Shown: piece by piece, positions 1-47,380 of the stretch
Numbering within the stretch: the stretch's first letter is position 1
Layout: each line of letters begins with the position of its first letter
Source: a virus
Length of the DNA stretch: 47,380 nucleotides
Virus record (IMG/VR): IMGVR_UViG_3300017917_000934
Span: 1-47,380 of that record
Strand: one strand, 5' to 3'
Position numbers and translations under genes: made by a program
Notes under the pieces: generated by a model
What the model saw: the letters and a program-made list of their open reading frames with translations, nothing else
The model's database searches: none
What the model was told of the DNA's origin: nothing

Positions 1-1016
1 AAGTCAACTAGGTTAGAGACATCACCACCGTTAGCACGGTCTAGGTTACTACGACCATATGCTACACCAAGTTTAGTCTTGGTAGGCAATACGTATGTAC
101 CTTGTAGGTAGAAACCATCGCTTTCACGACGACTACCGTTAGCATCTACACCGTTAGCACCAAATAAGGTTGTACCAGCACCTTTACCGTTGTAGTAGTA
201 TGCTGTAGCACCCAATGGACCAACATTGGTTGTGCCACCGATGTCCCAAGCGTAGGCTGTGTATGTACCTGCTGTTTCTGAGTTAACTTTGTAGTTAGCA
301 GCACTAGTCCATAGTTTACCTGTAACACCTGCTACGTTGTAGTCATAGTTAACTTTACCTTCGTAACCAAAGTTGTCTTGATATAAATCATTATTACTTG
401 TTTGGTTAGGATTAGTAATAGCCACTGTTGCACTTAGGCCGTTCCAGTTAGGTGTTGTGTAGGCAATTTGACCTTTCCATGCTGGATAGATGTAGCCACT
501 ACCAATACCACCTAAGGTTGTTGTAGCACCACTAATACCAGCGCCTGCACCAACGCCTAACAATGTCATGTCGTTCAAGATAGCATCACTACCAAATACA
601 CCTAAGTCTTTACCTAGTTTTACACTACCCCAACTACGATCACCAAAACTTACGTATGCTTGACGATTCAATGGAGCCAGTTCATCACCTGCTCTTGAGT
701 TATCGCTAACATTAGGTTGGAAACTGATTGTAAATTCTATGTCTAAATCATTTTGACGTGATTTACCAGTAAAACCTAACCATGATGGTAACAAACCAGT
801 ATTGATGCCACGTGCGTGACTATTGCCTTGAGCATCTTGCTTAGTAGCGATGCCGCCAACAATGTTGTTGTTATCTTTTGCATTTGTTACAGAAGCATAA
901 GCATTAACGTTACCGTTAATGTCTAATGTCCATTCACCTGCCGGAATAACAATGCCAGCGTTTGCTGTTGAAGCAAACAAACCTGCCATTAAAGTTGCTA
1001 ATAAAAACTTCTTCAT
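1..1016 (-). CDS. Outer-membrane porin, 3' end outside window (partial)
   Basis: A reading frame open from the ATG at 1016 to the window edge (338 codons, no stop) encodes a secreted beta-barrel protein. Residues 1-20 are a signal peptide (MKKFLLATLMAGLFASTANA, cleavage expected after ANA). The mature part alternates short beta-strand-like segments with Gly/Asn/Asp-rich turns. It contains porin-type stretches such as SWGSVKLGKDLG near residue 150 and TKLGVAYGRSNLDRANGG at the edge, as in the Gram-negative general porin family (Porin_4 type). It would form a diffusion channel in the host outer membrane. A good Shine-Dalgarno (AGGAGA) lies 10 nt before the ATG, with both sigma70-like and late-type promoter motifs further upstream. 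Established precedent: lambdoid phage PA-2 encodes the Lc porin. Family is confident; the in vivo role is inference. Confidence 0.85.
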   Translation of the reverse strand, partial: MKKFLLATLMAGLFASTANAGIVIPAGEWTLDINGNVNAYASVTNAKDNNNIVGGIATKQDAQGNSHARGINTGLLPSWLGFTGKSRQNDLDIEFTISFQPNVSDNSRAGDELAPLNRQAYVSFGDRSWGSVKLGKDLGVFGSDAILNDMTLLGVGAGAGISGATTTLGGIGSGYIYPAWKGQIAYTTPNWNGLSATVAITNPNQTSNNDLYQDNFGYEGKVNYDYNVAGVTGKLWTSAANYKVNSETAGTYTAYAWDIGGTTNVGPLGATAYYYNGKGAGTTLFGANGVDANGSRRESDGFYLQGTYVLPTKTKLGVAYGRSNLDRANGGDVSNLVD

Positions 1017-1068
1017 TACTTTAGTTCTCCTAAAAATTGGATTAACACCAAATAGTGTTATACTATTA

Positions 1069-1097
1069 AGTGTAATTTATTTATTGATAAAAATCAA
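1069..1097 (-). promoter_or_regulatory. Possible sigma70 promoter of the porin gene
   Basis: On the minus strand TTGATT (1092-1097) and TACACT (1069-1074) are separated by 17 nt. Both boxes match the consensus at 4 of 6 positions. A start near 1062 would give a leader of about 46 nt ending in AGGAGA before the ATG at 1016. Confidence 0.4.
1078..1085 (-). promoter_or_regulatory. Late-type promoter octamer AATAAATA (porin)
   Basis: Reads AATAAATA on the minus strand, one step from the GATAAATA octamer that precedes virion genes in this genome. It lies 61 nt before the porin ATG and inside the sigma70-like promoter spacer, so the porin may be transcribed both early and late. Confidence 0.35.
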
Positions 1098-1121
1098 TAC
1101 TCTGTGGCTTTTTGAGCGAAT

Positions 1122-1156
1122 TTCTAATAAAGTGTGGCATCTCTGCCACACTTTTT
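1122..1156. terminator. Bidirectional intrinsic terminator after ahcY
   Basis: A perfect 11-bp inverted repeat, AAAGTGTGGCA / TGCCACACTTT (1129-1139 and 1144-1154), has a TCTC loop. A T-run follows on the plus strand and a weaker TTTATT on the minus strand. The stem abuts the ahcY stop codon (1155-1157), separating the omega-ahcY operon from the porin. Confidence 0.8.
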
Positions 1157-2444
1157 AGTAACGATAGGTATCAGTCTTGTAAGGACCTTGGATTGGAACG
1201 TTGATATACTCTGCTTGTGCAGGAGTAAGTTCAGTTAGGTGTGCACCAATTTGTGTTAAGTGCAGTTTTGCAACCTTTTCATCTAGATGTTTAGGTAATA
1301 AGTACAAATGACCAACGTTGTAGTTTTCCCAGTTGTTATACATTTCAATCTGTGCTAACACTTGGTTAGTAAAACTGTTACTCATAACATAACTAGGATG
1401 TCCTGTAGCACAACCTAAGTTTACTAAGCGTCCTTTGGCTAGTAAGATAATACGCTTGCCGTCTGGGAATATCACGTGATCCACTTGTGGTTTGATTTCT
1501 TCCCACTCGTATTGTTCTAAACTGGCAACATCGATCTCACTGTCAAAGTGTCCAATGTTACAGACAATGCTATTATGTTTCATCTTAGCCATATGCTCGT
1601 GTGTAATAACATTGATATTACCTGTAGCAGTTACAAAGATGTTAGCATGTTCTGCGGCAAAGTCCATGGTAGTTACATAGTAACCTTCCATAGCAGCCTG
1701 TAGGGCACAGATAGGATCAATTTCTGTAATCCAAACACGTGCACCTAGGCCACGTAGACTTGCGGCTGAACCTTTGCCTACATCACCATAACCTGCTACC
1801 ACAGCAACTTTACCAGCAATCATACTGTCAGTAGCACGTTTGATACCGTCAACTAGACTTTCACGACAACCATATAAGTTATCAAACTTAGTTTTAGTTA
1901 CACTGTCATTAACGTTGATAGCACGCATTTTAAACTCGCCTGCGGCAATAGCATCGCGGATCTTGTGTATACCTGTGGTTGTTTCTTCTGTAACACCAAT
2001 GATGCCCTCTAATAGACCAGGATGATGCTTGTGTATGTACCATGTTAGATCATGGCCATCATCTAAAATCATGTTAGGACGCCAGTCATCTGGGCCGTGT
2101 AGAGTCTTTTCAATACACCACCAGTATTCTTCTTCAGTTTCACCTTTCCAAGCAAACACAGGCACTCCTTTAGCAGCCAAGTATGCGGCCGCATGATCCT
2201 GTGTTGAGAAAATGTTACAACTTGACCAGCGTACACTTGCACCCAAGGCAATTAGTGTGTCGATTAATACTGCTGTTTGAATAGTCATGTGTAGACTACC
2301 TGCAATACGAGCACCTGCTAGTGGTTGATCCTTGGCATATTCTTCTCTAACTGACATTAGGCCAGGCATTTCTGTTTCTGCGATTGCTACTTCTTTACGA
2401 CCCCACTCAGCAAGGCCTATGTCTTTTACTTTGTAATCTGCCAT
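1155..2444 (-). CDS. ahcY: Adenosylhomocysteinase (S-adenosyl-L-homocysteine hydrolase)
   Basis: Hydrolyses S-adenosylhomocysteine, the inhibitory product of SAM-dependent methylation, to adenosine and homocysteine using bound NAD. The 429-residue protein has the family signatures in order: LHMTIQTA near residue 51, [13 protein letters not shown] near 75-86, EETTTG at 153-158, the [13 protein letters not shown] active-site segment at 177-189, GYGDVGKG (NAD Rossmann loop) at 218-225, and the C-terminal YRY. It is shorter than most bacterial enzymes, which carry an insertion of about 40 residues, and matches the compact form. The normally conserved DDGGD reads DDGHD. The start is preceded by AAGGAC. 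It is the last gene of the omega-like operon, with a strong terminator at its stop. AhcY is a housekeeping enzyme, so its presence in a phage is unusual. Confidence 0.95.
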
Positions 2445-2446
2445 AG

Positions 2447-2641
2447 TTAGTCCTTGGGAATGTCGCGAGATTTTTGACTAGTAGCAGGATCGCTAAATTT
2501 ACGATTCTTACTAGACATAAATGCTAACTCTGCATCTATCATAGATTTTAAATATATATTACGCTGTTCTTTATCTAAAATTGTAGCCGCAATAATTTTT
2601 ACCGGTTTCTTAATTTTCACTGCTGTTTTTGCTAACGCCAT
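2447..2641 (-). CDS. Small basic hypothetical protein (64 aa)
   Basis: Not recognised. The product is lysine-rich at the N-terminus ([12 protein letters not shown]), has a helical middle ([20 protein letters not shown]) and a polar tail. There is no signal peptide or membrane segment. The start has a strong AAGGGGAA Shine-Dalgarno. It lies 10 nt after the omega-like gene and 2 nt before ahcY, so the three genes are almost certainly co-transcribed from the early promoter at 2920-2948. Size, charge and early position suit a small host-takeover factor, but that is only inference from context. Confidence 0.6.
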
Positions 2642-2651
2642 GCTGTTCCCC

Positions 2652-2891
2652 TTACTTAATTTTATTTAGATATTCTTTACCAACTTTACCAGAAGCAATA
2701 TCACACAATGCTTCTACAACTGGTTTATTTTCATACTTCATTTTAATACCATTGCGATCATGAAAAATGCGTTGGTTGGCTAATTCTCGTGCTCTGGCCG
2801 CGGCGCCTAAGATCAAATAAAATCGATTACCGCCAAACGCTTCTAAACATTTGTCAATGTCGACTTTTTCAACTGAAGTTTGTGCTTTCAT
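2652..2891 (-). CDS. RNA polymerase omega-subunit-like protein
   Basis: The 79-residue protein resembles bacterial RpoZ, which wraps the C-terminus of beta' and aids RNA polymerase assembly. The core IDKCLEAFGGNRFYLILGAA followed by ARARELANQR aligns with the E. coli omega segment around [22 protein letters not shown]. The later NKPVVEALCDIASGKV aligns with KTTVIALREIEEGLI. Length is close to cellular omega (about 80-90 aa). It is the first gene of an operon with ahcY, preceded by AAAGGAAT and a canonical sigma70-type promoter, so it should be made early. It may join or displace host omega in the polymerase. The homology is read by eye. The function in polymerase takeover is inference. Confidence 0.8.
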   Translation of the reverse strand: MKAQTSVEKVDIDKCLEAFGGNRFYLILGAAARARELANQRIFHDRNGIKMKYENKPVVEALCDIASGKVGKEYLNKIK

Positions 2892-2919
2892 TACTATTCC
2901 TTTAAGAAGACTAGCAATT

Positions 2920-2948
2920 AGTTTACACTAATTTTTAAACAAAGTCAA
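2920..2948 (-). promoter_or_regulatory. Early sigma70-type promoter of the omega-ahcY operon
   Basis: TTGACT (2943-2948) and TAAACT (2920-2925) on the minus strand are 17 nt apart. The predicted start near 2913 gives a leader of about 22 nt containing AAAGGAAT ahead of the ATG at 2891. The -35 box overlaps the 3' end of the upstream glycosyltransferase gene. Confidence 0.65.
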
Positions 2949-3747
2949 TGGTTTTTAAGTAATCTCTTACCTTTATTGCATCTGCTAAAGTTAGATATTT
3001 CAAAGGTTGAGTTAAGAATTTTACTGTATCCTGCTTACTCCAATCTATAGAGTAAAAGTCATCCCAAGTGTTAATAGCGGCTTGCGGGGTTGCTGGATAG
3101 TACGTCCACCCCTCGGGTTGATTGGTTTTGTAAATACCAAGTAACTCAAATTCGCTTAGCCATTTAGGTTCTCCTAATTCTCTTATGTTAGGGAAACTAT
3201 CTAACCAACTACAGTTATTACGCTGTTCAATAAGTTCTTTTAAATCATTCCAATCTTGTTTGCTGTAGGGCATCAACTCGTTTACTAGACTATAGTTTAA
3301 TACTCGCTTTAACCCAGTGAGTCGCTCTACCATCTCTGCATATAGTTCTTGATATGGATTCCACAAAACTTCTGCTTTAAAGTTTAGTTTACCGTCTACA
3401 AAAAAATCAAAAGGTTTAAGAGGTACTTGATCACAATCTTGTATTAAAAAATAATCACTGGCAAAATGATCTATAGCACAAAATTTAAGTGCCTGCTGAT
3501 AGTACCAATGATTATGTTTGTATCTACTTAAATCATAAAATTCTTCAAAATATAAATCATCTATTAAAGTATACTTTGAAGAATCTAAGTTAAATTCGTT
3601 AAAAACACTGTCTAACTTGTGTTGAGGATATGGACTTATAATGTAGGTTGTAGTTGGTGTTGGACGTATTCTATCGTCAAATGATAAAGTAATAGCTGCT
3701 TCATTAATCCTACTTGGACCAATAAGAATTATTCTAGTTATCATCAA
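2935..3747 (-). CDS. GT-A-like glycosyltransferase (DUF6492 type)
   Basis: The 270-residue protein carries the pattern WYYQQALKFCAIDHFASDYF then LIQDCDQVPLKPFDFF near residues 80-118. The DCD (DxD-like) motif after a hydrophobic strand is typical of GT-A sugar transferases that bind a metal-nucleotide sugar, and the preceding W-x2-QQ-x-K segment is typical of the DUF6492 group. The N-terminus (TRIILIGPSR) is a first beta strand. There are no membrane segments. Two start codons in tandem (MM, 3747 or 3744) are possible. It follows the 152-aa gene by 3 nt. The likely role is modification of a surface glycan or virion protein; the substrate cannot be inferred. Confidence 0.65.
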   Translation of the reverse strand: MMITRIILIGPSRINEAAITLSFDDRIRPTPTTTYIISPYPQHKLDSVFNEFNLDSSKYTLIDDLYFEEFYDLSRYKHNHWYYQQALKFCAIDHFASDYFLIQDCDQVPLKPFDFFVDGKLNFKAEVLWNPYQELYAEMVERLTGLKRVLNYSLVNELMPYSKQDWNDLKELIEQRNNCSWLDSFPNIRELGEPKWLSEFELLGIYKTNQPEGWTYYPATPQAAINTWDDFYSIDWSKQDTVKFLTQPLKYLTLADAIKVRDYLKTIDFV

Positions 3748-3750
3748 CGT

Positions 3751-4209
3751 TTATTGAACTACAACCAAGTCCTGCAAACCCCAAGTAATGCTCATACCTG
3801 GACTTATATTTGGAACTGAACACCACCCCTTAAATTTAGGGTCATCTACATGAGGATTCGTAATGATAACATCTGGCTGTCCACCAAATCTAAGTGGCTT
3901 ACTTTTAATTGCTGTTTGCCAATTTAAACCAATCGATTGATCATTTAAGAAAAATTCTACACTGTATGTTTGTATAGGTCCAATGCTTTCTGGATTATTA
4001 ATGACTGTTAATGTCAGCACAGACATGTCGTCATATTCTTGAATTATTTCGATTTGGGTTGGTTTGACTAAATTAGGGTCAAAGTTAAAAGGTTCTATGA
4101 TTGGAAACTTATCTACAACACGTATTCCACCTAATAAAACATCAGCCCACGCATTTCCAGTTAACAAACTACCTTTGCTTACATTAATTACTATTTTGAG
4201 AACCGACAT
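3751..4209 (-). CDS. Hypothetical beta-rich protein (152 aa)
   Basis: Not recognised. The sequence alternates hydrophobic and polar residues throughout (LKIVINVSKGSLL, VLTLTVINNPES, TYSVEFFLNDQSIGL), which suggests a beta-sandwich of about 10 strands. It ends with an ISPGMSITWGLQDLVVV segment. No catalytic motif, signal peptide or helix-rich part is visible. A Shine-Dalgarno-like TAGGAT and a late-type octamer (4231-4238) precede the ATG, so it is probably a late, possibly virion-associated, protein. It sits directly upstream of the glycosyltransferase gene, so carbohydrate binding is possible but unsupported. Confidence 0.55.
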   Translation of the reverse strand: MSVLKIVINVSKGSLLTGNAWADVLLGGIRVVDKFPIIEPFNFDPNLVKPTQIEIIQEYDDMSVLTLTVINNPESIGPIQTYSVEFFLNDQSIGLNWQTAIKSKPLRFGGQPDVIITNPHVDDPKFKGWCSVPNISPGMSITWGLQDLVVVQ

Positions 4210-4230
4210 AATTGAAATCCTATATTTGAG

Positions 4231-4238
4231 TATTTACT
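4231..4238 (-). promoter_or_regulatory. Late-type promoter octamer AGTAAATA
   Basis: Reads AGTAAATA on the minus strand, 21 nt before the ATG at 4209, with TAGGAT between. It overlaps the 3' end of the upstream gene (stop 4237). It departs from GATAAATA at the first two positions. Confidence 0.35.
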
Positions 4239-5415
4239 ATCGTTTGGCGCGAGGTTCTTGATCTCTGGTTGGGCGAATATCTGACACTGGTGTGCGCTGT
4301 GCTATGTCTTGTATTTTTTGATCTAAATCAACTTGGCGCTGTGCTGACGCTACTGCGTCTGCTTTAGTTTTTGCTGTGCTAGCACGTCCTTTGGCTAAAG
4401 TAACTTTCATAGCATTACTTTGTGTATCAGTCCAACTTGGAAAACTTACAGTCACTAACCCAGCACTGTTAGCCATATCTTCTGGTGTGCCAATATACAG
4501 AAATTTAGTTACGGCGCCATCCATAATGATAATGCCGTCAAACTCTTTTTGTTTTTTGTATTCAGTAAAACTAGCCTTAAGCATTTCTTTCTTAAGTTCT
4601 TGGCCGTTAATGTTACCTGCACTGTCCACTACCTTACTTGTAATTTGTTCTACAGGATAGTCCGGGTAGTGCATTTTTAACATGGCTGTCAAGGCTTTTT
4701 TTACCTTGTCCCCACTGTCAAAGTAATTGCTAAAAGAACTCATGTCTAATTTAGGATTAAAGTCTAAGGGATTTAGTTGTTCACCTGCTTTATCTGGCAT
4801 TAGTTCATGTAATATTGGTACAAATTCACGTTGAAAACGTCCTGCTAAACTCATACTACCTGCAGGGCCTAATCTACCATTTTCGCCTGCCTTAAGTTCA
4901 ACCTTAGTACCTGTGATATCCAAATCGCCTGGTGCGCCTCGACGGTTAACACTAGGACTCATAATGTCCAATAGATATTCACCCTTGCCCACGTCACCTA
5001 ATTCACCAATTTTACCAGAAATATCTTTGTACAATGTACCTTTAATTTTGTCAAATACAAATCTGTAATCACTGTCTACTATGCTGTCAAAACTATGTAT
5101 AGCACCTGGTGTTAACAATAATTTTTCGTCCAGGATACCATCTTTACTAAGTTTGTCTAAAAACTTGCGTACTTCTTCTTCAGGAATTTCTGCTTCGGCT
5201 AAAGCACGGAGAAAAGTATTACTTACGATGTCTTTGTACTTGCGAGCATCAGCAAAACTAAAAACATCTTTCTTAATACCGTAACGATTGGTAAATTTAA
5301 GGATATCCTTAAGATCACTTTCGTCAGGAATCTTTTCAATTTTAGTTTCGATTTCAGAACGAACTGCTTCAGGAGTTTCGTTTAATTGGTCTAGTTTATT
5401 AAGTATATCGCGCAT
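4237..5415 (-). CDS. Virion-type protein with PD-(D/E)XK-like motif (392 aa)
   Basis: No function is recognised with certainty. The N-terminus MRDILNKLDQLNE resembles other N-termini in this genome that end in (L/I)xE, the T4 prohead protease signal. Around residues 145-180 the segment KGEYLLDIMSPSVNRRGAPG then DLDITGTKVELKAGENGR places GDLD before VELKAG. This is the spacing of a PD-(D/E)XK nuclease core (D, then ExK). The C-terminal 60 residues are Ala/Lys/Gln-rich and probably flexible. Transcription probably starts at the octamer 7 nt before the ATG. No Shine-Dalgarno is present, so the mRNA would be nearly leaderless. Late expression and the N-terminal peptide suggest a capsid-internal protein. 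Confidence 0.6.
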   Translation of the reverse strand: MRDILNKLDQLNETPEAVRSEIETKIEKIPDESDLKDILKFTNRYGIKKDVFSFADARKYKDIVSNTFLRALAEAEIPEEEVRKFLDKLSKDGILDEKLLLTPGAIHSFDSIVDSDYRFVFDKIKGTLYKDISGKIGELGDVGKGEYLLDIMSPSVNRRGAPGDLDITGTKVELKAGENGRLGPAGSMSLAGRFQREFVPILHELMPDKAGEQLNPLDFNPKLDMSSFSNYFDSGDKVKKALTAMLKMHYPDYPVEQITSKVVDSAGNINGQELKKEMLKASFTEYKKQKEFDGIIIMDGAVTKFLYIGTPEDMANSAGLVTVSFPSWTDTQSNAMKVTLAKGRASTAKTKADAVASAQRQVDLDQKIQDIAQRTPVSDIRPTRDQEPRAKR

Positions 5416-5422
5416 GATAATG

Positions 5423-5430
5423 TATTTATC
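5423..5430 (-). promoter_or_regulatory. Late promoter octamer GATAAATA, 7 nt before ATG
   Basis: An exact GATAAATA on the minus strand overlaps the stop region of the upstream gene (5426). With T4-like spacing (octamer at -13 to -6) the start falls at 5417, only 2 nt before the ATG at 5415. No Shine-Dalgarno sequence can be seen. Confidence 0.7.
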
Positions 5431-6166
5431 TGCGTTCTATATCATCCTCACCACAATAGTCGCCATACTGTATTTCTACTATGCGGCAAGGTTTATCGTA
5501 GGGGTTGTGTAGTCTATGCCATAGTTCTGACAATATATGATAGTTGTCGTGCTTGTTTAATTTTTTGTAACCGTTGTCAAACTCTACTACACAGGCACCT
5601 TCACTGACATGCCAATATTCAGCACGTTCATAATGTTTTTGCATTGTAAGTGTCTGCCCAGGATTGATTGTAAGTTCTTTTACTTTGGTGCCCTGTACAT
5701 CATGTAGCACACGATAGTAACCCCAAGGACGTTCTGTCTTAGGTGCTTTCCATTCTTCTAGTATCCAACTACTTGAATTTATCTTATTCTCACCGCCAAC
5801 GCCAAACACAAACTCAACATCCTGCTCAGTCATTTCTGGAATGTTTTCTTTAGTGCGATCACCGCCGTTAGCAAAGATAATTTGACTGTTAGGGTACATA
5901 GCCTTAACATTACGTATTGCCTCACGTGCGCTACCGTCATTATCGTTAAACAATATGCAATGGTCAACCATTTTAAGATTTTGAATAATAGTAATACGTT
6001 CATTGCTGGGCATGAACGCACGACCTTTTTTACGTTCTAACCAACTGTCGCTGTTTACACCTACAACCAACATATCGCCTAAACGTTTGGCTTCATTAAA
6101 GTAGGCAATGTGCCCACTGTGCAGGGGATCAAATCCACCTGTTACCAACACAACTCTATTAATCAC
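5426..6166 (-). CDS. Cytidylyltransferase-like (HldE-C type) and cupin fusion
   Basis: A two-domain protein of 246 residues. Residues 1-140 begin VINRVVLVTGGFDPLHSGHI with the HxGH motif (16-19) of the nucleotidyltransferase superfamily, closest in style to the adenylyltransferase half of HldE (ADP-heptose synthesis). Residues from about 146 (RPWGYYRVL, then a strand-rich region around H178 with ERAEYWHVSEGACVVEF) form a cupin as in type II mannose-6-phosphate isomerases. The start chosen is GTG at 6166, because the nucleotidyltransferase core begins right there. An AGAAAGAG-like site lies upstream, and the GTG overlaps the methyltransferase stop within GTGATTAA. An upstream ATG (6232) would add 22 residues unlike the family. 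A role in nucleotide-sugar synthesis is likely; the exact sugar is unknown. Confidence 0.8.
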   Translation of the reverse strand: MINRVVLVTGGFDPLHSGHIAYFNEAKRLGDMLVVGVNSDSWLERKKGRAFMPSNERITIIQNLKMVDHCILFNDNDGSAREAIRNVKAMYPNSQIIFANGGDRTKENIPEMTEQDVEFVFGVGGENKINSSSWILEEWKAPKTERPWGYYRVLHDVQGTKVKELTINPGQTLTMQKHYERAEYWHVSEGACVVEFDNGYKKLNKHDNYHILSELWHRLHNPYDKPCRIVEIQYGDYCGEDDIERR

Positions 6167-7067
6167 GGCGATAACTCTTTCTAGTTGGGGGTTTACTTCT
6201 AATAGGCATTGGTTTAAATGTTGGAGTAGCAACTTCTGTGGTGTTGGGCTGTTCTATAGTATGCTGATCAGAATGTATTACTTCGTCTGGGGATACACCT
6301 GTAGATTCAGTTGCAGGCGGAGTCTCCATACGCTGACTCAAATAATCAACAAAATACAGTTCTTTGTTTAACCACGGCATACAAATTTCTTCTTGTTTTA
6401 CGTATCCATTAGAATTTAAACTGTCAACAATACTAGGATGTAGTAGATTTAGTTCAGCCAGATCAAACCAACTAGTGGTACTTGGATCCATTGGCTGTAT
6501 GTCACTTTTGTAAGTGGCTATTTGAATCCAAGGATCATTGAATTGTTTTAGTAGGTAAGCATCACGGCAATCAAATCCATTGACTGCTAACATGTATAAC
6601 AGCATTAGCGGATTGTAATGATAGATACAGTTATTATATCCGCGACTGTATTGTTTAAAGTATTCTATACCAGTATGTTGCGGCACTGTTAAAACTAACA
6701 TACCATTGGTGTTCATGTAACTGTTCCACATACGTAAAGTATGCAGAGGATTTGCGCTATACTGTAGACTATCGTGTGCCCAAATAAAGTCTACCGGTAC
6801 AGGAAATAAGTCCACAGCATCATAGTTGTTATTAAACTTAAATATGTTTTTTCGAGTTGGCACATGGTTTAGTTTACTAGCATCACGGTCAACTGCATAA
6901 ACAGAAAAGTTATATGGCTGTGGCGGGTCTTCGTTGTTCATCAACGTTGCCCACCAATCCGTATCTTCACCAGTACCACAACCCATATCTGCAATAATTT
7001 TTAAACTTTCTAAAAAAGTATCGTATTGCTGAATTAAGTTAAGAATGCTTAGGCTACGTCTATCCAA
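6159..7067 (-). CDS. Class I SAM-dependent methyltransferase
   Basis: The 302-residue protein has methyltransferase motif I IIADMGCGTGEDTDWW at residues 24-39. An acidic motif II end (YAVDRD) lies near 57-62, then WAHDSLQYSANPLHTLRMWN and NGMLVLTVPQH in the post-motif strands. The C-terminal 60 residues are Pro/Thr-rich and end in a basic tail, probably disordered. The start is the TTG at 7067: no ATG precedes motif I, and a strong GGAGG lies 9 nt upstream inside uvsY, so translation is coupled to uvsY. It lies between recombination and nucleotide-sugar genes. The substrate is unknown; a glycan or small molecule is more likely than DNA because no target-recognition region is seen. AhcY would recycle its SAH by-product. 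Confidence 0.8.
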   Translation of the reverse strand: MDRRSLSILNLIQQYDTFLESLKIIADMGCGTGEDTDWWATLMNNEDPPQPYNFSVYAVDRDASKLNHVPTRKNIFKFNNNYDAVDLFPVPVDFIWAHDSLQYSANPLHTLRMWNSYMNTNGMLVLTVPQHTGIEYFKQYSRGYNNCIYHYNPLMLLYMLAVNGFDCRDAYLLKQFNDPWIQIATYKSDIQPMDPSTTSWFDLAELNLLHPSIVDSLNSNGYVKQEEICMPWLNKELYFVDYLSQRMETPPATESTGVSPDEVIHSDQHTIEQPNTTEVATPTFKPMPIRSKPPTRKSYRRD

Positions 7068-7515
7068 CTGATGCGTCCTCCATACCTGCTGTACGCAGGC
7101 GGGTAATATGCCCTAGCATAAAGTTCTTGCTTTCTAATCCTTTCATAATGCCTAACCATTTATTACGCAGTAAGGCCACTTCGTTAATGATAGTTTCCAT
7201 ATCAATAACTTCATCTTCTGCTTCTGCGTATTTTTCAGCATCACGACTAGTTAGTGCTCGATTGTATGCTTCAAGATATTTCTTATAATGCTTTTGACGT
7301 ATTTTTCTTAGTTGTATGTTGAGATAATTAAGCACTGCTTCAATCTCTTGTAATTGATTAAAGCGGTGCTCTGTTATGCCAGGTAAATTGGCTAGATTCT
7401 TTTCAATATTACCATAAGTACCTACTTCTTTTTTAGCCTGTGCAAGTTCATTCTCATAGTGTTCTATGAAGTCAGGAATATGACCTAGGCTTGCAACAAC
7501 GCGGCTATACCACAT
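7060..7515 (-). CDS. uvsY: UvsY-like recombination mediator
   Basis: T4 UvsY loads the UvsX recombinase onto gp32-covered single-stranded DNA. This 151-residue protein (T4 UvsY is 137) is almost entirely helical. It contains the conserved run LPGITEHRFNQLQEIEAVLN then YLNIQLRKIRQKHYKKYLEA and YNRALTSRDAEKYAEAEDEV typical of marine T4-like UvsY, and ends with a segment including IMKGLESKNFMLGHITRLR. Its ATG overlaps the stop of the 80-aa gene (TAATG), and its own 3' end carries the Shine-Dalgarno of the methyltransferase gene. Its partners uvsX and gp32 lie upstream in the same transcription direction, separated by acquired genes. Confidence 0.88.
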   Translation of the reverse strand: MWYSRVVASLGHIPDFIEHYENELAQAKKEVGTYGNIEKNLANLPGITEHRFNQLQEIEAVLNYLNIQLRKIRQKHYKKYLEAYNRALTSRDAEKYAEAEDEVIDMETIINEVALLRNKWLGIMKGLESKNFMLGHITRLRTAGMEDASVG

Positions 7516-7757
7516 TAGTAGTTGTCATCCTCATCTTCATCGTAATCAGGCTCTTCAACTTCTTCACCTAAGTACTCTTCAACAGCACGTTTTAAATAAC
7601 TGTCAGTTCCACCAACAGCAATTAGGTCTCGCTCTAAGATGTTGTGATCTGCAACAACACTGACCAGATGATCAGCCGCTGCTTGACGATCTTTAGGGTT
7701 AATATACTCTTTACAAGTTAACCAAACTTCACTGACTACATCAATTTCTATACTCAT
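7515..7757 (-). CDS. Conserved hypothetical acidic protein (80 aa)
   Basis: Not assigned a function. The N-terminal 60 residues are helical with WLTCKEYINPKDRQAAADHL and ERDLIAVGGTDSYLKRAVEE, a pattern I associate with small proteins next to recombination genes in marine T4-like phages. The C-terminus is strongly acidic (EEPDYDEDEDDNY), a feature shared with proteins that compete with or mimic nucleic acid. The ATG overlaps the radical SAM stop (ATGA) and the gene's stop overlaps the uvsY start (TAATG), so it is translated as part of the coupled chain. A role in regulating recombination is inference from position. Confidence 0.65.
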   Translation of the reverse strand: MSIEIDVVSEVWLTCKEYINPKDRQAAADHLVSVVADHNILERDLIAVGGTDSYLKRAVEEYLGEEVEEPDYDEDEDDNY

Positions 7758-9268
7758 TCTGCTGATCCCTTTTCCTTTTTTAATTTAAGTATTTCAAGTA
7801 AATTGTGCTCAATATACAAAAGATCCATTTCTGACCTTTTATATTTTAACTTAGTTGTTAATTCGATTAATTCAATGAATCTTCTCCATTTTACTTTATT
7901 AGTTAGTCCAGGATTAGTTGATACTACCCAATCAACATTTAATGCAATATCTTCTTTAAGATGTAACCCTAATTCATCCTGCATATTATATAAAGGTGTG
8001 TCCTTGATTACTACCAGCGGGGAATTTAAATTTGTACCAATTATTGTATTATCTATTAAATATTTTTGATTTTTAATAAAAAAATTTATTGTTTCCTGAT
8101 GATCTTGCTCTGTTTCGGTTACATACGCTGTAAACATTAATAAATGATTTTTAATTTTATATTTAGAACACATTTCAAAATGATAATCAATGTCCTCATT
8201 TGAAAATTTCTTCCCCATATGCTCTCTTACTTTTTCGCTACCAGATTCTATTCCTATCTGAAGATGATCACAGCCTGCTTTTTGCATTAATTCAAACATT
8301 CGTTCTGGATGAAATTGCTTAGGCCTAATAATAAACTGTCCTTGAAATTTTAATTTTTTAAAATCAGGATATGTATCTTGTAAGTCAATTATTTTTTCTA
8401 ATAATTCAGTAAATTGTTTTATTGAACCGTTAATCAAACTGTCCGAAAATGCGTAATTAATGCAGCCAACATCGATATAATTTTTAATCATTTCATTTAA
8501 AATCGACTGCGCTGGGCGATATCTATATTTTTTCCAAATAACACCAACATCACAAAATGAACATCTACGTACACATCCTCTACTGCCGTTAATCAACAAT
8601 TCAATACTGTTTTCAGAAATACCAGACATATGACTTTTGTATTTGCCTAACGGAATTTTTTTATAACTAGGCAACGGCACCTGAGATAAGTCATCGATTT
8701 GAGGTACCCAATAATCTGTCAGTTGAGTTTTATCATTTACTCCAAAATCAATCTTTCCATCTAAGAAATTTCCAAAAACAAAATCACCCTCACCTCTTAC
8801 ATAGTAATCTATTAGATCATCAGATGCTAGTATTTTTCCTGTAGAATCATCTTTTTTGTATTTTACACTTATTCCGGGACCACCAGCAATTATTTTAGTT
8901 TTACTACGTTTTCTAAATTCTTTTAAGAATTTTTTTGTCCAAGCAAATTGCATAGTACTAAACATGGTTAATGCCATTAAATCAAAATTTATTTTAAGAA
9001 TGTCGTCTATTGCCAAAGAGATTGCATGATCAATCTTTTGCTTTACTTCTTCGTCAGGATAAAAGTCTATATCATCATACGCATTCATTGAGTCAGTAAT
9101 TCTAATATATTCACTATAACTAAAATGATAATATAAAAAAATGTTTAAGTCAAATACTTCATAAGCCACATTTTTTTCTTCGCATATACCGGCTAATAAA
9201 GCCATCGGCGAAGTTGGCCTTTCAATGGTAATAGGAGCAGAAGATACAATCATTACTTTTTTGTACAT
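7754..9268 (-). CDS. Radical SAM enzyme with N-terminal B12-binding-like fold
   Basis: The 504-residue protein has the radical SAM cluster signature CxxxCxxC as GCVRRCSFCDVG (C232, C236, C239), which binds a 4Fe-4S cluster and cleaves SAM to start radical chemistry. Residues 1-170 resemble the Rossmann-like domain of B12-dependent radical SAM proteins (VMIVSSAP at the start, KIIAGGPG at 125-132, YYVRGEGD at 155-162). The cobalamin-binding DxHxxG motif is absent, so B12 may not be bound. Later strands include LQIGIESGSEKVREHMGK, another family hallmark. It is AT-rich like its upstream neighbour, unlike uvsX. It sits between uvsX and uvsY, coupled to the 80-aa gene by ATGA. Substrate unknown; methylation or rearrangement of a sugar or lipid is possible. 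Confidence 0.85.
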   Translation of the reverse strand: MYKKVMIVSSAPITIERPTSPMALLAGICEEKNVAYEVFDLNIFLYYHFSYSEYIRITDSMNAYDDIDFYPDEEVKQKIDHAISLAIDDILKINFDLMALTMFSTMQFAWTKKFLKEFRKRSKTKIIAGGPGISVKYKKDDSTGKILASDDLIDYYVRGEGDFVFGNFLDGKIDFGVNDKTQLTDYWVPQIDDLSQVPLPSYKKIPLGKYKSHMSGISENSIELLINGSRGCVRRCSFCDVGVIWKKYRYRPAQSILNEMIKNYIDVGCINYAFSDSLINGSIKQFTELLEKIIDLQDTYPDFKKLKFQGQFIIRPKQFHPERMFELMQKAGCDHLQIGIESGSEKVREHMGKKFSNEDIDYHFEMCSKYKIKNHLLMFTAYVTETEQDHQETINFFIKNQKYLIDNTIIGTNLNSPLVVIKDTPLYNMQDELGLHLKEDIALNVDWVVSTNPGLTNKVKWRRFIELIELTTKLKYKRSEMDLLYIEHNLLEILKLKKEKGSAE

Positions 9269-9269
9269 T

Positions 9270-9788
9270 TTACAATTTATCCAAGATTTCTTTAATCTGT
9301 TTTAATTTTTCTTTTTCTATATTCACTTTATCATAATATAGCATATTTGGCGGATTGTATTTTTCTTCTAATAAAATTTTTTCGTGTAGTATCCAATCAA
9401 TTATAGGGGTATAAAATTTTATTGACCATGTTCCATTAACTCCAAACCACATGGCTGATTTATATTCTTCTCCGTTAAATGAATATACTCCTGAATATTT
9501 TATAAATTCAGGAATCTCTATATTATCAATGTAAATATTTTTAATTTCTAAAAATTGTTCTTGTAATACTTTATTTTCAGATTTTGAAAACAATACATTT
9601 TTATTTGTTTTTCCATAAAACTCAATTGATAACGTATGTTCTCCTTCTAATAAATCAAGAGGAATCGATACAGTCTCCTCTTGTTTACTGAAATAATAGT
9701 CGTGATATATGTCATTATCTAGTAGAATTCTGGCCTTAGGCCATCCGTTATATTCGCCACAGTTGAAATCTATAGATAATGTATTCAT
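9270..9788 (-). CDS. Beta-rich hypothetical protein (172 aa)
   Basis: Not recognised beyond a general pattern. It starts with NTLSIDFNCGEYNGWPKARI then LLDND, and continues with LLEGEHTLSIEFYGKTNKN, NIYIDNIEIPEF and MWFGVNGTWSIKFYTPIIDW. This looks like a beta-sandwich of the carbohydrate-binding type, followed by a C-terminal helix of about 20 residues. I associate the G-x-W-x-I-K-F-x-x-P-I-x-x-W element with accessory proteins of marine phages. The ATG overlaps the uvsX stop (TAATG). It is markedly AT-rich, like the radical SAM gene that follows after 1 nt, so the pair may have arrived together. Sugar binding is a guess from the fold. Confidence 0.6.
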   Translation of the reverse strand: MNTLSIDFNCGEYNGWPKARILLDNDIYHDYYFSKQEETVSIPLDLLEGEHTLSIEFYGKTNKNVLFSKSENKVLQEQFLEIKNIYIDNIEIPEFIKYSGVYSFNGEEYKSAMWFGVNGTWSIKFYTPIIDWILHEKILLEEKYNPPNMLYYDKVNIEKEKLKQIKEILDKL

Positions 9789-10858
9789 TATTCTTCAATA
9801 CCTTCCTCTTCAACTGATTCGACTGAATTTAACAGTTTAGCATTACTACTTATTTCTCGCATAACTGTATCTAAACAATTTTCTTCATTTGATTCCCATG
9901 CTTTACGGAACTGTTTGATTTCTACTCCGTCTGCTGTTTTGTACATTAGTCGATTACCATCTTTAACTAACAGGCCTTTGGCTTCTAACATATCAGTTAA
10001 GCCGCTGTATGGATTCATACCTGTATCATATGGGATCTTTACCTGTACACTTTCAAATGGTTTGGCATATCTGGTTTTCATAATCTTACAACTGGCACGA
10101 ATACCACGCACTTCTGAAATCTTGTTGCCATCTTCATCTTCTTTAAGTTTGAGTTTCTTCATAGCAACTACAATACTCGAAGCATAGATAAAGCCTTGAC
10201 CACCTGAAATCTTGTCATCTGGATCAAACATATCCTGACTAGCGTAGGTGTGATTAGTTGCTACTAGCCCAATATTTAGATTACCAAACATATTTACACA
10301 ATTACGAACAAGTGCTGTCAGTGCTTTGGGTTTACGACCCATATCGCCCTTTAAATCACCTGCTTCAAACTGATTAACGTCTGTTGGTGTTAACATCATG
10401 CCCAAACTATCTAAAACAAATAGTACTTTTGGGCGTTCTTCTACTGGTAGTGTTTTGTATTCTTTAACAAAGTCGTTGATAATTTTTGCTACGTCATCAA
10501 TCATTGCTACATTTAGTTTAAGTAATTTGTTTTCGCTAGTATCAACCCCTAAGGCTTTTAACCAATCTTCATCAAGGGCATTTTCTGTGTCAACCAGGAT
10601 AACATAAATGTTTTGCTCTTGTGCGTTCTTAATTAAGTTACCTGAACAAATATAACTTTTGCCTGCGCCACTTTCACCAGCAAATACTGTTACTTTGCCT
10701 AGGGGAATGCCCTTGTTAAAGTCGCCGCTGATAAGATAGTTAAGTGTATAGTTACCGGTGCTGACCCAATCTGTTGGATCGTTGAAACCAATTCCTAAAC
10801 CGTCAATGCTCTTTGTGATGTTTTTTCTAAATTTACTTACGTCAAATGGTTTTGCCAT
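9788..10858 (-). CDS. uvsX: UvsX, RecA-like recombinase
   Basis: UvsX forms ATP-dependent filaments on single-stranded DNA and drives strand exchange and recombination-dependent replication. The 356-residue protein shows Walker A GESGAGKS (61-68), the RecA-type catalytic segment VDTENALDEDWL (about 89-100), Walker B VLFVLDSLG (145-153) and an L2-like region with GDMGRKPKALT and ISGGQGF. T4 UvsX is about 390 residues. The C-terminus is acidic (VESVEEEGIEE), as expected for RecA-type regulation. AAGGAG precedes the ATG. It follows a glycosyltransferase-like gene by 11 nt and starts a tightly coupled chain that continues to uvsY. Confidence 0.95.
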   Translation of the reverse strand: MAKPFDVSKFRKNITKSIDGLGIGFNDPTDWVSTGNYTLNYLISGDFNKGIPLGKVTVFAGESGAGKSYICSGNLIKNAQEQNIYVILVDTENALDEDWLKALGVDTSENKLLKLNVAMIDDVAKIINDFVKEYKTLPVEERPKVLFVLDSLGMMLTPTDVNQFEAGDLKGDMGRKPKALTALVRNCVNMFGNLNIGLVATNHTYASQDMFDPDDKISGGQGFIYASSIVVAMKKLKLKEDEDGNKISEVRGIRASCKIMKTRYAKPFESVQVKIPYDTGMNPYSGLTDMLEAKGLLVKDGNRLMYKTADGVEIKQFRKAWESNEENCLDTVMREISSNAKLLNSVESVEEEGIEE

Positions 10859-10869
10859 GATTTTACTCC

Positions 10870-11832
10870 TTAAAATTGTTTACTATCTCTTAATGCTTGT
10901 ATATATTTTCCAGTCATGTAATGATTATAGTTATGTGCTAAAGTTTCTCGTTCTAAATAATATAGATAATTCCATTCATAACTGGATAACTTAGAAAATT
11001 TTGATACCATTGTTATTAACGTAATTAATCTATCTATAGGATCTTGTATGCTATCAAAACTATAGTCAAAAATTTTGTCATATTTTCTAAATCCCAAATA
11101 CTTTTCAAGAAAATCGTGCCATCCTGGTTGCGCATACGCTAAAAATAATCCGTGATTTACTACACTATATAAAAATTTTTCCGTAATAAATGGGTAGTAC
11201 GATGTAGCCATAGTTTCGCTTACAATATGCAAAAAACTTTTTAGTATCTTGGGAGTTAACACATAATGATTAAGGCTGTGTTGAAATCTAGTATACTGAA
11301 AACTCATCACCTTGTTACTTATTTCTGGATCAAAGAAAATAGATTGAAATCTTCTGGAACCTAATAAATCTACTAGATCTTGTTTTTCAAACGTGAAATT
11401 TTTCGAACAATATCCTTCATCAAAAAAACCAAATTTACTAAGAATTGATACTAATAATACTCTGCTTACATGAGGACCTCCGTTAAATGAACAAATAAAA
11501 TTACTAAATGTATTTTCAGTTCCTCTACATAAAGTGACCTCTATAGGAGTAAACTCTCTAAAATCGTTAATAAAATTACCGTCTAAAAAAGAATTTAAAT
11601 CAAACTTTAAATTAGGATATTTTTCATGTAATCTACTATCAATAATATATTCTGAGTAAATAGTCCGAGTATCTTGATTGTTTAAAAGTTTATCAAGGAA
11701 TTCATTATTTAATTGTTGGTCAAATCCGCCTAAATGATCACCGAGATATAATTCATTGTTCGATAAATTTATTTTATCCTGCAAACCATTAGAATAATCA
11801 GTACCAAGAAATTGTTTATATGTTAAAGTCAT
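10870..11832 (-). CDS. Putative glycosyltransferase (GT10-like C-terminal region)
   Basis: The 320-residue protein is AT-rich and helical. Residues 200-285 read HIVSETMATSYYPFITEKFL, then SVVNHGLFLAYAQPGWHDFL, then KYLGFRKYDKIFDYSFDSI. An E-x(n)-F-x-TEK-x(n)-LGF-x-x-(Y/F)D-x-x-(F/I)D-x-S-(Y/F)D order is the pattern I associate with the nucleotide-sugar-binding end of fucosyltransferase-like (GT10-type) proteins in marine phages and their hosts. No DxD motif is clear. The gene lies between gp32 and uvsX, behind a stem-loop (11840-11860), with no obvious Shine-Dalgarno outside that stem. Base composition differs from gp32 and uvsX, suggesting acquisition. Family call is moderate; substrate unknown. 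Confidence 0.5.
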   Translation of the reverse strand: MTLTYKQFLGTDYSNGLQDKINLSNNELYLGDHLGGFDQQLNNEFLDKLLNNQDTRTIYSEYIIDSRLHEKYPNLKFDLNSFLDGNFINDFREFTPIEVTLCRGTENTFSNFICSFNGGPHVSRVLLVSILSKFGFFDEGYCSKNFTFEKQDLVDLLGSRRFQSIFFDPEISNKVMSFQYTRFQHSLNHYVLTPKILKSFLHIVSETMATSYYPFITEKFLYSVVNHGLFLAYAQPGWHDFLEKYLGFRKYDKIFDYSFDSIQDPIDRLITLITMVSKFSKLSSYEWNYLYYLERETLAHNYNHYMTGKYIQALRDSKQF

Positions 11833-11839
11833 AGTTTTG

Positions 11840-11860
11840 AAGGGGGAATGACTCCCCCTT
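11840..11860. terminator. Stem-loop between gp32 and the glycosyltransferase gene
   Basis: AAGGGGGA (11840-11847) and TCCCCCTT (11853-11860) form a perfect 8-bp stem with a 5-nt loop. A T-run follows only on the plus strand. On the minus (coding) strand the stem lies 7 nt before the ATG at 11832. It may attenuate read-through from gp32, protect the gp32 mRNA 3' end, or limit translation of the next gene. Confidence 0.6.
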
Positions 11861-11876
11861 TTTATAGTAGTAAGAA

Positions 11877-12893
11877 CTAGGATGTCTTTTGACGGTTACG
11901 AATCATCGCAAGGATGTCTTCAGCACGTTGACTACCTGCTGCTGGTGTAGCAACTGGCGCAGTAGGTGCTGTTGGTGCTTCTGCTACTGGAGCATCTGCT
12001 TCAAACGGTACGTCATCTTCTGCTACAGGTGTTGGTGTTGTTGCAGGAGCCGCTTGTGCTACTGGTGTTGCTTGAGGAACAGCACTGCCTGCTGGTGCGT
12101 TAACGCCACGTGGACGATAGTATGCACCCCAACGTTCTGTGTCATATGCTTGACCATCCACTGATGCTTCAAACATTTCTTTAATGACTTTTAGTTCAAC
12201 ATCGCTTGGTTTCTTAGGAAGGAATTCGCTAAGATTGTACAAACCATGACTGTCAATAGCCGCTTGCTCATCTGCTGTTAGTGCAGATTCTTTACGTGAC
12301 CATTTGCTAGTGCTGTAGTCAGCATAGCCGCCTTTACTTGTTTTAGTAATAGTAAAGTCTAGACCGCCTTGATAGTCTGTTGGTAAGTTCTCTAGTTCTG
12401 GATCCATTAGAGCCGCTTTGATCAAGTTAAAGATCTGTGGACTAATAATGAAACGACGAATTGGGTTTGATGGTGTTTGGTCATCTGCTAAAGCATTTTC
12501 ACGTACAAAACCCTGGAACAAGTATGATTTTTTCTTCCAATACTTACGACCCATTTCTTCTAATGCTGGATCTTTAAACCAAGTACGCACCTCAGCAAGT
12601 ACAGGACATGCTTCACCATACATTTCCACACATGGAACTTGTACAGTTACTGGTTTACTATCTGGTTGACCTTTAACACCCGCAAAGGTTAAGTTGATCA
12701 TTAAACGTTCAGCCCAAAAGAAATCATTCTTTGTGTTGCCGTCTGGTAAAAATCTAACTCTTGCTGATGTGCCTTCTGGAATATTCCAGTGAGCGTAGAT
12801 AGCGTTGTCTCCACCGCCTTGTGATTGTCCGCCTTGACCGCGGTTCTCTTGTGCTTGTAATTTTGCGCGAATTTCTGCTAATGATGTTGCCAT
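11877..12893 (-). CDS. 32: gp32, single-stranded DNA-binding protein
   Basis: T4 gp32 coats single-stranded DNA in replication, recombination and repair. The 338-residue protein begins with a short helical region (ATSLAEIRAKLQAQ) for cooperative self-contact, then an OB-fold core with WNIPEGTSARVRFLPDGN, FFWAERLMINLTFAG and VPCVEMYGEACPVLAEVRTW (C88, C96 where T4 has its zinc loop). This is followed by a long Ala/Pro/Thr-rich linker (about 265-320) with acidic patches, and a final helix EDILAMIRNRQK. This is the usual marine T4-like layout, longer than the 301 residues of T4. TAGGAGAA precedes the ATG. Transcription can start from a promoter combining an early -35 and a late octamer (12967-12995). 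Confidence 0.92.
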   Translation of the reverse strand: MATSLAEIRAKLQAQENRGQGGQSQGGGDNAIYAHWNIPEGTSARVRFLPDGNTKNDFFWAERLMINLTFAGVKGQPDSKPVTVQVPCVEMYGEACPVLAEVRTWFKDPALEEMGRKYWKKKSYLFQGFVRENALADDQTPSNPIRRFIISPQIFNLIKAALMDPELENLPTDYQGGLDFTITKTSKGGYADYSTSKWSRKESALTADEQAAIDSHGLYNLSEFLPKKPSDVELKVIKEMFEASVDGQAYDTERWGAYYRPRGVNAPAGSAVPQATPVAQAAPATTPTPVAEDDVPFEADAPVAEAPTAPTAPVATPAAGSQRAEDILAMIRNRQKTS

Positions 12894-12966
12894 AATGTAT
12901 TTCTCCTATAAGATGGTCTTAAAATATGCCTAAAACGTCTAGCATCTATATACTATACGTTAATAT

Positions 12967-12995
12967 TATTTATCTCGCAAGATGTGTTTTGTCAA
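12967..12995 (-). promoter_or_regulatory. Combined early and late promoter of gp32
   Basis: A perfect TTGACA (12990-12995) stands 17 nt from TAAATA (12967-12972). This -10-like box is part of an exact late octamer GATAAATA (12967-12974). One site could thus serve host sigma70 early and the phage late sigma later. The leader to the ATG at 12893 is about 65 nt. Confidence 0.65.
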
Positions 12996-13003
12996 AATTT
13001 TAA

Positions 13004-13031
13004 CCAAAAAGAAAGGACACCTAAGTGTCCT
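13004..13031 (-). terminator. Intrinsic terminator after the 749-aa virion gene
   Basis: AGGACAC (13014-13020) and GTGTCCT (13025-13031) form a 7-bp stem with loop CTAA. On the minus strand the stem is followed by TTCTTTTT. It ends the head/packaging transcript just before the gp32 promoter. Confidence 0.75.
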
Positions 13032-13052
13032 CGCTCTTCCCATCCCGGGGAA

Positions 13053-15302
13053 TTATAAGCCTGCTAATCGTTTAATATCTTGTACGCTTTCGTATTTTGG
13101 TTCTACCGGATTGCCAAATTTGTCCATTACTTCGCCTTTGCCTAATTCTAAACGTGCCTTGAGATTTTCAATTCGATCTTCTAATTCATTTGCTTTTACT
13201 GTGTCGTGTTTAGACAATGCTTGTTGATATAGTTGCTCTAGTTTTTGTAATTGAGGACTATTTGCTGTACTTTGTTTATCTAAATATGCGTTACCTGCTA
13301 GCGCACCAACTAATGCAGCACCAGCACCTAATTTTTGTAACCCTGTTAGACCTTCTGACAGTGCTTGTATTATTTCTTCTTTGGTCTTGCCATATTTTGC
13401 CGTAAATTCTTCGTCTGTCAGTTCGCTAAGATCAATATCCATTTCTTTCATTCTTCCTTCCTCTACTTCCTCATGATCACACACACACTGATCCGCTGGA
13501 CGATCACAGGCATCGCAATAGGCCTGTTGTGCATGTGTTAAAGGGCTAGAACTGTCGGCAGGTGCTCTATAGCCATAATCTTCATCTAATTCAGGGTAGT
13601 CAACACCAACTTCACGGTACACTTCACGGACCATGTTGCTAATGTCGCTTGAGCCTAGTTCATCTACAGGTGCATGGAAACTTGCTACATCAAGTGAAGC
13701 ATTCATAACACCTTCTGGGCCTGCTTTTCTAAGTAATTCTGTATGTTGTTCAATATTGTTTAAGATTCTACGCACGATCGCTGATTGTATAGATTCAATA
13801 TTTGCTAATAAGTCGTCTTGATCATCTTCTTCGTATACATTACCATAACTGCCATAAGAACTTTCTGCAAGGTCTGCCGCTTTTTCTTCTGCCATGTCAC
13901 GTAATTCTGAATTTGAGTAACTTTGTGCCTTTAGAGAATCTAAGTTTAAGTAGTCCAAAAGTTCACTTCTACTCATATTTTCAATTGGTGTGTCGCCTGT
14001 GTGGCTTTCTGCTACTGCATCATCCATGTCACTATGATCAAGTTGATCGTATACATCTGGAAGATTGGCCTGTATCCAAGCCATGATTGTTTCTCTAGCG
14101 TCTGCGTCTGGGTCAACATTACTCAAATCTAATAATTGATCATAAAGTTCGTCATTGCCAATAATATTGTATAGTGCACCTGTAGCGTTTTCTGCGTCAA
14201 CACCAACAGGTAGTGGTTCTGCTAAAAGTTTTTCTAAATCAACTATTTGATCTTCTGTTTCTGGATATGCCCAAGTACCTTCACTTAGATTTGATGCCCA
14301 TCCTTCAAATGCCTCTGCAAATTTATTTGTTTTCTTCATACTATAAGCCTTGTATACTAAAGGTAACGCATCATCCATGCGTTCATTGTAACTGCGTTTA
14401 ACAAATCGTTCTCTTAGAGAGTCAACATCAACTTCTGGAATATAACTAGTGCTAGTATGAACAAATTGTTCAGCGCACTTGCGATAACCTTTAGGACCGC
14501 TCATACGATTTAGTGTGTCTTTTAATAGACCATGATATTCAAATGCGGCTTCTACCATACGCTGTGTTTCTTCGTCTTCAAATACACGACGCATCATAGC
14601 AATCTTAAAGTTTTTAAGTTTGCTGCATTCATCCGCCATTTCAGTAATGTGTTTGCCTAGATCATCGTGCGGGTCACCACCTTCTTGTACGTGGCGTGCC
14701 ATAGCACGTGCAAAACGCAGACTATTGTGTGGTAGTTTGATACGTTCGCCTAGTTCTGTTTCTAAGAAAATAGCACGAATTTTTCTAGCACGAGCACCTT
14801 TAACTTCTGGATTAACTTGGTCGCTGTGTCGTATAATAATACGCACTGGTCCGTCTTTTTCGTAACTACTACGACTAGTACCGTATAGTTTGCTTTCACT
14901 AATAACTTCGTCTTTATCGTAGGTACTGTCTGCTTTGCTGACCTGTTTGATATCACGAACTTTTAGTGTACTGCGTGTGATGTCGCGAGGTTCAAAACTT
15001 AATAGGTTACGTTTAGCAAATTCACGCAGTTCTTTTAAGAAGTTATACCAATCACGGCGTTGTTCATCACTTAGGTCATGGCTAATGTTTTTACTAAAGT
15101 AAACTTTAAGACTGATTTCGTCTACGATACTTATAGTAACGTTACCATAGTTATGACCATCTACAACGTAGTCAAAGTTGAAAAAACGTGCTCGCTCTGG
15201 ATCTTGTGTTGCGTTGGCTTCTTCGTCACCAAGGCTCACGTCCTCAAAACGATCGCGGATCTTTTCAAATAAACCTTCTGCTATTTTATCTATTTCTCTC
15301 AT
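13053..15302 (-). CDS. Large virion-type protein with zinc-knuckle-like motif (749 aa)
   Basis: Conserved in style among marine T4-like phages but without known function. The N-terminus MREIDKIAE ends in a prohead-protease-like IxE. The middle has the segment FEGWASNLSEGTWAYPETED followed by LPVGVDAENATGALYNIIGN, a pattern I associate with structural proteins of these phages. A cysteine cluster YCDACDRPADQCVCDH (C596, C599, C606, C608, H610) could bind zinc. A Gly/Ala-rich hydrophobic stretch (655-674) might contact a membrane. The protein ends in IKRLAGL, a motif shared with two other head-region proteins. It lies directly after gp17. The ATG has no Shine-Dalgarno and is exactly 5 nt from a late octamer, so a leaderless mRNA is predicted. 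Probably a head-internal or ejected protein. Confidence 0.7.
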   Translation of the reverse strand: MREIDKIAEGLFEKIRDRFEDVSLGDEEANATQDPERARFFNFDYVVDGHNYGNVTISIVDEISLKVYFSKNISHDLSDEQRRDWYNFLKELREFAKRNLLSFEPRDITRSTLKVRDIKQVSKADSTYDKDEVISESKLYGTSRSSYEKDGPVRIIIRHSDQVNPEVKGARARKIRAIFLETELGERIKLPHNSLRFARAMARHVQEGGDPHDDLGKHITEMADECSKLKNFKIAMMRRVFEDEETQRMVEAAFEYHGLLKDTLNRMSGPKGYRKCAEQFVHTSTSYIPEVDVDSLRERFVKRSYNERMDDALPLVYKAYSMKKTNKFAEAFEGWASNLSEGTWAYPETEDQIVDLEKLLAEPLPVGVDAENATGALYNIIGNDELYDQLLDLSNVDPDADARETIMAWIQANLPDVYDQLDHSDMDDAVAESHTGDTPIENMSRSELLDYLNLDSLKAQSYSNSELRDMAEEKAADLAESSYGSYGNVYEEDDQDDLLANIESIQSAIVRRILNNIEQHTELLRKAGPEGVMNASLDVASFHAPVDELGSSDISNMVREVYREVGVDYPELDEDYGYRAPADSSSPLTHAQQAYCDACDRPADQCVCDHEEVEEGRMKEMDIDLSELTDEEFTAKYGKTKEEIIQALSEGLTGLQKLGAGAALVGALAGNAYLDKQSTANSPQLQKLEQLYQQALSKHDTVKANELEDRIENLKARLELGKGEVMDKFGNPVEPKYESVQDIKRLAGL

Positions 15303-15307
15303 AGTAA

Positions 15308-15315
15308 TATTTATC
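15308..15315 (-). promoter_or_regulatory. Late promoter octamer GATAAATA, 5 nt before ATG
   Basis: An exact GATAAATA on the minus strand fills the 13-nt gap between the gp17 stop (15316) and the ATG at 15302. With T4 spacing the start site is the A of the ATG, giving a leaderless mRNA. No Shine-Dalgarno is present. Confidence 0.75.
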
Positions 15316-16887
15316 TTACATTATATAAAATGGCATAGGCTCAACAATATCTTCTAGGCTATCTTTCATAGTATAGTCTAACTGACTGTCAAAACTCTGC
15401 AAAACTTGTGCCATACGCACTATAAGCAACATACTCATAACCAAGTCATCTGTTTCGCCTGGTTTGGCCGCAAAACTAGCGTTATGCGCAACAAAGGTTT
15501 TTAGTTCAGATATAAGACTACGGCTTACTATAGTCATACGCTTGCTTTCAATTAGATTTTTTAGTTTAGCACAGGCGGCTATTTTTGATTTATTTGTAGT
15601 ATTGAATCCTTTGCGGAATCTACGACCACCCGAACTCATATTTCTAGGTTCACTTAAGAATATACCACGTATGTTTTCTTCACCTATTTCTGCTACACAA
15701 ATTAGTGCGGCTTCTCCTACTGTGTTGTTTTCTATTGAGTAGTAGATATTGTTTTGATTTACTGTTTCACTGATGTATTTGGTAATTTCTGTAAGTATAC
15801 CTACTTGCTGTTGTATGGGTGTGCGATTATGTTGCCACTCTGCTACCTGGCGGAATGTAGGTAATTCAAATACTTGAATACCTGCAGGGTCGCCACCAGT
15901 ACCTAAACTAGGGTCTAAGGCCACTGCGTAAGTGTATTGTGGTTCTGGCTTTTTATACCAGCGTACATGCCCTTGGCGTTCTATAGGATCTATGCCTGCC
16001 ATTTCAACTAAATGACTAGGATTGATTAGTGTTTCATCCCAAATAATAGATTCACAATCCCTCTCTCGACGGAAACGTTCATCACCTAATTGCGCACGTT
16101 GCTGTTCAGCCCACTTGTCATCACGATCTGGGTGCTCTTTCCAGTAACTTCTAAATGCTTTGAATCCATTTATACCTATTTCTGTAGGCTCACCATACTC
16201 ATCTACGCATTTGTTGGCGCCTTTCCATAGGGTAGCAAACTGGTCTTCATCACTGTTAGGTGTTGAAGTAATAATACATTTACCACCAGTTGCTAGTGTG
16301 GGACTAATAGAGGTCCAAAATTCTCGTCCTATGGTAGGGCGAACGAACGCAAACTCGTCACAGTATAGTAATGATATAGACATACCACGACCTGTGTTTT
16401 CTGTTGTTGTAGCACTTACTATACGACTACCATTATCAAAATCGATACTACCTTTGTTATAACTCACAGCACCTGCACGTATAAAGTCTGGTACGCTTTC
16501 ATAAGCGTAACGAATACGTTGCATGATTTCTTGTGAGCCTGTATATTTGTGTGCGGCAATTAGAATAGTTGAATCAGGCACAAACATGGCGTACCATAAT
16601 AGGTATCCTGCGGCTGACGTTGACTTACCTGTTTGCCGGGGCATTAGCGATATGCTATAGCGATAGTTATGATATGTATGGATTAAGCGTTTTTGATAGT
16701 CAAAGGGTTCATACAGCATACGTCCTTTTGTAGGGTGTTGTATGTAAAAGTAGTTACTCATAAAATATTCTGGACCTGTAACAGGATCCGAACACTTTAC
16801 GAATTCTTGTATTTGTGCCTGAGTAAAAGCCGTTTGCGTATGTGGCTTTTTAACTAAGACGTTATCTGTACCTTTTGCTGCTGCCAT
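15316..16887 (-). CDS. 17: gp17, terminase large subunit
   Basis: The packaging motor: an N-terminal ATPase translocates DNA into the prohead and a C-terminal nuclease cuts the concatemer. The 523-residue protein shows Walker A MPRQTGKST (82-90), Walker B SLLYCDEFA (D177, E178), the coupling motif TSTPN (207-211), and RNase H-like nuclease residues in ALDPSLGTGGDPAG (D325), IENN (E386) and GETDDLVMS (D480, D481). T4 gp17 is 610 residues; the N-terminus is shorter here. The start at 16887 has no Shine-Dalgarno but has TATAAGTA exactly 5 nt upstream. The small subunit gp16 is not adjacent, being five genes upstream. Confidence 0.95.
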   Translation of the reverse strand: MAAAKGTDNVLVKKPHTQTAFTQAQIQEFVKCSDPVTGPEYFMSNYFYIQHPTKGRMLYEPFDYQKRLIHTYHNYRYSISLMPRQTGKSTSAAGYLLWYAMFVPDSTILIAAHKYTGSQEIMQRIRYAYESVPDFIRAGAVSYNKGSIDFDNGSRIVSATTTENTGRGMSISLLYCDEFAFVRPTIGREFWTSISPTLATGGKCIITSTPNSDEDQFATLWKGANKCVDEYGEPTEIGINGFKAFRSYWKEHPDRDDKWAEQQRAQLGDERFRRERDCESIIWDETLINPSHLVEMAGIDPIERQGHVRWYKKPEPQYTYAVALDPSLGTGGDPAGIQVFELPTFRQVAEWQHNRTPIQQQVGILTEITKYISETVNQNNIYYSIENNTVGEAALICVAEIGEENIRGIFLSEPRNMSSGGRRFRKGFNTTNKSKIAACAKLKNLIESKRMTIVSRSLISELKTFVAHNASFAAKPGETDDLVMSMLLIVRMAQVLQSFDSQLDYTMKDSLEDIVEPMPFYIM

Positions 16888-16892
16888 ACTAT

Positions 16893-16900
16893 TACTTATA
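16893..16900 (-). promoter_or_regulatory. Possible late octamer TATAAGTA, 5 nt before gp17 ATG
   Basis: TATAAGTA on the minus strand differs from T4 TATAAATA at one base and lies 5 nt before the gp17 ATG, the same spacing as at 15302 and 27054. No Shine-Dalgarno is visible for gp17. Confidence 0.4.
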
Positions 16901-16923
16901 CTAGTATGTTAGTGTATGTTTAA

Positions 16924-17235
16924 TTACCAGGGCGTTTCGCCTGTTAGATATGGTTTTGAGAACCACAAGCGGAACCATTCTGGGCTTCCGGGTTGAATAT
17001 TATTTTCTTGTTGGTATTGTATATTTTTGTTAGCAGTGATACTCATATTACTACCATCTGTAACTACACTACCCTCACCTTTGTATTCTTGTAGGCGACC
17101 AATATTATTATTGCTTAACCCTGCCAAACGTTGCATGTCATGTAAAGGGTCTTGATCGTCTAGTACTGCTTCTGGTATCAAATCCTCTGTTTTATAGAAG
17201 TTTGATGAGGTCAATTTAAGTTCTTTAGACACCAT
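16924..17235 (-). CDS. Conserved hypothetical head-region protein (103 aa)
   Basis: Not assigned. From the ATG at 17235 the protein is 103 residues; a TTG at 17259 would add 8 without support. It contains MQRLAGL at about 34-40, a motif also found in the 589-aa and 749-aa proteins. It ends with PGSPEWFRLWFSKPYLTGE, a C-terminal signature I associate with a small conserved protein next to terminase in marine T4-like phages. The middle is Asn/Gln/Gly-rich and probably unstructured. It overlaps the end of the 120-aa gene by 11 nt and lies 36 nt before gp17. A packaging or head-assembly role is inferred from position only. Confidence 0.65.
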   Translation of the reverse strand: MVSKELKLTSSNFYKTEDLIPEAVLDDQDPLHDMQRLAGLSNNNIGRLQEYKGEGSVVTDGSNMSITANKNIQYQQENNIQPGSPEWFRLWFSKPYLTGETPW

Positions 17236-17587
17236 ACTTGTTCTTCTTTGGTTTAGCAACAGGACTGACAGAGTTTACTTTATCTATTTCTTCGCTGCCT
17301 TTAGTGCTATGGGTATGTGTTACTAGGCCAAATTCTTTACGAGCATGATTAATTATTTCTTGATCAGCCTCGCTATAACCAATGGTGGTAAACTCACTGC
17401 CCACAGGGCCCAATTTATCATCTACATCATTTGGGCTTTTTGCTAATGCGACACCAAATCTATAGGCTATATAAGGATGACTATTGTTGTCAAGATAGGG
17501 ATAACTAGTAATGTTACTTACGGCCTGAGTAGTTGCCTTGCGTAACTTACCTCGTGCTGCTTCAGAAATAATTTCGTTAATTTTCAT
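17225..17587 (-). CDS. Putative internal head protein with targeting-like N-terminus (120 aa)
   Basis: The start MKINEIISE-A closely resembles the capsid-targeting sequence of T4 internal proteins (MKTYQEFIAE-A), including the IxE site cut by the prohead protease. The following 70 residues (YPYLDNNSHPYIAYRFGVAL then AKSPNDVDDKLGPVGSEF) form a conserved domain I associate with marine T4-like phages, of unknown function. The C-terminus is basic (KPKKNKYGV). It starts 4 nt after the 117-aa gene and overlaps the 103-aa gene by 11 nt. If the peptide works as in T4, the protein is packed in the prohead and may be delivered with the DNA. Confidence 0.7.
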   Translation of the reverse strand: MKINEIISEAARGKLRKATTQAVSNITSYPYLDNNSHPYIAYRFGVALAKSPNDVDDKLGPVGSEFTTIGYSEADQEIINHARKEFGLVTHTHSTKGSEEIDKVNSVSPVAKPKKNKYGV

Positions 17588-17590
17588 TGT

Positions 17591-17944
17591 TTACCACTTA
17601 CGGCATGACCAGTAACGTGCTTTTGTACGTGGTCCTGGATTATCACAGTTATGACGTGCTCTAAAACTTTTACGTCTTGCTGGATTGCTTTTCTTAATGC
17701 GCATGTTAGGATCACCAAAATTTACTTTTTTGATGTTACCAGTTGAGGGATCCTTAACATAAACCTTAAACTTCTTAACATCGCCACGCATAGGCTTACC
17801 AAGAGGTACTTTGCGACCACGATATTCTGCTTCATAAAGACCGTCTTCATCATACCATAAATCTCCGTAGGCTTCGTAGAATTCGTCGCCATGATAGATT
17901 TCTTCTGCTATGATAGACTCTGCTAAGAATTCATTAAACTTCAT
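17591..17944 (-). CDS. Putative internal head protein, basic C-terminus (117 aa)
   Basis: The N-terminus MKFNEFLAE-S resembles the T4 capsid-targeting sequence and carries LAE and IAE cleavage-type sites within the first 14 residues. An acidic stretch (YHGDEFYEAYGDLWYDEDG) is followed by KKFKVYVKDPSTGNIKKVNF then GDPNMRIKKSNPARRKSFRA and RHNCDNPGPRTKARYWSCRK. This strongly basic, two-cysteine C-terminal domain is conserved in marine T4-like phages and is of unknown function. The basic domain suggests DNA binding inside the head. AAAGGAC precedes the ATG. It lies 2 nt after the 589-aa gene. Confidence 0.7.
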   Translation of the reverse strand: MKFNEFLAESIIAEEIYHGDEFYEAYGDLWYDEDGLYEAEYRGRKVPLGKPMRGDVKKFKVYVKDPSTGNIKKVNFGDPNMRIKKSNPARRKSFRARHNCDNPGPRTKARYWSCRKW

Positions 17945-17946
17945 AA

Positions 17947-19716
17947 TTAGTCCTTTATTTCACTAATTAAACTTTCGTATGCTTTCCATAGTGCTTCCTC
18001 TTTAACAGCCATTGGGTTATCACCTGGATATTCTTTCTTGTATTGTTTCTTAGCACGATTTAAGTCTGCACCTGCAGGAATAGCAGCATCAACACCAGCA
18101 GTTTCTTCACGAGGTGTATTCGTATATTCTACATCACGGGCTTCATCAACTTCTTCGCCTTCATCACTTGCTAGTGCTTCAACTTTTGGCATACCTGCTA
18201 GTTTGCGAATTAGATTCATAGCATCTTCTTCGCCATTGGCAGAGATGTTAATGTTTACATCTTCTTTAACAGTGTATTTCTTACCGTCAACTTCAAATTC
18301 TTTAGCACCTGCAGCACGTGCTTTGGCTAATGCTCCAGAGAATTCGTTACCTTCACCCATAGTGTCTTCATCTAAGTCTTCGTCGCCTTCATCGTTGAAA
18401 ACTTCAACTTCAGCGTCATCTGGGTCCATACCACGTTTAATAAGTTCATGATAGCGTTCTAATTTTGCTTCATCGTCGAGTGCTTCATCCATTGTGTCTG
18501 GACTTTCTTCTACGTTCACTTCGTTATATACTTCTGTTTCTTTAACTGGCAAACCTGCTAAACGAGCGATTTCATCTAGTTCTTGTTGTGCGTCCATTAC
18601 TGGTGTTTCCTCTACAAATGAATTCATTGGGCTACCACACTCTGCAATTTCTTTGCAATAGTGACTGTATGATGTAGCAACATCACCTAAGAAATCAGGA
18701 TCTAACATTAAGTTTCTTGCTACAGTTGTTTTCATATGTTGTGATAACAACTCATCATATACTGCTTTACGGAACTCATCACCTGCTGTGTTTAGCGCAG
18801 GATTCTTATCAGCAAGTGCTTTAGCAATACGTTCGTATGTATAGTCACTTTCTTGAATCATTACGCTTTCTTGTAGTTTACCTGCTTTATGTGCTTTCCA
18901 TGCTGTAGCATAAGCAATACCTTTTTCTTTCTTAGATAGTTTGCCGTCTTTAGCATAACCTTTCTTAATATGCTTGACCATACGTTCTGCTTTGGCGCCT
19001 GGTGGTGCTACTTCATCCATCTTGTCGTGTTTAGCACGTAGTTTGGCCATTTTCTCTTTGCTAGCGCCTTCACGTCCTGCTTGTTGTAAGGCTTTCATAC
19101 CTTCTTTGCCATACTTCTTTTTACCTAAGTATGCTTGTAGACCGCTTTCATCTACTTCGTCTTTTTCATCATCTTTCTGTGCAGATCCGCCGTAAGCACG
19201 ACCTTTAACAACACGTGCGGATGATTTCTTATCATCATACTCGCCCTTTTCAGCACGCTCATCTTCTTGTTTATCTTTTAATGCTTGTAGACGTTTACGT
19301 TTTTCTGCTTTGCTTTTATCTGTTTTTGCTGGCTCTGCATCTTTAGCCGCATCTTTCATTGGCTCATCAGTATCACCATCATCATCTAAATCTAAGAAAT
19401 CTGGTTTTGCTTCTTCACCTAATTTTTTACCTGCGGCGGCGGCTTTTTGGAATTTCTTTTTACCGTATTTTTTACGACCAATAGCGGCTGCCACTGCTTC
19501 TGGATCCTCAGCACTACCACCTTTAGCAATGGCTGCTACTGTTTTCTTAAAACCCATGTATTTTTCTTCTAGGTTCTTAACAGCCTCCATGATACTGCCA
19601 CGTGGTTCAACGTTTTCGTATGTAGGTTCTGTTTTGACATCCTCTTTAACTGGAGTCATTTTAGGATCTAGGTTCTTAAATATACCTAGAATATCATACA
19701 TTTTTTTATCGCTCAT
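17947..19716 (-). CDS. Highly charged head-core-type protein (589 aa)
   Basis: The sequence is very rich in Lys, Glu, Asp and Ala, mostly helical or disordered. It has the EF-hand-like FLDLDDDGDTDEPM (107-120), two related GKKKYGK-type basic segments (about 80-98 and 197-215), and a block GAKAERMVKHIKKGYAKDGK then LSKKEKGIAYATAWKAHKAG which I associate with virion proteins of marine T4-like phages. Two copies of a short motif, ARLAGLPVKE (384-393) and RKLAGMPKVE (504-513), occur in its second half. Many (L/I)xE sites suit cleavage by the prohead protease. AAGGACAA precedes the ATG. This resembles a scaffold or internal head protein; T4 gp22-type homology cannot be claimed by eye. Confidence 0.6.
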   Translation of the reverse strand: MSDKKMYDILGIFKNLDPKMTPVKEDVKTEPTYENVEPRGSIMEAVKNLEEKYMGFKKTVAAIAKGGSAEDPEAVAAAIGRKKYGKKKFQKAAAAGKKLGEEAKPDFLDLDDDGDTDEPMKDAAKDAEPAKTDKSKAEKRKRLQALKDKQEDERAEKGEYDDKKSSARVVKGRAYGGSAQKDDEKDEVDESGLQAYLGKKKYGKEGMKALQQAGREGASKEKMAKLRAKHDKMDEVAPPGAKAERMVKHIKKGYAKDGKLSKKEKGIAYATAWKAHKAGKLQESVMIQESDYTYERIAKALADKNPALNTAGDEFRKAVYDELLSQHMKTTVARNLMLDPDFLGDVATSYSHYCKEIAECGSPMNSFVEETPVMDAQQELDEIARLAGLPVKETEVYNEVNVEESPDTMDEALDDEAKLERYHELIKRGMDPDDAEVEVFNDEGDEDLDEDTMGEGNEFSGALAKARAAGAKEFEVDGKKYTVKEDVNINISANGEEDAMNLIRKLAGMPKVEALASDEGEEVDEARDVEYTNTPREETAGVDAAIPAGADLNRAKKQYKKEYPGDNPMAVKEEALWKAYESLISEIKD

Positions 19717-19718
19717 TT

Positions 19719-20354
19719 TTATTGTCCTTGTGCTGGGCTAGGGATCTTGTTTTGTTTGCTACCTACTGGACTTGCATCACCTGTAGGAACATCGTTAGTA
19801 GTTTTACCGTATGCTGGGTCTGCTTGTCCACCAATGGTTTTATCATTACCTTCTACTTCAAATTGTGCTGGCTTAGTTAATTCTTTAAGAATTGTTTCAG
19901 CACCAGCATAGGCTTTACTAGCGGCTTTTTGATCTGCGTCCTGTGCTGGATAAGGTTGTGTAAGTACATTTTCGCCTTGCACATATTCACGCAGTTCGCT
20001 TTCACCTTCTACATTCCAACGCCAAATTTCTTCTGGGTGGTACTTAGGCACAACCACAACTTGCGCTGCAGAACAGCCCAAACGTTCGCTAACAATAGCA
20101 CGTAACTGTGCATCATTTAATGGATATTTGAAACTTGCATCCATTAAAAATATTTCGCAATTAGTCATGCTTGGGAAGTCAATGTCGTTTGATTTGATTG
20201 GTAACGTTTTAGGGGCCGTAATGCTGTCAACAACATATCCTGCTAACCCTGCTTTTAACACATCCATCTTGTCCTTAGGGTCACAGTTTGCAACCTTAAT
20301 ACGGAATTCATAGAGTTTTTGTGTTTCACTAAGATATTGTAAAAAATTCTTCAT
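19719..20354 (-). CDS. Putative head protein with targeting-like N-terminus (211 aa)
   Basis: Function not recognised. The start MKNFLQYLSE-T again resembles a capsid-targeting peptide with an LxE cleavage site. Residues 15-125 look folded (alpha/beta: YEFRIKVANCDPKDKMDVLK, NCEIFLMDASFKYPL, AQLRAIVSERLGCSAAQVVV). The C-terminal 80 residues are Gly/Pro/Asn/Lys-rich and disordered, ending in PSPAQGQ. Residues 20-115 recall a small alpha/beta ligand-binding or ferredoxin-like fold. The gene heads the run between gp16 and gp17 and has its own late octamer 21 nt upstream. Confidence 0.6.
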   Translation of the reverse strand: MKNFLQYLSETQKLYEFRIKVANCDPKDKMDVLKAGLAGYVVDSITAPKTLPIKSNDIDFPSMTNCEIFLMDASFKYPLNDAQLRAIVSERLGCSAAQVVVVPKYHPEEIWRWNVEGESELREYVQGENVLTQPYPAQDADQKAASKAYAGAETILKELTKPAQFEVEGNDKTIGGQADPAYGKTTNDVPTGDASPVGSKQNKIPSPAQGQ

Positions 20355-20375
20355 AGTTTAAGATCCATATAGTGT

Positions 20376-20383
20376 TATTTATC
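20376..20383 (-). promoter_or_regulatory. Late promoter octamer GATAAATA (211-aa gene)
   Basis: An exact GATAAATA on the minus strand lies 21 nt before the ATG at 20354 and just after the gp16 stop. It is flanked by a 6-bp inverted repeat, AGTGTT (20371-20376) and AACACT (20387-20392). Confidence 0.7.
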
Positions 20384-20393
20384 AAAAACACTG

Positions 20394-20888
20394 TTATTTT
20401 TTGTTTAGAATTTGTTTTAGCAATTCATTACGGTCAATAACTACACCCTGACCGTCTTCTGCTTCTATTATACGTTCACCGTCATTTTTCTCTTCTGCTT
20501 GCTTGATCTGCATGTCTAAGCGTGCTTTTTTAAGTTGCAGATCAACCATACGTAATTTTTTATCCAACTTGGCTTGTTTGGCTGTGATAGCATGACCCAA
20601 CAGTGTGCCTGCTGTAGCAAGAATGTGTCCGCTAAAACGTGCTTCAACATTCATGCCTAGGTCAATTAGGTCTTGAAACTTTTCTTTGGCTAGATCGCTT
20701 AGTTCATCTAGTTCTTTGTCGCTAACATCTAGATCGTTTACATAGGGCAGAGCAGCGTCTATCTTATCAATAGCAGTGTCTACGGCCGCAATTATCTCAC
20801 GATTTTCCTCAATAGTATGTTCTGCTTCTTCTGCTGTTACTTCTTCAGCAGGTGGTAAATTAAATAGTTCTGAAAGTTTTTGTGTCAT
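20394..20888 (-). CDS. 16: gp16, terminase small subunit
   Basis: T4 gp16 forms a ring that recognises DNA and stimulates the gp17 motor. This 164-residue protein has the same length as T4 gp16. It starts with the marine-type motif KLSELFNLPPAEE and is almost wholly helical, with a long coiled-coil middle (QAKLDKKLRMVDLQLKKARL) and a basic C-terminus (ELLKQILNKK). The first 45 residues are acidic. There is no clear Shine-Dalgarno; GTTAAATA lies 7 nt before the ATG. It follows gp4 by 10 nt. In T4 gp16 is adjacent to gp17, but here five genes of about 3.5 kb intervene. Confidence 0.8.
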   Translation of the reverse strand: MTQKLSELFNLPPAEEVTAEEAEHTIEENREIIAAVDTAIDKIDAALPYVNDLDVSDKELDELSDLAKEKFQDLIDLGMNVEARFSGHILATAGTLLGHAITAKQAKLDKKLRMVDLQLKKARLDMQIKQAEEKNDGERIIEAEDGQGVVIDRNELLKQILNKK

Positions 20889-20895
20889 AGTATAC

Positions 20896-20903
20896 TATTT
20901 AAC
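20896..20903 (-). promoter_or_regulatory. Possible late octamer GTTAAATA, 7 nt before gp16 ATG
   Basis: GTTAAATA on the minus strand differs from GATAAATA at one position and has the same 7-nt distance to an ATG without Shine-Dalgarno as the octamer at 5423. Confidence 0.3.
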
Positions 20904-21330
20904 GTTTGAGATTTTTAAAGATATCGTATTCGGTTACTACACGAAAACGCATATTGTTGGCCTTGCACCAAGCATCGGCTGCGGCCCATTTGGCCATATT
21001 GATTGCAACACTTAATTTGTCTCTTGGTCCGCGAGCACTTTCCATAGTGGTTTCTGCAAGAGGTTTAATCTCAACTACTTCTGTATGTTGGCGTTTATTT
21101 GCATCTTGATAGACTATAATAAAATCAGGCACGTAAATAGTTTGTTTACCTAGCACAGGATTAAAATAAGGTATCTTAATGCCTTCACTTGCCCACTGTG
21201 TTACTGCTGGATTATTATCGCAAAAGTTCATAAAAGCAAACTCCCAACTACTACGATATGTTGGTACACGTTTACCTATGTACTTTTCAGGGTGTTTGAC
21301 TGTGAATTTACCGTTAGCGTATTTGGCCAT
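20899..21330 (-). CDS. 4: gp4, head completion protein
   Basis: T4 gp4 acts on the packaged head before tail joining and has a TnsA/PD-(D/E)XK nuclease-like fold. The 143-residue protein (T4 gp4 is 150) has GKRVPTYRSSWEFAFMNFCD with the family's conserved R-S-x-W-E. It then has IYVPDFIIVYQDANKRQHTE and VVEIKPLAE, giving the PDF and ExK catalytic pair near residues 74 and 94. It then has WAAADAWCKANNMRFRVVTE, a typical end. Its ATG is 1 nt from the stop of the preceding gene, so translation is coupled. The next gene is gp16. Confidence 0.88.
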   Translation of the reverse strand: MAKYANGKFTVKHPEKYIGKRVPTYRSSWEFAFMNFCDNNPAVTQWASEGIKIPYFNPVLGKQTIYVPDFIIVYQDANKRQHTEVVEIKPLAETTMESARGPRDKLSVAINMAKWAAADAWCKANNMRFRVVTEYDIFKNLKR

Positions 21331-21331
21331 T

Positions 21332-21850
21332 TTATGCTAGGATAGCGCGACTTATATATGGACTTACCTGCGGACTGTTAGTCAATCCCAACAGACTTGT
21401 CCCTACTCTATTTAGATTTAAGAACATTGTTAGATAAGCATCTAACTCGCTAATTTGATTATATGCAGTGCTAGGACCCGGTTTAGCATATTGTTTACCG
21501 CTACTAGACCAAGTATCTGTTTGGGGATTATATACATCAGTGTCAACTGCGTCTTGATTAGTTTGTCCTTGATATATTTGAGGCGCATTGGCTCGATTCT
21601 TTTTGCTCAATGCGTTTAACTGATCAACCACACTCATAGGATCAATGTTTTGTTGTAGTGCTGTAAAAATTACCGCCGCTGCAAGATTACGTCCTGTGTC
21701 GGCATTTCCTGTAATGTTTTGAAAATATGCCACAACGGCATCATTAATCATTGGACTAGTATTAGTCGCATTGTTGTAAAAATTATTAAAATAATTTGTG
21801 GTGTCAGGATTGTTTGTGGTTTGTCCTGGTAAATTTCCGTTGATTGCCAT
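21332..21850 (-). CDS. Conserved hypothetical tail/head-region protein (172 aa)
   Basis: Not assigned. The N-terminal 40 residues are Asn/Thr-rich (NLPGQTTNNPDTTNYFNNFY). A helical core follows, with GRNLAAAVIFTALQQNIDPM and VVDQLNALSKKNRANAPQIY. The end, FLNLNRVGTSLLGLTNSPQV then SPYISRAILA, is a C-terminal pattern I associate with a structural protein between gp54 and gp4 in marine T4-like phages. AAGGAG precedes the ATG. It lies 9 nt after gp54 and runs directly into gp4. A virion role is likely from position. Confidence 0.6.
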   Translation of the reverse strand: MAINGNLPGQTTNNPDTTNYFNNFYNNATNTSPMINDAVVAYFQNITGNADTGRNLAAAVIFTALQQNIDPMSVVDQLNALSKKNRANAPQIYQGQTNQDAVDTDVYNPQTDTWSSSGKQYAKPGPSTAYNQISELDAYLTMFLNLNRVGTSLLGLTNSPQVSPYISRAILA

Positions 21851-21859
21851 ATAAACTCC

Positions 21860-22858
21860 TTAACCGCTGCTGCCGCCTATTGCTTTTCGAATGCCTTGTT
21901 GTACAGTTGCGCTTGTTGGTGCAAACACAGTTCCAAAAGGATTTTGTCCACGTAGAATATCATTGCCTATACTGCTAAGGTCTAAACTAGGTGCTTGTTT
22001 TAACTGCACATCACTGCCTGTTAAGATGTTATAAACGTTAATACCGCCATGCACAACTGCACCTAGATCACCATTTTCAATTCCTCTAATAACACCTTGT
22101 ACTCCACCAATTGCTGCACCAGCATTACGTAATGGACTTGGCGTATTATCGTAGTGAATTACATCAAATCCTTGTACTGTACCTTGATCAACTGGACCAC
22201 TATCATATAGAACTGCTTCATAGTTAACCTGCATACTATGTTCCATTGGCGTATAATCGCCTGCTGTGTGTTGTCCGTGTGCAAAAAAGGTTATAGTTGG
22301 TCTAATTAAATTATATGATGTAAATCTTTTTTGATGCAGACTATATATTCTAATTGCTTTAATGTAATTCTGATTTCCGTCATCTTTAACAGGACTATAT
22401 CCCCAAGCCTGTTGTTGACGTTGTTTATATTTGCTGTCGTATCTATATGTTTCTTCAGTGCTTAAATAATCACTGTCTCTGTAATAGTATCTAAAATAAT
22501 TACCCCAAAAATCTAAAACTTTGTCAGCACTGTCATCGTGGAAGGTGATTACCACAGGATCATAAGTTACTCGTTCCTGTTGTACCATTTTACGATTATA
22601 GGCATTGTGTGTGCGATTTTGAATGTTAAACTTGGGTAATTGTACCTGTTTAGCCATTAAGCCAACTTCAATTTGACTGTTTTGATCTGTTTGTACAATT
22701 TCGTTTAAGTCAATAAACACATGATATAGATTGCTTAATTTAGGACTAAGTCTATATAAACCGTCAATAAAAGTACGTGCGCCATGTTGATAGTCGCGTA
22801 TGTTTTGATTTGGTGCTATAGACTGGAGTACACTACCCCATATATTGTTCTGTGCCAT
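21860..22858 (-). CDS. 54: gp54, baseplate tail tube initiator
   Basis: gp54 sits on the baseplate hub and starts polymerisation of the gp19 tube. The 332-residue protein (T4 gp54 is 320) has a tube-like domain: SPKLSNLYHVFIDLN, then VGLMAKQVQLPKFNIQNRTH with NRKMVQQERVTYDPVVITFH and DDSADKVLDFWGNYFRYYYR. This resembles the gp19 pattern, as expected because gp54 mimics the tube. The C-terminal 110 residues are Gly/Asn-rich and end in GGSSG. TCAGGACC-like spacing and a late octamer (22877-22884) precede the ATG. The neighbouring gene upstream is gp19, behind a terminator. Confidence 0.85.
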   Translation of the reverse strand: MAQNNIWGSVLQSIAPNQNIRDYQHGARTFIDGLYRLSPKLSNLYHVFIDLNEIVQTDQNSQIEVGLMAKQVQLPKFNIQNRTHNAYNRKMVQQERVTYDPVVITFHDDSADKVLDFWGNYFRYYYRDSDYLSTEETYRYDSKYKQRQQQAWGYSPVKDDGNQNYIKAIRIYSLHQKRFTSYNLIRPTITFFAHGQHTAGDYTPMEHSMQVNYEAVLYDSGPVDQGTVQGFDVIHYDNTPSPLRNAGAAIGGVQGVIRGIENGDLGAVVHGGINVYNILTGSDVQLKQAPSLDLSSIGNDILRGQNPFGTVFAPTSATVQQGIRKAIGGSSG

Positions 22859-22876
22859 ATACGGTCCTGTTTATAT

Positions 22877-22884
22877 TATTTATC
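22877..22884 (-). promoter_or_regulatory. Late promoter octamer GATAAATA (gp54)
   Basis: An exact GATAAATA on the minus strand lies 18 nt before the gp54 ATG, with ACAGGAC between. It follows immediately after the gp19 terminator. Confidence 0.75.
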
Positions 22885-22887
22885 GCC

Positions 22888-22915
22888 AAAAAGAAGCCCG
22901 GATTTTAACCGGGCT
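22888..22915 (-). terminator. Intrinsic terminator after gp19
   Basis: AGCCCGG (22895-22901) and CCGGGCT (22909-22915) form a 7-bp GC-rich stem with a 7-nt loop, followed on the minus strand by TCTTTTT. It ends the gp18-gp19 transcript. Confidence 0.8.
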
Positions 22916-22940
22916 AATGTTTTGTATATTTTCGTCTGGA

Positions 22941-23558
22941 TTAACCAGTAATTACTGTACCTAGTGTACGTGTTACCGCTGCACCAATACCAGCACCTGT
23001 AGGTGTTTGTAGCGCATTGTCGTATCTAATTGATAATGTAACTGTCATTGGTTCGTTAGAAGCATAGTTATTGTCACCGTAGTCTGCCGACATTAAGTAA
23101 CAACCATATAGTTCCCAAGTTTCTAATACGTTAGGATTGTTAGCACCATTACCACCATCTAAAATTTCTAGAATAGTTTGGAATTTATAATCAATGCCTG
23201 AACTTGCAGAACTTTGTTCAAAGAAGTCAAATTGTTTCTGCATTTGTTCGCCAACACGTTTAGTAACTTCACCGCTAGCATCATCACGAAGATTACATGT
23301 TACTTCACTCCATGTTGGTTTACCTGCTAGATATACCTGGCTGTTATAAATTGGTATTGTTATGTTTTCAAAACTTACACTTGGACGTTTAAAATCAATT
23401 ACCTGTTTTGTTAATTCTGTTGTAGGTTGTGTTACACCAAAGTTTAAAAAAGTAACGCGAAAGCGAAACTTTAATTTTGGCATCAACAGACCTTGAGAAC
23501 TAGCACTCTGGTTAGTTGATAACGGCACTGTAAAATTTGTTAGTGATGATGTTGCCAT
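22941..23558 (-). CDS. 19: gp19, tail tube protein
   Basis: gp19 hexamers stack into the tail tube through which DNA passes. The 205-residue protein (T4 gp19 is 163) begins with a Ser/Thr-rich arm. It has the tube fold: KLKFRFRVTFLNFG, then TKQVIDFKRPSVSFENITIP and the beta-hairpin YNSQVYLAGKPTWSEVTCNL, then ILEILDGG and ETWELYGCYLMSADYGDNNY. The final strands read PMTVTLSIRYDNA. AAGGAAG precedes the ATG. The sheath gene lies immediately upstream and gp54 downstream, an order that keeps the tube and its initiator together. Confidence 0.9.
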   Translation of the reverse strand: MATSSLTNFTVPLSTNQSASSQGLLMPKLKFRFRVTFLNFGVTQPTTELTKQVIDFKRPSVSFENITIPIYNSQVYLAGKPTWSEVTCNLRDDASGEVTKRVGEQMQKQFDFFEQSSASSGIDYKFQTILEILDGGNGANNPNVLETWELYGCYLMSADYGDNNYASNEPMTVTLSIRYDNALQTPTGAGIGAAVTRTLGTVITG

Positions 23559-23584
23559 CTTTTCTTCCTTTTAATACTTTATAG

Positions 23585-23592
23585 TATTTACC
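23585..23592 (-). promoter_or_regulatory. Late-type octamer GGTAAATA (gp19)
   Basis: GGTAAATA on the minus strand lies 26 nt before the gp19 ATG and is followed by a small hairpin, AATACT-ATAA-AGTATT. It would give extra gp19 mRNA relative to the sheath. Confidence 0.45.
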
Positions 23593-23609
23593 ATTTTTTC
23601 ATTCAGATT

Positions 23610-23629
23610 TGGGAGGGGTGTCCCTCCCA
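23610..23629. other. Stem-loop between gp18 and gp19
   Basis: TGGGAGGG (23610-23617) and CCCTCCCA (23622-23629) form an 8-bp stem with loop GTGT. There is no T-run on the minus strand, so it may protect the 3' end of sheath mRNA or attenuate rather than terminate fully. Confidence 0.6.
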
Positions 23630-23642
23630 TTATCTGCGTATA

Positions 23643-26600
23643 TTACTGAATCGTTAAAGCCGCGCCAGTGTTTTGTAAACGTACTGGAATATAGATAAAC
23701 TCAATTGCTTTAACTGGTTGTATAGCAATATCAACCCATAACTCATTAGCATCAATACGTGCTGGTGTGTTATTTGTTGTATCACACACTACCAAGAAGT
23801 CATAGATACCACGTTTAGCAACTAAGTCGTTAAACACTGCATCAAATGCTGCTTTAACTTGATTACGTGTAATAGTATCGTTTGGTTCAAATATAAACGG
23901 TGCAGCCACTTGTGCTAATACTGTACGTAGGTAAACTACTAAACGTGCAACGTTAATTCTATCTAGTGCAGAAGTTTGGCTGTAACGTGTTTTTTGACCG
24001 TATACTACTAAACCAACACCTGGTAATACAGTGAACGGATTAACGTCATTTGCGTACAAGATATCACGTAGACCGTTAGTTACACCAATACTTACGTAAG
24101 TATTGTCGTTGTTTCGATCAATGTAACCAATGCTTGACACGTTGTCAATTACACCACGACGTACACCTGCTGGTGCAAACCACGGATAACTTACTGCATC
24201 GCTACGAATAAGTGTACGCAACATGATGTGAGTTGGTGGAACAACTACACTGTTACCGTCTAAGTTAGTTGCTAAACCACTTGGATAGTAAACACCTAAG
24301 TATTCACTACGGCTCACTAGACCTTCTTCGCCATTATCTGCGGCCAAGTTAGCATTACTTGCCCAAGCATTTAATCCTGTGCTGTCAGATGCTAAATCCA
24401 TTGGAGTATCACCAAGGATAAATGCTGTGTTTAGACGATCGTTATTTAAAGTGATCATGTCTTGGATCAACTCTGGATAACCTGGTGTAGCAATTACGTT
24501 AAACTGTGTAGCCTCTTCACGTAGTGCAGTGCTAGAAGCAATAGCAGCCTTCATAGCCTCAACTACAGTATTACGTTGTGCTTTGTAACCAAAGTATGGA
24601 ACGCCTGTTGTTGGGTCTTCACCGCTGAAACTTACCCACGCATCTGCTTCTGTTGCACTTACTACAGCCAACTCAGCGTCTGTAAAGTAATTTGCTTTGA
24701 AGCGTTTTACGTTATAACCACTACGACGTGTGTTAAACAATAATGTACCGCGAGCGTATAGTTGGAAATCAGGTGCATCTGGATCTAAGTGATCACTTGT
24801 TAACAAACTAGTAATTGTCGGCAATGTATCTGTAATGATGTTTAAGTTGCCTGTAGCAGACCAACGTGCATCTGCAAACAAAATACCATCTGAACTGTCA
24901 TTGTCTGTATTATCAATTAAGTCCCAGGTTGTACCGTTGTAACGATATAGTACTGGGAAGTTAGCCAAATCACCTGTGTCAATCCAAAGGTCACCTGGAA
25001 CTAATTGACTGCTACCATCGCTTTGTGTAACTGGTTGACTAGCACTCATAATTACACCGTTAGGATCAGTATTAGTAAGATCATAACCGCGTGCATCGTT
25101 GCTTACGTTTTGATAACCTTTCCAACCTGTACCATCGTGCATCATAACATCAACTTCAGTAGGATCACTGTAGTACCACATTGTATTTTCTGCAGGATTG
25201 CTGAACGGAGCAGTATCACCATAGAAATATGTCAACGGTGTCCAAGGACTTGCTAGGTAAACAGCGCCTGCGGACAATGTTTGCACTTTATTATCAGTTA
25301 ATAATCCTGAAGTTGCCCATGGTGTACCTACTAGGTTTGTAATTTGGATTGTGCCGCCTGCTAAGTGACGTACAAAAATTTGTCCGCTTGCATTAAAGCC
25401 GGCAGTAATGTTTGGTAGTCCTGCACTTAAAATACTAGCAACAAACGCACTAGCAGTTGTACCTGTAATTGTACAAGTAGCATTTGCTAAAGTTGCACTG
25501 TTTGGCACACTTACATCTAAACGGAAACTGTCATTGTTAGTATAAGTTGCGCTACCACCTGCTACAGTACCAGTAATTGTCAAAATACCTGTTACATTTT
25601 TAATATATGGTCTAAAAGACAGTGTATCTGATGCTTGTGAGTCATATTTTACATATAATGCACCAGCGGCTAATCCAGCGCCGCCAGCAATAGGATCTAA
25701 ACCGTTAATTGCTGCAGCATCATTTAGATATAACGGTGCACTTAACTGTGTCCATGTTTCTGTATTAGCACTGTATTCTTTAATTGCCCAGTTAGCACCG
25801 TTGCCACGTGCTGATGTTTTTAACCAAATACTGTCGTTTGGGCGAGGTGTTACGTCTGATCGTCTCCAAGCCGGTTCATTTGTGTTTAGTGCAAATGATA
25901 TAGTTGGACCATTGTAAGTGTATGTGTTACCACCATTGGAAATAGTTGCAAAACTAACAGTTGATGATAGCAAACCTAAGTTAGCCACACAGTCAACGTT
26001 ACTACCTAATAACACATTACCTCTAGTAATTGTTAGAGTACCGTCTGTACTTGTTGCAGTATCAATAACACCGCGTAAATTACCTGCTGCGTTACTATAT
26101 AAAATTGTTGCGCCATTTGCAAAAAGTTCAATTTGATTTGTTGCGTTAACACGAGCACTTACGCCAGGTAATGTTGCCGCATTAATTGCACTAACCGCAG
26201 AACTAACTGTAGTACCACTTACTGTAACAATGTTACCGTTAATAATAATCTTACTACCAGCAGTTAGTGTTGGGCTTGCGGCAGAACCTGTAGCAGTTGG
26301 TACATATGATTTCCAATCATCGCTACCAACTAATGCCCACTCATTGTCATAACCTTTGTAATAAATTGGGTTGCTAGAACTTGTAGCAACAACCGCGTAT
26401 GTACCTACAGCACCAAAAGTATTTGCAGGAACGCCGTTTACAACATAGTCAGTATCTGTTATAACTGTGATGCTTTGTGCTTGGAATCCTTCTTCCCAGT
26501 TCCAAGCATACACACCCCAATTAGTATTACCAGTGTCTAACCAGTAAGTTCCATCTGTTGGTTCACCTGTTGGGCGTGTACTTGTTCCTTCTAATTCTGA

Positions 26601-26948
26601 AAGATTTACGTTAGCACGTTGTACATATAATGTATTTGTTACACCCAACGCTGAATAAGCGGCTAACAAACCGTATTCATTTAATTGGCTACCATTAACT
26701 GGATTACCTGCGGCATCAGTTTCAAAGAACGGATTACCAAAAATGTTAACTAGATCACGTTGACTAGTAATTGTTAGAATTTTTTCTGCGTTAGCAATAG
26801 TTGTACCTGTGGCCAATGTACCACTAGGTGTTAGTTTATCTTGTCCGGTTGCAATCAGCACAAAGGGCACTGTACCTGCTTGTGTAGATACGTACTGGCT
26901 TTGATCAATAATGGTAACTGATACGCCTGGTGAAGTTAATGATGCCAT
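23643..26948 (-). CDS. 18: gp18, tail sheath protein (large, with inserted modules)
   Basis: The sheath contracts to drive the tube into the cell. The protein has 1101 residues against 659 in T4. The ends match the sheath: the start ASLTSPGVSVTIIDQSQYV and the C-terminal domain from about 740 on, including WFAPAGVRRGVIDNVSSIGY, GLRDILYANDVNPFTVLPGV then GLVVYGQKTRYSQTSALDRI, and the final IEFIYIPVRLQNT. Residues about 125-720 are added. They contain four copies of a P-x-(D/E)GT-x-W-x-D-T...Y-x-NG-x-x-W module (near 128-150, 370-400, 585-612, 650-677) and two related beta modules (about 230-300 and 472-545). The insert probably decorates the outside of the sheath. AGAGGAAT precedes the ATG. 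Confidence 0.93.
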   Translation of the reverse strand: MASLTSPGVSVTIIDQSQYVSTQAGTVPFVLIATGQDKLTPSGTLATGTTIANAEKILTITSQRDLVNIFGNPFFETDAAGNPVNGSQLNEYGLLAAYSALGVTNTLYVQRANVNLSELEGTSTRPTGEPTDGTYWLDTGNTNWGVYAWNWEEGFQAQSITVITDTDYVVNGVPANTFGAVGTYAVVATSSSNPIYYKGYDNEWALVGSDDWKSYVPTATGSAASPTLTAGSKIIINGNIVTVSGTTVSSAVSAINAATLPGVSARVNATNQIELFANGATILYSNAAGNLRGVIDTATSTDGTLTITRGNVLLGSNVDCVANLGLLSSTVSFATISNGGNTYTYNGPTISFALNTNEPAWRRSDVTPRPNDSIWLKTSARGNGANWAIKEYSANTETWTQLSAPLYLNDAAAINGLDPIAGGAGLAAGALYVKYDSQASDTLSFRPYIKNVTGILTITGTVAGGSATYTNNDSFRLDVSVPNSATLANATCTITGTTASAFVASILSAGLPNITAGFNASGQIFVRHLAGGTIQITNLVGTPWATSGLLTDNKVQTLSAGAVYLASPWTPLTYFYGDTAPFSNPAENTMWYYSDPTEVDVMMHDGTGWKGYQNVSNDARGYDLTNTDPNGVIMSASQPVTQSDGSSQLVPGDLWIDTGDLANFPVLYRYNGTTWDLIDNTDNDSSDGILFADARWSATGNLNIITDTLPTITSLLTSDHLDPDAPDFQLYARGTLLFNTRRSGYNVKRFKANYFTDAELAVVSATEADAWVSFSGEDPTTGVPYFGYKAQRNTVVEAMKAAIASSTALREEATQFNVIATPGYPELIQDMITLNNDRLNTAFILGDTPMDLASDSTGLNAWASNANLAADNGEEGLVSRSEYLGVYYPSGLATNLDGNSVVVPPTHIMLRTLIRSDAVSYPWFAPAGVRRGVIDNVSSIGYIDRNNDNTYVSIGVTNGLRDILYANDVNPFTVLPGVGLVVYGQKTRYSQTSALDRINVARLVVYLRTVLAQVAAPFIFEPNDTITRNQVKAAFDAVFNDLVAKRGIYDFLVVCDTTNNTPARIDANELWVDIAIQPVKAIEFIYIPVRLQNTGAALTIQ

Positions 26949-26984
26949 AGTCTAGTATTCCTCTATAATAATACTGCTTTAAAC

Positions 26985-26992
26985 TATTTATT
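26985..26992 (-). promoter_or_regulatory. Late-type octamer AATAAATA (gp18)
   Basis: AATAAATA on the minus strand lies 36 nt before the gp18 ATG; AGAGGAA lies between. It is back to back with the plus-strand octamer at 27041. Confidence 0.5.
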
Positions 26993-27040
26993 TTATTTAG
27001 GTTTTTTTGGTGGCGTAAGCCGCCCTTTGAAAGGTTCGCC

Positions 27041-27048
27041 CATAAATA
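27041..27048 (+). promoter_or_regulatory. Late octamer CATAAATA, 5 nt before ATG
   Basis: CATAAATA on the plus strand is exactly 5 nt before the ATG at 27054. With T4 spacing the start site is the A of the ATG. No Shine-Dalgarno lies at a useful distance (AAAGG is about 20 nt upstream). Confidence 0.6.
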
Positions 27049-27053
27049 CTAGT

Positions 27054-27404
27054 ATGGAATATAGAAAATTATGTCAAGTTTGTGGCAAAAAGCCCTGTGC
27101 AGTCAATTATAAGATGTGGGGTAAGACCTATTATCGTACTCGCTGTGACAGTTGCATACGCAAAAAGCGAAATAAGTCTGCACCTGTACCTAGTTGGCAT
27201 AAGGTAGGATACAAAAAGAAACCGCACTGTGAAAAGTGCGGCTTCAAAGCAAAGTACAAAGAACAATTATTCGTCTACTATATTGACGGTAATCTTAATA
27301 ATAATAGTTTATCTAACTTAAAAACAATCTGTGCTAACTGCCAGTTTGAAGTAGCAAAAGAGGGTCTTGGGTGGCGTCAAGGTGATCTAGTTCCGGACTT
27401 TTAG
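27054..27404 (+). CDS. Degenerate HNH-like zinc protein (116 aa)
   Basis: From the ATG at 27054 the protein has four cysteine pairs: C7/C10, C31/C34, C59/C62 and C93/C96. The last two bracket an HNH-type core KEQLFVYYIDGNLNNNSLSN then LKTICANCQ. In active HNH nucleases the first core position is His and a His usually follows the last Cys; here they are Tyr (Y75/Y76) and Gln (Q97), so catalysis is doubtful. It may be a DNA-binding remnant or a virion/regulatory zinc protein. The upstream TTG (27027) is less likely because the late promoter lies between. Its last 71 bp overlap the dNMP kinase gene on the other strand. Confidence 0.65.
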   Translation: MEYRKLCQVCGKKPCAVNYKMWGKTYYRTRCDSCIRKKRNKSAPVPSWHKVGYKKKPHCEKCGFKAKYKEQLFVYYIDGNLNNNSLSNLKTICANCQFEVAKEGLGWRQGDLVPDF

Positions 27405-28035
27405 GATTTAGGAAGTCTTCAACCTGTTCAAATAAATCATTTAAGGTGCCGTCATTCACTAACACTGTATCAAAGTCACTGCCCACCCAACTGTACTCGC
27501 TAGGGTGTACACCTTTTTGTTCTAACTCTTCTTTACCTAGTGCCCAGCCAATTTTACGTTTGCCGGCATTATAATTTAGTGCGGCTTGGTACCAGTCTGG
27601 CTCTGGTCCTCGTTTGATTCTTATAACGCTACCACCAGATGCTTTGATTGCTTTGATCTCATTAGGAAAACGACAGTCCGTAATAACAATGTCGTTCTGT
27701 GCTTGATGCAGTCGATTTTCTAAACTTGCTACCCATGTATCTGTATGAAATCCTTTACGGACTACTTCAGTACCCCAATACTGCAGGACCCAACGTGGTG
27801 TAATTTCTCGACCTAATCGTTGACTCCACCACTCATCAGGTTGCTCACGCCACTCGCGACTTTGTTTGGTACGGCCTTCTAATAAGTCTCGGTCCCAACC
27901 AAATACTGCGCTTACAGCATCTTTAAGACTGTTAGCAAAACTTTCTCTTTTAAATCCATGAAAATTAACAAGATAGTCAGCGACTGTGTCTTTGCCGCTG
28001 CCAATAAAACCGCAAATGCCGATGATACGACTCAT
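27334..28035 (-). CDS. 1: gp1, deoxynucleoside monophosphate kinase
   Basis: Phosphorylates dNMPs to dNDPs for phage DNA synthesis. From the ATG at 28035 it has 233 residues (T4 gp1 is 241). It has the P-loop GICGFIGSGKDTVADYL (9-17 for GFIGSGKDT), the family segments FANSLKDAVSAVFGWDRDLL, QPDEWWSQRLG and TPRWVLQYWGTEVVRKGFH, and DIVITDCRFPNEIKAIKASG as the later strand. The upstream ATG at 28056 is rejected because GGGGGAG lies just before 28035. A canonical sigma70-type promoter sits upstream, starting right after the gp13 stop, so it is an early gene inside a late block. Its 3' end overlaps the HNH-like gene head-on. Confidence 0.9.
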   Translation of the reverse strand: MSRIIGICGFIGSGKDTVADYLVNFHGFKRESFANSLKDAVSAVFGWDRDLLEGRTKQSREWREQPDEWWSQRLGREITPRWVLQYWGTEVVRKGFHTDTWVASLENRLHQAQNDIVITDCRFPNEIKAIKASGGSVIRIKRGPEPDWYQAALNYNAGKRKIGWALGKEELEQKGVHPSEYSWVGSDFDTVLVNDGTLNDLFEQVEDFLNPKSPELDHLDATQDPLLLLQTGS

Positions 28036-28057
28036 AGAATCTCCCCCTTGATACACT

Positions 28058-28086
28058 ATTTTAATTGAAGTTTAGTGCTGTGTCAA
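28058..28086 (-). promoter_or_regulatory. Early sigma70-type promoter of dNMP kinase
   Basis: A perfect TTGACA (28081-28086) and TAAAAT (28058-28063) on the minus strand are 17 nt apart. The -35 box begins directly after the gp13 stop codon. The predicted leader is about 16 nt and contains GGGGGAG. Confidence 0.75.
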
Positions 28087-29280
28087 CTAGCCCATTATCC
28101 AAGTTAAGGGCTGACCACCATCTACATAGTTACGTATTTGCTCATCTAACTCTTTAAGCATTTCTGCACCTTCTGCTTTTAATGCTTGGCCGTTAAGGCT
28201 TGTGCCGCCTTGTGGACCAGCAATACTTGCAAATTTTTCACGAGCATTACCAATACTCATAATAGTTAGAGCGTAGGCATAGTCTTGAATCCACGGGAAT
28301 GCCTGTGGATCATTTAGTAACATAATATCTGGTTTGTAGTTGTAGATCCATAACAAGACTGTTTCAGTAACAGCATTTTCTGGGCTGCTTGGACTACTTA
28401 CAAAAGTTGACGCTAGTGCCATGTCGTTAACCACCGTAGCACCCAATGCCGCAGTGTTTAAGAATGTAAAGATCTGTTGTGTAGGGTCTACACTAGTAAT
28501 GGTGTATGTTCCATTATAACCAGCAACAGGGCAGTTTGAAATACTTACTGTGCTACCAACACTAACACCCTGCCAAGGTCCTTGACTAGAAATTTGGAAT
28601 GTAACTGTACTACCAGGTGCTGTGCCTGTGGCTGTTAGACTCTTAAGTCTTAGACTAGCACCACTACCTTGGAATGGAATCTTGCGAACAAGAGTAAGTT
28701 TCTTAGTGACCTTATTCCATGTAAAGTTCATAAAGCCACCAAACATTTTCATAGCAAGTTTTTGGTAGTCTACAAACAATTCATAGTTAGTTAAGCCGCC
28801 TACACGACCTGCTACTAACATATAAGTGTTTAAGTATCCGCTAGCAAATGGTTCAAACTGGCTAGCAGTTGTACCTGTTACACTACCAATACCACGACGG
28901 AAAACCTGTTTCACGTCCATGATAGTGTTAGGGAGAATGTATTCTTGTACTTCAGGATATAGGTCTAAGAAAGCATAACTTTCTTCTACTGAATTTGAAC
29001 TACGTTGACGATATCGTATTAGTGCTTGTTTAATACCCATGTCAAAGTGTTCTTTGTCTGCTTCAACATCAATCATACCGTAACCTAAGCGTAGGCGAAT
29101 ATAATCAATAATAGCATTTTGTTGACTTTGTACTGTGGTCAACTGTGCGGCAAGATTAGCATCAAATGCTATATGGCCTGCACCGGAGCCTGTATATGGA
29201 TTATAAAGACTCTCAGTCTGCATACTTAAAGTTGCAGTTAGATTGCCTGTTGCTGAAACGTTTGCTGGTAGTAGACTCAT
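28087..29280 (-). CDS. 13: gp13, neck protein
   Basis: T4 gp13 joins the portal to the neck after packaging. The 397-residue protein (T4 gp13 is 309) has the helical start IDYIRLRLGYGMIDVEADKE and HFDMGIKQALIRYRQRSSNS. It then has LYPEVQEYILPNTIMDVKQV, and at the C-terminus PWIQDYAYALTIMSIGNARE with KFASIAGPQGGTSLNGQALK and AEGAEMLKELDEQ, the hallmark end of gp13. Residues about 215-300 are an inserted beta domain (GPWQGVSVGSTVSISNCPVA...NGTYTITSVDP). The ATG has ACAGGAT upstream, and that site is one arm of a 13-bp inverted repeat enclosing the late promoter, which could block translation from read-through RNA. Confidence 0.85.
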   Translation of the reverse strand: MSLLPANVSATGNLTATLSMQTESLYNPYTGSGAGHIAFDANLAAQLTTVQSQQNAIIDYIRLRLGYGMIDVEADKEHFDMGIKQALIRYRQRSSNSVEESYAFLDLYPEVQEYILPNTIMDVKQVFRRGIGSVTGTTASQFEPFASGYLNTYMLVAGRVGGLTNYELFVDYQKLAMKMFGGFMNFTWNKVTKKLTLVRKIPFQGSGASLRLKSLTATGTAPGSTVTFQISSQGPWQGVSVGSTVSISNCPVAGYNGTYTITSVDPTQQIFTFLNTAALGATVVNDMALASTFVSSPSSPENAVTETVLLWIYNYKPDIMLLNDPQAFPWIQDYAYALTIMSIGNAREKFASIAGPQGGTSLNGQALKAEGAEMLKELDEQIRNYVDGGQPLTWIMG

Positions 29281-29284
29281 GTAA

Positions 29285-29326
29285 ATTATCCTGTTACCAA
29301 GTATTTATCGATAGTAACAGGATAAT
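29285..29326 (-). promoter_or_regulatory. Late promoter inside an inverted repeat (gp13 switch)
   Basis: ATTATCCTGTTAC (29285-29297) and GTAACAGGATAAT (29314-29326) are perfect 13-bp arms. The 16-nt loop holds an exact minus-strand GATAAATA at 29302-29309. The promoter-proximal arm contains the gp13 ribosome binding site (ACAGGAT). RNA reading through from the early operon can fold and hide it; RNA started at the octamer lacks the upstream arm. Confidence 0.7.
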
Positions 29327-29330
29327 TTGT

Positions 29331-30542
29331 TTATTGAACTTTTAACAAGATTGTATCTTGATTGATACGCCCGTTGAGTTTAACTTCAGTTGCTTTGATG
29401 TTTTCTAAGAACTTGCGTAGGTCAATCTTGCCTGCGGCCAAAAACTCTTTGATTTGTTGTTCTGGTTTGCGCAGAGTTTTGCTTACGCTCTTGTTTTCGT
29501 TGTATCCTGTAATAGTAGTGCCCTTAACACCTAGTACACCGCCCATGTCCTCAGCAACATACTTGCCCAGTTTACGTGTTTTAACATTGTAAGTCCACAG
29601 AACCTGTGCACCAATAATATCCACAGGATTGATACTTACTGCTTTAGTTACTGTATCATTCTTTAGATACTTGAGTTTAGCAACAAGTTTTTCTTTTGCA
29701 GGAGGTTTACGTACACTGGCCTTTTTAGTTGCTTTCTTAACTTGACTGTATTGCGCAAATCCATCAAACAAGGCAGTATAAAATGCTTCAATGCGTTTAT
29801 AGTCTGCGGATTTAAGATGCGCATAAGCATCCTTTAGGTCCTCGTCTTTAGTAGACTTTGCTTCGTTAAACTCAGCACGACTACGCTCAAACGGAGCAAG
29901 AATACGTGCAATAGTAGCAGGCGCTACGTTTTTAGCGATTAGGTATTCGTAGGCTTTGGGTTCAACTGCCTTGCCTTCAAACAGTCGATCTTCTAGTTCT
30001 AAAAAGTGTAGTTGGTGCTTGTCTGCTATTGCGTTCATACGATCTTGTATTGTAGGCACCTTTACGTCAGTCTTAGCCACCTTTGTGTCAGTCTTTGCTG
30101 GTGCTTCATCGTCATCTGCCATTTGTTCTTGTAGTTTAATAACTTCATTAACAGTGTTAAGCAGATACTCTACGTGTTTGTCACGCAAGGGCATACCTTT
30201 AGTATGTGCTTTAATGATAGCACAGGCAGTAAGCGGAGTTAGGCTGTCTTTAGTTTTAGCATAGTAGTCAACTGTGGCTTTATCTAACTTGTGATATTCA
30301 CTGTCTTTGCCCGTGTGTTCTCGTAACCATGCTACAAAGTATTTCTTAAGGTCTTTTACACCATAGTAATAATTGTAGTAGCGCAGGGCCTTACGCAAAT
30401 GATGGTCAAATTCTTCGTCTGTAAACTCAAGTGCTCGTGCTGTGTCCCACACTGGTTCTGTGCCTGTGTACTTCTCGTCAATAAACATAGGATCACGGCT
30501 TACCTTAGCCTTTTTCTTTGCACCATCAATTTTAATTGCCAT
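29331..30542 (-). CDS. Conserved hypothetical protein of the early operon (403 aa)
   Basis: Function not recognised. It is lysine-rich and largely helical, with FDHHLRKALRYYNYYYGVKD then LKKYFVAWLREHTGKDSEYH near residues 45-85, a pattern I associate with conserved proteins of marine T4-like phages. An acidic-basic linker (DDDEAPAKTDTKVAKTDVK) is followed by a second helical region. A C-terminal 120-residue domain has VLWTYNVKTRKLGKYVAEDM and IRINQDTI-like strands. TAGGAG precedes the ATG inside the 62-aa gene, so translation is coupled. It is the last gene of an early operon just upstream of gp13. Confidence 0.65.
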   Translation of the reverse strand: MAIKIDGAKKKAKVSRDPMFIDEKYTGTEPVWDTARALEFTDEEFDHHLRKALRYYNYYYGVKDLKKYFVAWLREHTGKDSEYHKLDKATVDYYAKTKDSLTPLTACAIIKAHTKGMPLRDKHVEYLLNTVNEVIKLQEQMADDDEAPAKTDTKVAKTDVKVPTIQDRMNAIADKHQLHFLELEDRLFEGKAVEPKAYEYLIAKNVAPATIARILAPFERSRAEFNEAKSTKDEDLKDAYAHLKSADYKRIEAFYTALFDGFAQYSQVKKATKKASVRKPPAKEKLVAKLKYLKNDTVTKAVSINPVDIIGAQVLWTYNVKTRKLGKYVAEDMGGVLGVKGTTITGYNENKSVSKTLRKPEQQIKEFLAAGKIDLRKFLENIKATEVKLNGRINQDTILLKVQ

Positions 30543-30720
30543 TGTTCGCTCCTAATTTAAATTTCTTTAGATATTCACTTGCCTGAGATAAATCTTTAAT
30601 AGGTTCTAACTTATCTAACTCGATTAATTCATTGTGTAGTTTAATTATCTGCATGGCTCTATACAATTTATTGTATTTGCCTTCTAGAAAATAGTGTTGT
30701 GTCCAAATATATTTTTTCAT
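30532..30720 (-). CDS. Small hypothetical early protein (62 aa)
   Basis: Not recognised. It is basic and helical (KKYIWTQHYFLEGKYNKLYR, then AMQIIKLHNELIELDKLEPI), with no signal peptide. AGGATA precedes the ATG, which lies 2 nt from the stop of the 89-aa gene, and its own end overlaps the start of the 403-aa gene by 11 nt. These close joins show it is translated in the same early operon. Function cannot be inferred. Confidence 0.6.
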   Translation of the reverse strand: MKKYIWTQHYFLEGKYNKLYRAMQIIKLHNELIELDKLEPIKDLSQASEYLKKFKLGANNGN

Positions 30721-30722
30721 AA

Positions 30723-30992
30723 TTATCCTGCTAGTAATACCGCAAATGTTAGCATACGTTCGTAGTTTGCTATCTCTTCATTAATCTTGTCAACCATTTG
30801 TTTATGATTGCTTGTTTGACGACCCATTCTGCGGCAGTTTATTTCTTCTTTACTTAGTTCACTTACCATAAGCCCGATGTTTCTACTTACCTTTAGCATT
30901 TCACCGCTGTATTTTTTCATGCGACGGGCAGGTGCTTCTAACTGTGTTTGCACAGCAGGCCAATCTACGCTTGTTTGTATTTGATTTGTCAT
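30723..30992 (-). CDS. Small helical protein, first gene of early operon (89 aa)
   Basis: Not recognised. The sequence is helical and amphipathic (WPAVQTQLEAPARRMKKYSG, then VSRNIGLMVSELSKEEINCR). The start chosen is the ATG at 30992. A TTG at 31028 would extend the frame by 12 codons, but it lies inside the -35 box of a strong promoter, so it cannot be in the transcript. The predicted transcription start is 0-1 nt from this ATG, so the mRNA is probably leaderless. It leads an operon with the 62-aa and 403-aa genes. Confidence 0.6.
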   Translation of the reverse strand: MTNQIQTSVDWPAVQTQLEAPARRMKKYSGEMLKVSRNIGLMVSELSKEEINCRRMGRQTSNHKQMVDKINEEIANYERMLTFAVLLAG

Positions 30993-30999
30993 TTTCAGT

Positions 31000-31028
31000 A
31001 GTATAGCATCAATTCGATTGCTTGTCAA
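31000..31028 (-). promoter_or_regulatory. Early sigma70-type promoter (89-aa gene operon)
   Basis: A perfect TTGACA (31023-31028) and TATACT (31000-31005) on the minus strand are 17 nt apart. Seven nt separate the -10 box from the ATG at 30992, so the transcript would be leaderless or nearly so. Confidence 0.8.
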
Positions 31029-31033
31029 GTGTA

Positions 31034-31041
31034 GATAAATA
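31034..31041 (+). promoter_or_regulatory. Late promoter octamer GATAAATA (gp14)
   Basis: An exact GATAAATA on the plus strand lies 21 nt before the gp14 ATG, with TTAGGAC between. It is back to back with the minus-strand early promoter at 31000-31028, so early and late transcription diverge from one short region. Confidence 0.75.
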
Positions 31042-31062
31042 CTAGATAATTAGGACAAATTA

Positions 31063-32517
31063 ATGCCTCGTTTAAGTTTATACCGTCCAAATAAGGGCTA
31101 CGATTATCAATTTTTTGACAAGACCATAAGTGAAATGTTCACTGTTGGCGGTGTTGATATTAATCTACACAAGTATCTAGGCCCAGAAAGCACTGGATTT
31201 GTCAGCAATACAGAACCAGGTACTACTGGTATTACAGCCATTCAAGATCTGCTGTTCTTAGAAAACCGTGATCGCAAGTACGATACTAGTATCTACACCA
31301 TGCGTACACTGTTTCGTATCAATGACAGTGACTTTGATCTAACACAGTTTGGCTTATTTTTGACAGGCGACACAGTGTTTGCCGTGTTTCATCTAAACGA
31401 CATGTTAGACACATTAGGTCGTAAGATTATGGTAGGCGATGTCTTAGAAATGCCTTTTCTAAAAGATTACTATCCGTTAGATGATACTATACCTGTAGCA
31501 CTTAAACGTTTTTATGTAGTACAAGATGCTACACGTGCGGCAGAAGGTTTTAGCCCGCTTTGGTATCCACACCTATGGCGTGTTAAACTAGCACCATTAG
31601 TAGACAGTCAAGAATATAAAGATATTATTAATAATATTGACATGAATGGTGATGGTGTTGTTGATGATAGAGATCGCGCACTTACAGATTTACTCAGCAC
31701 CTACAATAAACTTATCGAAATCAACGACGCTGTTATAGAACGTGCCGAAGATGATGTTCCTAAGTCAGGTTACGATACTAGCACAATTTATACCCTGGCA
31801 GTAGGACCAGATCATTTACCTAGTGATCCTAATGGCTTAGATGCTAGTCAGGCAACAAATACTCTAGGCGGTGCTGTAATTGACGCTAGTTCTACAGTAG
31901 ACGATGCTAGTGACCAATACCTAACATCTACAGTTAAGGTAGAAGGATACTTAACAGGTGACGGATTACCGCCAAATGGGTTTGGTGTATCTGCAGGTAT
32001 AAGTTTCCCAACTAGTCCGCAACAAGGCGATTTCTATTTACGTTTAGATTATCAACCCAATCGATTGTTCCGTTATGATGGTCGTCGTTGGGTTAAGGTA
32101 GAAGATGCAGTGCGTACAAACCTAACTCCAGGTATAAACAATACAACACAGCGCAGTGGCTTTGTAAACAATCAAGAGAAGTTTATGAGCAACGCAGCGG
32201 CTTGGGACGGAATACGTGTATCGAGTCCATACACAGCACCAGCCAATGCGTCTACTATATCGTTCACCCTAAGCAACGTAAGTCCTTATGCTACAGTAGT
32301 GACCAAGGTACCTTATGTAAGTACCTATGGTATAAGAACAAAATTAAACGGTATTCCTATTGTTAACACTATGGGCAACACCGGCGGTAATATAAGTTTT
32401 ACAATTACAAGTCAGCCAAGCATTGGCGACTTCTTAGAGTATACAGTTTATACTCATGTGATTAATCAACGTCAGGGTCTGAGTCAAATCCTACGTCCAA
32501 GTGCGGATAACATATAA
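31063..32517 (+). CDS. 14: gp14, neck protein
   Basis: Together with gp13 it forms the neck that receives the tail. The 484-residue protein (T4 gp14 is 256) starts LSLYRPNKGYDYQFFDKTIS. It continues with GGVDINLHKYLGP, IQDLLFLENRDRKYDTSIYT, FDLTQFGLFLTGDTVFAVFH then LNDMLDTLGRKIMVGDVLEM, and VALKRFYVVQDATRAAEGFS then WYPHLWRVK, the marine T4-like gp14 layout. An EF-hand-like loop DMNGDGVVDDRD lies at 193-204. Residues about 310-350 contain a GDFYLRLDYQPNRLFRYDGR-then-RW module also seen in the sheath, and the C-terminus has an added beta domain. It is on the plus strand, opposite most structural genes. Confidence 0.85.
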   Translation: MPRLSLYRPNKGYDYQFFDKTISEMFTVGGVDINLHKYLGPESTGFVSNTEPGTTGITAIQDLLFLENRDRKYDTSIYTMRTLFRINDSDFDLTQFGLFLTGDTVFAVFHLNDMLDTLGRKIMVGDVLEMPFLKDYYPLDDTIPVALKRFYVVQDATRAAEGFSPLWYPHLWRVKLAPLVDSQEYKDIINNIDMNGDGVVDDRDRALTDLLSTYNKLIEINDAVIERAEDDVPKSGYDTSTIYTLAVGPDHLPSDPNGLDASQATNTLGGAVIDASSTVDDASDQYLTSTVKVEGYLTGDGLPPNGFGVSAGISFPTSPQQGDFYLRLDYQPNRLFRYDGRRWVKVEDAVRTNLTPGINNTTQRSGFVNNQEKFMSNAAAWDGIRVSSPYTAPANASTISFTLSNVSPYATVVTKVPYVSTYGIRTKLNGIPIVNTMGNTGGNISFTITSQPSIGDFLEYTVYTHVINQRQGLSQILRPSADNI

Positions 32518-33908
32518 TGGTAGCCAGTCAACAGTTTTTTTACGATGCGCAGATAGAACGCTTTTTAGCACAGTTTATTCGCATGGTATCAGGATTTCAA
32601 GTAGAGTTTGGTAACAGCACTCTACAGCGTGTACCAGTGTACTGGGGCGATAGCAGTCGTCAAGTACAAATGATCCTAAGTAACAACTCAGCAGGTAGCG
32701 TACTGCCCACAGTACCTGCTATGACTGTGTATATTAACAATATCACTTACGATAGAGACCGTGTGCAGGAGCCAACCTTTGTTGGACACATGAACATTCG
32801 CGAACGTTACTACAACGAAGATACTCAAGAATTTGAAAATCGTCAAGGTAATGCGTTTACTATTGAACGTTTAATGCCTGTACCGTATACCATAGAACTC
32901 AAATTGGATATATGGACCAGCAACACTAAACAAAAACTACAGTTATTAGAACAACTAATTGTACTGTTTAATCCGGCTTTAGAAATCCAATCAACTGACA
33001 ATTATATTGATTGGACTAGCCTTAGCGTAGTATATTTAGATAGCCCTAACTGGACTAGTCGTAGCGTGCCTATTGGTACAGAAAATCCTATCGATGTTGC
33101 TACCTTAACATTTAAACTTCCTGTATGGATAAGCCCTCCTGCTAAAGTTAAAAAACTTGGTGTTATACAGAAGATTATTGCCAGCATACATGATGCAGAT
33201 GGTAATCTAAGCGACGCAGTCTATAGTGAAGATAACCTACTAGGTGCTCGTCAATATTTTACTCCGTTAATGTATGGTGTGCTATTAATTGGCAATGCCT
33301 TAACCTTACTAAAAATTAGTGAGTTTGCCGACCCTCGTGACCCTACTGTAGAACCTCAGACCAAAGTCGGAACTAAAGATGATTGGCACAAACTAATTAA
33401 TATGTATGGTGAACTACAAAATGGTATCAGTCAAGTTAGATTACTTCAAGAAGATGGTTATACTGAAGTTATTGGCACTGTAGCATATAACCCTAGCGAC
33501 CCTACTCAGTTAATTTTTAATGTTGATGTTGACACAAAACCAACTAATACACTAACTGCTATTAATGCGATCATTAATCCTAAAACCATAGATCCTGCGA
33601 GTATTGCTAGTCCTGCAAATGGCACACGTTATTTAATATTAGACAGCATTGGTAGTTTTGATAATGTTCCCGGAGATGATGCAATAGCATGGCGTGGTTC
33701 AGATGGATCTGCGCTAGTAGCAAACGCAAATGACATAATTCAATACAACGGTGCTCGCTGGGTAGTATCATTTGACAGCCAGTCAACTTCGACGTTACAA
33801 TATGTAAGCAACCTGACTACAGGTGTTCAATACAAATGGAATGGTACTCAATGGCTAAAAAGTTACGAGGGCGAATACAAGGAAGGAACCTGGACGCTGG
33901 TGTTATAG
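32517..33908 (+). CDS. 15: gp15, tail completion and sheath stabiliser
   Basis: T4 gp15 caps the top of the tail. The 463-residue protein (T4 gp15 is 272) matches its pattern: QFFYDAQIERFLAQFIRMVS, then RVPVYWGDSSRQVQMIL, VPAMTVYINNITYDRDRVQE, PVPYTIELKLDIWTSNTKQK then LQLLEQLIVLFNPALEIQST, and VATLTFKLPVWISPPAKVKK. About 200 further residues follow, with a D-G-x-x-Y...IIQYNGARWVV module and a final VQYKWNGTQWLKSY, related to modules in the sheath and fibres. The ATG overlaps the gp14 stop (TAATG). Its 3' end overlaps the Nudix gene by about 60-70 nt. Confidence 0.87.
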   Translation: MVASQQFFYDAQIERFLAQFIRMVSGFQVEFGNSTLQRVPVYWGDSSRQVQMILSNNSAGSVLPTVPAMTVYINNITYDRDRVQEPTFVGHMNIRERYYNEDTQEFENRQGNAFTIERLMPVPYTIELKLDIWTSNTKQKLQLLEQLIVLFNPALEIQSTDNYIDWTSLSVVYLDSPNWTSRSVPIGTENPIDVATLTFKLPVWISPPAKVKKLGVIQKIIASIHDADGNLSDAVYSEDNLLGARQYFTPLMYGVLLIGNALTLLKISEFADPRDPTVEPQTKVGTKDDWHKLINMYGELQNGISQVRLLQEDGYTEVIGTVAYNPSDPTQLIFNVDVDTKPTNTLTAINAIINPKTIDPASIASPANGTRYLILDSIGSFDNVPGDDAIAWRGSDGSALVANANDIIQYNGARWVVSFDSQSTSTLQYVSNLTTGVQYKWNGTQWLKSYEGEYKEGTWTLVL

Positions 33909-34318
33909 AGGGCGTAGGTACTTTCATTTACAGTACTAGCACACATCGTTATTTGTTCTTATTACGTAATACAAAAAAATATTCAGGTACTTGGGGTCTT
34001 GCGGGCGGAGGCATAGAACCAGGTGAACAGTTATTATCTAGTCTATATCGAGAACTTGACGAAGAATTAGGCTATGATTTTTCAGAAACTAAAGTTATAC
34101 CTATAGAAAAGTTTACCAGCGACAACGGCCATTTCATTTATCACACGTTTCTTATTCCAGTAGAAGAAGAATTTGTACCTGTGCTTAACAATGAACATCG
34201 TGGTTATTGTTGGGTAGGGTTAGAAGATCATCCTAAACCTTTACATCCAGGAGTTTGGCGTACTATTAATTTTGCTAGTGTTGTGGATAAAATTAAAACG
34301 TTAGAAGAAGTACTATAA
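33836..34318 (+). CDS. Nudix hydrolase
   Basis: Nudix enzymes cleave nucleoside diphosphate-X compounds (house-cleaning of nucleotides, sugar nucleotides, or RNA caps). The Nudix box is complete: GGIEPGEQLLSSLYRELDEE followed by LGYD, giving G-x5-E-x7-RE-x2-EE-x-G. Upstream is the strand YLFLLRNTKKYSGTWGLAGG. After the box come FIYHTFLIPVEEEFVPVLNN and HRGYCWVGLEDHPKPLHPGV. The start could be 33836 or the ATG at 33851; neither has a clear Shine-Dalgarno and both overlap gp15. Its stop overlaps the end of the minus-strand 244-aa gene by a few bases. Substrate unknown; T4 also encodes a Nudix enzyme, NudE. Confidence 0.88.
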   Translation: MEWYSMAKKLRGRIQGRNLDAGVIEGVGTFIYSTSTHRYLFLLRNTKKYSGTWGLAGGGIEPGEQLLSSLYRELDEELGYDFSETKVIPIEKFTSDNGHFIYHTFLIPVEEEFVPVLNNEHRGYCWVGLEDHPKPLHPGVWRTINFASVVDKIKTLEEVL

Positions 34319-35047
34319 GTCGCAGTCTAATACCATTTGTCTAAAATCTATCTGTCTAAAATTCAAACAGTATTTTAGTGGTTCAGGAATAAGGTTAGTA
34401 CCTTTAGGTGTTACCCATACCCAATCAACATCATCGTATGTATCAAATAACCGTTTACGATTTGTTATCCATTCGTGGTGATCAATGTGCAGGTCTTTAG
34501 AGTCGTATCCTTTGGTGCCTGCGTATACATTGTTGTTCCATCCGGGCTCCTGCCCGTCAAAACCTAACAAATATATTTTTTTATGTTCATCAAATGCAGC
34601 AATATATGCTGCTGTGGTTCCAGCATCTGCATAAACATCATAAGGTATAAGATAAAACTTGCCCGGAAACTCTAATAGGTGAATCGCACTAGAATAGACT
34701 ATATGATCATTGGTATAACCGCTGTCGGCTATCTCATCAACTATACCATTATTACCTACTGCTATTAAAAAGTCAGGGTTAAAATCTCTGTATAGAGCAT
34801 TACATCCGTAAGTTTGTACAGTTTTTGCTCCTAACAGTCCACTAGGCTTTTTAAACTCTTGAAGATTAAATCCCTGTCTGTTTATACCATTACCTATTAC
34901 TATAGCAGTATTAGATATCTGTCTATTAGATACTTTGTTAGGAACATTTTCTGTGGTGGTACGCCACATACCACCTTCCATTTTTCTTTCTACAATAATA
35001 TCTTCACCAAGGTATCCTCGACGATATTTTTTATTTAGATGTAACAT
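34313..35047 (-). CDS. DUF115 / sialyltransferase-like protein (244 aa)
   Basis: No function is certain. After a basic N-terminal region, residues 45-130 read TAIVIGNGINRQGFNLQEFK, then VQTYGCNALYRDFNPDFLIA then VGNNGIVDEIADSGY. The order IGNG-x-(N/S)R...YGCNA-x-YRDF-x-PD is that of DUF115/CST-I-like proteins, some of which are glycosyltransferases that bind a nucleotide sugar. Later KIYLLGFDGQEPG and WITNRKRLFDTYDDVDWVWV complete an alpha/beta fold. It lies directly downstream of the largest fibre gene (9 nt), so glycosylation of the fibre is an attractive inference, and ends against the Nudix gene. Confidence 0.5.
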   Translation of the reverse strand: MLHLNKKYRRGYLGEDIIVERKMEGGMWRTTTENVPNKVSNRQISNTAIVIGNGINRQGFNLQEFKKPSGLLGAKTVQTYGCNALYRDFNPDFLIAVGNNGIVDEIADSGYTNDHIVYSSAIHLLEFPGKFYLIPYDVYADAGTTAAYIAAFDEHKKIYLLGFDGQEPGWNNNVYAGTKGYDSKDLHIDHHEWITNRKRLFDTYDDVDWVWVTPKGTNLIPEPLKYCLNFRQIDFRQMVLDCDL

Positions 35048-35056
35048 TGATTACCT

Positions 35057-38000
35057 TTAAACAATAAATGTTCCCATGGCTTTAACATTAGCATTAGTAA
35101 TATTAGTTGTTGTAGTCCAGTAAAGTTGAACATTACTGCCCACTACGTTAGCAGTAACACCGCCCATTTCAACACCGTTGCTTACCACTGCATAGGTTGT
35201 AACAAAAGCATTTCCTTGTCCATCCGCCGTTACCATAGTTTCCATACTCTGGAAGTTTGTAGTTCCACGTTTAGCACTGATCAAGAACTTAGCAGTGGTG
35301 TAGGCTGTCTGACTGTAGGTTGCAATCACATATGGTGTGTTGTTTGCCGCAATATTAGTTGCTGTTTGTGTGTATGTTGTCTTGCCGCCTGTTAAGAACT
35401 CAAAATCACCAACTTTATTGATCTGTGCTTGTTTTGTTGTAGCACTTACACCGCTCCAGAATTCAAGCGCAGTGTCGCTAGCAATAAATTGTTGTAGACC
35501 ATTACCGTTTGCTAAAGAAGATACTGTTGATGTTGTTGTTAGAACACGTGCATCAATTACATCATCTGGTGCTGGTGGTTCTGTGAAGGTTAATGTTGTA
35601 CCACTTACACTGTATGCCAGTGTTGGGAACTGTACAACACCGTTAATACTTACTATTGTGCCAGCAGTAGTGCTATTTGCTTGAAGTGTAAATGTAGTAT
35701 TTGTGCCGTCTACATTACCAAATCCGCCAGCAGTATTGCCAGAGAATTGGCGACTACTTACTACAGTAAATACAGATCCTGCTGTTTGCCATTGACTACC
35801 ATCATAGAACTCCATGTTCTGAATAGTAGTATTAAAGCGGATCATACCAGCAACATCAATATTGCCTGTTGCTCCTGGACGTTGACCTGTGCTACCAACT
35901 GGTAATAACAACGAATCTACACCGTTAATCTTAAGTGTGCTACCCAACTGAGGAGCAACGTTGCTACCGCCAATTATTACAGCACCTTGGGCAGTGTCCG
36001 CATAAATCAGGCTAGTTGTAGCAACACCTCTAACTTGGAACGGATCTGCTGTTTGTCCACTGTTAAATACAGCGCCACCGCCCGCACGTAAATTACCGCC
36101 AATACCAACACCACCTACTACTTGGAATGCTCCTGTGGTTGTACTTGTGCTAGTAGTTGCATAACGAATTCTTAAATTACCATTGGTTCCAACGTTGCCG
36201 TCAAATCTTGCAACTTCTGCTGTGGATTCAGTACTACCTAAGAAGAAGATAATATCATTTGGAGCAGTGGCTACACCAATCACCAGATTACCGCCAGATA
36301 CAGCAGTGTTACCTTGTACATACAAGTAACCGTCGTTGGCTTTAGTTATACCATAAGCCGCTTGGTTGTAGTTAATACCGTTAATACCAAAGTCAATATA
36401 GTTTGTACTATCGTTACCGTTGCTTGATGTTGCAATAAAGTCAGAACTTGCACCAGTTCCGGTGCTGATGTTCTGTTGGTTAACTTGACTATAGCCGTTA
36501 ATATTGCTAAAGAATTGTGCAGTGGCCTGTGGTAGGAATACTTCGCCAACTAAATCTTGACCAACAATAAATTGTTTACCTGCAACAACGTTAATATTAC
36601 CAGAAGCACTAATACCACCGTTTGGTACAACAATAGCACCAATACCTGTTGTAGTAGAGTCTGTTGCTGCATTAGCCCATAGTGTGCCAGATGCACGCAA
36701 ATCAGTAAACGACCCTGTTGATGCTGTAGCATTACCTATTGGTGTGGCATTAATTGCAGCAAATTGTGCTAGGCCACCGATCACGTTACCACTAAACGCA
36801 CCTATAGTACCTGTTATAGTAGCGCCACTATTACCAATTGTAACTGCTGATATATTGCCCACTGCTACTGTACTTGCAGTTAAGAAACTTGCACGAACAG
36901 TGCTGGCTAGTACGTTACCTGTAGTATTAATCTGACCTGCATTTAGTTGCGCTGTAGATATATTGCCACTGGTATTAATAAATCCTGTTGAGTTAATGCT
37001 ACCAAACGAACCTTGGCTGGCCATAACGTTACCAGCAGTGTTAAAGTATACTGCACCACCCGATGTTGATTGTGTAATATTACCAATTACATTTACCCAA
37101 GATCCACTTATTGCACCTAGTAATCCCAGATCAACGTTTCCGTTGACGTCTAAATAATTATAAATGCCGCTAGCAGCCAATACATTGCCGGACAAGTTAA
37201 TGCTTGCACCAGTGAACGTAGCACCTGTGTTACCAAAGTTTACTGCGGCAATATTTCCTACAGCCACAGTACTTGCAGTTAAGAAACTAGCACCAACTGT
37301 ACTTGCTAACACATTACCTGTCACATTTAAGAAACCAGTGATAGTTTCATTACCGTTTACTGTAAGTGCGTTAAATGTACCCGCAGCTGCTAATACGTTA
37401 CCACTTAGGTTAATACTTGCACCAGTAAATGTAGCACCTACGTTACCGAATACTGCTGCAGATACATTACCAAATACTACATCGTCTGCTGAAAGATAAT
37501 TTGTAATAATTGTACTAGCAAGTACATTACCAGTAGTGTTGATCTGACCTGCATTTAATTGTGCAGTAGATATATTACCACTGGTATTAAAGTAACCAGT
37601 TGATGTAATACCACCGTTAACTGTTAGTGCGTTGAATGTACCTGCTTGTCCTAATACGTTGCCTGTACTGTTTAGTTGCGCCGCTACTACAGTTCCTGCA
37701 ACACCAGCGCCACCTGCAACTTGTAGTGCACCTGTTGTTGTACTAGTTGCGGCTTGTGTATAAGTTAGTCTTAGATTACCTGCTAGCAATGGGTCATATA
37801 TTGTGTCAGCATTAAAAGGTACAGTGGCAGTAGGCTCAGCACGAACGTTACTGAAGAATTTCCAAGTATAATCACTTGCATCGCGTACCAACCCAGTATG
37901 TTGATAAGCATTACCTGTTCCAGTAACTGGATCAGGACCAACAAACTGACTGAATACACCTATGTCGTATGTGTATGGGAATGTGTTACTTGCTGTTAGG

Positions 38001-40087
38001 TATAGTAGTGGATCTTGAACCGTAATTAATTGTTCTGTCACACCAAAGATATTACTTGCATAGATGTTGCCGCCTATCCAAAGGTCTTTGGCAATACTTG
38101 CACCACCTGCAATTCTTAACGCACCGCTAGAACCTGTTGGTTCAGTAGCGTTTGTGGTATTGGTTATAGATGTTATGCCACCCACAGTAACAGTATTATT
38201 AAACTGTGCTGCACCTGCTGAGGTTATAGAACCCGCAATATTTGCATTTCCAGAAACACTAATGCCGCCATTAGGTACTACAATAGCACCTGTACCCTGT
38301 GTTGTTGTTGCTATACTTGCATTGGCCCATAAATTATTATTAACACCTAGTATACTTAAAGTACCAGTAGCACCTAATATATTACCAGTTACGTTTAAGA
38401 AGCCAGTTACTGACTCATTACCATTTACAGTTAAAGCATTAAACACACCAGCAGTCGCTAGTACGTTACCTGTAGTATTAAATTGACTTGCTGTAACTAC
38501 AGCGGCCATTACGTTGCCAGTTACGTTTAAGAAACCAGTTACTGATTCATTACCATTTACAGTTAAAGCATTAAACACACCAGCAGTTGCTAGTACATTA
38601 CCTGTAGTGTTGATCTGGCCAGCATTTAGTTGTGCTGTGCTTATGTTACCACTTGTATTAATATAACCTGTGGAATTTATAGACCCAAATGAGCCTTGAG
38701 CAGCCATCACGTTACCGCTGGTATTGAAGTATACTGCGCCGCCCGATGATGACTGTGTTATGTTACCTCTTACAGTGTGAAATGCTCCTCCTACTGCACC
38801 TACTGTACCAATGTTTAAATTGCCAGCAATACCTGTACCACCTGCAATAATTACAGCACCAGTACCAGTGGTTGTTGATGTAATTGAACTGTTTGCATAA
38901 ATTACACCAGTTGCTTCAATGCCGCCAACATCAGCAGTAAGAGCAATAATATTGCCACCTACATTTAAGAAGCCAGTTACAGTTTCATTACCGTTAACGG
39001 TTAATCCAGATAGAGTTCCTGCGGCACCTAAGATGTTACCTGTTACATTTAAGAAACCAGTTACCGTTTCATTGCCATTAACAGTTAGTGCATTAAATGT
39101 ACCAGCAGTTGCTAGTACGTTACCTGTAGTGTTAATTTGACCAGCATTTAATTGTGCTGTCATTACGTTACCGGTTACATTTAAGAATCCAGTTACTGAC
39201 TCATTACCGTTAACTGTTAGTCCAGACAGTGTACCTGCAGCACCTAAAATATTACCAGTTACATTTAAGAAACCAGTTACTGACTCATTACCGTTTACTG
39301 TTAATCCGTTAAATACACCGGCTGTAGCAAGTACATTACCGGTAGTATTAATTTGTCCTGCATTTAATTGTGCTGTGCTGATATTACCTGAGGTATTAAA
39401 ATATCCTGTTGATGTAATACCACCGTTAACTGTTAGTGCGTTGAATGTGCCTGCGGCCGCTAATACGTTTGCAGATAAGTTTATGCTTGCACCAACGTAA
39501 GTTGCACCTACATTACCAAATAATGAAGCACTGACATTACCAAATACCACATCATCTGCTGAAAGATAATTTGTAATTACTGTGCTAGCAAGTAGGTTAC
39601 CTGATAAATTTAGACTTGACGCAGTAATCGCAGAATTAACACTCAACGACCCTGCACGAATTGCATAATCAACGCCAATGTTACCAACGTGTAAGTTAGC
39701 GAAATTGCTGGCTACAACGTTACCATATGTTGTACCAGTTTCTGTTGTACCTATTAAGCGGAATTCTTTAAATGGTTCAGCCCATACTATGGCTTGATTT
39801 TGATCAGTACCTCTGTTTAGTACGAGACCAATGTCACGATTGTTTGTGCCGCTGAATCCATTGTTTAGTGTTACTAGTGGATCGTTAACGTAAGTGTTTG
39901 TACTAGCAATAGTAGTATAAGCACTAGTACCTAAAACAAACAAGTTACCTGAAATGAGTAAGTCACCGGGAACTGTAACGTTACTTGCAAATAAACTACC
40001 TGTGATTGACCCTGGGGCAATTTTTTGATAACCTATAATAGTTGCATTATAGATTTGATTGTTAAAAATTCGGGTTAAAGCCGCCAT
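35057..40087 (-). CDS. Very large repetitive tail fibre protein (1676 aa)
   Basis: A long fibre built of short beta repeats rich in Gly, Asn, Thr, Ala and Val. Residues 25-130 form an N-terminal module (LISGNLFVLGTS...TNTYVNDPLVTLNNGFSGTN) also present in the 222-aa protein, probably the attachment end. Then come many units of the type LTVNGNE(S/T)VTGFLNVTGN (seven copies), AQLNAGQINTTGNVLA (five copies) and TSGNISTAQLNAG. Near the C-terminus lie MIRFNTTIQNMEFYDGSQWQ, an NGVVQFPTLAYSV module and a final domain shared with the 482-aa protein. It likely forms a trimeric beta-structured shaft with a receptor-binding tip. A leader of 107 nt with octamer CATAAATA precedes it; GCGGAG is the ribosome site. 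Confidence 0.88.
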   Translation of the reverse strand: MAALTRIFNNQIYNATIIGYQKIAPGSITGSLFASNVTVPGDLLISGNLFVLGTSAYTTIASTNTYVNDPLVTLNNGFSGTNNRDIGLVLNRGTDQNQAIVWAEPFKEFRLIGTTETGTTYGNVVASNFANLHVGNIGVDYAIRAGSLSVNSAITASSLNLSGNLLASTVITNYLSADDVVFGNVSASLFGNVGATYVGASINLSANVLAAAGTFNALTVNGGITSTGYFNTSGNISTAQLNAGQINTTGNVLATAGVFNGLTVNGNESVTGFLNVTGNILGAAGTLSGLTVNGNESVTGFLNVTGNVMTAQLNAGQINTTGNVLATAGTFNALTVNGNETVTGFLNVTGNILGAAGTLSGLTVNGNETVTGFLNVGGNIIALTADVGGIEATGVIYANSSITSTTTGTGAVIIAGGTGIAGNLNIGTVGAVGGAFHTVRGNITQSSSGGAVYFNTSGNVMAAQGSFGSINSTGYINTSGNISTAQLNAGQINTTGNVLATAGVFNALTVNGNESVTGFLNVTGNVMAAVVTASQFNTTGNVLATAGVFNALTVNGNESVTGFLNVTGNILGATGTLSILGVNNNLWANASIATTTQGTGAIVVPNGGISVSGNANIAGSITSAGAAQFNNTVTVGGITSITNTTNATEPTGSSGALRIAGGASIAKDLWIGGNIYASNIFGVTEQLITVQDPLLYLTASNTFPYTYDIGVFSQFVGPDPVTGTGNAYQHTGLVRDASDYTWKFFSNVRAEPTATVPFNADTIYDPLLAGNLRLTYTQAATSTTTGALQVAGGAGVAGTVVAAQLNSTGNVLGQAGTFNALTVNGGITSTGYFNTSGNISTAQLNAGQINTTGNVLASTIITNYLSADDVVFGNVSAAVFGNVGATFTGASINLSGNVLAAAGTFNALTVNGNETITGFLNVTGNVLASTVGASFLTASTVAVGNIAAVNFGNTGATFTGASINLSGNVLAASGIYNYLDVNGNVDLGLLGAISGSWVNVIGNITQSTSGGAVYFNTAGNVMASQGSFGSINSTGFINTSGNISTAQLNAGQINTTGNVLASTVRASFLTASTVAVGNISAVTIGNSGATITGTIGAFSGNVIGGLAQFAAINATPIGNATASTGSFTDLRASGTLWANAATDSTTTGIGAIVVPNGGISASGNINVVAGKQFIVGQDLVGEVFLPQATAQFFSNINGYSQVNQQNISTGTGASSDFIATSSNGNDSTNYIDFGINGINYNQAAYGITKANDGYLYVQGNTAVSGGNLVIGVATAPNDIIFFLGSTESTAEVARFDGNVGTNGNLRIRYATTSTSTTTGAFQVVGGVGIGGNLRAGGGAVFNSGQTADPFQVRGVATTSLIYADTAQGAVIIGGSNVAPQLGSTLKINGVDSLLLPVGSTGQRPGATGNIDVAGMIRFNTTIQNMEFYDGSQWQTAGSVFTVVSSRQFSGNTAGGFGNVDGTNTTFTLQANSTTAGTIVSINGVVQFPTLAYSVSGTTLTFTEPPAPDDVIDARVLTTTSTVSSLANGNGLQQFIASDTALEFWSGVSATTKQAQINKVGDFEFLTGGKTTYTQTATNIAANNTPYVIATYSQTAYTTAKFLISAKRGTTNFQSMETMVTADGQGNAFVTTYAVVSNGVEMGGVTANVVGSNVQLYWTTTTNITNANVKAMGTFIV
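37318..39310 (-). repeat. DNA repeats within the fibre gene
   Basis: A unit of about 50 bp, beginning (plus strand) near AYRTTTAAGAARCCAGTTAC and continuing into TCATTACC, recurs at about 37322, 38390, 38520, 38957, 39045, 39175 and 39260. It is interspersed with a second unit (ATTTAATTGTGC type) of similar size. The copies encode the LTVNGNE(S/T)VTGFLNV and LNAGQINTTGNVLA peptides and are near-identical in DNA, so they could recombine and change fibre length. Confidence 0.8.
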
Positions 40088-40171
40088 GTATGACTCCGCA
40101 TTAAATTATATTTTCTACACTATAATTGCCTGCGGTTCCATGTTCCCCTTAGGCTAGATGTGTCTTTAGTG

Positions 40172-40179
40172 TATTTATG
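40172..40179 (-). promoter_or_regulatory. Late octamer CATAAATA (fibre gene)
   Basis: CATAAATA on the minus strand lies 84 nt before the fibre ATG at 40087. The leader contains a 7-bp inverted repeat (AATTATA / TATAATT, about 40105-40128) upstream of GCGGAG. Confidence 0.5.
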
Positions 40180-40194
40180 CGAATTTTTAGAAAA

Positions 40195-41643
40195 CTATAA
40201 AGGATAAAAATCACGGCTAACTGTTAGGTATGTGTTAGCAGATAGTGGAGTATATTGCACTTCAACATTACCACTGATTAGGCTAGCAGATACATTACCC
40301 AACGTGTTACCTATGGTTAACACTCCATAAGTAGTTGAAACTGCTGTAGTACCGTTATGTGTTACTAAAGTTTCATAACTTTCTACATCACTGGCTCTAA
40401 CTGCTTGAATAATGTATTTTACAGTTCTCCAAGAAGTGATACTGTAACTGTCAATGGTGGTTGTAGCCACATTTGGTATAAGTGTATTAGATTTATTGTT
40501 TATAGAACCATTTAAGATAATATTTCCGGTTATATTAACATTTTCTAAATCTAAGGTTATCGCAGTTTTAGGACCAAATCGCAAAGAACTTACGCTAGTC
40601 GCTGAAACAGCAATAAAACGCACTTCAACAGAGTCTGATGTTAACGGAGTTTCTGTAAATTGAATTTGATTGTTATTTACAATAGTGTAAGAATATATAG
40701 GTTGTTGTAGGGTACCGTTAATACTTACAAGCACACTGTCAACAGTTACATTTGAACCTAGTGTGTAAACATTACTTACACCATCAGGAGCAATAGTTTC
40801 ACTACTGATTATAGCCGCGCCAGGTGCATCCCATGTAGTGCCTGTCCAATATTCAATAGTGCCTCTGGTATTATTATATCTAAAATAACCAACTTCAGGA
40901 TTTAGTGGACGACTACTATCATCACCTGTAGGTAACCAAACAGCATCGCTTCCTCTAAATTGTACGGTACCAGTACCCGGTGCGTTTAGTACAATATTAC
41001 CGTTTGACTGTATACTTGTAATAGTGTTGCCGCTAAAAGAGAAGAATCCTAAAATAGCGTTACCAATGTTACTGGTTGTAGGTAACCCTAAGTTACCTGA
41101 ATATACAGCACCGCTGATATAAACACTATTTCCTGTAAAACTAATAGGTTGGTTGCTGGCATTGTAAGGTGTATTATTACTGTTAAAGTTTAAGATGCCC
41201 GATTGATAGTCAAATACCCATAAGTCGTTGTTGCCACTACCTGTTGCAAATACCTGTGTACCTTTTGTTAATACATTACCTGCTTGACCACTAGGCGCAA
41301 TATAAACTTTAACTTGATATGTAGAACCAAATTCAGGTGGAATCCAGTTAGTTCTACCTGTTAACCATGTGAGTGTTGGTGTTGGAATACCTGCAGCACT
41401 AGTACATTCTACCGGTAAACTAGTCGTATAAACTGTCACCGGAGCACTGTTACTACCAGGAATAACTGTAGGAATGTTAGTTGAATCTTGCCAGATTCTA
41501 TCACCACGAATTAGCAGTGGACTTGCGTATGGTTCTTGAGTCGCATCAATGTTGCCCGCTATGTCAGTCTTAGCGGCACCGTAAACTATCTTCTTCCAAA
41601 GATAGTCAACTTTTTGTGAGTCTGGTGCGTTTTGTATAGGCAT
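40195..41643 (-). CDS. Tail fibre or fibre-associated protein (482 aa)
   Basis: The N-terminus PIQNAPDSQKVDYLWKKIVY looks like a docking segment and is followed by a beta-rich region. From about residue 245 come modules shared with the large fibre: NPEVGYFRYNNTRGTIEYWT then GTTWDAPG, then DSVLVSINGTLQQPIYSYTI then TETPLTSDSVEVRFIA. Last is a C-terminal domain (IDSYSITSWRTVKYIIQAVR ... ESYETLVTHNGTTAVSTTYG) that matches the end of the 1676-aa protein. The ATG overlaps the stop of the 971-aa gene (TAATG). The shared C-terminal domain suggests a trimerisation or receptor-binding tip common to both fibres. Confidence 0.78.
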   Translation of the reverse strand: MPIQNAPDSQKVDYLWKKIVYGAAKTDIAGNIDATQEPYASPLLIRGDRIWQDSTNIPTVIPGSNSAPVTVYTTSLPVECTSAAGIPTPTLTWLTGRTNWIPPEFGSTYQVKVYIAPSGQAGNVLTKGTQVFATGSGNNDLWVFDYQSGILNFNSNNTPYNASNQPISFTGNSVYISGAVYSGNLGLPTTSNIGNAILGFFSFSGNTITSIQSNGNIVLNAPGTGTVQFRGSDAVWLPTGDDSSRPLNPEVGYFRYNNTRGTIEYWTGTTWDAPGAAIISSETIAPDGVSNVYTLGSNVTVDSVLVSINGTLQQPIYSYTIVNNNQIQFTETPLTSDSVEVRFIAVSATSVSSLRFGPKTAITLDLENVNITGNIILNGSINNKSNTLIPNVATTTIDSYSITSWRTVKYIIQAVRASDVESYETLVTHNGTTAVSTTYGVLTIGNTLGNVSASLISGNVEVQYTPLSANTYLTVSRDFYPL

Positions 41644-44558
41644 TATGACACCGCCAATGTGGAAACTGTTTGTCCACTTGCAAGGGCAATTCTAACTAAA
41701 GCAACATTATTAGTTGCTGAGGACAAACTCACGTTACCTAAAGTAACTGCGAATGTTCCGCTTAATGCTACGTTGGCTGCAACTAAGGCGCCAGTGCCGC
41801 AACCGTTTGATCCATTACCGCCTGCACCTGTGTTTGATCCAGGACGACCAGATCCAGCATAACTTGTTGTAGCGTCTAACCAACCGTTTAATCCGCTGGT
41901 TTGATCAATAAATGTACCTGGTGCAGCCACCCACACACCCGCAACACCTGATGGTGCAACAAGATGTAAGTTAAAGCCGCTTACACCAGTACGTTGTAGG
42001 CCCATGGTAAAGTATTGGAAACTTGTACCATCACCTGAACGATTAGGTCCTACTGGTAAGAACACATTACCGTAGTCACTGGTATCATATCGTAGGACAC
42101 CCATACGAATAGTTGCTTCACGTGTGCCAGCAACACCGGGGTCGCTTGCTTCTGTGTAGACATTAGGACTAGTCATAAAGTTAGTTGAACCTACATAACT
42201 AGGTGTATGTGTAGTACTGCTTAAGAAGTAAGTACTACGCACCGCAGGGTTGGTATTTGCTGATGTGTTAGCACTGATAGCAATTTCGCTGATGCCACTT
42301 TGCGCCGCAGTGTGAACTTGAATTCTTCTTGTGTTTACATTTCTAGCAGTGCTGGTTCCGTTAACGTTTGTGGCTACAACTTGAATATTAGCCACAGCAC
42401 GAACACTGGCTTGGTTAACGGCCACTGTCAAGTTGGCTAGACTGTAAGCCGCAACGTTGCCTGTACCTGCAATAGGAGTACCGCTGGCCAACATTGGACT
42501 TGATACGTTACTTAAATGTACGTAAGCATGTGTGTTGGCTAGAACTACGTTGCCACTGCCTTCTAATACTGTACCAGAGTTCACTGCCACTACGTTAGCA
42601 GTATTGTTCCATGTTTGGCCAATCCAACTGCTGATAGTTAAGTCTTGCAACCATAGTTGTGGACTGCCTGTGTTAAAGTATGGAACACCAGAAATATAAC
42701 GATATGTACCAGGTGCTCTGATTGCTACATTGCCGCCGCTAACTGTTGGCGCACTGGTCACATCATCTTTGACAAATTCAACATTACCTGTTGTTCCAGT
42801 TGATGAATGATTTAATCCAAAGCGATTTATACCAACAGGTATACTACCGCCTTGTGCGACTACGTTGGCAGTGAATCCCCAGAATGCACCTGGGTAGTAA
42901 ACTGAACTTGCAAAGGTTGTGCTAGCACCTGCTGATGTTAGCAACCAGAAGTCGCTAAAGGCAATCACGCCCAAGTTGCCTGATATTGTAGGTGTTGTTT
43001 GTGCGGCTATGTTTACATTGCCACGAACTGTGCCGTTTACCACCGCTTGTAGATATCCTACATTGGCGCTGACTGAATAGTTAGTAGTAACGTTACCTGT
43101 TGTGTTGATCAACGTTGTGCCTGTGGCCACTGTACGACTAACACTGGCATTGGCAGATAATGTTGTGCCGCCTGTGTTATCCACTGCTCCGCTTGCTAGA
43201 GTTGCGTTTGTACCAACACTGCCACTAAATGATAATACTTTTGTATTAAGTCCTGCTGGACTGCTAATATTAGCATCATAGACTTTAACGTTAGCAATAT
43301 TAGCACGTGGTATTACGCTAGGGTTAGCAGTAGTATGGCTTGTTAAGAACAAGCGCATGGTATTTGTAGTTGCTCCAGAACTTGCAGTGTAACTAGGAGT
43401 ATAGGCTAAACGACTACCTAACACACCACCGCTGGCACTGTCATTGGCAATGGCCACGTTACTAGTACCGTCACCCCAATTCATTTGGTAGGCAACAGAT
43501 GCCATTGTAGTGTTGGTAGTAGTGTTTTGCATGTAGATAGTATTACCTTCTACTACCCATAGATTATTACCTGTTAGTGCAGAACCGCCACTGGATGCAC
43601 GATATAAATCAAACTGTACATTAGGGTCTGCTGTGTAAATGATAATATAATCAATTCTCTCAAAACTTGCTTCACTGCCTGTGCCTAATCCTGCGCTGTT
43701 ATACGCACGAACTGTTACATCAAAAGGACTGTTTGTATTATCATTATAAGTTTTTGTTGGTGTTGTAGTAGATACTGCGTTGCTGTAAGTGCCATCGCCC
43801 CATGCAATATCATAACGGTTAGCACTGCCTGTTGGTACTATAGTTAATGTTACGGTAGTGCCAGCACCACCTGCTGTTGGTGCTCCTGTAAATGTCACGC
43901 TCTTAACAAAAGTGTTAGCGCGAACATTTTCCATCATTTCGTTTAGGTCATCAATAGCATCTGTAACTAGTGTTGTGTTTGACCAAAATGCCCATGCGCC
44001 AGGAAAACGAATATTACCGTCTGTTGGGTCACCTAAAGGTATTAGGTTACCAAAGTTTGTGCCAACTACCTGTTGATCAACATAGGCTTTAGTTGCGGCA
44101 TCTGTATTGTTAATTGGATCTGCTACATAGATGATTCTGTTGTTACCAGCGTTAATGATGCTATTACCATTAACAACAAGATTACTTAGATTAATATTAC
44201 CTACAGTTAGACTACCGGTAACAGTTAAGTTGCCTAACGGGCCTACATTGGTAATATATGGTTGATTATTAGTTAGTATTGTGCCAGTAACTTGGCCAAA
44301 GTAACCTGTGTTCCATTGATTAGCAATACTACCTATATCAAATGCTAAATTTGCTCCTGAATAGATATGTCCGTTGCCGGCTAAAATATTACCATTGACA
44401 TGAAGTGCTTGTTGCGGGGTATCTGTGTTAACCCCTATGCGATAGTTAACAACGTCCCAATATTGTAAGGTCAGGCCAGAAGAGGTTAGGGCAAGGTCAG
44501 TACCTTGTCGGTCTAGATTTGCTAAAAGAGAATACCCGGGAACTCGACTGATTGCCAT
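41643..44558 (-). CDS. Tail fibre protein with PKD-like domains (971 aa)
   Basis: The N-terminal 200 residues are fibre-like (RIGVNTDTPQQALHVNGNIL, LGNLTVTGSLTVGNINLSNL, then TDAATKAYVDQQVVG, a fibre linker motif). Residues about 235-310 and 355-420 contain PKD-type elements, YDIAWGDGTYSNAV with YNDNTNSPFDVTVRAYNSAG, and YQMNWGDGTSNVAI. PKD folds are Ig-like domains often found in surface adhesins. The rest is Asn/Thr/Val-rich beta sequence. A Gly/Asn-rich stretch (GRPGSNTGAGGNGSNGCGTG) lies near residue 925. A late octamer inside a 9-bp inverted repeat precedes it, with AAGGTTGGAT as ribosome site. Likely a host-recognition adhesin. Confidence 0.8.
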   Translation of the reverse strand: MAISRVPGYSLLANLDRQGTDLALTSSGLTLQYWDVVNYRIGVNTDTPQQALHVNGNILAGNGHIYSGANLAFDIGSIANQWNTGYFGQVTGTILTNNQPYITNVGPLGNLTVTGSLTVGNINLSNLVVNGNSIINAGNNRIIYVADPINNTDAATKAYVDQQVVGTNFGNLIPLGDPTDGNIRFPGAWAFWSNTTLVTDAIDDLNEMMENVRANTFVKSVTFTGAPTAGGAGTTVTLTIVPTGSANRYDIAWGDGTYSNAVSTTTPTKTYNDNTNSPFDVTVRAYNSAGLGTGSEASFERIDYIIIYTADPNVQFDLYRASSGGSALTGNNLWVVEGNTIYMQNTTTNTTMASVAYQMNWGDGTSNVAIANDSASGGVLGSRLAYTPSYTASSGATTNTMRLFLTSHTTANPSVIPRANIANVKVYDANISSPAGLNTKVLSFSGSVGTNATLASGAVDNTGGTTLSANASVSRTVATGTTLINTTGNVTTNYSVSANVGYLQAVVNGTVRGNVNIAAQTTPTISGNLGVIAFSDFWLLTSAGASTTFASSVYYPGAFWGFTANVVAQGGSIPVGINRFGLNHSSTGTTGNVEFVKDDVTSAPTVSGGNVAIRAPGTYRYISGVPYFNTGSPQLWLQDLTISSWIGQTWNNTANVVAVNSGTVLEGSGNVVLANTHAYVHLSNVSSPMLASGTPIAGTGNVAAYSLANLTVAVNQASVRAVANIQVVATNVNGTSTARNVNTRRIQVHTAAQSGISEIAISANTSANTNPAVRSTYFLSSTTHTPSYVGSTNFMTSPNVYTEASDPGVAGTREATIRMGVLRYDTSDYGNVFLPVGPNRSGDGTSFQYFTMGLQRTGVSGFNLHLVAPSGVAGVWVAAPGTFIDQTSGLNGWLDATTSYAGSGRPGSNTGAGGNGSNGCGTGALVAANVALSGTFAVTLGNVSLSSATNNVALVRIALASGQTVSTLAVS

Positions 44559-44561
44559 TAA

Positions 44562-44597
44562 AATAATCCAACCTTTACACTATTTATCTGGATTATT
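44562..44597 (-). promoter_or_regulatory. Late promoter inside an inverted repeat (971-aa fibre)
   Basis: AATAATCCA (44562-44570) and TGGATTATT (44589-44597) are perfect 9-bp arms; the loop ends with an exact minus-strand GATAAATA (44581-44588). The downstream arm includes the TGGAT ribosome site. The arrangement is the same as at gp13. Confidence 0.65.
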
Positions 44598-45036
44598 AGG
44601 CTATTGTAGAAACTGTACTTGCAAATCCGCTGATAATTGTGATAGCCGCACCGTTGTTAGGTGGACTACTAAAAATAATATTACCAGTACCATTAAATGT
44701 ATAGTTTGTAACTGGTATTTGATAAACTGTACCTACATGCACTATAACTTTATTTTCATCACCTGAACTAAACACTGTGCTCATAGGCCAGAACTGACTG
44801 GCATTACCATTGCCTGTAAAGTTATCTCGAGAAATTACTACGTTACCTTCACGACTTACTGCATTCCAACTTGGAGTTCCTGTGATGTTGGCGTAAAATT
44901 CTAATCGATTAGTTGTAGTATTAAAGCGTGTTTGTCCGCTCACAGGACTACTAGGTCCTATACTGCTAGTCCCTTGCGGAACACCTAAGGCATAAGCCGC
45001 ACCGCTGAATACTTGATTTTTAAGCATGCGTCCCAT
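44596..45036 (-). CDS. Small fibre-module protein (146 aa)
   Basis: This short protein consists of two modules found at the C-terminal parts of the larger fibres: SGQTRFNTTTNRLEFYANIT then GTPSWNAV (about 35-62), and NKVIVHVGTVYQIPVTNYTF then NIIFSSPPNNGAAITIISG (about 95-140). It begins GRMLKNQVFSGAAYALGVPQ. It may be an adaptor or chaperone-like piece of the fibre network, or a free-standing baseplate or whisker component. TAGGA precedes the ATG, 4 nt after the 101-aa gene. The 3' end overlaps the inverted repeat before the 971-aa gene. Confidence 0.7.
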   Translation of the reverse strand: MGRMLKNQVFSGAAYALGVPQGTSSIGPSSPVSGQTRFNTTTNRLEFYANITGTPSWNAVSREGNVVISRDNFTGNGNASQFWPMSTVFSSGDENKVIVHVGTVYQIPVTNYTFNGTGNIIFSSPPNNGAAITIISGFASTVSTIA

Positions 45037-45040
45037 GTGC

Positions 45041-45346
45041 TTACATTCCTACAAAGTTAACTGTTGCTGAAATAGTGCCACCTGAATTTGCTCTTATATA
45101 TTCACCATTGGCTAAGACTAATTTTTCTCTGTCAATTACAAAAGTATCTGCGGCTGCAATCTGCACTTCTCTGTAAACTATATTTGCTGTAGTGCTATAT
45201 GCGGCACCGTTACCTGTAATCCAAACATTTAAGTTTGCAGATGCTGATCCATAGTTGCAAAAATACATGGTAGAAATTACGGTATTGCCTGAACTAACAT
45301 AGATGTTGCTAGTTGCCAGTGTTAAGGTTGTGCTTTGTATTGCCAT
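45041..45346 (-). CDS. Small structural-type protein of the fibre cluster (101 aa)
   Basis: No function is known. The sequence is wholly beta-type: STTLTLATSNIYVSSGNTVI, then STMYFCNYGSASANLNVWIT, then IAAADTFVIDREKLVLANGE then YIRANSGGTISATVNFVGM. I associate the element (D)T-x-V-(I/L)-x-x-EKLVL-x-x-G-(D/E)-x-I with small proteins next to fibres in marine T4-like phages. AGGATA precedes the ATG. It is placed tightly between two fibre genes, 3 nt after the 222-aa gene. A baseplate or fibre-connector role is inferred from context. Confidence 0.65.
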   Translation of the reverse strand: MAIQSTTLTLATSNIYVSSGNTVISTMYFCNYGSASANLNVWITGNGAAYSTTANIVYREVQIAAADTFVIDREKLVLANGEYIRANSGGTISATVNFVGM

Positions 45347-45349
45347 ATC

Positions 45350-46018
45350 TTATCCTAATAATAATGAAAAGCCAAATGCTCTTCTTTTTGTAACTAATTC
45401 TTCATTAGTTGATGCAACTCCGGTTACGTATAAACCTGTTTGTCCTGCACCCTCTGCGGCAGCATTTAATACTGTCTCACCTATTGCAGGAGTATATGCT
45501 ATATTAGCATAGGCTAAACTCAATGCACCTTGAATATTAATATATGAAGTTGCGGCTACGTTAGCATAAATTGTGAAACCATTGACATTTAAATTAGCGC
45601 CTAATACCGGTGCTTTGTCATCAAACAATGCTGTTAGACCTGTGCTTGATACAGCAATATTTGTATACTTGGTCCCGTCACCAGGACTACCTGCTGTAAC
45701 TCCGCTAACTTGCCACTGCTTAACAGGCTCGTTCCAAATAATTTCTACATTACCACCAGGAGCAGTGCCACGGTAAATTTGAACACCTGATGTTGTGCCC
45801 AGTGTGCTAACACCGTTACCTGTTTCACCTGCGTTAAGTGTAATAATATTATCTGTAATAACTTGTGTATTACTCGAAATTATTGTTGTGTTACCACGAA
45901 CAGTTAAGTTACCTGTTACAATTACACTGTCGGTGTCTAAGGTAATATTAGAAGCCCCAGTATTTTTGAAAGGGGTTTGAATTACTAAATTACCGTTAAA
46001 TTTCTTTACGCTAGCCAT
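45350..46018 (-). CDS. Fibre protein with attachment-type module (222 aa)
   Basis: Residues 15-110 (TDSVIVTGNLTVRGNTTIIS, then TQVITDNIITLNAGETGNG, then VQIYRGTAPGGNVEIIWNEP then VKQWQVSG) match the N-terminal module of the 1676-aa fibre, where the same order NLFVLGTS...NDPLVTLNNG...AIVWAEPFKEFRLIG occurs. The second half continues as fibre-like beta sequence (APVLGANLNVNGFTIYANVA) and ends RRAFGFSLLLG. CTGGAT precedes the ATG and an exact late octamer lies 20 nt upstream. It starts a four-gene late operon. The shared module probably docks fibres to the baseplate. Confidence 0.72.
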   Translation of the reverse strand: MASVKKFNGNLVIQTPFKNTGASNITLDTDSVIVTGNLTVRGNTTIISSNTQVITDNIITLNAGETGNGVSTLGTTSGVQIYRGTAPGGNVEIIWNEPVKQWQVSGVTAGSPGDGTKYTNIAVSSTGLTALFDDKAPVLGANLNVNGFTIYANVAATSYINIQGALSLAYANIAYTPAIGETVLNAAAEGAGQTGLYVTGVASTNEELVTKRRAFGFSLLLG

Positions 46019-46038
46019 TTAAAATATCCAGTTTCTAT

Positions 46039-46046
46039 TATTTATC
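46039..46046 (-). promoter_or_regulatory. Late promoter octamer GATAAATA (222-aa gene)
   Basis: An exact GATAAATA on the minus strand lies 20 nt before the ATG at 46018. Imperfect arms (GTTT/AAAC and TATC/GATA) surround it, a weaker form of the gp13 arrangement. Confidence 0.7.
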
Positions 46047-46060
46047 ACTAAACCTTCAGA

Positions 46061-46090
46061 TAAAAAAATAGCGGCCGTAGCCGCTATTTT
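46061..46090 (-). terminator. Intrinsic terminator after the 217-aa gene
   Basis: AAAATAGCGGC (46065-46075) and GCCGCTATTTT (46080-46090) form a perfect 11-bp stem with a CGTA loop, followed on the minus strand by a run of seven T. Confidence 0.85.
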
Positions 46091-46103
46091 AGTCTGCAAC
46101 AAA

Positions 46104-46757
46104 TTAATTGTTATCTAATGTTACACTTACATTTTGTACTGGTGTTGTAATGTTCCACTGTACGTGTGTGTTTGCAGCAAATTGTGTGCCCGAGTTAGGT
46201 GTTAAATATGCTGTTTCACCATATAATTTGTAAACATAGTAAGTACCACCTGCTGAGTCTGTTGCACCGATATAGCCTTGTCCTGCTGTTGGGCTACCGT
46301 TGTCAACTAGCGCAACAACACCTGTTCCTTGTGCGTTTGCTACTCTGTAACGTTTGCTACCTGTTTGTTTAACAATATCACTGGCTACTGCCGAAGCACC
46401 ACCTGTAATATATGCTGTCATGCTGATAGCGTTAGCAGTTACACCTGTACCAAATAATACAACGTTAGCACTTGCTGGGCTAGCGTTAGCACCTGTAATT
46501 AACGCAGTAGGTGCTGATGTATAGCCAGTACCTGCATTAGTAATTACAATACCTGTAACATTACCACTACCATTTAGTGATACTGTACCTGTTGCTGTAG
46601 TGCCGCCTGTAATTTGTGGCGCACTAAAAGTAACTCCTACGTTAGCAGTGTAATAACCATTACCTGCTACCCAAACGTTAGCGTAAAGTACACCTTCACC
46701 GCCTACACCGTTTTGATTACGATTACCAAAATAAACTGATTTTACTGGACGTCCCAT
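46104..46757 (-). CDS. Structural/fibre-type protein (217 aa)
   Basis: Start taken at the ATG at 46757 (MGRPVKSVYFGNRNQNGVGG), which has AAGGAGA upstream; a longer frame to 46808 has a Pro/Arg-rich extension without support. The sequence is beta-rich with repeated VWVAGNGYYTANVGVTFSAP, NGSGNVTGIVITNAGTGYTS, and SKRYRVANAQGTGVVALVDN units. It ends in NTHVQWNITTPVQNVSVTLD. The GxGY-T-x-AP element is common in beta-structured fibre and decoration proteins. It has its own late octamer (46828-46835) and terminator, so it is a separate late transcription unit. It may be a head decoration or fibre tip protein. Confidence 0.65.
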   Translation of the reverse strand: MGRPVKSVYFGNRNQNGVGGEGVLYANVWVAGNGYYTANVGVTFSAPQITGGTTATGTVSLNGSGNVTGIVITNAGTGYTSAPTALITGANASPASANVVLFGTGVTANAISMTAYITGGASAVASDIVKQTGSKRYRVANAQGTGVVALVDNGSPTAGQGYIGATDSAGGTYYVYKLYGETAYLTPNSGTQFAANTHVQWNITTPVQNVSVTLDNN

Positions 46758-46827
46758 TTGTTTTCTCCTTATAAATGGCGTTCTAGGCCTACGCGGTGGG
46801 TGCCGCATAAGTTCATATGAACAATAA

Positions 46828-46835
46828 TATTTATC
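46828..46835 (-). promoter_or_regulatory. Late promoter octamer GATAAATA (217-aa gene)
   Basis: An exact GATAAATA on the minus strand lies 70 nt before the ATG at 46757. The leader includes a palindrome GTTCATATGAAC (46811-46822). Confidence 0.65.
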
Positions 46836-46840
46836 GTAGA

Positions 46841-46869
46841 TTGACTTTTATAGCATTAGATAGTATAAT
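46841..46869 (+). promoter_or_regulatory. Early sigma70 promoter of the 105-aa gene
   Basis: TTGACT (46841-46846) and a perfect TATAAT (46864-46869) are 17 nt apart on the plus strand, the best sigma70 match in the window. It diverges from the late octamer at 46828. Confidence 0.85.
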
Positions 46870-46897
46870 TACGCTTCATTTACTAGGAGACTAGACT

Positions 46898-47215
46898 ATG
46901 ACTTGGTATATAGCAAAATACAAAAGTATTAAGCCTGCTTTTAGAGGTGGAGAAACTAATTACAAAACTATAAACGCTACAAAAAAATATGTAGAGTATT
47001 TTTTAGACATACAAGAAATGAATGCCTTACTAATAACTACTAAAAGTTTTGATGTTAAGATGGACTTGCTGTATTGTTTAGAACGTGCTGAAAGTAAAAA
47101 ACAGTGGAACTTTAGGCATCCTAACTTTGATAGAGATGATGCTAATACTATCCTAACTGCGGTTAGATATGCTAAACAGCACGTAGACGCATTAAGTATA
47201 CTAGAAAAATACTAG
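46898..47215 (+). CDS. Orphan early hypothetical protein (105 aa)
   Basis: Not recognised. The protein is basic and aromatic (TWYIAKYKSIKPAFRGGETN), with helical segments (YVEYFLDIQEMNALLI, DLLYCLERAESKKQWNFRHP, TILTAVRYAKQHVDALSILE). There is no signal peptide. TAGGAGAC precedes the ATG. It is a monocistronic unit with the strongest host-type promoter of the window and a strong terminator at its stop, on the opposite strand to its neighbours. This layout is typical of early phage genes that act on the host cell; the target is unknown. Confidence 0.65.
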   Translation: MTWYIAKYKSIKPAFRGGETNYKTINATKKYVEYFLDIQEMNALLITTKSFDVKMDLLYCLERAESKKQWNFRHPNFDRDDANTILTAVRYAKQHVDALSILEKY

Positions 47216-47220
47216 CCAAC

Positions 47221-47246
47221 AAAAAAGCCCCTTGCGGGGCTTTTTT
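47221..47246. terminator. Bidirectional intrinsic terminator
   Basis: AAAAAAGCCCC (47221-47231) and GGGGCTTTTTT (47236-47246) form a perfect 11-bp stem with loop TTGC and a T6 run in each direction. It serves both the plus-strand 105-aa gene and the minus-strand gene entering from the right. Confidence 0.9.
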
Positions 47247-47272
47247 ATTTTCATATCCTTTAAGATAAAATC

Positions 47273-47380
47273 TTATTGGAATGATAGGTTTGCAACACCA
47301 ATTGTTTCCAAGTAGTCTGCAGCGTTACCTAGAGATGATGCTGTGTTTGTTAACTCAGCATAACCGTAACGTGTCATGAA
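47273..47380 (-). CDS. 23: C-terminus of probable major capsid protein gp23 (partial)
   Basis: A minus-strand frame entering from the right edge ends at TAA (47273-47275) and supplies 35 residues, FMTRYGYAELTNTASSLGNA then ADYLETIGVANLSFQ. The F-x-TRYG followed about 25 residues later by a short hydrophobic end (I-x-V-x-NL) is the pattern of gp23 C-termini in T4-like phages. The rest lies outside the window. gp20-gp23 are otherwise missing from this window, which fits them being to the right. A strong terminator follows, as expected for an abundant capsid gene. It is not the missing end of the porin: joining the two window ends would break the reading frame. Confidence 0.45.
   Translation of the reverse strand, partial: FMTRYGYAELTNTASSLGNAADYLETIGVANLSFQ

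Follow-up and report, generated by a model that had tools for sequence, protein, structure and literature searches.

PA-2-type phages carry the Lc porin, and PA-2 itself is a lambdoid phage that infects E. coli. Here, we have analysed a virus record of 47,380 bases (the window, meaning the whole stretch) with a porin gene at its first end, which an earlier note, made from the sequence alone, had likened to the porins of PA-2-type phages. The likeness holds in that both are general-diffusion outer-membrane porins encoded inside a phage genome. The window phage, however, is not lambdoid but T4-like (sheath, tail tube, UvsX, terminase) and probably has a methylotroph host, so that the comparison stands as an analogy only.

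By description, the window phage resembles VP_139 and VP_266 from Lake Baikal, T4-like phages of Methylophilaceae that carry methanol dehydrogenase and SAM-cycle genes (PMC7678222). The T4-like type, the probable host family, the SAM-cycle and radical SAM genes and a cytidylyltransferase are held in common, and the methanol dehydrogenase of the Baikal phages has a counterpart in a relative of the window, L007. The main text on the Baikal phages makes no mention of a porin. In cyanophages, which are likewise T4-like phages with a host-derived phosphate-acquisition gene, PstS is a familiar finding (PMC10976474, PMC3686209). Relatives of the window also encode a PstS family protein and differ from the cyanophages in adding outer-membrane porins to it; no Pho box was found upstream of these genes when a CTGTCAT-type repeat pair was sought, and the Methylophilales form of the box may differ. 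Porin folds have already been predicted in uncultured tailed phages, as in the BFVD entries A0A6J5L4P1 (OmpC-like) and A0A8S5S2G8 (Porin O and P), whose identity to our phage porin in structural alignment is 15% and 13%, respectively.

Neither a phage porin nor a methylotroph phage with auxiliary genes is new in itself. In the open-access papers searched, we found no description of a phage porin together with OprP or PstS, of repeated capture or of a retained leader, and these features are apparently new. Our main reading, to which we give a probability of roughly 0.55, is that a large T4-like phage of freshwater Methylophilaceae bears, among its accessory genes, one for a general-diffusion porin of host origin that would aid solute influx.

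A porin gene in a T4-like phage genome

The features of the window on which the argument draws are as follows.

3–1016, minus strand: 5' part of the porin gene (ORF and PF13609 match), signal peptide 1016–957 and mature barrel 956–3, truncated at the window edge
1027–1031, minus strand: ribosome-binding site AGGAG
1078–1085, minus strand: T4-like late promoter motif AATAAATA
1069–1097, minus strand: sigma70-like early promoter, TTGATT (1097–1092), 17-nt spacer, TACACT (1074–1069), overlapping the late motif
1129–1154: perfect inverted repeat AAAGTGTGGCATCTCTGCCACACTTT between ahcY and the porin gene, probable ahcY terminator
1155–2444, minus strand: ahcY, S-adenosylhomocysteine hydrolase (TIGR00936, 616.6 bits; cluster c1), the usual porin neighbour in relatives
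9788–10858, minus strand: UvsX-like recombinase (phrog_97, 5.3e-71)
11877–12893, minus strand: single-strand DNA-binding protein (phrog_1192, 4.7e-69)
15316–16887, minus strand: terminase large subunit, a phage hallmark (sequence match)
23643–26948, minus strand: tail sheath, a phage hallmark (sequence match)

The porin ORF starts with an ATG at 1016 and stays open to position 3, so that 338 codons without a stop are cut by the window edge; they comprise a signal peptide and 318 mature residues. The N-terminus, MKKFLLATLMAGLFASTANA followed by G, is by inspection a conserved, classical Sec signal peptide with n-, h- and c-regions, and Pfam PF13609 (Porin_4) matches the ORF with an E-value of 1.3e-20 and 74.8 bits (cut-off 27). 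These results bear out the signal peptide and porin-like barrel read by the earlier note. Profile searches against PHROGs and NCBIfam gave no porin family match, phmmer against the PDB gave no hit at E 0.01, and no relative of the porin was found among the INPHARED phages. Judged by its sequence, the ORF encodes a phage general porin of the 16-strand type.

Scanning viral contigs yielded 20 loci with relatives of the porin (L002–L021); over the shared part, the window copy is 95% identical to L002 and 90% to L003. The gene is complete in nearly all of them, with 385–404 residues from an MKK start and a stop after a terminal AILFF; the exception, L005, runs to the edge of its own contig. The earlier note had named a frame broken just beyond the edge as grounds for giving up its claim, and in L002 and L003 the frame reads through to SAGAILFF and a stop. 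The window copy ends before the C-terminus, while the relatives end in the C-terminal Phe of outer-membrane porins. An AlphaFold2 model of the L003 homologue, built from 40 aligned porins, reached a pLDDT of 82.9 and a pTM of 0.82 (an earlier one from 13 aligned rows was poor, with a pLDDT of 63.7). From its DSSP string we count 16 strands; the third loop (L3) contains a helix, and the C-terminal residue is Phe. The model's matches in VIA-align are all porins, led by DcaP (Z 30.2) and followed by PorB, Omp32, OprO, OprP, OmpF and OmpC (Z ∼26–27). The sequences of the relatives show an intact, predicted 16-strand barrel with signal peptide and C-terminal Phe. Moreover, the dN/dS of the phage porins (0.06–0.20) indicates purifying selection, which suggests that the product is used.

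The window carries T4-like tailed-phage genes for terminase, tail sheath, tail tube, head closure, UvsX and single-strand-binding protein. The terminase shares 54% identity with its counterparts in PA5oct and other jumbo Pseudomonas phages, and the window is therefore probably part of a large genome. It also encodes a homologue of the RNA polymerase omega subunit (2652–2891, minus strand; TIGR00690, 32.2 bits, cut-off 23.6), with relatives in other loci (cluster c17), and a freshwater-2 RNA of Rfam (46755–46828, minus strand; 57.8 bits, gathering threshold 49.9) at the start of the ORF 46104–46808. An array of more than 20 tRNA genes lies upstream of the porin in the phage contig L003 (1–6339).

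A gene that lies at the extreme edge of a record and resembles cellular porins could come from a chimeric assembly or from bacterial contamination at the contig end, and a contig joining a bacterial genome here was the other finding that the earlier note held to be fatal. This explanation is already refuted by other contigs. Several independent records have the porin and ahcY on one contig with terminase and sheath; terminase (81–87% identical) and sheath occur with the porin in seven records, the window included. In G008 (177 kb), the porin is interior and accompanied by terminase, sheath and the T4-type capsid protein Gp23. G004 and G007, with no terminase or sheath match, carry helicase and ribonucleotide reductase genes of phage type, to which G004 adds one for a virion structural protein. 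The porin has, in addition, a phage-type leader and late motif. Together with the Porin_4 match and the complete homologues, this genome context upholds the claim of an outer-membrane porin encoded by a phage.

In many porin loci, a block of sugar genes follows. The porin is absent from G140 (201 kb), which keeps ahcY, a phosphoesterase and the sugar block; the same search recovers the porin in four positive-control contigs. Since the terminase of G140 is 90% identical to that of the window, the porin is dispensable. The porin slot of G140 (38986–43473; L215:11987–16474) holds instead a 63-residue ORF and genes for a phosphoesterase, a glycosyltransferase and rubrerythrin.

Host group and origin of the porins

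Relatives of the porin in cellular genomes are nearly all from Methylophilales, and the host is therefore probably a freshwater methylotroph of this order. One contig filed as a Polaribacter MAG (L025) bears a Methylophilales porin and is probably misbinned. The phage porins are ∼45–60% identical over their full length to the general porins of Methylophilales (PF13609; HTCC2181, Ca. Methylopumilus), with which they share the C-terminal AILFF and the conserved L3 region SDAILNDMTLLG. They differ from them in their shorter and distinct signal peptide, their phage promoters and their location in phage genomes.

In the tree, the group of the window (six sequences) falls with OM43, HTCC2181 and one further MAG (support 100/99), a second group of phage porins is found elsewhere among Methylophilaceae porins, and the L018 porin takes a third place on a long branch. 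A single phage clade was rejected by the AU test for all phage porins (p=3.75e-5) as well as without L018 and other long branches (p=1.07e-5). On sequence, the phage porins are thus shown to occupy at least two separate places among Methylophilales porins, i.e. to have more than one origin. Trees alone give no direction of transfer; as the diversity of the cellular porins is far wider, we infer that related viruses captured host porins more than once. By the trees and dN/dS, the phage porin has the marks of an auxiliary metabolic gene, being host-derived and under selection in a virus.

Promoters, leader and barrel

The element TATAAATA is the late promoter element of T4. ATAAATA occurs 14 times in the window, counting both strands, and in 13 of these cases an ORF start follows within 100 nt (binomial p ∼1e-16). 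Because it is nearly confined to such positions, ATAAATA is very probably a late promoter element of the window phage, and its positions would provide a ready-made late promoter map for this phage group. The copy before the porin lies ∼67 nt upstream of the start codon. TAAATA is found 61–81 nt before the porin in all 14 relatives examined, versus two of 18 cellular porins with TAAATA within 100 nt upstream.

The early motif was too weak to be called in a consensus promoter scan; yet a TTGA-type hexamer 17 nt before TACACT recurs 5' of the porin in most relatives with the promoter type of the window, where it likewise overlaps the late motif. Both the early promoter and the element that follows it, TAGTATAACA through to GTGTTA, are conserved in front of porins that occupy three places in the tree. 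The phage-style late and early promoter motifs that the earlier note had seen are thus confirmed, the former by its enrichment before ORFs and the latter by its recurrence. Sites like AGGAGAA or AGAGGAA also precede the porins of relatives. A second promoter type (GTGGC..TGCAACA repeats; L004–L006 and, loosely, L009) was considered as crossing porin groups and rejected, the similarity of L009 being near the shuffled maximum.

A late promoter would suit a passenger or a lysis-related role, in which excess porin disturbs the envelope late in infection. We regard such a role as very improbable, since the loops, L3 and the barrel are conserved as in a functional host porin.

Most phage porins share one promoter, and all 15 phage copies begin with a sequence like MKKxLLATLLAG, whereas the cellular copies with a clear start mostly begin M(N/K)xxxKLAVAGA. 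Between the window and L018, DNA identity amounts to 81% for the upstream region, 83% for the signal peptide and 64% for the mature part; between L015 and L009, which belong to one porin group, the corresponding values are 49%, 89% and 89%. The simplest reading of these sequences is that promoter and leader would be a property of the phage and that the barrel has been exchanged behind them, with convergent leaders as the alternative. We tentatively propose, at somewhat less than even odds, a phage-owned leader cassette of promoter and signal peptide whose barrel has been swapped with those of host porins on more than one occasion. The phage could thereby go on governing expression and export and still renew the channel exposed at the surface. 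Some lineages would have enlarged this cassette to a module for phosphate import from the outer membrane to the periplasm.

Possible benefit during infection

A gene for a phosphate-selective porin (Porin_O_P, OprP) lies just downstream of the porin in eight of the 20 contigs and a PstS gene in five, and a calcineurin-like metallophosphoesterase of one cluster (c7) is present in nine porin loci. Identity between the phage OprP and that of Methylophilaceae genomes reaches 72%, and in two of these genomes the host OprP is near pstS; in one of them, permease genes adjoin pstS. Because of these neighbours, nutrient uptake, chiefly of phosphate, is the most likely benefit, and it is the function towards which, on sequence evidence, we lean slightly. 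On the other side, a porin of the general type points in itself to no substrate, and OprP and PstS were not seen beside the porin in the close relatives of the window with downstream sequence (L003, L004 and L006), the window itself ending at the porin. The nutrient uptake suggested by the earlier note gains circumstantial support from the OprP, PstS and phosphoesterase genes beside the porin in relatives. The net charge of the phage porins, −6 to 0 against a pooled cellular median of −11 (p 9e-7), was discarded as a sign of anion uptake, as freshwater Methylopumilus-type porins are similarly near neutral (−1 to −10) and habitat explains the difference.

We argue that the phage would transcribe the porin during infection and that the Sec and Bam machineries of the host would place it in the outer membrane. 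There, it could sustain or widen the entry of small solutes, of which phosphate is the likeliest, as synthesis of the host porin falls, and relatives may extend the uptake through the adjacent phosphate-selective porin, periplasmic PstS and phosphoesterase. If so, lytic phages would change how permeable the outer membrane is in abundant freshwater methylotrophs, using host parts that are renewed time and again, and phage infection would be tied to phosphate and C1 cycling in lakes. The reading puts a name to the host group and offers a promoter that can be tested and a channel that can be measured.

Alternatively, the phage porin could dilute or replace the host porin used by competing phages and so exclude superinfection, as proposed for PA-2-type porins. 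The early promoter motif would be in keeping with this, and a barrel that differs between host-derived groups behind a constant promoter and signal peptide is expected where selection on the exposed part changes. An S-layer-type protein encoded by the T4-like methylophage Melnitz has been postulated to protect against superinfection (PMC9004378). Nevertheless, the loops of the phage porins are of ordinary length, the proteins are under strong purifying selection, and the OprP, PstS and phosphoesterase neighbours point to uptake, which makes receptor replacement unlikely in our analysis. Shortened loops, considered as a sign of receptor evasion, showed no consistent pattern in the phage porins.

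Uptake through the porin might also serve a general influx of carbon or C1 substrates, the phosphate genes being coincidental neighbours in a shared island of accessory genes. Methylotroph phages with methanol dehydrogenase have been published (PMC7678222), ahcY is a common neighbour of the porin, and an XoxF-type methanol dehydrogenase is encoded directly 3' of the porin in L007. The dehydrogenase, however, is found at one locus only, against OprP in eight of 20 contigs. To our knowledge, methanol requires no special porin, and we think a carbon-centred role improbable beside the preferred uptake of phosphate. The dehydrogenase of L007 (9453–11318) is PQQ-dependent (TIGR03075, 613 bits), has a DYD motif and finds its best PDB match in a lanthanide-dependent XoxF. 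Upstream of the porin, the same locus encodes a FecR-domain protein and a PA14/curlin-repeat protein (5592–7807).

Follow-up and report, generated by a model that had tools for sequence, protein, structure and literature searches.

Between the stop codon of gp17, the large terminase subunit gene, and the ATG of the following gene at position 15302 lies a gap of exactly one octamer and five bases. The octamer resembles the late promoters of phage T4, and the arrangement raises the question of whether such a promoter can sit directly on a start codon and how the resulting mRNA would be translated. The window, meaning the whole 47,380-base stretch analysed here (IMG/VR record IMGVR_UViG_3300017917_000934), belongs to a T4-like myovirus and is probably a piece of a jumbo phage genome, with relatives that reach 354 kb. 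It codes for gp17, tail sheath, tail tubes, and head-closure and neck proteins, together with UvsX, UvsY and a gp32-type SSB. The sheath gene (23643–26948) is unusually long, with 1,101 amino acids compared with 659 in T4, and the sheath family that it matches best spans about 915 positions. The 10-kb stretch around gp17 has no DNA-level match among named phages; by gp17 protein, the nearest are PA5oct and its kin (54%), followed by the Sinorhizobium phage Phosso and the Agrobacterium phage Atu_ph07 (approximately 50%). IMG/VR holds hundreds of relatives, of which the best 80 share 69–90% of gp17, and a search for relatives in bacterial genome contigs, made for host inference, found none.

The first-pass annotation had listed five octamers placed five or seven bases before an ATG (hereafter N5, N7 and so on), and every one of these strings is present at its place. 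Three have N5 spacing: GATAAATA-TTACT-ATG on the minus strand (octamer 15308–15315, ATG 15302); TATAAGTA-ATAGT-ATG before gp17, also on the minus strand (16893–16900, ATG 16887), with its ATAAGTA core kept in relatives; and CATAAATA-CTAGT-ATG on the plus strand (27041–27048, ATG 27054), between divergent genes. Two minus-strand sites have N7 spacing, namely GATAAATA-CATTATC-ATG (5423–5430, ATG 5415) and the octamer variant GTTAAATA-GTATACT-ATG (20896–20903, ATG 20888). As had been claimed for the three N5 sites, none of the five carries a Shine–Dalgarno (SD) sequence: AGGA, GGAG and GAGG are absent from usable positions close upstream, and a ‘GAGGA’ upstream of 5415 sits beyond −20. Open reading frames were called simply, from the first ATG and with a length of at least 50 amino acids; for the four minus-strand genes, no other possible start lies between this ATG and the preceding in-frame stop codon. 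The frame at 27054 has a TTG 27 nt upstream, yet its relatives begin at the ATG.

The products of these genes agree only in part with the proposal that the class includes both terminase genes and internal proteins. The identity of gp17 (15316–16887, minus strand; predicted leaderless) is firm, with ATPase and RNaseH-like nuclease domains and Pfam Terminase_6N and Terminase_6C matches above cut-off. The supposed gp16 (20394–20888, minus strand; predicted leaderless or with a 2–3-nt leader) is a 164-amino-acid protein that is not recognisable as T4 gp16, which we rejected at an hhalign probability of 0.2% with a 92-row profile; it belongs to phrog_16202, a family of unknown function. The 749-amino-acid product of 13053–15302 (minus strand; predicted leaderless), whose orthologs begin MREI(N/D)KIAE..., matches phrog_13484, ‘virion structural protein’, and nothing places it inside the head. 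A relationship to T4 gp18 or gp20 was rejected, as no similarity was found; PA5oct gp279, encoded by the gene right after PA5oct gp17, is a structural protein detected by mass spectrometry (MS). The remaining two genes encode a 392-amino-acid protein of no recognised function (4237–5415, minus strand; predicted leaderless or with a 2–3-nt leader) and a 116-amino-acid protein with weak, below-cut-off HNH similarity (27054–27404, plus strand; predicted leaderless).

The octamer–ATG arrangement is real, but the window alone is only suggestive, and the relatives decide. Two of the 14 NATAAATA sites in the window are followed by an ATG at N5, where 0.23 would be expected, and octamers with one mismatch show no over-representation; so small an excess could by itself be chance co-occurrence in an AT-rich genome. 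We therefore turn to six related records, whole or partial, chosen to avoid recounting one operon (1.16 Mb, 1,383 ATG genes), with expected counts from dinucleotide shuffles. In these, NATAAATA lies N4–7 before the first ATG of 47 genes compared with 2.9 expected, the mode being N5 with 25 genes; it lies N8–15 before only 3 (5.0 expected), and N16–26 before 83 (7.9 expected). The short peak does not depend on gene calling, since an ATG follows NATAAATA at N5 in 29 cases against 4.8 expected when genes are ignored. Permuted AT-rich motifs give no N5 peak of this kind, and octamers are near zero ahead of internal in-frame ATGs of the same genes.

The same bimodal spacing is seen across the 80 related loci together with the window: the distance from ATAAATA to the first ATG is N5 in 55 cases, N7 in 23 and N4 in 13, it is never N9–12, and a second group appears at N18–22. 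With a looser motif (NTAAATA or ATAAGTA), the N4–8 class comprises 105 genes in 66 families; these loci are related by descent and the counts are not independent, a dependence that the 66 families and repeated spacing switches lessen but do not remove. In this broad clade, a phage-specific late promoter appears to sit on the start codon of numerous unrelated genes. Each of the five window genes recurs with short spacing in relatives, the check that the first-pass annotation had proposed: N4–7 spacing is found in 54 of 72 orthologs of the 749-amino-acid gene and in 6 of 8 orthologs of the gene starting at 5415; the gene at 20888 is short-spaced in 48 of 92 orthologs, with SD in 0 of the 48; and the 116-amino-acid orthologs in G005, G006 and G007 share this start, with N5 spacing in two of them and N4 in the third. 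A spacing of ‘exactly 5 nt’ is too strict a description: although N5 is the most frequent value, N4, N6, N7 and N8 also occur commonly, so a leader of 0–3 nt is the safer prediction.

Conservation at individual genes points the same way. In the gp17 orthologs nearest the window, ATAAGTA (−6 to −12) is almost invariant, with a mismatch of 0–0.06 compared with mostly 0.4–0.8 in its flanks, and this variant, in place of ATAAATA, is kept across many relatives (window 16893–16900; L001–L032); it may set a lower strength for the gp17 promoter. Octamers that are kept in orthologs whose remaining upstream sequence differs, the shuffle counts and the N5 peak obtained without gene calls lead us to reject chance, to which we give almost no credence.

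Because the caller simply took the first ATG of each frame, the N5 ATGs could in principle be miscalled, the real starts being downstream internal codons with SD sequences. The coding evidence makes this very improbable. In the orthologous proteins, conservation extends from residue 2, and substitutions are of the coding type from codon 2 onwards; in codons 2–26 of the 749-amino-acid family, 105, 16 and 305 differences fall at codon positions 1, 2 and 3, respectively.

Short spacing goes together with loss of the SD sequence. SD 4-mers occur in 5% of N4–8 genes, in 61% of N16–26 genes and in 35% of other genes. Within families that contain both classes, 7 of 260 short-spaced members have an SD, compared with 101 of 144 long-spaced members; when a gene family switches spacing, the SD accompanies the long form. 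The excess at N4–7 is specific to ATG (63 compared with 19.3 expected), with GTG (5 compared with 14.9) and TTG (9 compared with 28.2) depleted, which fits the need of leaderless mRNAs for AUG (PMC4611024), although the AT-rich context may account for part of the GTG and TTG depletion.

The long-spaced arrangement, GATAAATA-N18–22-ATG, mostly with an SD-like sequence, was missed by the first-pass annotation and is present at six sites in the same window. Three of these belong to the SD-led class with AGGA: N18 before ATG 22858 (octamer 22877–22884, minus strand), N21 before ATG 29280 (29302–29309, minus strand) and N21 before ATG 31063 (31034–31041, plus strand). The other three, all on the minus strand, fall in the leadered class, with GGAT only at N21 before ATG 20354 (20376–20383) and a weak GGAT at both N22 before ATG 44558 (44581–44588) and N20 before ATG 46018 (46039–46046). 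For the gene at 20354, 74 of 95 orthologs are long-spaced and 56 of these 74 have an SD. The tail-tube-like gene at 21860–22858 lies directly after a run resembling an intrinsic terminator; its spacing switches among relatives, being short in the orthologs of L013, L046, L057, L061 and L070 and long in those of L001, L014 and L018.

Genes without SD sequences could also be translated by coupling, with the octamers serving as internal late promoters and ribosomes starting mainly by termination–reinitiation on polycistronic mRNA, so that coupling replaces the SD. Gene order gives this reading some room: 48 of the 105 short-spaced genes begin 0–30 nt past a same-strand upstream gene, as do those at 15302, 5415 and 20888 in the window, and many window sites lie 10–36 nt past an upstream stop codon, where read-through mRNA and coupling may also play a part. 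However, for another 36 of the 105 the upstream neighbour is divergent or distant (>100 nt). These genes therefore cannot rely on coupling, yet they still lack an SD (present in 1 of 36). They include the gene at 27054, where coupling is absent because the nearest upstream gene points the other way. Only 2 of 30 divergent short-spaced genes have another NATAAATA within 200 nt. Coupling also leaves the fixed N4–8 spacing and the near-empty N9–15 zone unexplained. We reject it as the sole explanation on the strength of the 36 genes and, as the main route of translation, regard it as unlikely, even if it is the strongest of the alternatives.

We consider it likely that T4-type (gp55) late promoters are fused to start codons in these phages and yield late mRNAs that are leaderless or have leaders of 0–3 nt, beside an SD-led class. 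The octamers would be T4-type late promoters read by a phage gp55-like sigma factor. Consistent with this, the gp55 family (phrog_234) is found in five of eight clade records, of which several are fragments, and in each of the five named phages; this result comes from the relatives, the window itself being a fragment. In the short class, with the octamer ending 4–8 nt before the ATG, the first transcribed base would be the A of ATG or lie at most about 3 nt before it, and translation would proceed by recognition of the 5′-terminal AUG and not by SD pairing. In the long class, the same promoter 16–26 nt upstream would give a leader of about 10–20 nt, usually with an SD. The near-empty N9–15 zone would then separate two arrangements that work: a start without any leader, and a leader with room for an SD.

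The start-site prediction follows from promoter geometry. The T4 late octamer spans −13 to −6 (PMC1524935), in agreement with the position from which the first-pass annotation had placed +1 on the A of ATG at N5; given this position and the gp55-family genes in relatives, N5 would indeed do so. In the long-spaced promoters of the clade, A is favoured at the fifth and seventh bases after the octamer and not at the sixth alone, so 5′ ends are predicted anywhere between the A of ATG and a position about three bases upstream, and the exact +1 may be other than that A. Among genes at N7–N8 the sequence is frequently NNNNACT-ATG, compatible with a leader of 3 nt. From these positions we infer promoter activity, the leaderless start and initiation by ribosomes on such transcripts. 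The earlier idea of a ‘deliberate leaderless class’ survives as a distinct, conserved, SD-less set of genes with a T4-type octamer ending 4–8 nt before the ATG, shorn of the exact N5 and of its both-terminase and internal-protein membership.

Unstructured AT-rich starts are able to recruit ribosomes without an SD. The A/T-rich octamer could accordingly be an RNA-level, SD-independent ribosome-binding element on longer transcripts and not the gene's promoter. Two features speak against such an element: its sequence is that of a late-promoter octamer and not generic AT-rich sequence, permuted motifs giving no N5 peak, and the identical octamer stands at 16–26 nt in the SD-led class. We judge it improbable, marginally more so than coupling, and favour promoters fused to start codons.

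The proposed arrangement combines elements that are each already known, T4-type late promoters and leaderless mRNAs; the fusion of promoter to start codon appears to be the new part. The octamer core is shared with the T4 late promoters (gp55/gp33/gp45; TATAAATA), a system known to lack a conserved −35 element and whose gp55-family sigma gene has its counterpart in relatives within the clade. The clade differs from T4 in that the first base of its octamer is mostly G, A or C and not T, and in having a large class directly on the start codon, of which T4 has none at N4–8. Genes with leaderless mRNAs are known either as isolated examples in phages or as a feature of particular hosts, Thermus and Actinobacteria among them. 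Many middle and late transcripts of the Thermus phage phiYS40 are leaderless (PMC3594737), and leaderless genes are common in its host as well (PMC3160421); by comparison, the clade has a T4-type promoter, represents an unrelated phage group and carries SD-led late genes beside the predicted leaderless ones. An accepted sign of bacterial leaderless genes is a −10-like box about 10–12 bp before the start, which the TA-led genes have instead of an SD (Zheng et al. 2011; PMC3160421); that box is the host −10 element, whereas the clade's box is the phage late-sigma octamer. Leaderless initiation on a 5′-terminal AUG is established for lambda cI (PMC3160421, PMC4611024), but genes of this type are single cases, unlike a genome-wide promoter-spacing class. 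In our search of the open-access literature, no paper described late mRNAs without leaders in T4-like phages or start codons fused to T4-type late promoters, and a search there for PA5oct transcriptome work yielded only papers that mention PA5oct.

A gp17 tree with 81 representatives shows short-spaced genes without an SD in most lineages of a broad clade, whose gp17 is approximately 52–90% identical to that of the window; independent-pair tests on this tree run in the right direction, with too few pairs for significance. The class is absent from the T4 and S-PM2 genomes and from the gp17 regions of Atu_ph07 and eleven GAP32-like phages. In Phosso, the octamer downstream of gp17 is at N21 and comes with AGGAG; in PA5oct, CTAAATA lies there about N26 upstream, with only a weak TTGGAT. 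By sequence, these appear to be promoters of the same kind in another position. PA5oct has two annotated candidate short-spaced starts, gp356 and gp262, the latter an MS-detected structural protein with TATAAATACGTGTATG, which makes gp262 a candidate test case in a cultured phage.

Phage-encoded translation factors gave nothing firm to which the class could be linked. A bS21 gene is present in the three longest clade records (G001:111737–111970, G002:232944–233180 and G003:175131–175283), the G002 copy itself having TAAATA at N7, but also in PA5oct (170955–171161) and Atu_ph07. IF3 was found only in Atu_ph07 and GAP32, both without the short-spaced class, and not in the clade records; a search for an S1-domain protein among such factors found none. 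We put forward only tentatively that this clade of uncultured jumbo T4-like phages might use two modes of late translation set by promoter–AUG spacing, one leaderless, including the large terminase, and one SD-led, and that the two sets could come under different control when late infection alters ribosomes or initiation factors, perhaps with the involvement of phage bS21. If fused promoters are confirmed, they would account for some of the genes that lack an SD in certain huge phages, supply gene finders with a precise start-site rule for such phages, and offer a natural test in which leaderless and SD-led translation can be compared within a single infected cell and with a single promoter type.

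Some divergent gene pairs in the relatives have octamers that are face to face or interleaved within about 25–50 bp, both N4–6 from their ATGs: G002:309447(−)/310427(+), G006:30932(−)/31592(+), G007:42448(−)/43139(+), G001:127525(−)/128593(+) and G002:279106(−)/279643(+). Each of these tiny intergenic regions would hold two predicted leaderless promoters.

Follow-up and report, generated by a model that had tools for sequence, protein, structure and literature searches.

Genetic detail on how cargo proteins enter the phage head is available for few phages, T4 foremost. The T4 internal proteins (IPs) IPI, IPII and IPIII, and likewise Alt, carry an N-terminal targeting sequence of 9-10 residues that begins with MK (PMC9026906, PMC3012670). 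The genetics of IPIII assign positions 4 and 7 to targeting and positions 8 and 10 to processing, and an Asp at position 10 stops processing while targeting is retained (PMC9026906). In phiKZ and SPN3US, an S77-like protease processes many internal head proteins, cleaving them after Glu (PMC5694885, PMC10052503). PA5oct and MIJ3 (Wroclawvirus, Arenbergviridae) share the gene order around gp17 with the locus described here, which lies in a 47-kb window (the whole stretch of viral DNA analysed); the gp17 proteins of the window and of PA5oct are 54% identical. Both phages possess homologues of the 211-aa (gp282) and 749-aa (gp278) proteins of the window, and the gp16-gp17 interval of both is without counterparts of its 117- and 120-aa genes.

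The 211-, 589-, 117-, 120- and 103-aa genes of the window sit between gp17 and a putative gp16, in an order that recurs in 39 loci. We propose from these sequences that the interval encodes a prohead-core cassette conserved in a clade of jumbo T4-like phages related to PA5oct. The features discussed below are the following (a slash marks a predicted cut):

4237..5415, minus strand: 392-aa protein, N-terminus MRDILNKLDQLNE/T, a possible variant tag
13053..15302, minus strand: 749-aa virion-protein homologue (phrog_13484, virion structural, 3.5e-23)
13056-13082: extreme C-terminus of the 749-aa protein, QDIKRLAGL followed by the stop, the scaffold C-terminal motif
15316..16887, minus strand: gp17, terminase large subunit (PHROG terminase, E=1e-120)
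16924..17235, minus strand: 103-aa protein, LAG motif HDMQRLAGL near the N-terminus (17116-17142)
17225..17587, minus strand: 120-aa predicted internal head protein, 9-residue tag MKINEIISE/A at 17561-17587
17591..17944, minus strand: 117-aa predicted precursor, tag MKFNEFLAE/S at 17918-17944, acidic spacer in residues 10-38, LYE/A site after residue 38
17594-17830: predicted basic mature domain of the 117-aa protein, residues 39-117
17947..19716, minus strand: 589-aa acidic protein (pI 5.0) with LAG motifs and no N-terminal tag
about 18190-18216: second LAG motif of the 589-aa protein, NLIRKLAGM, residues about 501-509
18550-18576: first LAG motif of the 589-aa protein, DEIARLAGL, residues 381-389
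19719..20354, minus strand: 211-aa predicted internal head protein, 10-residue tag MKNFLQYLSE/T at 20325-20354
20394..20888, minus strand: 164-aa putative gp16, assigned from position only; its PHROG match belongs to a family of unknown function

Read from a TTG start at 17259, the 103-aa protein becomes 111 aa long. The most far-reaching reading, to which we give a probability of roughly 0.45, is that heads of this clade would be loaded by two separable signals, namely an N-terminal T4-type tag cleaved by gp21 and the LAG motif, through which non-scaffold proteins would share or contest the docking site of the gp22 scaffold C-terminus.

The three tags between gp16 and gp17 lie exactly where the sequence-only reading had placed them, on the minus strand. 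The pattern M[KRN]x2-3[DEQHNRKS][FIYVLMW][ILFVM]xE matches 3 of the 14 testable ATG+[KRN] starts of the window, against 0.09 expected from internal protein positions (Poisson P=1e-4), and 25 starts in six genomes against 3.8 expected (P=4e-13), although strict tags are scarce in some relatives (0 in G003). Because the pattern was composed only after the window had been inspected, the conservation of the tags weighs more than these counts. Homologues of two tagged genes retain the tag despite a body identity of 25-35%. The 211-aa family agrees with the T4-type targeting sequence of about ten residues and its key positions 4 and 7: its fixed positions are 4, 7, 8 and 10 (F4 in 28/29, Y or H at 7 in 29/29, E10 in 24/29), and the few members with D or Q at position 10 are consistent with the result for Asp in IPIII. 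The 120- and 117-aa proteins bear a 9-residue variant with the hydrophobic residues shifted one place earlier. In the 120-aa family (about 50 homologous ORFs, bodies 25-74% identical), E5 and E9 are each found in 27/29 aligned sequences, so that the predicted tags of both families end in (L/I)xE. Hydrophobic or aromatic targeting positions, the terminal (L/I)xE and a gp21-type protease within the clade are all features shared with the T4 IPs. The closest sequence to the 120-aa tag is the propeptide of the T4 vertex protein gp24, MAKINELLRE/S; however, gp24 is a shell protein, whereas the bearer of the tag in the window is a small basic protein (body pI 9.1).

The gp21 homologue that the sequence-only reading supposed to lie elsewhere in the genome is present in close relatives (gp17 83-87% identical), which encode an S77 protease of gp21 type (Pfam Peptidase_S77 PF03420, 95 bits), but not in the window, a 47-kb fragment without its own gp21, gp22 and gp23. 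A PF03420 search of the window gave no match and is uninformative, as the controls were equally silent. In seven relatives, gp20 is followed by two small core genes and then by the S77 protease, the scaffold and gp23; the N-terminus of the major capsid protein of relatives has an LME/T site at the gp23-like place. The window proteins resemble those of phiKZ and SPN3US in S77-type cutting after Glu, which for the window is predicted from sequence.

Taken together, the conservation of the tags, the T4 genetics, the S77 protease of the relatives and the mass-spectrometric marking (ESI-MS/MS) of the 211-aa homologue gp282 of PA5oct support capsid targeting and gp21 cleavage well. We consider it probable that the 211-, 117- and 120-aa proteins are tagged and processed in this way: the N-terminal propeptides would co-assemble them into the prohead core, where the S77 protease would cut after (hydrophobic)-x-Glu. 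In PA5oct the tags are weaker than in the window; gp282 starts with MKSFRDYYDA and does not possess the cleavable Glu, and MS status shows no significant association with the tag in this phage (6/93 vs 4/176, P=0.10). With these tags, T4-type capsid targeting would reach a large clade of environmental jumbo phages, and they predict exact cut sites, which can be checked against existing mass spectra.

The 117-aa protein differs from the T4 IPs in a second predicted site. Its extended homologues have a Glu directly before the basic domain in 22/22 cases ([LIVM]xE/[AGS] fits 21/22), and stand-alone homologues of the domain in other phages begin exactly at this LxE/A junction. The latter are phrog_7595 proteins of marine podo- and siphophages (CRP-901, HTVC026P), which lack tag and spacer. 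No PDB sequence matched the 117-aa protein. A second cut at LYE/A would release a basic domain of 79 residues that likely remains on the packaged DNA. The domain is untagged in small phages but tagged and cuttable in T4-like ones, an example of how a phage would convert an ordinary protein into head cargo.

What the tagged proteins do in the head is the subject of a refinement of our main reading rather than of an opponent to it: as core parts of structure or packaging, they may be retained as DNA-organising factors or as factors linked to terminase or portal, which we regard as a reasonably probable role. It is favoured by their constant place beside gp16 and gp17, their strong conservation, the basic mature domain (pI 11.3 for residues 41-117 of the 117-aa protein) and their co-occurrence with proteins bearing the scaffold motif; against it stands the poor AF2 model of the 120-aa protein (pLDDT 62), which is unfit for a fold search. 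The 120-aa protein has no match among cultured phages. For residues 12-110 of the 211-aa protein AF2 predicts a ferredoxin-like fold, followed by a disordered tail; the fold search returned its own viral family and generic ferredoxin-like matches (ribosomal S6, PII, HPPK; one with E<0.001). A weak match to Ip7 (E 0.008) was set aside.

The second signal concerns the interleaved 589-, 103/111- and 749-aa proteins, which carry no N-terminal tag and all possess a short LAG motif with which, in relatives, the prohead scaffold protein ends. This sharing is a new observation, and a scaffold-mimicking LAG motif would be previously undescribed; a literature search on the string RLAGL turned up no paper on phages. 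When a profile was built from the C-termini of scaffolds alone, it matched exactly these 3 of the 49 window genes (749-aa 23.4 bits, 103/111-aa 18.8 bits, 589-aa 18.1 bits) and none in shuffled proteins; in larger genomes its weaker matches approach the shuffled background. The motif occurs in 45/45 homologues of the 589-aa protein and is conserved in those of the 103/111-aa protein at a varying distance from the start. In PA5oct and MIJ3 it is found at the scaffold C-terminus as well as in gp281, the positional counterpart of the 589-aa protein, which in PA5oct has two LAG motifs and is marked ESI-MS/MS; among the scaffolds examined, those of T4, S-RIM2, phiM9 and Aeromonas 65.2 are without it. 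A shared C-terminal SPV tail was apparent only, being not above expectation. Pfam gave no match above curated cut-offs for the tagged and LAG proteins.

We see about an even chance that LAG is a second docking signal of the prohead core. The three proteins would be recruited through it, as would the C-terminus of the gp22-type scaffold, and cargo and scaffold would then dock on one prohead partner. Chance, or ancient homology to the scaffold, could produce the motif without any docking role, as it is short and helix-like and the candidate partner is hypothetical; we hold this to be rather unlikely, given that its place differs by family (C-terminus, internal, or near the N-terminus), that BLAST among the bearers reveals no convincing similarity outside the motif, and that almost all profile matches of at least 16 bits fall within these families. 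As a docking signal, LAG would be a second address label, with which the contents of virions could be predicted and foreign proteins brought into phage heads.

The sequence-only reading further took the tagged proteins to be ejected into the host with the DNA, possibly as first-acting effectors or anti-defence proteins like IPI of T4. As injected effectors they would act immediately on the host or its defences, as do IPI, IPII and IPIII. Their tags are of the same kind, the mature forms of two of them are basic, and in one relative a cassette combines other tagged genes with two GNATs and a weakly RegB-like RNase, so that the clade may ship effectors elsewhere. However, the T4 IPs are poorly conserved (PMC9026906), whereas dozens of diverse phages, and most of the 39 loci, keep the 120- and 211-aa genes as a syntenic core, unlike the hypervariable, dispensable IPI-type cargo of the T4 IP locus; the effector role is therefore not supported. 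Neither Pfam nor PHROGs revealed similarity to known inhibitor or defence proteins, no link to a defence system is indicated, and the 117-aa domain also occurs untagged. We judge injected effectors improbable here; roles in head structure, DNA condensation or packaging are no less likely.

That the tags are mere amphipathic start helices of related families, with no targeting or cleavage, as AF2 models of them as short helices might suggest, is very improbable, since the 117-aa slot holds mutually unrelated bodies that all bear the tag, the P1 Glu is fixed with the alignment gapped directly after it, and the second LxE/A site falls on a domain boundary.

The 749-aa protein, by contrast, is exactly this case. 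Its N-terminus, MREIDKIAE, had been included among the tags, but its homologues have D, Q, S, T or A in place of the E, and the conserved helix continues unbroken through this position (IAQA, ISTA, IASA, VATE). A tag mechanism is wrong for this protein, and the tag observation, confirmed for the three genes between gp16 and gp17, fails here; it is a virion-protein homologue (gp278 of PA5oct is marked ESI-MS/MS) with a different, C-terminal candidate signal. The 392-aa protein has the N-terminus MRDILNKLDQLNE, which the strict tag pattern does not match, and its homologues start with MRKLINLLLSE, MRDLIEIVTES and MRKFIDLIKLTE.

The sequence-only reading had placed three T4-like N-termini in the interval from the putative gp16 to gp17, and all three are present exactly as stated there: each reads as a short, putative capsid-targeting sequence of the T4 type (hereafter the tag) with a predicted gp21-type cut site after a Glu. 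Our data reveal in addition a second short sequence (the LAG motif, e.g. RLAGL), which is common to the C-terminus of the scaffold protein in relatives and to three further proteins of the region. Capsid targeting in the T4 manner is a known principle, found here in a new setting; the LAG motif is new and testable. The genes concerned are:

20394-20888, putative gp16, 164 aa, assigned by position only
19719-20354, minus strand, 211-aa protein with tag
17947-19716, minus strand, 589-aa protein with LAG motif
17591-17944, minus strand, 117-aa protein with tag
17225-17587, minus strand, 120-aa protein with tag
16924-17235, minus strand, 103/111-aa protein with LAG motif
15316-16887, gp17 (terminase)
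13053-15302, minus strand, 749-aa protein with LAG motif

The window (IMG/VR virus record G000) is a genome fragment of 47,380 bases, within which no gene for a capsid protein, scaffold or protease was found; other genes present include UvsX, UvsY, a gp32-type SSB and tail genes. The terminase (15316-16887) shares 54% identity with its counterparts in PA5oct and MIJ3, two jumbo phages of Pseudomonas; for Agrobacterium phage Atu_ph07 and Sinorhizobium phage Phosso the value is about 50%. The sample of relatives comprised 80 environmental sequences, in which the terminase is 69-90% identical to that of the window. A gp4-like head-closure gene (20899-21330) matches a TnsA-like endonuclease domain (PF08722, 1e-20).

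A T4-like tag pattern has three matches in the window versus 0.09 expected, and 25 in six genomes versus 3.8 expected. This pattern was composed with the window sequences in view, and conservation therefore gives a better test. Members of the 120-aa family keep MK[IV]xEI[IV]xE where the identity of the protein body drops to 25-35%, and the gaps of the alignment start directly after the tag Glu. The tag of the 211-aa family has F at position 4 in 28 of 29 members and Y or H at position 7 in all 29; position 8 is mainly L or I, and position 10 is E in 24 of 29. Genetic work on T4 IPIII assigned targeting mostly to positions 4 and 7 and processing to positions 8 and 10, with Asp at position 10 stopping processing while leaving targeting intact (PMC9026906). 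The 749-aa protein had also been read as a tag bearer, a view we do not retain: its E is not kept and sits within an unbroken conserved stretch. The 392-aa protein possibly carries a variant tag.

The C-terminal part of the 117-aa protein is a basic domain (phrog_7595 match; pI 11.3 for residues 41-117), which in relatives is fused to widely differing N-terminal parts, many of them starting with a T4-like tag (MKTLHDYISE, MKTFKDYLTE, MKINEIVLTE, MNLRQYITE, MKIRDVIVE). The residue directly before this domain is Glu in 22 of 22 extended homologues, and [LIVM]xE|[AGS] is found in 21 of them. Of the 20 different junction sequences, all have E at P1 and 19 have L, V, M or I at P3, with P2 and P4-P10 free. 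Homologues from siphophage CRP-901 and podophage HTVC026P lack the extension, and their first residues lie at the junction (M|ATYKGK, M|AKYKGR). Because extended homologues carry a Glu at the junction and unextended ones start there, we read this junction as a putative second gp21-type site, which would release residues 39-117. The domain would fit a predicted contact with DNA. A 650-aa protein of Methylophilales phage Melnitz-3 (locus L165, 1342-3294) starts with MKKFSEIIEA, contains a cytidylyltransferase-like domain and DUF5824, and ends in a C-terminal domain homologous to the 117-aa protein.

The scaffold ends in the LAG motif in seven relatives and in PA5oct (NVIDIKRLAGLK, VEELRRLAGIK). 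A profile trained on these eight scaffold ends only matches three of the 49 window genes, namely those of the 749-, 103/111- and 589-aa proteins (23.4, 18.8 and 18.1 bits), and gave zero matches on shuffled proteins. Outside the motif, comparison of the LAG-bearing proteins gave no convincing similarity. The motif forms the C-terminus of most members of the 749-aa family (QMRKIAGLK*) and lies close to the protein start in the 103/111-aa family; the 589-aa protein has 45 homologues, every one of them with one to three copies. Phosso has the motif at the C-terminus of a 749-aa homologue, and Atu_ph07 has it at the position equivalent to the 103/111-aa gene (MDIERLKILAGL). It was not found in the T4, S-RIM2, phiM9 and Aeromonas 65.2 scaffolds examined. 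The succession gp16, tag, LAG, variable slot, tag, LAG, gp17, LAG is mostly repeated in a comparison of 39 loci. The start of the 589-aa family, MSxxNIYDILGKLxGL (N-terminus of 17947-19716), resembles a degenerate LAG motif, and the L068 homologue has MTFFYDLNKKLAGI there. A VNxxSPV/L-like tail recurs at the C-termini of the 120-aa family, the 211-aa family and core proteins of the gp68 type (L109 and L110, PA5oct gp332); a simple count puts its frequency no higher than expected.

Seven relatives show the T4 order of portal, two core genes, S77 protease, scaffold and gp23-type capsid protein. The protease of one relative scores 95 bits against PF03420 and the PA5oct capsid protein 325 bits against PF07068; in the relatives, the capsid protein carries a propeptide like that of gp23, ending HLME|TATSG. 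In the PA5oct record, gp282 (homologue of the 211-aa protein), gp281 (positional counterpart of the 589-aa gene, with two LAG motifs) and gp278 (homologue of the 749-aa protein) bear an ESI-MS/MS mark, which, from the record itself, we infer to denote virion proteomics. Tags and MS detection show no significant association in PA5oct. The adjacent PA5oct genes gp103-gp105 (NC_071039.1, 260677-262300) all have an MK/RLxE-like start and carry a Glu where the tag ends, and two of the three are MS-marked.

The tagged proteins had been proposed to be ejected with the DNA, possibly as effectors like T4 IPI. For the 120- and 211-aa proteins, hypervariable effectors of this kind are disfavoured because their positions beside the terminase are conserved; they would more probably act in the core, in organising the DNA or in packaging. 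The effector idea may instead apply to other genes of the clade, since tags there mark enzyme-like cargo (in the relative G015, 266855-270148: a GNAT pair and a weak RegB match). This G015 stretch (L158, 6855-10148) holds four successive genes with MR..EF..E tags, encoding an unknown protein, a DUF6321 protein, a weakly RegB-like RNase and a tandem GNAT acetyltransferase, and by its predicted content looks like an effector cassette.

Follow-up and report, generated by a model that had tools for sequence, protein, structure and literature searches.

Several genes of phage T4, namely e, soc, I-TevI, I-TevII and gene 49, have been named as being controlled by hairpins that silence early read-through RNA (PMC3014915, PMC2988022). 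The e and soc genes are late genes located downstream of early genes; in early read-through RNA a hairpin buries the Shine-Dalgarno (SD) sequence, while the late RNA lacks the 5' arm (PMC3014915, PMC2988022). The hairpins of T4 I-TevI, I-TevII and segB and of Aeh1 mobE combine hairpin, SD and late promoter in the same arrangement (PMC2988022). The T4 late TATA box is positioned about one helical turn upstream of the transcription start (PMC2988020), and ATAAATA was proposed as the late promoter of phage CBB (PMC5259590). Gp13 is absent from the T4 genes named in the two reviews (PMC3014915, PMC2988022), and a hairpin at gp13 is unmentioned in the openly accessible papers found.

Here, we describe a candidate locus of this kind in a DNA stretch of 47,380 nt from a large tailed phage, referred to as the window, in whose numbering the hairpin coordinates are given. 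The putatively controlled gene (28087–29280, minus strand) encodes a gp13-like neck protein of 397 amino acids (head-tail adaptor Ad2; phrog_211, E 3.9e-27), of which jumbo phages including PA5oct, GAP32, CBB, RaK2 and 121Q have homologues. With a probability of roughly 0.8, we propose that a hairpin enclosing a late promoter silences gp13 in read-through RNA. The comparative sequence data support its membership in the T4 e/soc/I-TevI class, which would represent a known mechanism at a new gene and in new lineages. It shares with e and soc the putative burial of the SD in early read-through RNA, the predicted late RNA without 5' arm and the position downstream of a putative early operon. In contrast to them, it would control a neck gene in a jumbo-phage lineage far from T4, has a longer perfect stem and is retained, with covarying arms, in more than 100 distinct sequences. 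Unlike the T4 and Aeh1 endonuclease hairpins, it precedes a virion protein gene and not a mobile endonuclease gene.

The hairpin and its upstream operon

Read on the minus strand, the sequence from the 403-aa open reading frame (ORF) to gp13 is AAATTATCCTGTTAC-TATCGATAAATACTTG-GTAACAGGATAATTT-AC-ATG. The 5' arm (29314–29328) is a perfect 15-bp complement of the 3' arm (29283–29297) and covaries in relatives; the two enclose a loop of 16 nt (29298–29313). The first-pass annotation had placed perfect 13-bp arms around a 16-nt loop at 29285–29326; perfect pairing and loop length stand, but the stem is two base pairs longer at its base. This is the longest perfect hairpin in the 47 kb scanned, the runner-up having only 11 bp. 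Folding of a 146-nt region yielded −36 kcal/mol compared with −24.6 ± 3.3 kcal/mol for shuffled sequences, none of 200 being as low; the energy was computed on the plus strand, the perfect stem being identical on both strands.

Both signals that had been assigned to the hairpin were found in place. The T4-type late promoter motif GATAAATA (29309–29302) lies within the loop (29313–29298), and the gp13 SD AGGA (29292–29289), 8 nt before the ATG at 29280, lies within the 3' arm. With the late start set 5 nt after TAAATA, which is our own setting, late RNA is predicted to begin at ~29296 inside the 3' arm and would carry no 5' arm, so that the latter should occur only in RNA reading through from upstream. 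Opening of the SD is predicted to require 13.6 kcal/mol in the read-through RNA and 0.6 kcal/mol in the late RNA. The overall frequency of ATAAATA is not raised in the window (14 versus 17 expected), and it is therefore the placement of the motif before genes alone that is telling: seven of the 12 motifs on the minus strand are situated 19–37 nt before gene starts, where 4% are expected by chance.

The claim that an operon of 89-, 62- and 403-aa ORFs reads into the hairpin agrees with the gene arrangement. The three ORFs (30723–30992, 30532–30720 and 29331–30542, all on the minus strand) are in line upstream of gp13, and at their head lies a putative early sigma-70 promoter, TTGACA-17-TATACT with extended −10 (31000–31028, minus strand), which matches the consensus at 11 of 12 positions. 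The stop codon of the 403-aa ORF (phrog_11903) is 2 nt ahead of the 5' arm. A homologue of this ORF adjoins gp13 in PA5oct, and members of its family are found beside glutaredoxin and rnh in phiM12 and near DNA ligase in Mendera. Glutaredoxin, rnh and DNA ligase are genes of early or middle type. RaK2-like phages have macro-domain and peptidyl-tRNA-hydrolase-like genes before gp13 instead. The predicted structure of the 403-aa protein (mean pLDDT 68.8, pTM 0.34) was not used. An Rfam search returned nothing besides a sub-threshold SAM_alpha riboswitch match inside the 403-aa ORF (29704–29777; 24.8 bits, cut-off 36), which is probably due to chance.

Two further observations concern the head of the operon. 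At 30990–31041, the early minus-strand promoter, with its −35 box at 31028, abuts the plus-strand late motif (31034) of a virion protein gene, and abutting opposed early and late signals are also present in the relatives L146, L004 and L019. The 89-aa ORF starts only ~7 nt past the −10 box (30990–31005), so that its early RNA would be nearly leaderless; the spacing is comparable in L004 and L019.

We propose the following sequence of events. Early in infection, host sigma-70 RNA polymerase would transcribe the 89-62-403 aa operon and continue into gp13. The read-through RNA would fold into the 15-bp hairpin, and gp13 would remain untranslated because its SD is buried; thus, no neck protein would be made from this RNA. 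Later, polymerase with the phage late sigma factor would initiate at ~29296, giving an RNA with most of the 3' arm and none of the 5' arm, in which the SD would be free and gp13 translated. In this scheme we infer that read-through RNA exists, where exactly late transcription begins and that translation is lost.

Conservation and covariation in relatives

A sample of 222 loci from relatives was reduced to 130 distinct gp13 upstream regions, 124 of which were scorable. The rule-based score takes the best stem in which the 3' arm lies over the SD and the 5' arm precedes the predicted late start, with a threshold of 18. Stems scoring at least 18 were found in 105 of the 124 regions. The identical scan of T4 served as positive control, for which we took gene identities from the first residues of each protein. 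I-TevI (24.5), e (23.5), I-TevII (21.5) and soc (20.5) appeared in the first ranks and gene 49 scored 17.5; for I-TevI and gene 49 the scan gave p values above 0.05, and T4's own gp13 was not among its recognised matches. The gp13 hairpin of the window scores 36.5, above every published T4 case in the scan.

The presence of the hairpin is linked to the direction of the upstream gene. Among the 113 regions classed as co-directional, 103 score at least 18, and p ≤ 0.01 against shuffles is attained by 93. An SD-covering hairpin was found in none of the eight regions with a clearly divergent upstream gene (Fisher p 1.6e-7), a hand-made list (L124, L129, L131, L220, L238, L249, L260 and L262) three of which, without a motif or SD that could be used at the called start, were counted as hairpin-less. 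Such p values are inflated because the relatives are not independent. The divergent cases do not represent the same gene inverted, since the upstream neighbours in Atu_ph07, Phosso, SCTP-2 and Vibrio 2.275.O, which were compared with the 403-aa ORF, show no similarity to it. Of 77 hairpin-bearing relatives, 54 have sigma-70 matches of 11–12 of 12 positions ahead of gp13; for the opposite strand, the count is 3 of 77. The silencing reading is in keeping with an early promoter upstream, a late motif within the loop and the lack of a hairpin beside a divergent gene.

Some regions are co-directional and have no clear hairpin, namely L146, L158, L221, L242, PA5oct and most PA5oct-like contigs; in L161, also co-directional, the stem scores slightly below the threshold. 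L146 (2430–2500) encodes a gp13 that is 86% identical and has the early promoter and no clear hairpin, which makes it a natural variant for comparison. The annotated start of the 121Q neck gene (L127, 2441) falls within the 3' arm of the hairpin, and an ATG 15 nt further downstream, after GAGGTGCTTTTTT, is the likelier start. A distant blastn search of the hairpin region against phage records gave no match, and the exact hairpin pattern was not found in the genome contigs searched.

Covariation of the arms in relatives had been suggested as a check of the hairpin, and the arms passed it. With arms in register, the pairing of each region's own arms was 0.896 compared with 0.608 for permuted arms and a maximum of 0.663 in 2000 permutations, in a set of hairpins preselected for pairing and hence biased toward own-arm pairing. 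Outside the SD core, several Watson-Crick types are present at each arm position. In the clade of the window (18 sequences, MAFFT alignment), 12 cells were changed on both sides compared with 3.3 in shuffles (0 of 500), and shifting the partner arm abolished pairing; three pairs in this clade had a double change, which is no more than in shuffles. G.U wobbles occurred 82 times and A.C/C.A mismatches, which were scored alike, 16 times, an excess that points to coding-strand RNA rather than to a DNA palindrome. The median SD opening cost in hairpin-bearing regions is predicted to be 13.1 kcal/mol in read-through RNA and 1.4 kcal/mol in late RNA. The sequences themselves thus offer a hairpin, sense-strand RNA covariation, the positions of SD and late motif, a predicted early promoter and a link to upstream-gene direction. 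This comparative evidence supports the earlier suggestion that a T4-like timing device controls gp13, although timing and silencing are deduced from it. On sequence grounds, the T4 timing trick looks widespread at gp13.

Alternative roles of the stem

Alternatively, the hairpin might chiefly end transcription of the early operon as an intrinsic terminator whose loop holds the late promoter, the SD overlapping the stem solely through compact packing. As in intrinsic (rho-independent) terminators, T5–T8 follows the stem in many relatives: at least five T within the last 8 nt before the ATG are present in 53% of the hairpin-bearing gp13 regions (56 of 105), compared with 4.9% of 324 other genes. 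The T-run is found in 14 of 15 regions of the GAP32/CBB group and in 9 of 20, 19 of 26 and 9 of 18 regions of three groups with 55–60%. However, it directly follows the stem in none of the 18 sequences of the window's clade. The stem is A+T-rich at its base, and, unlike intrinsic terminators, the hairpin has a promoter within its loop and the SD within its stem, the latter whether a T-run is present or absent. We therefore regard termination as an unlikely main function. In about half of the hairpin-bearing relatives, the T-run after the stem suggests that early transcription may also be terminated there; termination is probable as an added function in some relatives and improbable as the main one in the window. 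SD hiding is the constant feature, to which termination was probably added in some lineages.

In the window, where the 403-aa ORF stops 2 nt ahead of the 5' arm, the hairpin could be disturbed by a ribosome terminating at this site, and ribosomes finishing this ORF might open the stem so that gp13 is made early and in step with it. Such translational coupling seems highly improbable, because the upstream stop codon lies anywhere from ~40 to 73 nt before the gp13 start in relatives, RaK2-like phages have a different gene upstream and the late promoter in the loop would be superfluous. Least probable of all is that the near-perfect palindrome surrounding the promoter acts as DNA, as an operator or a cruciform, given that its arm sequences vary freely with pairing preserved, its sense-strand wobbles are G.U and seldom A.C, its 3' arm coincides with the SD across all scored regions and it is absent where the neighbouring gene is divergent.

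Similar layouts and implications

Beyond the silencing of gp13, we tentatively consider that promoter-containing hairpins might act as two-way insulators between temporal classes in this phage group, many of them combining SD hiding with termination, although we hold this wider idea to be somewhat less probable than its opposite. Early read-through RNA would be silent for the late genes gp13 and tail sheath, as would late read-through RNA for the early dNMP kinase gene that lies between them. Stems at p ≤ 0.05 were found in 32 of 86 distinct tail sheath regions and in 28 of 66 distinct dNMP kinase regions, T-runs being present in 79% of these 28. In the window itself, gp13 is the only clear case of the insulator type. 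Case by case, the sheath and kinase layouts are weaker and are to be taken as a lead.

At tail sheath starts, a gp13-like layout is seen in RaK2-like phages (TTTAATCCTCCAATAAATA ... TTGGAGGATTAAA) and in the L027/L055 group, and a long-range anti-SD arm immediately precedes the late promoter in L128, L130, L136 and others as well as in L027 and L055. At dNMP kinase starts (e.g. L055, L027 and L021) the layout is mirrored: the SD is covered by a hairpin, which often has a T-run. Most of the 5' arm of this hairpin precedes the start predicted for the sigma-70 promoter of the kinase itself, so that late RNA reading through from gp13 would be either stopped or silenced. In the window, the dNMP kinase start (near 28056) has no mirror hairpin. 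Two genes in relatives stand out as single cases, an HNH endonuclease gene with a hairpin arranged like those of the T4 and Aeh1 endonucleases (G002:57881) and a baseplate hub gene (G001:73111). In the window, the late motif at 44588 before a 971-aa ORF lies between 9-bp arms AATAATCCA/TGGATTATT (44557–44595); this hairpin is kept only in part in the relative G004 and was not significant under the SD rule.

In conclusion, the gp13 hairpin would bring a virion gene from a wide range of large phages under a T4 timing device that is textbook knowledge for a small number of genes. The rule that the hairpin is present with a co-directional and absent with a divergent upstream gene can be applied directly as a prediction to further genes and phages. 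Another idea open to test is that a single hairpin may both hide a ribosome site and end the early RNA.
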